From contig JAKLKB010000093.1 of the NCBI GenBank assembly GCA_023150835.1, positions 1 to 26,931 of the forward strand: a stretch of DNA of 26,931 bases. The letters run 5' to 3'. This stretch comes from Myxococcota bacterium. Its GTDB lineage: Bacteria > Myxococcota_C > UBA6777. The notes beneath the pieces were generated by a model. That model was not told where the DNA came from, did not search any database, and saw only the letters and a list, made by a program, of their open reading frames with translations. The stretch's first letter is position 1. Every line of letters begins with the position of its first letter. The position numbers and the translations under genes are program-made. Shown here in pieces: positions 1 to 26,931 of the stretch.

Positions 1-135
1 AAGTACGGAAAGTACGGAAAGTACGGAAAGTACGGAAAGTACGGAAAGTACGGAAAGTACGGAAAGTACGGAAAGTACGGAAAGTACGGAAAGTACGGAA
101 AGTACGGAAAGTACGGAAAGTACGGAAAGTACGGA
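1..135. repeat. 9-bp tandem repeat, 15 perfect copies
   Basis: The unit AAGTACGGA is repeated 15 times without a single mismatch and runs into the left window edge, so the true array may be longer. It ends 11 bp before the mutS stop codon, on the downstream side of that gene. The unit resembles the 9-bp units at 18848-18928 and 18983-19009 (on one strand TTTCCGTAC here, TTTGCGTGC and TTTCCGTGT there), so these look like one variable-number repeat family. No coding role is evident here. Confidence 0.97.
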
Positions 136-146
136 AATTGGTGTGA

Positions 147-2810
147 TCAAGGTGCTTTGGGTTCGGAGAGGCGCTTTTTCCAATTGTAGAGAAGTTGAAG
201 GGCTTCCATGGGAGAAAAGCCGTTGAGGTCGAGATCTTCGAGTTCGTCTTCGAGGAAGGAGCGAGTGGTTTCTTCGACGATGACGGGTGCAAAGAGGGAC
301 ATTTGGTTGCGGGTTTGTTGCATTTGGCGGAGGTTGCCGAGGTGTTCGGTGTTGGGGAGTTTCCCTTCTTCGAGAGAGGCGAGGATACGGATAGAACGGC
401 GGACAACGCTTGCGGGCATTCCAGCGAGGCGGGCGACTTGGATGCCGTAGGAGTGGTTGGTACCGCCTTCGACGAGGCGATGTAAGAAGGCGATATCTTT
501 GCCTTGTTCTTGGACAGCGATGCTCATATTGCGCAGTTGTGGGAGAGAGTGTTCGAGTTCGGTGAGTTCGTGGTAATGGGTGGCAAACAAGGTGCGGCAT
601 TGGGTGCGGTTGTGGAGGTGTTCTGCGACAGCCCACGCGATCGAGATCCCATCGAAGGTGCTGGTTCCTCGACCGATCTCGTCGAGGATGACGAGGCTTT
701 TGGAGGTTGCGTTGTGGAGGATATTGGCGGTTTCGGTCATCTCGACCATAAAGGTGGACTGTCCACTTGCGAGGTTGTCGGAGGCACCGACGCGGGTAAA
801 GATGCGATCGCAGATGCCCAAGGAGGCGGATTTGGCGGGGACAAAGCAGCCGATTTGGGCCATTAGAGCGATCAATGCGGCTTGGCGCATGATCGTGGAT
901 TTTCCCGACATATTGGGTCCAGTCAACAAGATAAACTGGCCTTTTTCGGGGTGCATGGACAAGTCGTTGGGGACAAAGCCGCCTGTGGGGAGCATCTGTT
1001 CGACGACGGGATGTCGGCCAGCTTCGATCTGGATCTCGGAGGTGTCGGAGAGAGTGGGGCGTGTGTAATCGTTGCGTACGGAGACTTCGGCAAAAGTGGA
1101 GAGCGCGTCGAGCGTAGCAAGCTGGTCTGCGAGTTTGCCGATGGCTGCGCTATGTTCGCAGACGCGGGTGCGCAGAGCAAAGAAAAGCTCTTGTTCGAGT
1201 TCCCATGCGCGCTCTTCGGCCCCCAAGATGCTCAGTTGGTAATCGTCGAGTTCTTCGGTGGTAAAGCGCTCTTCGTTGACGAGCGTTTGTTTGCGGCGGA
1301 AGTAATCAGGGACGAGGTGTCGGTTGGCTTTGGTGACAGAGAAGGAGTATCCGAGGTTTTTGTGAAATTTGAGGCCGAGTGAGCGGATGCCCGTTTTTTG
1401 GCGTTCGGCCTCCATGATCTGATCGAGTCCTTTTTTGCCGTCACGAGCGAGGGTGCGCTGTTTGTCGAGATCGGGATCAAAGCCTTCGCGGACAAAGCCC
1501 GGATCTTTGATCAAGGCGGGAGCATCGTCGTTGAGGACTTGTCGGATATCGGCAGCGACGTGATCGAGTGGATCCATCTTGAGGAAAGGGGCGAGGACTT
1601 CGTTTTGATGGGTGTGGAGAGGGTGGAGGAGCTGGAGGATCTGCGGGACGGCTTCAAGCGAGGTCCTCAAAGAAACAAGGTCTTTGGGTGAAGCGATCCC
1701 GGAGGAGACTTTTCCGTTGAGGCGCTCCATATCGGCGATGTACTTGAGGGAGGCGCGGAGATCTTCGCGGGCCATCCCTTGATGCACGAAGCACTCGACC
1801 ACATCAAGGCGTCGATGGATCCGCTCGGCGTGGATAAGCGGGTAAAGCAGCCATTGTTTGAGTTTTCGGCCCCCCATGCCTGTGACCGAGCGATCCAACA
1901 ACCCAAATAAAGCGTTTCGCCGTGTGCGCTCGCGCATACTCTCCAAGATCTCAAGATTGGAAAGCGTCGATTGATCGAGGATCATGTAATCTTGGATCTG
2001 GTAGGGTACCAACTTGGCGATGTGGGGTGGGTCGCTTTTTTGGGTTTCTTGGACATAACCGAGCAAGGCCGAAGCACAGCGCACCCCCGCATCCATCTCG
2101 ATGATCCCGAAACCTTCGAGGCTTGCGATCTGAAAATGGCGGCACAACCGCTGTTCTCCTTCGCGCAACGCAAACTCTCGTCCTTCGCGCCATGTCACGC
2201 GCAACTTGTCGAGGCGTGCCACAAACTCATCCGCGATCGGAGTCTCTTTTTGATCTTCGCTCATCAAGATCTCGCGAGGCTGGATGCGTTGAAGCTCCAT
2301 CAACAGATCTTCTGCGGGCAACTCCGTTGCACGAAACTCCCCCGTTGTCAGATCCAAACAACCCAATCCGCTGCTCTTTCGCGCAAAAAACACCGCTGCG
2401 ATGTAAAGGTTGGCGCGTGAGTCCAGATCATCCGAATCCAGCACCATCCCGGGCGTGACGATCCGCGTCACTTCGCGCCGAACCAGCCCCTTGGCTTGCT
2501 TTGCATCTTCCACCTGATCACAGATCACCACCGTATGGCCGTTTTCAACGAGCCGATTGATGTAGCTTCGGTGTGCGTGGTGTGGGATCCCCGCCATTGG
2601 GATATCCTCGTCCCCCGCTTTGTTGCGGCTGGTTAACGCGATCCCCAAAACATCCGAACAAGTCTCTGCATCCTCGTAAAACATCTCGAAGAAGTCGCCC
2701 ATTCGAAAAAAGATGATCGCTTCGGGGTATTGGACTTTGACTTCCATGTACTGGCGCATCATGGGTGTCAACTTTTCCATGTCGACTTGGAGCGGCGTTT
2801 GAGACGACAA
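147..2810 (-). CDS. mutS: DNA mismatch repair ATPase MutS
   Basis: MutS recognises base mismatches and small loops and recruits MutL to start mismatch repair. Numbered from the upstream GTG at 2888, the mismatch-wedge motif GDFFEMF (Phe-x-Glu) is at residues 64-70, the Walker A motif GPNMSGKST near 656, the Walker B/signature DEIGRGTSTFDG near 733, and ATHYHEL follows it. The open frame reaches back to the GTG at 2888 (913 residues). I prefer the TTG at 2810 (887 residues) because a perfect AAGGAGG lies 8 nt before it. This places the conserved TPMMRQY segment near residue 15, as is usual in MutS; the ATG at 2780 has no clear ribosome site. The gene stands alone. The 9-bp repeat lies just past its stop. 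Identity is certain; only the start is open. Confidence 0.97.
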   Translation of the reverse strand: MSSQTPLQVDMEKLTPMMRQYMEVKVQYPEAIIFFRMGDFFEMFYEDAETCSDVLGIALTSRNKAGDEDIPMAGIPHHAHRSYINRLVENGHTVVICDQVEDAKQAKGLVRREVTRIVTPGMVLDSDDLDSRANLYIAAVFFARKSSGLGCLDLTTGEFRATELPAEDLLMELQRIQPREILMSEDQKETPIADEFVARLDKLRVTWREGREFALREGEQRLCRHFQIASLEGFGIIEMDAGVRCASALLGYVQETQKSDPPHIAKLVPYQIQDYMILDQSTLSNLEILESMRERTRRNALFGLLDRSVTGMGGRKLKQWLLYPLIHAERIHRRLDVVECFVHQGMAREDLRASLKYIADMERLNGKVSSGIASPKDLVSLRTSLEAVPQILQLLHPLHTHQNEVLAPFLKMDPLDHVAADIRQVLNDDAPALIKDPGFVREGFDPDLDKQRTLARDGKKGLDQIMEAERQKTGIRSLGLKFHKNLGYSFSVTKANRHLVPDYFRRKQTLVNEERFTTEELDDYQLSILGAEERAWELEQELFFALRTRVCEHSAAIGKLADQLATLDALSTFAEVSVRNDYTRPTLSDTSEIQIEAGRHPVVEQMLPTGGFVPNDLSMHPEKGQFILLTGPNMSGKSTIMRQAALIALMAQIGCFVPAKSASLGICDRIFTRVGASDNLASGQSTFMVEMTETANILHNATSKSLVILDEIGRGTSTFDGISIAWAVAEHLHNRTQCRTLFATHYHELTELEHSLPQLRNMSIAVQEQGKDIAFLHRLVEGGTNHSYGIQVARLAGMPASVVRRSIRILASLEEGKLPNTEHLGNLRQMQQTRNQMSLFAPVIVEETTRSFLEDELEDLDLNGFSPMEALQLLYNWKKRLSEPKAP

Positions 2811-2818
2811 GGTGGCTT

Positions 2819-2825
2819 CCTCCTT
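2819..2825 (-). promoter_or_regulatory. Ribosome binding site deciding the mutS start
   Basis: On the minus strand AAGGAGG lies 8 nt upstream of a TTG codon at 2810. The neighbouring candidates, ATG at 2780 and GTG at 2888, have weaker or no purine-rich sites, so the TTG is the best supported start. Confidence 0.6.
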
Positions 2826-3062
2826 CGATTTGGGGGGCGGAGTCTCTCGCTTGGTTTGTTGTTGCGCGACACATCCATGCCTATACACAAGACCTGTCTT
2901 CTGTACAACAACACAATGTCACCCCGCGAACACGTCTTTCTTTTTCACCGGGTGACGCATGGCGGATGAAGAAAGGGTTGACCGTTGGGCGCGTCTGGCC
3001 CAAAATACCCACGTTTTGCAGCGATCTCTTGGATCGATGTGGTGCTTTTGTTTGCGGGCTTC

Positions 3063-3091
3063 TTGGCTTGCGGCTTGTCTTGGGCTATAGT
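3063..3091 (+). promoter_or_regulatory. Possible sigma-70-like promoter
   Basis: TTGGCT and TATAGT are separated by 17 bp, facing the gene at 3260. The match is moderate, and the leader would be about 160 nt. This is a pattern match only. Confidence 0.3.
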
Positions 3092-3259
3092 CTGTTCTTC
3101 TTGTTGTACTGCGCTTTGCTCTTTTGTTTGCCGAGCGCCCTTCTTTGGTTGAAGGGGATGCCTTCTCCCTCGGCAAACACCGTCTGAAATCAGGTAGCGT
3201 TCGTCCTTCGGGGCGGACGAGCATTGAAACCCAACGCACGTAGACTCGGAGGCTTTTCG

Positions 3260-4117
3260 ATGGATGCCTTTCTTCTCACCGTGATGATCGCCGGTGGATT
3301 GGTTCTCGCTGTCGCGCTGCTCGCAATCATCGTCTCTCTCGTTGAATCCAGCGGACGCCGCAAGCGATTGCGTCAACTCCAAGAACTCCGTGAGGGGCCT
3401 TCTGCGTTGCGCTTGCCTAAACCTCCCTCCGCACCACCTCCACGCGCCTTTACCCCCCAACTTCCCGCGTTGGAGATCCCGTTCGATTCCCCCGCACCTC
3501 CCGCTCCCCGCGCCGCTCCAGCCAAACTGACCGAAGAGATCTCCTCGTTTCGTCCTGTTTCTTCGGCCCTTGACGATCTACCCCTCTCTCCCGTCGAAGC
3601 CGAACCTCCCGCCAAGCCCGCTGCCTTCACTCCCACAACCCGCTCCTATTCGCCCAAACAAACCCTGAGCTTTTTTCCCGATGACAACGACAACTCCCTC
3701 TCCGCTTTGACCTCTCCCGGCCAACGCGCTACCCCCATCGAAAGAGCCGTTGAACCCACACTCGACGAACCTCGCCATGATCTCGGACTCTCCGCTTCCG
3801 CGCCCCTGCCCCCCACCCCCAAGGCCCTCGCAAGCGAAAGCAAAAGCATCCTGTACCTTGATCCAGACTTTGAACTCGCCGAAGTCAAGCGCGTCTTGCG
3901 CATCTGGCAGATGACCCCCTCCGCCTCCGAAAACTTGCCCCCCAACCAGATGGGCCGCTGGCTGTGCGAAGACGGAACCCTTGTCGAACTGCTCGTCGGC
4001 GAAAAAGGCTACCCCTATCTCGATATCCGTGGCCCGATGGCCAATGACCTCGCTCGTTATCTCCCCCAAGATCTCCCCATCCGACCCGATCTCGCCAGCC
4101 TCGCCGAAATGAGCTAA
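3260..4117 (+). CDS. Membrane-anchored proline-rich protein, function unknown
   Basis: The protein has 285 residues. The ATG at 3260 follows CGGAGG with 8-nt spacing, which is why I prefer it to the upstream ATG at 3224. Residues about 5-28 form one hydrophobic segment, followed at once by a basic stretch (GRRKRLRQ), so the N-terminus is probably anchored in the inner membrane with the rest in the cytoplasm. Residues about 50-185 are rich in Pro, Ala and Ser and look disordered. The last 90 residues are compact and mixed in composition, with the segments LYLDPDFELAEVKRVLRIW and LVELLVGEKGYPYLDIRGP, and probably fold as a small domain. I do not recognise the family. It converges on the S41 protease gene; the gap holds repeats and hairpins. 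Confidence 0.8.
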   Translation: MDAFLLTVMIAGGLVLAVALLAIIVSLVESSGRRKRLRQLQELREGPSALRLPKPPSAPPPRAFTPQLPALEIPFDSPAPPAPRAAPAKLTEEISSFRPVSSALDDLPLSPVEAEPPAKPAAFTPTTRSYSPKQTLSFFPDDNDNSLSALTSPGQRATPIERAVEPTLDEPRHDLGLSASAPLPPTPKALASESKSILYLDPDFELAEVKRVLRIWQMTPSASENLPPNQMGRWLCEDGTLVELLVGEKGYPYLDIRGPMANDLARYLPQDLPIRPDLASLAEMS

Positions 4118-4136
4118 CCCACAAAACATCCAACAG

Positions 4137-4304
4137 CTTATCGGGATACCTTTGGGGCAATGTACGGGCGGGGAGCGCCTTATCGGGATGCCTTTGGGGC
4201 AATGTACGGGCGGGGAGCGCCTTATCGGGATGCCTTTTGGGCAATGTACGGGCGGGGAGCGCCTTATCGGGATGCCTTTTGGGCAATGTACGGGCGGGGA
4301 GCGC
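4137..4304. repeat. 42-bp tandem repeat, 4 copies
   Basis: Four head-to-tail copies lie at 4137-4178, 4179-4220, 4221-4262 and 4263-4304. Each begins CTTATCGGGATRCCTTTKGG and ends GGCGGGGAGCGC. Copies differ at only a few positions (first base, ATACC versus ATGCC, TTGGGG versus TTTGGG). There are no unique spacers between copies. Confidence 0.95.
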
Positions 4305-4380
4305 CTTGGACGAAACCCCCGCGTTCGCGGTAGTTCGAGCGAGAGAGTTGTTGGTGTGAAAAACGTTTGATTCGTTCGCC

Positions 4381-4440
4381 GATATGGGGGTCAAGGGAGC
4401 GGTGCTCCCTTGTGGGGTGTGGGGCAAAGCCCCACAACAA
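4381..4440. terminator. Double hairpin repeat, possible bidirectional terminator
   Basis: Two stem-loops lie side by side. CAAGGGAGC pairs with GCTCCCTTG (9 bp, loop of 3; 4392-4412), and TGTGGGGC pairs with GCCCCACA (8 bp, loop AAA; 4418-4436). There is no clear T-run, so this is not a classical intrinsic terminator, but the site lies between two convergent genes. Related sequences occur at 26083-26140 (inverted) and 26627-26682, so it is a dispersed repeat. Confidence 0.6.
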
Positions 4441-4466
4441 CCAACAGCCTATTTATTTGATGGGGA

Positions 4467-7400
4467 TCAGGGGGTGGTGGGGCGTTTGGGGGTGGGGTGG
4501 GTGGTTTCTTTGGGGTGGTAGTAGAGGATAAGTTCTTTGGAGCCGACGAAGTGCTTGGTTTCGCGGGCAACGACGATGACGGAGTTTCGGCCTTTTTTGA
4601 GTTGAATGGGGAGGCTGAATTGGAGTTTGGGGAGGTTGCGCAGGGAGCGGTAGAAGATCTTGTCGCCGTTGACGAGGATATAGGTGTCAAGGAGAGGGAC
4701 GTTGTTTTGGATGGAGCCTTGGAGTCGGAAAGAGGGTGAGGTAAGGTGAAGGGGTTGGTTGGGGAGCTTGAAGGAGATCTCGGGCGTTTTGTACTGCCAG
4801 AGGGGGCTGACCTTTTGGGCGGAGGGGCTTGGTTTTTTGGCGAAGGGTTCGACGTCTCGGGCAAGGACCCAAAAGGTCAAGGGTGGTGCGGGATCGGGTT
4901 TGATGACATCGTTGGGTGGTGGGACGGGTTGGGTGATGGCCGAAGGGGGAAGGGAGACGCGATAGAAGGGTCCAAGGCGTCCGTTGGTGCGAAGGGCGGT
5001 GCCTTGTTTGGCGAAGGCGATCTTGGGGGCATCGAGGGCGGCACCGCTGAGGAGTCGGGTGGTGCGTTCGGAGACACGGATCCAGCGTTGTTTGATATCC
5101 ATGGGGGCGATATCTTCGTTGCGGATAGGGAGGTGGAGGCGATCTTGGACGGAGGTGAAGAGTTCGCCGTCCATGAGCTTGAGGCGGATATCGAGGGCTT
5201 TTTTCATGTAGACGTCTTTTTCGACGCGGAAGAGAAAAGAGCCTGTTCGCCATTGGTTGGGGGAGAGGGAGCCAAAGACAACACGACCTTGTTGGATAAA
5301 GAGTTCGCTGCCGCCTTCGTTGCTGATCTCGCCGACGAGTTGGAGGGATTTTCCGGGGCCTTGGTTTCGGACAGAGACGTGCATGGCAAAGGTTTCGCCG
5401 GGTTGGACGAGTCCATCGCCGTTGCCGTTGATCTCTTGGAGAAAATAAGAAAAGGCAAAATGAGGTCGTGGTAGCCCTTGTATAGGGAGGAGGAGGTTTT
5501 TGTTTTGTTGGAGTTTGTTGGAACCGAGGATGGATATCTCGATGGGATGGACTTGGGTGTTGACCCATTTGGGTAGTTTGATCTCAGCGGTCCATCGGCG
5601 TGTTTGTTTGGGCGGGACGTGTCCGAAGATAAACTCGCGTCGATTGAGGAACCAGAAGGAGGACTTGGTGACGGCGCGGACGCGGTAGGCAGGGGTTTTT
5701 GCGTTGTTTCGGAGGGTGATCTGGAGTTGATAAGCGCCACCTGCGAGGATGCGGCCATTTTGGAGTTTGGAGAAGGCTTTGTCTTTGTCTTTGCTGTCTT
5801 TGCCGTTGATGGGGATGAGTTTATAGGAGAGAGAGAGAGAAGGCGGTTCGGCGGGGGCTGTTTTCCACGAGATACCGATTTTTTTGAGGGCGGTGTGGAT
5901 CTTTTGTTTTTCGGCTTCTTTGGTTTTTTGGAGGAGAGGCAGAGCAGCGTTGTACATTTTGAGGCGCTCGGAGGACTCGGATTTGGAGAGGAGCGTGTGA
6001 GCGAGTTTGATCTCAAAGTCCATCTGGAGCTTTTTGTCTTCTTTGTAGTCGTCAGCGGCGGAGGGTTTCTTTTTTTCTTCGTTGTCGAGATAGCCGAGGC
6101 GGAACATGGCGGTGCGTTGTTCACGGACGCCTTTGAGGTAAGCGGGAAGTTTTTTGCCGTTGGTCTTGCGGGGTTTTTCTTCAAAAAGCTGCACTTGATC
6201 TTTGTGGATATGAACGGGACTGAGAGAGATATCAGGGGCGACGCCGATATCTTGGATGGAGATGTTTCCGGGGGTGAGGTATTGGGCGACGGTGAGTTTG
6301 AGGGCGGTGCGTTCGGGGCTAAAGCGCGAGATGATCGGATAAAGGATCTGGACAGTGCCTTTGCCGTAGGTGCGTTGTCCGAGGACGAGAGCACGGTTGT
6401 TGTTTTTGAGCGCGCCCGCGACGATCTCGGAAGCCGAAGCGGAGCCGTTGTTGACGAGGACAACGATGGGATAGTCGGGTTGTGTGTCGACGTAAGTGGC
6501 GTATCGCTCGCTGGGTGGGGAAGAACCGCCAGCGTGGGCAACGATCATGCCTTTGGAGAGGAAAGCGTCGGAGACACGGATGGCTTGGTCGAGGAGTCCG
6601 CCCGGGTTGTCGCGCAGGTCGAGGATCAAGCCACGCAGCTTTTTGACTTTGAGGGACATCCGTTCGAGAGCAGCGAGCATCTCGCTGGTGGTGTCTTGTT
6701 GGAAGTTTTTGATTTGGATGTAGGCGACGTCGTCTTCGAGCAGATGGGAACTGACGCTCTTGACGCGGATAATGGCGCGGACAAGACGAAAAGGGCGAGG
6801 CTGACTGAAGCTTTTGCGCATGACCCAGATCACGACGGGGGTTCCGGGATCACCGCGAAGTTTGTTGACGGCGGCGTTGAGGTCCATGTTGATGGTGGAT
6901 TCATCACCGATGCGGACAATGCGGTCTTTGGAGCGAAGTCCTGCGCGAGCCGCCGGGGTGTCGGGCATGGGGCTGACGATGGTGATGTAGCCTTCTTGAC
7001 TTTGGATCACGATGCCAAGGCCGCCGAACTTGCCGCTGGTGTGGATGTTCATGTCTTTGTAGAAAGAGGGCGGCAGAAAAGCGGTGTGGACATCGAGTGT
7101 GCGGAGCATACCGTTGATGGCGGAAAACTCGATATTTCGGAGTTTTACGTCACCGCGATAGTGCTGTTTGATAAAGGCAAAGACGGGTTGGAGTTGGTAG
7201 GGGACATCCGAGATGACGCGGGTGGGAGGAAGCGGAAAGGTTTTGGAGCGCTGATCGATATGGATCGTGACGCTGCTGTGGTCTTTGGCGAATTGGACCA
7301 TGATGGCGGGGACGGTGGATTGGAGTTGTTTGAGCGCCTCGTAGAGCATCTTTTGTGGGTTGACTTGTTGTGGGTCGACGTAGTTTTTTTCGACGAGCCA

Positions 7401-7556
7401 AACGACCTTTTTGACATAGAACATATCGGTGAAGCGGTAGCCCCCAAATTGGGCGTGTGCAGCAGGAACAAGAGAAACCCACGAGGGCGAAGTCCATCCG
7501 CCCCACAGGCTCAACGCAAAGAAGGCGATGAGCGCTGTTCGTGTACGTCGTTGCAT
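4467..7556 (-). CDS. Exported S41 (C-terminal processing) protease with long C-terminal tail
   Basis: This is a serine endopeptidase of the CtpA/Prc type, 1029 residues, about twice the usual length of CtpA proteins. The ATG at 7556 follows GGAGGT with 6-nt spacing. A signal peptide ends at AAHA|Q (residues 32-36). A PDZ domain starts near FGGLGIV (about 176) and runs to about 260. The catalytic core includes LDLRDNPGGLLD, then GSASASEI with Ser374 and YGKGTVQ with Lys399. The Ser and Lys are 25 residues apart, as in other S41 enzymes. About 550 residues follow. They contain beta-rich stretches, among them NGNGDGLVQPGETF and an Ig-like or CARDB-like final block. This layout matches the MXAN_5808-type family of Myxococcota. 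It probably acts in the periplasm or envelope; the substrate is unknown. Confidence 0.93.
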   Translation of the reverse strand: MQRRTRTALIAFFALSLWGGWTSPSWVSLVPAAHAQFGGYRFTDMFYVKKVVWLVEKNYVDPQQVNPQKMLYEALKQLQSTVPAIMVQFAKDHSSVTIHIDQRSKTFPLPPTRVISDVPYQLQPVFAFIKQHYRGDVKLRNIEFSAINGMLRTLDVHTAFLPPSFYKDMNIHTSGKFGGLGIVIQSQEGYITIVSPMPDTPAARAGLRSKDRIVRIGDESTINMDLNAAVNKLRGDPGTPVVIWVMRKSFSQPRPFRLVRAIIRVKSVSSHLLEDDVAYIQIKNFQQDTTSEMLAALERMSLKVKKLRGLILDLRDNPGGLLDQAIRVSDAFLSKGMIVAHAGGSSPPSERYATYVDTQPDYPIVVLVNNGSASASEIVAGALKNNNRALVLGQRTYGKGTVQILYPIISRFSPERTALKLTVAQYLTPGNISIQDIGVAPDISLSPVHIHKDQVQLFEEKPRKTNGKKLPAYLKGVREQRTAMFRLGYLDNEEKKKPSAADDYKEDKKLQMDFEIKLAHTLLSKSESSERLKMYNAALPLLQKTKEAEKQKIHTALKKIGISWKTAPAEPPSLSLSYKLIPINGKDSKDKDKAFSKLQNGRILAGGAYQLQITLRNNAKTPAYRVRAVTKSSFWFLNRREFIFGHVPPKQTRRWTAEIKLPKWVNTQVHPIEISILGSNKLQQNKNLLLPIQGLPRPHFAFSYFLQEINGNGDGLVQPGETFAMHVSVRNQGPGKSLQLVGEISNEGGSELFIQQGRVVFGSLSPNQWRTGSFLFRVEKDVYMKKALDIRLKLMDGELFTSVQDRLHLPIRNEDIAPMDIKQRWIRVSERTTRLLSGAALDAPKIAFAKQGTALRTNGRLGPFYRVSLPPSAITQPVPPPNDVIKPDPAPPLTFWVLARDVEPFAKKPSPSAQKVSPLWQYKTPEISFKLPNQPLHLTSPSFRLQGSIQNNVPLLDTYILVNGDKIFYRSLRNLPKLQFSLPIQLKKGRNSVIVVARETKHFVGSKELILYYHPKETTHPTPKRPTTP

Positions 7557-7772
7557 CCGTGACCTCCGGTCTTGGAAAGAGCAAAGTTGCAGAGTGAACA
7601 CAAGCGGCAGCATAGCAGAGCGCCAACCGCTTGCGAAGGTGCTTTTGCTTGAACAAAAGCTCGCTTCAAAAGATGCCCAGCGTGGGCGACCGATGCAACA
7701 AGGTGGCGCAAAGCAGGTGGATTTGCAAGCGAGAACAGCAAAGCGGAGACCGCTGTTTGGAGGATGTTCGTA
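7557..7772. other. Intergenic region with hairpins downstream of the PDH operon
   Basis: This gap follows the end of the E3 gene and precedes the S41 protease start. It holds a perfect stem GCTTTTG/CAAAAGC with a 6-nt loop (7641-7660) and a smaller one, GCCCA/TGGGC (7676-7688). Either could help end transcription of the minus-strand operon, but neither has a T-run. The protease promoter must also lie here; I could not pin it down. Confidence 0.4.
7641..7660 (-). terminator. Stem-loop, possible terminator of the PDH operon
   Basis: Seven perfect base pairs (GCTTTTG with CAAAAGC) enclose a 6-nt loop, about 110 nt past the E3 stop codon. No U-tract follows on the minus strand, so termination is only a guess. 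Confidence 0.3.
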
Positions 7773-9209
7773 CTAGCGTTTGGGAGCGGCGAAGTGGGCG
7801 CAGGTTCCGAGGGCGATCTCAGCGGCTTCGAGGATGGATTCGGAGAGGGTGGGGTGAGCGTGGATGGTGTGTCCGATATCGTCGATGAAGGCGTCAAGTT
7901 CGAGAGCAAGAGTGCCTTCGCCGATGAGTTCGCCAGCTTGGGGTCCAGCGAGGTGGACACCGAGCAAGCGTTGGGAGTCGAGATCGACGACCACTTTGGT
8001 CAAGCCATCGGGTGCGCCAAGGGTCATGGCGCGCCCGGAGGCTTTGAGAGGGAAGACACCGACTTGGACGTTGTATCCGGCAGAACGGGCTTGGGCTTCG
8101 GTGAGGCCGACGGTAGCGATCTCGGGATCGGTAAACATCACCGCAGGGACGACGCGAACGTCGTAAGCAGCGGGATGTCCAGCGATCACTTCGGCGGCGA
8201 CTTTGGCTTCGCGGTAGGCTTTGTGTGCAAGCATCGGTTGTTCGGTGATGTCGCCGATCGCGAAGATGTGGGGGAGGGCGGTGCGCCGTTCGATATCGAC
8301 TTGGACAAAGCCTTGGGGGGTGGTTTGGAGGCCGATGGATGGGAGATCGAGAGCGGCGGTGTTGGGCCTTCGTCCGACCGCAACAAGGACTTTGTTTGCG
8401 GGAAGAGTGAGGCGCTTGCCGTCTTTGTCTTCGACGACGACTTCGCCGGGTTGACCGGCCTTTGCGGAGATGGCTTTGTGTTGGAGCAACACGTTGATAC
8501 CGAGTTGCTTGCAACGTTTGTTGAGCAGGGTGTTGATCTCGGGTTCGAGGCTGCCGCCAAGAAGCTGATCGAGCATCTCGACAACGGTGACATCGGAGCC
8601 GAGCTTGCGGTACGCGGTGCCGAGTTCAAGGCCGATGTATCCGCCCCCAATCACGACGAGCTTTTCGGGGACTTGTTCGAGGTCAAGGGCTTCGCGGCTG
8701 CCGATCACAAACTGTCCGTCGCAAGGCAGAAAGGGGAGTTCGATGGCGGTGGTTCCCGTGGCAAGGACAGCTTGTTGAAAGTCGATCATCGACGGGCGGC
8801 CATCCAACATGACCTCGACTTGGTGGGTTCCGACAAAGCGGGCTGTACCTTGCATGACGCGCACACCATTCATTTTTTGCATGGTGGCGACGCCGCCTGT
8901 AAGGCGTTTGACAACGCTGTCTTTCCACGCTTTGAGTTTGGGCATATCGAGACGTGGAGGCGAATCGATGTGGATGCCCATGCTGTCGGCGTGTCGGATA
9001 TGTTCCAAGGTTTCAGCCGCGTGGATCAGGGCTTTGGAGGGGATGCAGCCTTCGTTGAGGCAGACTCCACCGAGGCTTGCGCGGGACTCGACGAGGATCA
9101 CGTCTTTGCCCAGTTGAGCGAGGCGGATCGCACAGACGTATCCGCCCGGTCCAGCGCCGATCACGACAACATCACAAGCTTCGGAGGAATTGACGTTTCC
9201 TACAACCAT
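7773..9209 (-). CDS. lpdA: Dihydrolipoyl dehydrogenase (E3)
   Basis: E3 is the flavoprotein that reoxidises the dihydrolipoyl group of E2 with NAD+. The 478 residues show the FAD-binding motif VIGAGPGG (16-23), the redox-active disulfide Cys50/Cys55 in GGVCLNEGCIPSK, a second nucleotide motif VVIGGGYIGLELG in the middle, and the C-terminal HAHPT (450-454), whose His acts with a Glu in catalysis. The ATG at 9209 follows AGGAAGG and lies 12 nt after the E2 stop, so it is the last gene of the E1-E2-E3 operon. It has no lipoyl domain fused at its N-terminus, unlike some E3 proteins. It could also serve other lipoyl complexes in the cell. Confidence 0.97.
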   Translation of the reverse strand: MVVGNVNSSEACDVVVIGAGPGGYVCAIRLAQLGKDVILVESRASLGGVCLNEGCIPSKALIHAAETLEHIRHADSMGIHIDSPPRLDMPKLKAWKDSVVKRLTGGVATMQKMNGVRVMQGTARFVGTHQVEVMLDGRPSMIDFQQAVLATGTTAIELPFLPCDGQFVIGSREALDLEQVPEKLVVIGGGYIGLELGTAYRKLGSDVTVVEMLDQLLGGSLEPEINTLLNKRCKQLGINVLLQHKAISAKAGQPGEVVVEDKDGKRLTLPANKVLVAVGRRPNTAALDLPSIGLQTTPQGFVQVDIERRTALPHIFAIGDITEQPMLAHKAYREAKVAAEVIAGHPAAYDVRVVPAVMFTDPEIATVGLTEAQARSAGYNVQVGVFPLKASGRAMTLGAPDGLTKVVVDLDSQRLLGVHLAGPQAGELIGEGTLALELDAFIDDIGHTIHAHPTLSESILEAAEIALGTCAHFAAPKR

Positions 9210-9221
9210 GATCTTTCCTTC

Positions 9222-10625
9222 CTAGAAGCGTGTGAAGAGGTAAGCGGGTTCAGCAAGCATCTCCGCAAGCGTGCGCATAAAACGCGCAGCATCGGCCCCG
9301 TCGATCAGTTGGTGATCGAAAGAAGTGCTGAGGTACATGCGTTTGCGGATGCAGATCTGCCCATCGACGACAGCGGGGCGATCTTCGATCTTGTGCAGTC
9401 CGAGGATCGCAAGTTCGGGATAGTTGATGATCGGGGTGGCAAAGACGCCACCGACAGGGCCGATGTTGGTGATGGTATAGCTACCACCGCGCATCTCTTC
9501 GATCTTGAGGGTGCGTTCGCGTGCGCGCTTTGCGAGGTCGCGGATCTCGCGGGCAAGCGTCAGGATATCTTTGCGATCCGCATCTTTGATCACGGGAACC
9601 ACGAGACCTTCGGGGGTGTCGACGGCGATCCCGATGTTGTAATATTTTTTGTAGAGGAGCTCGCCTTTTTGGGCGTCGTAGCTTGCGTTAAAGATCGGAA
9701 AGTCTTTGAGGCAAGCGATGGTGGCTTTGATAAAGAAGGGGAGCGGCGTCAGCTTGATATCGCGCTTGGCGAGGCTCTTTTTGGAGCCTTCGATATGCTC
9801 AAAAAGAGCCGTGACATCGGCTTCTTCGACGTGTGTGACATGCACAAGCTGTTGGCGCGAGATCGCCATCTGTTCGGCGATCTTGCGTCGGAGGAAAGTT
9901 TGTGGGACGCGCTCGACTGGGCCGTGTGTGGTGATCTCGATGTTTTTTGTCGGGGCTGCCGAAGTTGCGGGCGTTGTGGCCTCGACGGGGGCGCGAGCCG
10001 TGTAAGCTTGTGCGGGGGCTTCGATCTGTGCGGAGACTTGTTGGTGAATTGGGGCTGTGTGCGCAAAAGAGACCGAGGAGGGGCCGTTTGCAGCGGCTTG
10101 GATATCTTCGTCGGTGATGCGGCCACCGCGTCCTGTACCTTGGATGCGTGTGATGTCAACGCCCATCTGACGGGCGACAGCGCGAGTGTGGGGTGTCGCA
10201 AGGACATCTTGGGGGCGCTTTGCAGGCGCGGGGGCGACAGATGGGGCCGAAGCGACAGACGAAGCAGGAGCGGCAACAGAAGTCGATGCAGTTGTTTTGG
10301 CCGATGCAGCGGAGGTTTGAGCGGATGGTGCTGTTTTGGTTGCGGGCGCGTCGTGGTGAGCGGGGGCAGGCGCGGGAGCGGAGCCTTGGAGTTCAAAGAA
10401 GGCGATGGGATCGCCTACATGGATGATCTCACCGGGATTTCCTTTGAGTTGGGTGATGACGCCGCTCACAGGGGAGGGAAGTTCGACGACAGCCTTGTCC
10501 GTTTCGAAACGGACGAGGGGTTGGTCTTCTTTGATGGAATCACCGACTTTGGCGAGCCATTCGACAAGCTGGCCTTCGTGGATCCCTTCGCCGACATCAG
10601 GCAAGAGGAAGGTATATTGGGCCAT
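9222..10625 (-). CDS. pdhC: 2-oxoacid dehydrogenase E2, dihydrolipoamide acyltransferase (probably acetyl)
   Basis: E2 is the core of the complex. It carries the acyl group on a swinging lipoyl arm and passes it to CoA. The 467 residues contain one lipoyl domain (1-79) with the modified Lys44 in FETDKAVVELP, an Ala/Pro/Thr-rich flexible linker (about 80-138), a peripheral subunit-binding domain (about 141-177, ATPHTRAVARQMGVD), a second Ala-rich linker and the catalytic domain from about 235 with the active-site motif HQLIDG (His438, Asp442). The start lies 1 nt after the E1 beta stop, and its ribosome site GGAG is inside the end of that gene. By sequence alone an acetyl or branched-chain acyl specificity cannot be fully separated; operon make-up favours pyruvate. 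Confidence 0.93.
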   Translation of the reverse strand: MAQYTFLLPDVGEGIHEGQLVEWLAKVGDSIKEDQPLVRFETDKAVVELPSPVSGVITQLKGNPGEIIHVGDPIAFFELQGSAPAPAPAHHDAPATKTAPSAQTSAASAKTTASTSVAAPASSVASAPSVAPAPAKRPQDVLATPHTRAVARQMGVDITRIQGTGRGGRITDEDIQAAANGPSSVSFAHTAPIHQQVSAQIEAPAQAYTARAPVEATTPATSAAPTKNIEITTHGPVERVPQTFLRRKIAEQMAISRQQLVHVTHVEEADVTALFEHIEGSKKSLAKRDIKLTPLPFFIKATIACLKDFPIFNASYDAQKGELLYKKYYNIGIAVDTPEGLVVPVIKDADRKDILTLAREIRDLAKRARERTLKIEEMRGGSYTITNIGPVGGVFATPIINYPELAILGLHKIEDRPAVVDGQICIRKRMYLSTSFDHQLIDGADAARFMRTLAEMLAEPAYLFTRF

Positions 10626-10626
10626 A

Positions 10627-11640
10627 TCAAAACTCCATCACAGAACGCGCTGCTTTGAGGACGCGCTTGGCATCGGGAAGATAGGCGAGTTCGGTTTTTG
10701 CGTAGGGCATGGGGGTATCGTAGCCCGTCACGCGACCGATGGGAGCCAGCAGATTCAACATGGCTTCATCGTTGGCGAGGGCGATGATCTCTGCGGCTAC
10801 ACCGCAGGTTCGAGGGCCTTCGTGAACCACGACGCAACGCCCCGTCTTTCGGATGGAGGTCAAGATGGTTTCTTGATCCATCGGCATGATGGTGCGCAAG
10901 TCGATCAACTCGCAGGAGACCCCTTCTTGTTTGAGGGTTTCGGTGGCTTCGAGCGCAGGGCGCATCATGGCTCCATAGGAGATGATCGTCAGATCGGAGC
11001 CTTGTTGGAGGATCTTGGCTTTGCCGATGGGGACGGTGTAAGCCTCGACAGGGATCTCTTCGCGAAAAGCGCGATAGATGCGTTTGGGTTCAAGGAAGAT
11101 CACGGGATCTTCGTCGCGGATCGCGCTGATCAACAGCCCTTTGGCGTCGTAAGGCGTACTGGGGATCACCACTTTGATCGACGGCGAATGTGCAAGCATC
11201 GCTTCGTAGGATTCGCTGTGGTGTTCGGGGGCATGGATCCCACCGCCATAAGGCATACGCACCACCATCGGGAGATTGTGTCTTCCACGAGTGCGCCAAC
11301 GATAACGCGCTGCATGCGCAAGCAACTGGTTGATGGCGGGGTAAATAAATCCCATAAACTGCATCTCGGCGACTGGGCGAAGTCCTCCAAGCGCCATCCC
11401 AATGGAAACGCCCACGATCCCGGATTCTGCGATCGGTGTGTCCATCACGCGCTCGTCACCAAAGCGCTCCCACAGTCCCTCTGTGGCGCGAAAGACACCA
11501 CCGTCTTTGCCGATATCTTCGCCCAACAGGACGACCGATGGATCGCGTTCCATCTCGACAAGCAGGGCATTGGCGACGGCTTGGACGAGAGTGGCGCGCA
11601 TCGTCTTTGTAGCAGAAGTCGTTTGTGCAGCTTGGCTCAT
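10627..11640 (-). CDS. pdhB: Pyruvate dehydrogenase E1 component, beta subunit
   Basis: With the alpha subunit it forms the alpha2beta2 thiamine-diphosphate E1 that decarboxylates pyruvate and reductively acylates E2. The 337 residues include the conserved Glu72 in DTPIAESG, which activates the cofactor in this family, and HAPEHHSES (136-144), part of the active-site channel. The ATG overlaps the E1 alpha stop codon (ATGA), and GAAGGAG lies 8 nt upstream, so translation of the two subunits is coupled. The first 13 residues precede a second Met at 14, where homology probably begins. A branched-chain 2-oxoacid role is the main alternative. Confidence 0.94.
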   Translation of the reverse strand: MSQAAQTTSATKTMRATLVQAVANALLVEMERDPSVVLLGEDIGKDGGVFRATEGLWERFGDERVMDTPIAESGIVGVSIGMALGGLRPVAEMQFMGFIYPAINQLLAHAARYRWRTRGRHNLPMVVRMPYGGGIHAPEHHSESYEAMLAHSPSIKVVIPSTPYDAKGLLISAIRDEDPVIFLEPKRIYRAFREEIPVEAYTVPIGKAKILQQGSDLTIISYGAMMRPALEATETLKQEGVSCELIDLRTIMPMDQETILTSIRKTGRCVVVHEGPRTCGVAAEIIALANDEAMLNLLAPIGRVTGYDTPMPYAKTELAYLPDAKRVLKAARSVMEF

Positions 11641-12716
11641 GCGAGGTTCTCCTTCATGTCCTGCATCTGTTTACGAAGATGTTGAGGCATCTCGCCGCTA
11701 AAGGCTTGGCGGAAGGTTTCGAGGGGATCGGGTTTGGGGAGGTTTTCACGGTCTTCGACTTCTTTGGCGACTTCTGCGGCGATCTCTTCTTCCCACGTCT
11801 TGATCTGTTCGTCTGTGAGCTTCTTTTTGCTGCGCAGATAGGCATCGAGGCGTGCGATCGGATCGCGTGGCTTCCATGCTTCAACTTCGGCTGGATCGCG
11901 GTACTTCGTCGCATCATCGGCGGTGGTGTGGTCTTGCATACGGAAGGTGACGGCTTCCAACAGATACGGACCTTTGCCCGAACGAGCGTGATCTAGCGCT
12001 TCTTTGGTGGCTTGATAAGCCGCCATCACGTCGTTGCCATCGAATTGAAGTCCGGGGATCCCGTAGGCGATGCTCTTTTGAGCAAGCGTCGGAGAAGCCG
12101 TCTGCTTGTGGCGCGGTACGCTGATCGCCCACTGGTTGTTTTGGACGATGATTACAACAGGCGCACGAAAGGCCCCCGCAAAGTTGCAACCCTCGTGGAA
12201 GTCGCCTTCCGAAGTTCCGCCATCTCCAATAAATCCCAATACCGCACGATCTTCTTTGCGCTTGGCAAACGCCATCGCCATCCCCACCGCATGAAGGGTC
12301 TGTGATCCGACGGGAACGCAGATCGGTAGGCTGTTGACGCCTTCTGGGAAGACACAACCCCGCTCGTCACCGTTCCAATAGGTGATGATCTTCGACCCGG
12401 GAACGCCCCGCGCCATCATGATCCCTTGCTCGCGAAACGACGGAACCAGCCAGTCTTGCTTTTCCATCGCATAAGCTGCGCCGATCTGCGTGGCTTCTTG
12501 GCCGATCAAACTTGCGTACGTCCCCAAGCGACCTGTTCGCTGCAGGGCCAGTGCTTTTTCATCAAAGCGCCGAAAAAACAACATCCAACGGTACATCTCC
12601 AGCAGTCGATCGTCGTCGAGTCCTGCGGGTACGCCGATCGACTTATCGACTTTGCCCTTCTCGTCGAGGATCTGGAGATGTTCGATCTTCGCTTCAAAGG
12701 CTACTTTTCGAGGCAT
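11637..12716 (-). CDS. pdhA: Pyruvate dehydrogenase E1 component, alpha subunit
   Basis: This subunit binds thiamine diphosphate and Mg2+ for pyruvate decarboxylation. The 359 residues show the cofactor motif starting GDG at 164-166 (GDGGTSEGDFHEG) and ending in NN at 193-194, and the E1 alpha phosphorylation-loop-like region around QDHTTADDATKYRDP. The ATG at 12716 follows AGGAG with about 6-nt spacing. It is the first gene of the four-gene E1 alpha - E1 beta - E2 - E3 operon. Its upstream region holds an inverted repeat at 13061-13076 that also occurs before korA. The heterotetrameric E1 is of the Gram-positive/mitochondrial type rather than the fused AceE of enterobacteria. Confidence 0.94.
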   Translation of the reverse strand: MPRKVAFEAKIEHLQILDEKGKVDKSIGVPAGLDDDRLLEMYRWMLFFRRFDEKALALQRTGRLGTYASLIGQEATQIGAAYAMEKQDWLVPSFREQGIMMARGVPGSKIITYWNGDERGCVFPEGVNSLPICVPVGSQTLHAVGMAMAFAKRKEDRAVLGFIGDGGTSEGDFHEGCNFAGAFRAPVVIIVQNNQWAISVPRHKQTASPTLAQKSIAYGIPGLQFDGNDVMAAYQATKEALDHARSGKGPYLLEAVTFRMQDHTTADDATKYRDPAEVEAWKPRDPIARLDAYLRSKKKLTDEQIKTWEEEIAAEVAKEVEDRENLPKPDPLETFRQAFSGEMPQHLRKQMQDMKENLA

Positions 12717-13060
12717 GCGCTTCTCCTGATGATATCCTTTATTTTATTTCGTGAGACTTTGTAGGCACTTGGAATGTGGTAATTACGTACCCCTTGGATC
12801 GGGGCCGCAGAAAATCGGTGATGCCGATGGGGCCTTGTATCGTGCTTTTTCGCACGCCTCTAGGCACCCAAGCACCGATCCCCTCCAGCCGATCTGCTGC
12901 CCGTGTCTTTCCAGACAACCGATGGGGTAGACGTGCTGAAGAGCGCGGACTCTCCGAGAGAAAGAAGTGCCGTCAGGCGGTCTGTTTGCCGCAAAGTCGC
13001 GCAAGTCTTAACATGACACCCCCGCCTTGTAAAGCCTTTTCGCCTGACCTTCCCCGTATA

Positions 13061-13076
13061 TTGAACAACAGTTCAA
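13061..13076. promoter_or_regulatory. Operator-like inverted repeat upstream of the PDH operon
   Basis: TTGAACAACAGTTCAA is a perfect inverted repeat with 6-bp arms and a 4-bp centre. On the minus strand it reads TTGAACTGTTGTTCAA and is followed at once by TATACG, a possible -10 element, so a bound repressor would block a promoter here. The same core, TGAAC-N3-TGTTCA on the minus strand, occurs in front of korA at 25831-25844. The regulator is unknown. Confidence 0.5.
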
Positions 13077-13159
13077 CAAGTCTCTTGGACTTCCTTTCGT
13101 GTAACGCGGTGGGTTGGGTGGAAGCCATGTTTTTACGGAACTCCGGCGCGGTGGGACTT

Positions 13160-13175
13160 ATACGATATCCGAGTG
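13160..13175 (+). repeat. Solitary end of the miniature inverted-repeat element
   Basis: ATACGATATCCGAGTG is identical to one end of the element at 26707-26822 (read on the minus strand), but the sequence that follows is unrelated, so only this terminal piece is present. Confidence 0.5.
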
Positions 13176-13202
13176 AAGTGTTCCTACGGAACTCCTATGC
13201 GA

Positions 13203-13886
13203 TCAAAAATGCCCGACAAAAGCGAATCCGAGGTTGGTTCCTTCGGTTGCAGAAGCCGAGAAGGTCGGAACGATGGTGAAGGGCATCACTTCGGCGAGGC
13301 GACTCGGTTGTTTCAACCCAGCCACGAGGTTGACGATGCTCCACGCCAAAGCACCCAGCCCCAAGAGAGTCAACCCGATGTGTCCAAGCCACCCGATCTC
13401 CGAGATGTTGCCTGTGTCCAGAACAAACCACATCGTGCCCCAAGCCAGCGCGATCGTCGAAGCGACAATTCCGATGATGCCCCAGACTCTTTTGTGCAAG
13501 AGGTTCTTGCCGATCGAGACGATCAATTGTGCGAGCATCACGCCCAGATGAACGGGCATGGTTGTGAACAGCGATACAAACAGCCCAAGATTCGTGAACG
13601 GCAGCTTTGAGTTCAGGTGTATTGTGTCGAGAAGCTCGTGGGAGTGGGCATCGTTGGGCGTGGAGGGGGTCGGAAACCAAGCGCGTTGGAAGCGAGTGTG
13701 GAGTTCGGCAGGTTTGGAAAGACGCGCAAGCAAGGGGCGTTCAAGCCAAGCGGGTTGAGTGGCCGAAGTGCGCGGAGTGTCGGCTTGCGCGGGAGTCGCC
13801 CAAAGCAGTGCAACGCTCCAACACAACACCACCCACAACAAACGGACAGGCACCGACAAACCAAGAACAGAGATCGGTTTCCGCAT
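13203..13886 (-). CDS. Small multi-pass membrane protein, function unknown
   Basis: The protein has 227 residues. A hydrophobic N-terminus ends in a possible signal-peptidase site, AQA|D, near residue 35. A hydrophilic stretch (36-95) follows, then three probable membrane helices (about 99-126, 134-156 and 165-191) and a short tail ending VPTFSASATEGTNLGFAFVGHF-like, that is, a VPT...G-x-G-F pattern closing in Phe. I recall similar tails in hypothetical proteins of Myxococcota; this is memory, not a search. The ATG at 13886 follows AGGAG. The gene lies 33 nt downstream of the hydratase-family gene and is probably co-transcribed with it. I cannot assign a role. Confidence 0.8.
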   Translation of the reverse strand: MRKPISVLGLSVPVRLLWVVLCWSVALLWATPAQADTPRTSATQPAWLERPLLARLSKPAELHTRFQRAWFPTPSTPNDAHSHELLDTIHLNSKLPFTNLGLFVSLFTTMPVHLGVMLAQLIVSIGKNLLHKRVWGIIGIVASTIALAWGTMWFVLDTGNISEIGWLGHIGLTLLGLGALAWSIVNLVAGLKQPSRLAEVMPFTIVPTFSASATEGTNLGFAFVGHF

Positions 13887-13919
13887 GAAAACTCCTGTGG
13901 CAAAGGGCGCGCTTTTACG

Positions 13920-14726
13920 CTACATACCCTTGTAATCGCCTTTGCGCTTTTCAAAGAAAGCGGCGAGAGCTTCGGTGAAGTCTTGGGAAGCGATGGTTTG
14001 GGCGAAGTGTAAGGCGTCGTCTTCGGTATCGAGGTTATCTTCTTTGGTGATCTCGCGGAAGACCGATTTGATGGTGCGCATCGCCATCGGTGGTTTGCTT
14101 GCGAGAGCGAGGGCCAAGCGTTCGGCTTGTTCGTCTTCTTGCCCTTCGCCGACTTGATAAAACGCCCGATCGGGTAGAGAGCCGATCTGGACTTTTTCGC
14201 CGACCATCGCCAAGCGACGCGCCCAAGGTAGCCCAAACTCCCGCACCACCCGAGGCAAGATGCCCCATCCAAGATGAAGGCCACGATCGATCTCGGGAAA
14301 GCTCAAGCGAGCGCTTGGATGGGCCACGCGAAAATCCGACGCTGTGATCAGACACGCCCCACCACCGATCGCATGCCCTCGCAAGGCCGCCACCGTCGGC
14401 ATCGGCAAACTGATCCATCCCTCGATCACTTGTTGCCCAAGCTTTGCAAAGCGCATCCGTTCTGTCCGTCCCTCCGTCATCAACGCTACTAATTCTTCAT
14501 CGTTAAGATCGACGCCTTGGCAAAAGTCTTCTCCTGTGGACCACAACAACACAGCACGCACCCACTCGTCTTGCGCGAGTGCATGGACGATATCATTCAA
14601 TCGTTCAAGTGCTGCGATATTCAAACGATTGCCGGGGGGCCGATCCAGCCGCAGCTTGACCACATGCTCCGCGCTCTCTACCCGCCAACCCGCACCCGAA
14701 TAACTCTCCCATTCATCCGCTCTCAT
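13920..14726 (-). CDS. Enoyl-CoA hydratase/isomerase (crotonase) family protein
   Basis: Crotonase-fold enzymes act on acyl-CoA thioesters. The 268 residues show the two oxyanion-hole segments, GEDFCQGVDL (65-74) and RGHAIGGGACL (116-126). In classical hydratases two glutamates do catalysis, 20 residues apart. Here the second is present (Glu145 in FPEID) but the first position is Cys125, so plain hydration is doubtful; isomerase, hydrolase or another crotonase activity is possible. The ATG at 14726 follows AAAGGAG. It is the first gene of a probable two-gene unit with the membrane protein at 13203. No other beta-oxidation gene is nearby. Confidence 0.85.
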   Translation of the reverse strand: MRADEWESYSGAGWRVESAEHVVKLRLDRPPGNRLNIAALERLNDIVHALAQDEWVRAVLLWSTGEDFCQGVDLNDEELVALMTEGRTERMRFAKLGQQVIEGWISLPMPTVAALRGHAIGGGACLITASDFRVAHPSARLSFPEIDRGLHLGWGILPRVVREFGLPWARRLAMVGEKVQIGSLPDRAFYQVGEGQEDEQAERLALALASKPPMAMRTIKSVFREITKEDNLDTEDDALHFAQTIASQDFTEALAAFFEKRKGDYKGM

Positions 14727-14802
14727 CGGCTCTCTCTCCTTTGTTTTGGATTCTCCAAGCTACAATACTTGCTCGTCTTTGCGCAACTGCTCCTTTGGAT
14801 GG

Positions 14803-15000
14803 TACGATATCCGAGCGAATTGTGATCGCGATGCCAACGCGATCCGCTGTAATTGCCCTGTTTTTGGGCAGCCACAGGGGGCTGCCCCTACGTTTTACGA
14901 CGATACGATGGGCGGATCTTGTATGAAATTGCCCTGTTTTTGGGCAGCCACAGGGGGCTGCCCCTACGTTTTACGACGATACGATGGGCGGATCTTGTAT
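14803..15000 (+). mobile_element. Miniature inverted-repeat element, copy with internal 76-bp duplication
   Basis: The left end TACGATATCC (14803-14812) matches as an imperfect inverted repeat the right end GGATCTTGTAT (14914-14924). The centre is a hairpin GGGCAGCC/GGCTGCCC (14866-14887). A 76-bp segment containing the hairpin and right end is present twice in tandem (14851-14926 and 14927-15002). The element has no coding capacity. It lies between the divergent hydratase-family and lipoprotein genes. Confidence 0.6.
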
Positions 15001-15002
15001 GA
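14851..15002 (+). repeat. 76-bp direct repeat, two identical copies
   Basis: Copies at 14851-14926 and 14927-15002, each starting AATTGCCCTG and ending TCTTGTATGA, appear identical over their full length, which implies a recent duplication. Confidence 0.95.
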
Positions 15003-15075
15003 GTGTCGCTTGTTGGATCGGTTTGGTGGGGCGCGGCTCCCCACCTCGCGTGATCCTGATCTGTGATCTCGGTGT

Positions 15076-15089
15076 GCATAAAATTATGC
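15076..15089. promoter_or_regulatory. Palindrome upstream of the lipoprotein promoter
   Basis: GCATAAAATTATGC has 6-bp arms (GCATAA/TTATGC) and a 2-bp centre in an AT-rich patch about 90 bp upstream of the -35 box. It could be an operator or activator site. Its binding protein is unknown. Confidence 0.3.
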
Positions 15090-15177
15090 GAAATAAGCGA
15101 CGACCTATACAGCCCGATGCACCGTTGATTTCGCCGTTCGTGGTGTGAAATCGAGAGATCTTGATCAGATATCCGTC

Positions 15178-15205
15178 TTGACATTTTCTTTTGTTTCACT
15201 ATATC
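15178..15205 (+). promoter_or_regulatory. Sigma-70-type promoter of the lipoprotein gene
   Basis: A perfect TTGACA (15178-15183) is followed after 16 bp by TATATC (15200-15205). Transcription would begin near 15212, giving a leader of about 115 nt before the ATG at 15328. Confidence 0.55.
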
Positions 15206-15327
15206 CCCCGCCCATCTTCCTTTTGATCAACAGCGAATGCTTGTGTTTGGCTTGTTGTGTTTGGACTCCAGCGTAGCAGAGAGTGGCGCGTATGGGGTGT
15301 TTCTTTGGCCTTTGGAGGGGCTTTACG

Positions 15328-16548
15328 ATGAAAAGATTCCGCGTGTTGTTGTGGGCGATGTTGTTGTCTTCTGTGAGCGTCGTGGCTTGCGGAGAAGAAT
15401 CGTTGGAGCGCCAAGCTGCGCCGTTGGCGATGACTTCGGTTCCTTCTTGGCTGCGTTATTTCCCGAATGATTGGGCTTGCGATCAGACGATGAAAGGCCG
15501 ATTTGTGGGAATCGATAGCGCGCATATGTACCGTTTCCCCGGAAAACTCGGCTATCGCTATACGTTTCATTTCAAAGCGACGTACCATCCGTCCAACGGC
15601 GCAGCGATCGCGATCTATACGCTCGACAACGGCGCACGCGTCGCTTACACCCGCGCTTCTTACAAAAACGAAGTGAGCGTCACCTACCAAGCCACCCGCA
15701 ATGTCGCTTATCTCGTGGCTGTGTATAGCTTGTGGCCTCGCACAACGGGAACGTACTCCTTGCACGCTGCTTGCGTCCGTACCCAATACTGCCTCGAATA
15801 CGAAACCGCAGACGAACAAGGCCAATCCTACCGCAATCTCTACGCGATCAACGTCTCTTCCGAAGCCGAAGCAAAACAACATCTCGCAAACGTCGGACCC
15901 ATCGTCACTTCCACCGTTCGCGAAGGCTCTTGCGCAAGCCAAAGCACCGCTTGCCCCTATTACTACGCCCCGATCTGCGCTGACACACCCGCTCCCCAAG
16001 GAACGCACAGCAACGTCTGCGCATTGCGCGCCCACATCCGCCAACAAGCCGGTGAAACCGGCCAATGGAAAGGTCATTGGGAAAAAGGTGTATGCAATCC
16101 AGAAGGTCAATTCTGCGGTGGTATCGCTGGTTTGCCTTGCCCCGAAGGTTACCAATGCGTTCTCGATGGCACCTATCCCGATGCTGGCGGAAAATGCAAA
16201 AAGACCGCTGTGTGCGATCCAACCAAGCCCGGTTATGATCCCTCCCAATGCCCCGTCGCTTGCAAACACGATTGTGATTGCGTTCGCATCGGTCGCGTTT
16301 GTCACGAAGGCTTCTGTGCTCCCCTTCGCCGCGCCAACTTCTGCACGTCTTGCACCGACGTCAACTGCAAAAAAGGTGAACCCTGTCTCCAACCCAACGA
16401 TGCCATCGGCATCTGCACTTGCACCGTTTCGGGTTGCCCCCAAGGTCAACTCTGCTGCACAGGCGGCGCTCGTCCCGCTCCCGGCATCGATCCTTATGCT
16501 TGTATGCCGATCGATCCTGCCACCAACTCTTGCCCTCTCCTTCCGTAA
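15328..16548 (+). CDS. Cys-rich surface lipoprotein with Kazal-like region
   Basis: The protein has 406 residues. The ATG at 15328 follows GGAGGGG. A short lipoprotein signal ends in the lipobox VVA|C with Cys21. Residues about 45-145 resemble a beta-rich pre-peptidase-type domain (RFPGKLGYRYTFHFKA, ending in YSLHAAC). From about 145 the protein is packed with cysteines: 31 in total, leaving 30 besides the lipidated one. A stretch CPYYYAPICA...NVCALRAHI resembles a Kazal-type inhibitor, then GQFCGGIAGLPCPEGYQC and further short Cys modules up to LCCTGG. It is exported, lipid-anchored and probably disulfide-bonded. Such proteins are common in Myxococcota. Protease inhibition is possible but unproven. 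Confidence 0.87.
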   Translation: MKRFRVLLWAMLLSSVSVVACGEESLERQAAPLAMTSVPSWLRYFPNDWACDQTMKGRFVGIDSAHMYRFPGKLGYRYTFHFKATYHPSNGAAIAIYTLDNGARVAYTRASYKNEVSVTYQATRNVAYLVAVYSLWPRTTGTYSLHAACVRTQYCLEYETADEQGQSYRNLYAINVSSEAEAKQHLANVGPIVTSTVREGSCASQSTACPYYYAPICADTPAPQGTHSNVCALRAHIRQQAGETGQWKGHWEKGVCNPEGQFCGGIAGLPCPEGYQCVLDGTYPDAGGKCKKTAVCDPTKPGYDPSQCPVACKHDCDCVRIGRVCHEGFCAPLRRANFCTSCTDVNCKKGEPCLQPNDAIGICTCTVSGCPQGQLCCTGGARPAPGIDPYACMPIDPATNSCPLLP

Positions 16549-16552
16549 TCTT

Positions 16553-16610
16553 CCTTCCCTCTCCCTGCGACGCTCGCAAAGCCTCGCTGCTGCCGCGAGG
16601 GGGAGGAAGG
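16553..16610 (+). terminator. Imperfect inverted repeat just after the lipoprotein stop
   Basis: CCTTCC...CTCCC (16553-16565) pairs imperfectly with GGGGGAGGAAGG (16599-16610), with an inner alternative stem CCTCGC/GCGAGG. It begins 5 nt after the stop codon. No T-run follows, so a terminator role is only plausible. Confidence 0.3.
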
Positions 16611-16667
16611 CAGAAAGTCTGAGCGCACAGAGATACCCCGCCGCCGTACTTTCCGTGGACTCTTCTT

Positions 16668-16793
16668 TTCGATATCCTCTGCGTGATGCCCGCGTTTTGT
16701 ACCCATGTAAGAGGGGGCCAGATGTGGCTTAACAAGGCGCGTATGGGGGCTGCCCCTACATCTTTACGATCACACAACGGGCGGATCTCGTAT
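16668..16793 (+). mobile_element. Miniature inverted-repeat element, degenerate copy
   Basis: The left end CGATATCC (16670-16677) and right end GGATCTCGTAT (16783-16793) correspond to the terminal inverted repeats of the family. The right half, from GGCTGCCCCTAC through TTTACGATCACACAACGGGCGG, matches the copy at 26707-26822 read on the other strand almost base for base. The left arm of the central hairpin is missing. The element fills the gap between two convergent genes. Confidence 0.55.
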
Positions 16794-16848
16794 CGTATGA
16801 TAAAAGACCTGCAAACACGGGGCTTTTTGTTCGCAAGCGGCTCCTTCT

Positions 16849-19029
16849 TCAAGAGAGGCCGAATTCTTTGCCTTGTTTGGCGCGCATGATGCGGGCGTAA
16901 AGTGGGGGGGCGATGCGGGAGAGCAGGTAAGACATCTTGGAGAGGGTGGAGGGAAGAAGCAGATCTTGTCGTTGTTCGATGGCAACGGCGATGGCGTCGG
17001 CGAGTTGCTCTGGGGAAGCGATCTGGCCGATGGTTTCGCGGATCTTGCTTTGTGTGCGTTGGCCGTTTCCTGAGAGAGCGTTTTGTTCGATGGCGGTTTG
17101 GGTGAAGGAGGGGCAGACCAACAGGACGTGGACGCCTGCGTCTTCGAGTTCAGCGCGCAAAGAGTCGAAGAATCCGTGGAGTGCGTGTTTGCTTGCGGCG
17201 TACCCTGTGCGTCCGATAAGGGGAGCAAAGCCCGCGACACTCGATATCGTTGCGATGGTGCCTTTGCGGGCCTTGAGGCTTGGGAGTGCGCATTGTGTGC
17301 AATGAACGGCCCCAAAGAAGTTGACATCCATTACGCGGTGAAGGACTTCGGCGCGTGTTTCGGAAAGCAGGCTGCGGTGGGTGATCCCCGCGTTGTTGAT
17401 CAGGATATCGATGGCCCCCCAATGCCCAAAGATCGCGTCGAAGGTGCGTTGACAAGCCGACAGATCGCGGATGTCGCAAACATACGTGAGTACTTCGCTG
17501 CCTTGTTCTGCGACCCTCCGACTTGTTTCGATCAAGCCCGTCTCCTCGACATCAAGCAGCGCAAGGCGGTGGTTCGGTTGCCCAAAGCGCAAGGCGAGAG
17601 CTCGCCCGATCCCTCCCGCTGCACCCGTGATCACGACGACTTTTGAAACCGAAACAGCGGAGGATGCGTGTTGTTTCGACGAAGAGGTCGATGCAGCGGA
17701 GGATGCGTGTTGTTTCGACGAAGAGGTCGATGCAGCGGAGGATGCGTGTTGTTTCGACGAAGAGGTCGATGCAGCGGAGGATGCGTGTTGTTTCGACGAA
17801 GAGGCCGATGCAGCGGGAAGAGGGGGAGATGTTCCCTGTTTGCTTTGGAGGTAGAGGAAGAAGACTTCGCGGGATGTTTTTTGGGGGGTATAGCCGAGAT
17901 CGCGTTTGAGCCGTTCGTTCGAGAGGACAGGGCGGTGTTTGAGGAACAAGATCTGTTCGGGTCCGTACTGCGTCAGATTCCATCGCTTGAGGTGAGTGAG
18001 CGATTGTTCGAGTAGAGCGGGAGGGAGCGCGACATAGGGTTTTCCAAGAAGTTTTGCGATCTCGCGCAGAGTGAGGATGCCGTCACCGATTAGATTGTAG
18101 ATGCCTGTTTTCGGGGTATGGATGCCGATCAGGAGGGCCTGCACGACGTCTTGATCCCAGACAAATTGGAAGGGGACGGTGGAGCCTCTGAGACCTGTGA
18201 TGATCGGCTTTTCAAAGATATCGGTGATTTGATTGGAAACGGACGCGCCAAGGATGGTTCCGGGGCGCAAGATAAGCTGTTGAAGTTGAGGGGATTGTGC
18301 GCGCACTTGCGCGAGATACTCTTCCACAAGCCGCTTGTGATCCGAATAGGCGAAGACCTGATTTCCACGCAGAGGGCAATCCTCGGTGAGTAGGGGAGGA
18401 TTGTCGGGGTGATAGCCATAAGCCGCACCGCTGCTTGTGACGATCAGTTTTTTTCCTTGGTGGGCAAGGAAAGCGCGAACGACATTTTTTGTGCCTTCGA
18501 CATCTACCGCGTATTGAAAGGCCCGATCCATGCCCTTGGGCGGAGTCACGATCGAAGCGAGGTGGACGAGCGTATCGATCTTGTATCGCGCAAACACACC
18601 CGCGATCGAAGGATCACGGATATCTTGTTGAAGATAGGTGATGCCGTCGATGCGTTCGGACTGATCAGGGATTCGGATATCCATCGCAACGATGGTGTGG
18701 AATCCCCTCGGCTCCTGCGCCAACGCACGCAAGAGCAAACGACCGATGTATCCGCCCGCACCTGTAATCAATAACGCACTCCGCTGCTCGGTTCTTTGCG
18801 GATCGCAAAACTCCATTAGGCCGTCTGTTGTGGACTGTTCTTGTCTTCTTTGCGTGCTTTGCGTGCTTTGCGTGCTTTGCGTGCTTTGCGTGCTTTGCGT
18901 GCTTTGCGTGCTTTCCGTGTTTTCCGTGTTTAGCGAAGGGCGGGACTCCATTAGGCCGTCTGCTGTGGACTGTTCTTGTCTTCTTTCCGTGTTTTCCGTG
19001 TTTTCCGTGGACAGGTTTGGGTTGGTCAT
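16849..19029 (-). CDS. Double short-chain dehydrogenase: NAD-dependent epimerase/reductase fused to classical SDR
   Basis: Two Rossmann-fold oxidoreductases are joined in one 726-residue frame. The first (about 84-395) is an extended SDR with GAGGYIG (90-96) and YSDHK (YxxxK). The second (about 460-726) is a classical SDR with TGAAGGIG, INNAG, a Ser in ISSVAG and YAASK, so both look catalytically complete. They are linked by four copies of a 13-residue Ser/Ala-rich unit (SSSKQHASSAAST), encoded by a 39-bp tandem repeat. The first 75 residues are translated 9-bp repeat (STQ and TEN units) plus a duplicated RRQEQST-x-DGLME. They may be untranslated or useless: the ATG at 18816 would start just before the first domain, though it lacks a clear ribosome site. 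Substrates are unknown. The gene follows the thiamine-diphosphate enzyme gene by 58 nt. Confidence 0.85.
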   Translation of the reverse strand: MTNPNLSTENTENTERRQEQSTADGLMESRPSLNTENTESTQSTQSTQSTQSTQSTQSTQRRQEQSTTDGLMEFCDPQRTEQRSALLITGAGGYIGRLLLRALAQEPRGFHTIVAMDIRIPDQSERIDGITYLQQDIRDPSIAGVFARYKIDTLVHLASIVTPPKGMDRAFQYAVDVEGTKNVVRAFLAHQGKKLIVTSSGAAYGYHPDNPPLLTEDCPLRGNQVFAYSDHKRLVEEYLAQVRAQSPQLQQLILRPGTILGASVSNQITDIFEKPIITGLRGSTVPFQFVWDQDVVQALLIGIHTPKTGIYNLIGDGILTLREIAKLLGKPYVALPPALLEQSLTHLKRWNLTQYGPEQILFLKHRPVLSNERLKRDLGYTPQKTSREVFFLYLQSKQGTSPPLPAASASSSKQHASSAASTSSSKQHASSAASTSSSKQHASSAASTSSSKQHASSAVSVSKVVVITGAAGGIGRALALRFGQPNHRLALLDVEETGLIETSRRVAEQGSEVLTYVCDIRDLSACQRTFDAIFGHWGAIDILINNAGITHRSLLSETRAEVLHRVMDVNFFGAVHCTQCALPSLKARKGTIATISSVAGFAPLIGRTGYAASKHALHGFFDSLRAELEDAGVHVLLVCPSFTQTAIEQNALSGNGQRTQSKIRETIGQIASPEQLADAIAVAIEQRQDLLLPSTLSKMSYLLSRIAPPLYARIMRAKQGKEFGLS
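17654..17809 (-). repeat. 39-bp in-frame tandem repeat encoding the interdomain linker
   Basis: Four copies lie at 17654-17692, 17693-17731, 17732-17770 and 17771-17809. The outer copies differ by single bases from the inner two. The unit is 13 codons, so copy number can change without breaking the frame. Confidence 0.95.
18848..18928 (-). repeat. 9-bp tandem repeat in the 5' part of the double-SDR gene
   Basis: Seven perfect CTTTGCGTG units (18848-18910) are followed by two variants, CTTTCCGTG and TTTTCCGTG. A second small array of three variants is at 18983-19009. Each array follows a copy of a 46-bp segment starting CTCCATTAGGCCGTCTG (18811 and 18947), so the whole block was duplicated with a 136-bp offset. 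Confidence 0.93.
18983..19009 (-). repeat. 9-bp tandem repeat, second short array
   Basis: Three units (CTTTCCGTG, TTTTCCGTG, TTTTCCGTG) lie near the annotated start of the double-SDR gene and encode TENTE. They belong to the same family as 18848-18928 and 1-135. Confidence 0.85.
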
Positions 19030-19087
19030 TATCGTTTCTCTCGGGTGTTGGGGGGGGGAGGAAGTTTTCCGAAAGAGCGGGGGGGGA

Positions 19088-20848
19088 TTAGCCAGCGGGT
19101 TCTTGGTGCATATCCTTGAAGGTTTTGAGATTGGGAGCCCACATATGTTTGGTGGGGTCGACGTCGACGTGGATCACGGAGCAACGGCCCGAAGATTGTG
19201 CGCGTTCGAGGGCTTCGCGCAGACCGAATGGATCGGCGACTCGTTCACCATAAGCGCCCATTGCGCGGGCGAGTTGGTCAAATTCGATCTCATGCAGATC
19301 GGTGTTGATGGTTTCTTCGGGGCTGAGGGATTTCATCAGCAAGGTTTTGAGGGGTTTGAGGGCGAATTGTTGGTTGATCTTGACCATGCCCCACTGTTTG
19401 TCGCAGAGGACGAGGTAGATAATGGGGAGATGATTTCGGACAGCGGTTTCGATCTCTTGCATGTGAAAGCCCATCGCACCGTCACCGATGATGCAATAGA
19501 CTTGGCGTTGGGGGTAGGCGATTTGCGCGCCGATGGCTTGGGAGACACCCGCACCGAGCATGCCCATTTTGGGGGTTCCGACGAGGGCGTTGGGTGTGCG
19601 GACTTGGTGGAAAAAGTGCGCCCAGATCGAGGTATTTCCGCCGTCGATCACGATAATCGCGTCATCATCAAAGAAGTCTCGGCAAGCGACGGGTACATGG
19701 GCGGGGTGCATGGGGATGGCGTGATCTTGGAGCATCTTGTCGAGTTCTTGTCGGCGCTTTTGCGTGTTTTGGAGGATGCTTTGTCGGGCTTGTTGGCGGT
19801 GGGAAGGGATGGCGGGATGGAGGCGTTCGAGTTCCTTGTTGAGGGCTTGGAGGAAAGTCTTGCAATCGGCTTGGATGGCGAGGTCGATGGGGCGGATATT
19901 TCCGAGGATCTCGGGATCGATATCAACTTGGATCATCTTTTGTTCGTTGGGTTTGGCCCAATAGGGGGCTTTGCCCCACCAATCGGTTTCACCGAGTCGG
20001 GAGCCTAGAACAAGCACGATGTCGGCCTTGTTTCGGGCTTCTGCGACGGCGTCCACATAGTGCATATGGGCGAGGCCCTCGGTGCGTTCGTCCAAAGCGG
20101 CGCGTGCAGCCCAACTGGTGGTGATCGTGGCTTGGAGTAGGCGTGCGGTTTCTTGAAGTTCGGCGAAGGCTTGGGCATGGATTACGCCTGAACCAACGTG
20201 GAGAAGGGGCTGTTTGGCATCCATGAGCATACGGCAAGCTGCGTGGATTTGGGTGGTGGTGGGGGCCAAGGGTTCAAGGACGCGGTAGCTGCTTGGGGAG
20301 CGAAACCATGTCGGATCGAGATCGTAGGTGGTATTCATGATATCTTCGGGGACATCGAGGTGTACGACGCCCGGGCGTCCTGTAAAACTGATCCGCAGCG
20401 CACGTCGCATCAGCTCTGCCACGCGGTCGATCGAGGGGACTGCGCAGCTCCATTTGGTCATGGGGCGGGTGACATCGACTTGGGGGAAGTATTGGTAAGT
20501 GCCGCCGCGTTCGGGATAGCTGATCCCTGTGCGGCGGGAACTTGTGATCAACAAAACGCGGTGGCCTTCGGCCTGTTCGACGGCGACGCCGGGGAGGATA
20601 TTGGCGACTCCGGGTCCGTTGCTTGCCATACACACGCCCAAACCTCCCGTGAGTCGGGCATAAGCGCCAGCCATGTGCGCTGCGCAAGTTTCATGGCGTG
20701 GGGAGATCAAAGCGATCCCGTTTTCTTCGAGCGTAGAGTAAAAGCCAAAATAAGTTCCATCGATGATGCCGAATACGTGCTTGACGCCTTCTGCGGCCAA
20801 CATCCGAGAGAGGATCTCACCGCCTTTGATCTTGTTTGGTTTTGCCAT
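19088..20848 (-). CDS. Thiamine-diphosphate-dependent enzyme, acetolactate synthase-like
   Basis: The 586 residues have the three-domain layout of the acetolactate synthase / pyruvate oxidase / decarboxylase family. The N-terminal pyrimidine-binding domain has the cofactor-activating Glu53 in SPRHETCAAHMAGA and the segment MASNGPGVAN. A central domain holds VLVLGSRLGETD. The C-terminal diphosphate-binding domain starts its motif at GDGAMGF (455-461) and ends it in CDKQWG, with Asp where the metal-binding Asn often sits. The true reaction cannot be read from sequence. No small regulatory subunit gene is nearby, so a branched-chain amino acid role is not supported. I chose the ATG at 20848; the frame is open to 21406, but the extra 186 residues look non-coding and would cross the promoter of the divergent regulator gene. 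Confidence 0.88.
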   Translation of the reverse strand: MAKPNKIKGGEILSRMLAAEGVKHVFGIIDGTYFGFYSTLEENGIALISPRHETCAAHMAGAYARLTGGLGVCMASNGPGVANILPGVAVEQAEGHRVLLITSSRRTGISYPERGGTYQYFPQVDVTRPMTKWSCAVPSIDRVAELMRRALRISFTGRPGVVHLDVPEDIMNTTYDLDPTWFRSPSSYRVLEPLAPTTTQIHAACRMLMDAKQPLLHVGSGVIHAQAFAELQETARLLQATITTSWAARAALDERTEGLAHMHYVDAVAEARNKADIVLVLGSRLGETDWWGKAPYWAKPNEQKMIQVDIDPEILGNIRPIDLAIQADCKTFLQALNKELERLHPAIPSHRQQARQSILQNTQKRRQELDKMLQDHAIPMHPAHVPVACRDFFDDDAIIVIDGGNTSIWAHFFHQVRTPNALVGTPKMGMLGAGVSQAIGAQIAYPQRQVYCIIGDGAMGFHMQEIETAVRNHLPIIYLVLCDKQWGMVKINQQFALKPLKTLLMKSLSPEETINTDLHEIEFDQLARAMGAYGERVADPFGLREALERAQSSGRCSVIHVDVDPTKHMWAPNLKTFKDMHQEPAG

Positions 20849-21267
20849 CTGTTGTTCTTTCTTTTGCAGGGTGCGCCCCTGTTGAGTGGAGGTCGTTGGA
20901 GCAGTGTGTACCGAGGAGCATCTTCGGAAACGCTGCTTCTTTCGCGCAGTTTCAGGTCGTCGGATCATATACCGAGGGGCATGTGCGATGAGAGCCGATG
21001 TTCTCGGCAAGACGGGCGAGATAGAGATATCTGAGAAATCAGCAAACGTCACCAAGAGAGACGTGGGGATCTTCTTGGAAATATCGCCAAGATAGCAGCC
21101 TTTCCAAAAAAGGGTCAAGGCATTTTTCTCGACAAAAGCGCAGCGGGCGCAGAGAAGAGGCTTGACAGAGTGCAGGATGCTCCCTACAGTCGGCCTTTCT
21201 GTGATCTTTTCGAGGCCCACCTTGCTGCTTTGGGTGAGGTGTGGGCGTGTCGGTGGCATAGGACAAC
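20849..21267. other. Divergent intergenic region thiamine-diphosphate enzyme / XRE regulator
   Basis: The 419-bp gap holds a strong plus-strand promoter at 21162-21190 and a weak stem-loop CTTGG/CCAAG near 21075. I found no TGAAC-type operator here and no gene. Confidence 0.6.
21162..21190 (+). promoter_or_regulatory. Sigma-70-type promoter of the XRE regulator gene
   Basis: A perfect TTGACA (21162-21167) is followed after 17 bp by TACAGT (21185-21190, four of six consensus bases). Transcription would start near 21197, about 70 nt before the ATG. Confidence 0.65.
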
Positions 21268-22107
21268 ATGGCCGTATTGAAAGACTTTCCTGCGCGTGTG
21301 CGTGCGAGACGCGAAGCGATGGGCTACACAGCCGAAGAACTCGCAGCCCATATCGGGGTCCAAGGCTCGTTTGTGGAGCGGATCGAAGAGGGGACGTATA
21401 TCCCAAAGCCCGATGTTGCGAGGCGTTTGGCGTATGCTCTTGAAGAAGCCGAAAACGACTACATGGAATGGGCCGGGCAACGGCTGTCTGCGGTCGAAAA
21501 ACCTCCGCCCAAACCTGCCCCTCGTCCTCGATATCCCGAAGCCCGCGAAGCCTTGATCGAGCTTTGCGAAGACCCCGAAGCGGCGCGCCAACTGTTTAGT
21601 GGCTCGTCGATCGGCCCCCTCGAAGCAGCCCTCTACGGTCTTTTGATCGACGGGATGTCGCAGCGGATGGCCGATTTTGGCTTTTGGGGATTCCTCCCGC
21701 CCTCGGACCCCTCGCGAGCCAACCAAGCCTCCGCGATCGATGGACCCCTCTTGCTCGAAGCCTTTTTCGAGATGCTGATCCATCCCGAAGGCGAGGCCGC
21801 CGATTACAAAAAAGTGTTCTCAGAGATGCTCGTTTCGTGGGCCTACGGCCCCGCACCCCACCACATCCTTGCACGCTTTCCTGACGGCCAACAACGCAGC
21901 TTTCGTCTCGCGTTGGTCGATCAACAAGGCTCCATTATCCCCGCCCTTCATCCCGAAGACCCCTTCTATGCGCTTTATCGTATGCTAACGCCTGTTCAAC
22001 GCGCCGATATCGCCGAGATTACCCGCGTCTTTCTTCGTCGCGATGGGCGACTCGAGATCCAAGCCGCACTCGAAGCACTCACCCGCTGGCACAAGATCCC
22101 TCGTTGA
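21268..22107 (+). CDS. XRE-family helix-turn-helix protein
   Basis: The 279 residues start with a Cro/C1-type helix-turn-helix (about 8-62: RVRARREAMGYTAEELAAHI, then GSFVERIEEGTYIPKP). A short Pro-rich linker (about 76-90, PPPKPAPRPRYP) leads to a helical C-terminal domain of about 190 residues with no motif I recognise, so it may bind a ligand or partner. It is probably a DNA-binding regulator, though proteins of this build can have other partners. The gene stands alone and diverges from the thiamine-diphosphate enzyme gene, which makes that gene a candidate target. The last eight codons, stop included, are the first part of a 36-bp tandem repeat. Confidence 0.85.
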   Translation: MAVLKDFPARVRARREAMGYTAEELAAHIGVQGSFVERIEEGTYIPKPDVARRLAYALEEAENDYMEWAGQRLSAVEKPPPKPAPRPRYPEAREALIELCEDPEAARQLFSGSSIGPLEAALYGLLIDGMSQRMADFGFWGFLPPSDPSRANQASAIDGPLLLEAFFEMLIHPEGEAADYKKVFSEMLVSWAYGPAPHHILARFPDGQQRSFRLALVDQQGSIIPALHPEDPFYALYRMLTPVQRADIAEITRVFLRRDGRLEIQAALEALTRWHKIPR

Positions 22108-22191
22108 TCCGTCCTTCCCCGCTGGCACAAGATCCCTCGTTGATCCGTCCTTCCCCGCTGGCACAAGCTCCCTCGTTGCTCCGTCCGTTGT
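22084..22191 (+). repeat. 36-bp tandem repeat spanning the regulator stop codon
   Basis: Two perfect copies (22084-22119 and 22120-22155) and a third divergent one (22156-22191) are present. The unit encodes RWHKIPR-stop plus 12 further bases, so each of the first two copies carries the same in-frame TGA. The gene end has evidently been copied into its own 3' region. Confidence 0.95.
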
Positions 22192-22285
22192 GTACATAAA
22201 GAGGTAGGGGCAGCCACAGGGGGCTGCCCAATAGTCGGGCGTTTACGTACTATCCTTTGCTGTGTGCATCGCTCGGATATCGTAT
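22178..22285 (-). mobile_element. Miniature inverted-repeat element between convergent genes
   Basis: The right end GGATATCGTAT (22275-22285), the centre GGGCAGCC/GGCTGCCC (22208-22229) and the piece CCGTTGTGT on the left match the family at 26707-26822 in the same orientation. The left terminal repeat is eroded and merges with the third 36-bp repeat. Its hairpin lies between the ends of the XRE gene and adk and could act as a bidirectional terminator. Confidence 0.55.
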
Positions 22286-22296
22286 CTCTCGCAGAC

Positions 22297-22860
22297 CTAA
22301 GCAAGGGCCTCTTTGATGCGCTGTTCGACTTCTTGGACAGTCCCCATGCCGTCGATCTTTTTGATCTTGCCGGTGCCTGCGTAATAGCCGATCAGGGGGG
22401 AGGTTTGTTCGTTGTAGACGCTGAGTCGTTTGCGGATGGTGGCTTCGTTGTCGTCGCTGCGACCTTCGATCTCAGCGCGTTTGAGGAGCCGTTGGACGAC
22501 GGCTTCTTCGTCGACTTCGAGGAGAACGACGGCATAGAGGGGGGCATGGAGTTCTTGAAGGAGTTGATCGAGGGCTTGGGCTTGGGCGGTCGTGCGGGGG
22601 AATCCATCAAAGAGGACGCGGATATCGGCCATCTGTTGAAGTTCAGCGCGGACCATCCCGATGATCACGTCGTCGGAGACGAGCTTTCCAGCGTCCATAA
22701 TCTGCTTGGCTTGGACGCCAAGATCAGTGCCACGTCGGACATGATCGCGGAGCATATCACCTGTGGAAAGTTGCTTGAGTTGGCGATTTTCGCAGATCTT
22801 GGTAGCTTGCGTGCCTTTGCCTGCGCCGGGTGGACCCATAAAGATCAAGGTTTCATTCAT
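22297..22860 (-). CDS. adk: Adenylate kinase, short form
   Basis: It catalyses ATP + AMP to 2 ADP in the cytoplasm. The 187 residues show the P-loop GPPGAGKGT (9-17), the AMP-binding segment STGDMLRDHV and DGFPR (85-89). The LID region (about 122-145, RAEIEGRSDD...RKRLSVY) is short and has no zinc-binding cysteines, so this is the lidless short type, smaller than the roughly 214-residue E. coli enzyme. The ATG at 22860 follows AAGGAG with 9-nt spacing; the in-frame TTG further up overlaps that site and is not the start. It lies 26 nt after korB and is probably read with korA-korB, an uncommon place for adk. Confidence 0.95.
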   Translation of the reverse strand: MNETLIFMGPPGAGKGTQATKICENRQLKQLSTGDMLRDHVRRGTDLGVQAKQIMDAGKLVSDDVIIGMVRAELQQMADIRVLFDGFPRTTAQAQALDQLLQELHAPLYAVVLLEVDEEAVVQRLLKRAEIEGRSDDNEATIRKRLSVYNEQTSPLIGYYAGTGKIKKIDGMGTVQEVEQRIKEALA

Positions 22861-22886
22861 CAAAAAAAACTCCTTCAAGCAAGGGG

Positions 22887-23927
22887 TTAACGCATCTCGG
22901 CCATCAAGGCTTGCAGGCTTTCAGGGCTTGGGCGTAGAGCTTCGGGGGCTTGGAAGGCGAGAGGGGTTTCGACCGTTCCAAGGAGGCTGTGCAGATCGCG
23001 GAGGTTGTTGTTGATGTAGAGCAGGCCGGTGATCAGTTCTTTGTTGACTTGGGCGTCGCGGAGGACTTTGATGGCTTGTGTAAAGTCCGTGGGGTCATGG
23101 CCTTTTTCAAGCTTTTTGAGGGTGATCCATGAGTCATCGTGGAGCTTGACTTGTTTGCGCTCGCCTTCGGCGTATTCGTCGATGGTGATCTCTTGATAAG
23201 CAGGGACGTGTGTAATGTCGTGGAGTGTGATCTTGTTGTCTTTTCCGAAGGGATAACTTTTCGTCGAGGACTCGTGGTTATTGAAGGTCACGCAAGGGCT
23301 GATGATATCGAGGATTGCGGTGCCTTTGTAGCTAAATGCGGCTTTGAGCAAGGTCTCGACTTGGCGTGGATCTCCTGCAAAAGAGCGAGCGACAAATCCG
23401 CAGCTTCCGATGATGGCTTCGAGGCAGATATCGATGGGGGGGAGGTCGTTGATTCCGGCGTATTTGAGCGTTTGGCCTTCGTCAGCGGTGGCGGAGAATT
23501 GGCCTTTGGTCAGGCCGTAGACACCGTTGTTTTCGATGATATAGACCATCGGTACATTGCGGCGAAGCAGGTGTTTGAATTGACCAAGGCCGATGGAGGC
23601 GGTGTCGCCGTCGCCGCTAACGGCGATGGTGATCAGGTTGTGGTTGGCGGCCATCGCTCCTGTCGCAACGCTCGGCATCCGTCCGTGAAGCGAGTTAAAG
23701 GCGTGGGAACGTCCGAGAAAATAGGCGGGGCTTTTGGAGGAGCAACCGATACCGCTGAATTTGACGGTACGTTGGGGGGGAAGGCTCAGGTCATACGCGA
23801 CGTTCATGATGCGTGCGCTGACGGAGTCGTGGCCGCAGCCCTTGCAAAGTGTCGAGGGAAGGCCCTTATAGTCGTTTTTTTCGAGCCCGACGGCGTTGGT
23901 TTTGAGGGTTTCGGTGACGTCTGACAT
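22887..23927 (-). CDS. korB: 2-oxoacid:ferredoxin oxidoreductase, beta subunit
   Basis: The beta subunit binds thiamine diphosphate and one iron-sulfur cluster and oxidatively decarboxylates a 2-oxoacid with CoA, reducing ferredoxin. The 346 residues carry the four expected cluster cysteines: Cys28 and Cys31 in CKGCGH, Cys62 in GIGCSS and Cys212 in SPCVTFN. The cofactor motif begins GDGDTAS (105-111) and ends in ENNGVYGLTKGQ. The ATG at 23927 follows AGGAGAT with 7-nt spacing and lies 15 nt after korA. 2-oxoglutarate is the usual substrate of this two-subunit type, but pyruvate or branched-chain acids cannot be excluded. Confidence 0.94.
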   Translation of the reverse strand: MSDVTETLKTNAVGLEKNDYKGLPSTLCKGCGHDSVSARIMNVAYDLSLPPQRTVKFSGIGCSSKSPAYFLGRSHAFNSLHGRMPSVATGAMAANHNLITIAVSGDGDTASIGLGQFKHLLRRNVPMVYIIENNGVYGLTKGQFSATADEGQTLKYAGINDLPPIDICLEAIIGSCGFVARSFAGDPRQVETLLKAAFSYKGTAILDIISPCVTFNNHESSTKSYPFGKDNKITLHDITHVPAYQEITIDEYAEGERKQVKLHDDSWITLKKLEKGHDPTDFTQAIKVLRDAQVNKELITGLLYINNNLRDLHSLLGTVETPLAFQAPEALRPSPESLQALMAEMR

Positions 23928-23942
23928 GGTGAGATCTCCTGA

Positions 23943-25799
23943 TCAAGCAAGGGCTTGGAGAAAGCGTTGGTGGGTCGTTTTGAGTTGTTCTTGGATCCAC
24001 GAAGCGCTGAGCGGCATCCCGTTTTGGCGGGATATGGAGATCAAGCGTGTGGCGTAAGCGGGATATTCTTGCAAGAGGATCCCGTGCATCTGTCCGTTGA
24101 AGTTGTTTTCGATCACATAGATGCGTTCGTAGGCATCGAGGAATTCGCCGATCTCTGGGCTGGTGGGGAGTGCGCGGATACGCAGATAATCAAAGCGCAG
24201 TCCATCTTGTTTGAGCAGATCGACGGCTTCGAGAATGGATTGGTGGTTGGTGCCAAAGGAAACGACGGCGATATCACCGCCTTGCTGTCGGACGATCTCG
24301 GGCTTGGGGACGTGTTGGCGTGCCGTGTCGAATTTGCGGCGAAGACGGATCATATTGGTTTCCCAATCTTCGGAACGCTCGCTATATGCGGCCTTTTCAT
24401 TGTGTCCCGTTCCGCGTGTAAAGTAGCCCGCCGTTGGGTGCTCCGTACCCGGGAGGGTGCGGTATGTCACACCATCGCCGTCCACATCGACGTATCGGCC
24501 CCATTTTCCGCCGAGTTCTTGGAGTTGTTCAGCGGAAAGGACTTTGCCGCGATTCATCGGGGTTTCGGGATAGGTGAAGGACTTGGACATCCACACGTTC
24601 ATGCCGAGATCGAGGTCGCTGAGAACAAAGACGGGGGTTTGGAAGAACTCTGCAAGGTCAAAAGATTTGTAGCCGAACTCGAAACATTCGGAGGGATCGT
24701 GCGGAAGCAAGATGATGTGGCGGGTATCCCCATGACCGAGGCGATAGGTGAAGGCGAGATCGCCTTGGGAAGTGCGGGTGGGAAGTCCTGTCGAGGGTCC
24801 GACGCGCTGAACATCCCAGATCACGGCGGGGATCTCGGCTTGGTAGGCGTAGCTTGTAAACTCCGCCATCAAGGAGATCCCGGGTCCCGAAGTCGAAGTC
24901 ATCGCACGTGCACCCGCCCAACCTGCCCCAAGCGTCATCCCGATCGCCGAAAGCTCATCTTCGGCTTGGATCACAGCATACGTTGCTTTGCCGGTCTTCG
25001 GGTCTTTTCGGAGCTTGGGCAAGTATTCGTTGATCCCGTCCGCAAGGCTCGTGGCGGGTGTGATCGGATACCATGCAAGAACACTCACGCCCCCATACAC
25101 GCTGCCAAGCGCCGCTGCTGCGTTTCCTTCGATCAAGATCATATCGCGGTTGCCGCCTTCGATGCGGTTGACCCAATAAGGATCGCGCTTGACGCAGTTG
25201 TTTCGCGCATAATCTGCCGCCAGATCGACCATCTGCATATTCAGATCGACGGCTTTTTGTTTGCCCGAAAAGTGCGTATCCAACGCGCTGCGGATCGCGC
25301 TGCGTTCGATCCCCAAAAGCTCCGCCATCATCCCCACATACACCATATTGGTGATGTATTCGCGCAAGTTCGGAGCAACACCGCTTTGCTTGACCAGATC
25401 TTTGACCGGCATCGCATAATAAACAACGTCTTCGCGATCTTCTTTGACAGGCAACGCATTGTCATAAAACACCACCCCCCCCGAAGGCACCGCAGCAAGG
25501 TCTTCAGCAAGGGTCTTGGCATTCAACGTCACCAAGATATCCCACGTGTCTCGATATCCCACATGCCCCGTGTGATTCAATCGAATGCGATACCACGTCG
25601 GAAGCCCCTGAATGTTCGAGGGAAACAGGTTCTTTCCCGACACAGGAATCCCCATCCGAAACATCGCTCGAAACAACGCGATGTTCGAGGTTTGGCTCCC
25701 TGTCCCGTTGGTCGTTGCCACGTTGATGCAAAAGTCATTGATCTGGCGTGCTTCTTGGGCCGTATTTTGCGGTTCGGAGGCTTGGCTGGTCTCGGTCAT
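23943..25799 (-). CDS. korA: 2-oxoacid:ferredoxin oxidoreductase, fused gamma-alpha subunit
   Basis: The 618 residues join a gamma domain (about 22-200, with GTGSQTSN at 32-39) to an alpha domain (from about 220, with EGNAAAALG at 224-232 and the substrate-binding YPITPAT at 244-250), as in KorA-type enzymes. There is no ferredoxin-like delta domain, so electrons must pass to a free ferredoxin. The ATG at 25799 follows AAGGAT with 9-nt spacing. It is the first gene of korA-korB-adk. An inverted repeat 31 bp upstream (25831-25844) matches one upstream of the pyruvate dehydrogenase operon. Confidence 0.94.
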   Translation of the reverse strand: MTETSQASEPQNTAQEARQINDFCINVATTNGTGSQTSNIALFRAMFRMGIPVSGKNLFPSNIQGLPTWYRIRLNHTGHVGYRDTWDILVTLNAKTLAEDLAAVPSGGVVFYDNALPVKEDREDVVYYAMPVKDLVKQSGVAPNLREYITNMVYVGMMAELLGIERSAIRSALDTHFSGKQKAVDLNMQMVDLAADYARNNCVKRDPYWVNRIEGGNRDMILIEGNAAAALGSVYGGVSVLAWYPITPATSLADGINEYLPKLRKDPKTGKATYAVIQAEDELSAIGMTLGAGWAGARAMTSTSGPGISLMAEFTSYAYQAEIPAVIWDVQRVGPSTGLPTRTSQGDLAFTYRLGHGDTRHIILLPHDPSECFEFGYKSFDLAEFFQTPVFVLSDLDLGMNVWMSKSFTYPETPMNRGKVLSAEQLQELGGKWGRYVDVDGDGVTYRTLPGTEHPTAGYFTRGTGHNEKAAYSERSEDWETNMIRLRRKFDTARQHVPKPEIVRQQGGDIAVVSFGTNHQSILEAVDLLKQDGLRFDYLRIRALPTSPEIGEFLDAYERIYVIENNFNGQMHGILLQEYPAYATRLISISRQNGMPLSASWIQEQLKTTHQRFLQALA

Positions 25800-25830
25800 A
25801 AGTTCGCGATCCTTTCTTCTCTGGCGCGTA

Positions 25831-25844
25831 TGAACAGGCGTTCA
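25831..25844. promoter_or_regulatory. Operator-like inverted repeat upstream of korA
   Basis: TGAACAGGCGTTCA has 5-bp arms (TGAAC/GTTCA) and a 4-bp centre. Read towards korA it is TGAACGCCTGTTCA, and the copy before pdhA is TGAACTGTTGTTCA: 11 of 14 positions agree, arms included. It starts 31 bp upstream of the korA ATG, a place where a repressor could block transcription or initiation. Confidence 0.5.
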
Positions 25845-26082
25845 AACGATGTAGTATGTTTCACGGGGGTACGCAAGATCCTACAAAACAGAACGCCATG
25901 ACTCGAACTGGGGTTGGGTGGCGTTGGGGTGTGGGGAACCTCGTGAGGTGTTATAGCCCACCCACAAAGTCCAACGCAAGAGCCACGTTTTTTTCCGTCG
26001 TATCGGTTCTCTTTGCGCTCTTTTACGCTTGTGGGTGGGTGGAATGGGTGGAATGGGTAGAATGGGCGGATGTCTTGATCTT

Positions 26083-26140
26083 GTGGGGTTCCACCCCACG
26101 CCCCGCAAGGGACCATCGGCCCCTTGACCCCGTATTGGTG
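26083..26140 (-). repeat. Double-hairpin repeat family, inverted copy
   Basis: On the plus strand GTGGGGT/ACCCCAC (26083-26099, loop of 3) is followed by CAAGGG...CCCTTG. Read on the minus strand it follows the same order as 4381-4440: TACGGGGTCAAGGG..., then CCCTTGCGGGGCGTGGGG. Confidence 0.6.
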
Positions 26141-26238
26141 GGGTGATCGATCGTGTTTCAAACAAACAGCCTCAACGCGAGAAGTGGCGCGAACACGGGG
26201 GTTTTCGTCAACCCCGCCACTCCTACCCCATCCCATTT

Positions 26239-26361
26239 CAGGTTTCCCTTTGAGGCTGCGGGGAACGCTCGGAGGCGCTCAGGTTTCCCTTTGAGGCTGC
26301 GGGGAACGCTCGGAGGCGCTCAGGTTTCCCTTTGAGGCTGCGGGGAACGCTCGGAGGCGTT
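26239..26361. repeat. 41-bp tandem repeat, first array (3 copies)
   Basis: Three nearly identical copies begin at 26239, 26280 and 26321 (CAGGTTTCCCTTTGAGGCTG...GGAGGCGCT), with a fourth breaking off at 26362. The unit is not a multiple of three, which argues against a coding role. Confidence 0.95.
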
Positions 26362-26485
26362 CAGGTTCGTTGAACGGCAAAAAAAAAGGCGACTGTGCCA
26401 TTTTGGTTTGCATAAATACAAAATTGAAGCACCATTGTTCCAAAAAGGTTTCTAGTAAAGCCTTGCGGGATTTTTGGGCGGCGTT

Positions 26486-26608
26486 CAGGTTTCCCTTTGA
26501 GGCCGTAGGGAGCGCTCGAAGGCGTTCAGGTTCCTTGAAGAGGCCGTAGAGAGCGCTCGAAGGCGTTCAGGTTTCCCTTTGAGACCGCAGGGAGCGCTCG
26601 AAGGCGTT
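26486..26608. repeat. 41-bp tandem repeat, second array (3 copies)
   Basis: Copies begin at 26486, 26527 and 26568, more divergent from each other than those of the first array, with a partial fourth at 26609. They share the start CAGGTTYCC and the end GCTCGAAGGCGTT. Confidence 0.93.
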
Positions 26609-26626
26609 CAGGTTTCGTATGAGACA

Positions 26627-26682
26627 TCGGCCGATACGGGGTCAAGGGAGCCGCGCTCTGTGGCGGGGCGTGGGGTGACACC
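26627..26682 (+). repeat. Double-hairpin repeat family, degenerate copy
   Basis: GATACGGGGTCAAGGGAGC and GGCGGGGCGTGGGGTG match the copy at 4381-4440 in order and orientation, but the second arms are partly lost. Confidence 0.5.
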
Positions 26683-26706
26683 GGACAAAAACCATTCGAA
26701 TGCGTA

Positions 26707-26822
26707 ATACGAGATCCGCCCGTTGTGTGATCGTAAGGACGTAGGGGCAGACCCCTGTGTCTGCCCAATCATAGGGCGTCTACGTGTTCTCCTTTGCGGT
26801 GTACGGCACTCGGATATCGTAT
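26707..26822 (-). mobile_element. Miniature inverted-repeat element, most complete copy (116 bp)
   Basis: The ends ATACGAGATCC (26707-26717) and GGATATCGTAT (26812-26822) are inverted repeats with 10 of 11 positions matching. The central hairpin is GGGCAGAC/GTCTGCCC (26745-26766). Other copies have GGGCAGCC/GGCTGCCC, so both arms changed together. There is no open frame of note and no transposase here. Confidence 0.65.
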
Positions 26823-26823
26823 A

Positions 26824-26931
26824 ATACGAGATCCGCCCGTTGTGTGATCGTAAGGACGTAGGGGCAGACCCCTGTGTCTGCCCAATCATAGGGCGTCTAC
26901 GTGTTCTCCTTTGCGGTGTACGGCACTCGGA
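26824..26931 (-). mobile_element. Miniature inverted-repeat element, tandem second copy, cut by window edge
   Basis: It repeats the copy at 26707 base for base with a period of 117 bp until the window ends inside CACTCGGA. The right terminal repeat lies beyond the edge. Confidence 0.65.

Follow-up and report, generated by a model that had tools for sequence, protein, structure and literature searches.

In Bacillus, fatty-acid degradation is repressed by the TetR-family protein FadR (also YsiA; PDB 3whb, 1vi0 and 5gp9), whose operator in B. subtilis reads TGAATGANTANTCATTCA. We know of no case in which pyruvate dehydrogenase (PDH) or 2-oxoacid:acceptor oxidoreductase (KOR) is a FadR target. 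The FadR protein of T. thermophilus (TTHA0101) prefers TTRNACYNRGTNYAA (PMC5597230). A further TetR repressor, RolR of C. glutamicum, has an operator repeat, REP1, that is exactly TGAAC-N4-GTTCA, as cited in a paper that deals with AtsR and another operator and was used here solely for its RolR citation (PMC9210681). The LexA box of M. xanthus has been given as CTRHAMRYBYGTTCAGS (PMC9705874).

Here we describe a pair of matching palindromes ahead of pdhA and korA in a Myxococcota bacterium (GenBank assembly GCA_023150835.1, contig JAKLKB010000093.1), for which the best reading is that both operons may have been recruited into a TetR/FadR-type acyl-CoA regulon. To our knowledge nothing of the regulatory biology of this lineage has been described. 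The window is the whole stretch of DNA analysed, 26,931 nucleotides long. Comparisons were made across five genomes, namely that of the window (G000), one of the same genus (G001, the sister species) and three of other genera (G002, G003 and G004), a thin set because the phylum-level group yields five genomes only. The sites and genes of the two loci are these.

13061..13076, no strand: pdh site, inverted repeat TTGAAC-N4-GTTCAA with 6-bp arms, about 345 bp 5' of the pdhA start codon, putative operator
25831..25844, no strand: kor site, inverted repeat TGAAC-N4-GTTCA with 5-bp arms, ending about 32 bp 5' of the korA start codon, putative operator
11637..12716, minus strand: pdhA, pyruvate dehydrogenase E1 alpha (TIGR03181, 460 bits, cut-off 411)
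10627..11640, minus strand: pdhB, E1 beta
9222..10625, minus strand: E2 dihydrolipoyl acyltransferase
7773..9209, minus strand: E3-like pyridine nucleotide-disulphide oxidoreductase (dihydrolipoyl dehydrogenase)
23943..25799, minus strand: korA, 2-oxoacid:acceptor oxidoreductase alpha (TIGR03710, 533 bits, cut-off 483)
22887..23927, minus strand: korB, beta subunit
22297..22878, minus strand: adenylate kinase (adk), third gene of the kor operon
21268..22107, plus strand: XRE-type helix-turn-helix protein, a candidate regulator that was weighed but not preferred

On the plus strand of the window the pdh site reads TTGAACAACAGTTCAA and the kor site TGAACAGGCGTTCA; turned towards their genes they read TTGAACTGTTGTTCAA and TGAACGCCTGTTCA. 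The preliminary description had reported an operator-like repeat at both operons, and its positions, its 5- or 6-bp arms, its 4-bp centre and its agreement at 11 of 14 core positions were all confirmed, as was its naming of the genes, with pdhA and korA passing their family models and the operon partners as named. Both sites have the form of a TetR operator, a short inverted repeat in or close to a promoter, with arms of about 5 bp and a total length of about 14-16 bp. They lie at unequal distances from their start codons. A role of the pdh palindrome as a terminator was rejected, since nothing terminator-like is found at the site. Elsewhere in the window, positions 26083-26208 and 26240-26350 hold short repeats common to intergenic regions, with pieces about 74-77% identical and, near 26240-26350, the repeated unit gaggctgcggggaacgctcggaggcgctcaggtttcccttt.

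The window holds no further exact TGAAC-N4-GTTCA, and near-matches with at most two mismatches occur about as often as chance predicts (13 against an expected 11.3). When the 7.56-Mb draft genome was scanned, the exact pattern occurred at the pdh and kor sites only, so that it is not scattered, while the pattern read backwards occurred three times and the 13-mer TGAACNNNNGTTC was found in 17 places. Sites matching at 9 of 10 positions or better are present at about 9 per Mb, mostly in coding DNA (10 in 1.12 Mb). One near-identical copy with a single mismatch (G000:C160:44849) overlaps the start codon of a GspC-like gene and is probably coding.

The same scan of the sister species gave exactly two exact sites, and these lie 5' of its own korA and pdhA. 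Across most aligned stretches the DNA of the window and of this species is 90-96% identical. Upstream of pdhA, conservation is poor up to about 20 bp before the site and is followed by a block of 123 columns with three substitutions and one indel, and all three substitutions fall in the 4-bp spacer of the palindrome, where positions 1, 3 and 4 differ (TGTT in the window, GGCA in the sister species). Such clustering has a probability of about 1.3e-5 if the changes were independent and of about 0.03 if they arose in a single event. Arms that are kept around a spacer that has changed are what is expected of an operator for a dimeric protein. The kor site is identical in the two species, which says little. 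A separate near-site, TTGAACAACGCTTCAA at G000:C139:23427 and TTGAACGCTGCTTCAA in the sister species (C218:6102), likewise has kept its arms and changed its spacer. It lies about 140 bp 5' of a 65-codon open reading frame that converges on a recX-like gene, and a second near-site, also 5' of this frame, lies about 43 bp away (L148:1501-1516 and 1544-1559; L143:1501-1516 in G001). The pdh and kor palindromes are thus real, conserved, genome-unique operator-like sites; probably they function as operators, and we think it likely, by a slightly narrower measure, that one factor would bind both. The earlier suggestion of a single dimeric regulator at the two operons gains support from sites that are unscattered and kept in a close relative.

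In the three genomes of other genera, the KorA and PdhA proteins are about 61-70% identical to those of the window, and no site of the pdh/kor type lies 5' of pdhA or korA in any of them, which makes these two assignments genus-specific. The comparison of upstream regions in related genomes that had been proposed therefore shows the sites in the one close relative and in none of these three genomes. A near-site at -141 of the G003 kor operon was discounted, being within coding DNA, and upstream of kor in 16 homologues outside this group (Chloroflexi, Anaeromyxobacter and others) the best site matched at 7 of 10 positions at most. The gene order also varies: another gene closely precedes korA in G002-G004 (in G003 its product resembles a ferredoxin-NADP reductase-type flavoprotein), while in the genus of the window korA is first.

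The motif itself is present in these genera at other genes. Among 13 exact sites in G002-G004, two lie just 5' of acyl-CoA dehydrogenase (ACAD) genes (G003 C67:106978 and G004 C64:96966), at a distance of about 50 bp from the probable start codons, and the two ACAD proteins are 51% identical to each other; at the G003 gene a second site (9/10) lies 140 bp further upstream. The remaining exact sites fall within coding DNA or next to genes of unrelated function (RNase Y-like, ribB-like and others), so that the ACAD link is made by two of about seven intergenic sites and was spotted post hoc. Motif sites at other genera's ACAD genes, rather than at pdhA and korA, mean that the motif is not specific to a balance between PDH and KOR, and the earlier idea as it was framed in those terms is not supported, which leaves the first interpretation supported in part.

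Searching for TetR genes gave 14 in the genome of the window and 12 in the sister species; several of these loci have near-sites, and two are of interest. In the first (G000:C218, G001:C238), a TetR gene with TetR_N and TetR_C_35 domains is divergent from an ACAD gene, which is recognised by the G003 and G004 ACADs at 40-45% identity, and the intergenic region carries the 9/10 site TTGAACGAAGATTCAG. In the second (G000:C201, G001:C473), a FadR-like TetR gene is followed by etfB and then etfA, and the fadR-etfBA promoter carries the 9/10 site GTGAACGGGGATTCAG. Both sites are unchanged between the two species. The C201 protein has as its best NCBIfam model NF053878 (FadR) at 178 bits, below the 200-bit cut-off, its TetR_C_4/YsiA-like C-terminal domain is above cut-off, it matches the FadR structure 3whb with an E-value of 4e-35, and its recognition helix AGVADGTIYLYFKNK is the same as that of 1vi0. 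Orthologues of fadR and of the C218 TetR gene were not located in G002-G004. Beta-oxidation genes thus carry the motif in four genomes, exactly at ACAD in G003 and G004 and at 9/10 at ACAD and fadR-etf in the genus of the window, and together these sites indicate a fatty-acid or acyl-CoA regulon; the near-sites at the two TetR loci also lend support to the TetR-family factor that had been named among the candidates.

A matrix trained on the pdh and kor sites and the G003 and G004 ACAD sites was applied to 1.91 Mb of G000, roughly one quarter of its length. It ranked the pdh site first and the kor site second, both being members of the training set, and of the sites outside that set the one at the G000 ACAD gene came 19th and the one at fadR-etf 143rd, so that in these 1.91 Mb the site in fadR's own promoter does not stand out. 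With such ranks both links rest partly on gene context: on sequence alone the ACAD link appears moderate and the fadR-etf link modest, and the function of the genes adds weight to each. The same scan shows two tandem weak TTGAAC-N4-GTT sites 24 bp apart (G000:C146; L274:7902 and 7926), which precede a gene for a chlorophyllase/PETase-like hydrolase whose start resembles that of a lipoprotein.

Promoter positions allow the geometry of the sites to be compared, and those of the two operons are presumed as follows.

13028..13033, minus strand: presumed -35 of the pdh promoter, TTTACA, by consensus match only
13005..13010, minus strand: presumed -10 of the pdh promoter, TAAGAC (weak), by consensus match, which would place the operator near -71
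25871..25876, minus strand: presumed -35 of the kor promoter, TTGCGT (weak, 3/6), by eye
25848..25853, minus strand: presumed -10 of the kor promoter, TACATC (weak), by eye, which would place the operator at about +4

A similar arrangement to that at pdh, TTKACA-N17-TATNNN, is readable 5' of pdhA in the three genomes of other genera. At kor the promoter scan gave no convincing promoter, and TTGCGT-N17-TACATC fell outside its best matches. Relative to starts predicted from the best sigma-70-like hexamers, the site centres lie at +5.5 (ACAD, G000), +15.5 (fadR-etf) and +10.5 (ACAD, G004), and at +9.5 relative to the second-best predicted promoter of the G003 ACAD gene. The sites would thus cover the predicted starts of the ACAD and fadR-etf promoters and also, on the reading by eye, that of kor, which suggests repression, while the pdh site at about -71 by the same hexamer scan would suit activation or a looped arrangement better than repression. 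The presumed pdh 5' leader (12717-13004, minus strand), of about 290 nt, is well conserved between the two species, and an Rfam scan of the window, this leader included, gave no match, so that an explanation by leader RNA was rejected.

Tentatively, and a little short of an even balance, we take the two palindromes to be operators of one homodimeric TetR regulator of acyl-CoA metabolism, most likely the FadR-like protein of C201 and otherwise the TetR protein of C218. Considered separately, the case that the binding factor is a TetR protein of acyl-CoA metabolism is evenly poised, and that it is the FadR-like protein itself is a possibility we hold with some reserve. In the absence of long-chain acyl-CoA, the dimer would repress the ACAD, fadR-etfBA and kor promoters by lying across their start sites; at pdh it would sit about 71 bp 5' of the presumed start, too far upstream to block the polymerase directly, and we propose that it may activate there instead. 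Acyl-CoA binding would take the regulator off the DNA, whereupon beta-oxidation, electron-transfer flavoprotein and the ferredoxin-reducing 2-oxoacid route would rise and PDH would lose its support. That a single acyl-CoA-sensing TetR protein acts by position in all these ways, repressing beta-oxidation, ETF and kor at the start and activating PDH from about -71, so as to switch both the whole entry to acetyl-CoA and the choice of NAD or ferredoxin as electron acceptor, and that this was acquired in one genus, is unlikely as a complete scheme. Weighing against the acyl-CoA reading are the weak -35 and -10 of kor, the far-upstream pdh site, the 9/10 genus sites at ACAD and fadR-etf, which both end in ATTCA and not GTTCA, the pdhA and korA genes of G002-G004 that have no site, and the single close relative.

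Of the competing explanations, the one that survives best, though we think it rather improbable, is another regulator unlinked to fatty acids (a MarR, Rex-like, XRE or different TetR protein) that serves redox or 2-oxoacid control, with the likeness to the ACAD sites being convergent. The symmetric GTTCA palindromes of pdh and kor differ from the ATTCA-ended sites of the genus in its favour, but exact TGAAC-N4-GTTCA at the ACAD promoters of two other genera argues against it, and the boxes of Rex and of FNR/CRP have another geometry, the Rex consensus being of the TTGTGAA-N4-TTCACAA type, with arms unlike those of our sites. The XRE gene at 21268, which had been put forward as a candidate, adjoins the kor operon, and its counterpart in the sister species is 99.6% identical, yet it is single-copy in five of five genomes, and thus is present also where the sites are absent, and there is no good site beside its orthologues, so that it is not favoured. 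Chance, by which two unrelated short palindromes simply match, is less probable still: on a rough count, some 5-bp palindrome would occur twice with identical arms in the intergenic DNA of the window in about 1 in 10 cases, and with 90-96% identity between the two species some conservation of the sites is to be expected, so that the pair alone is within chance and the weight beyond it comes from the genome-wide rarity of the sites in both species, their presence in the sister species and the restriction of pdh-site changes to the spacer, together with the functionally coherent genes that carry the motif in other genera. LexA, with the pdh and kor operons in an SOS-type regulon, is the least probable of all and fits less well, for while the M. 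xanthus box (PMC9705874) fits the kor site at 14 of 14 core positions by our comparison, and CTGATA-N4-GTTCAG and CTGATA-N4-GTTCAA are present in the lexA promoters of G003 and G004, one side of these family boxes is CTGATA instead of TGAAC, the sister species has no good box in its lexA promoter, no lexA was found in the 93%-complete genome of the window, the site is absent at the only recA match of the genus (G000/G001), which itself scores below the recA cut-off, and none of the exact sites seen lies at a gene for DNA repair.

If the acyl-CoA reading is true, a TetR/FadR-type fatty-acid regulon extends to both main 2-oxoacid decarboxylating complexes, the choice between PDH and KOR gains a concrete and testable regulator, a regulon has been re-wired between genera of one family, and, in a bacterial lineage that is little known, fat burning is linked to central carbon metabolism. 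The addition to an already known type of regulon is small in scale, at two promoters. Among the titles and abstracts of the literature we saw no clear precedent for a TetR/FadR regulon that contains PDH and a ferredoxin oxidoreductase.

There is a close likeness to the FadR system of Bacillus: the C201 candidate is a relative with the same recognition helix, it is encoded with etfB and etfA, and an acyl-CoA dehydrogenase gene bears the motif, although the sequence and spacing of the Bacillus operator differ from those found here despite that helix. The LexA box of M. xanthus shares the GTTCA half and the N4 spacing of the pdh and kor sites but is asymmetric, and its targets are DNA-repair genes (PMC9705874). 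RolR, as cited, differs in having a 29-bp operator with a second repeat (PMC9210681), and no RolR relative was identified here. The FadR of T. thermophilus, while its operator has a 3-bp centre against the 4 bp seen here, recognises a half-site, TTRNAC, that matches TTGAAC, within a pseudopalindrome of nearly the same length (PMC5597230).
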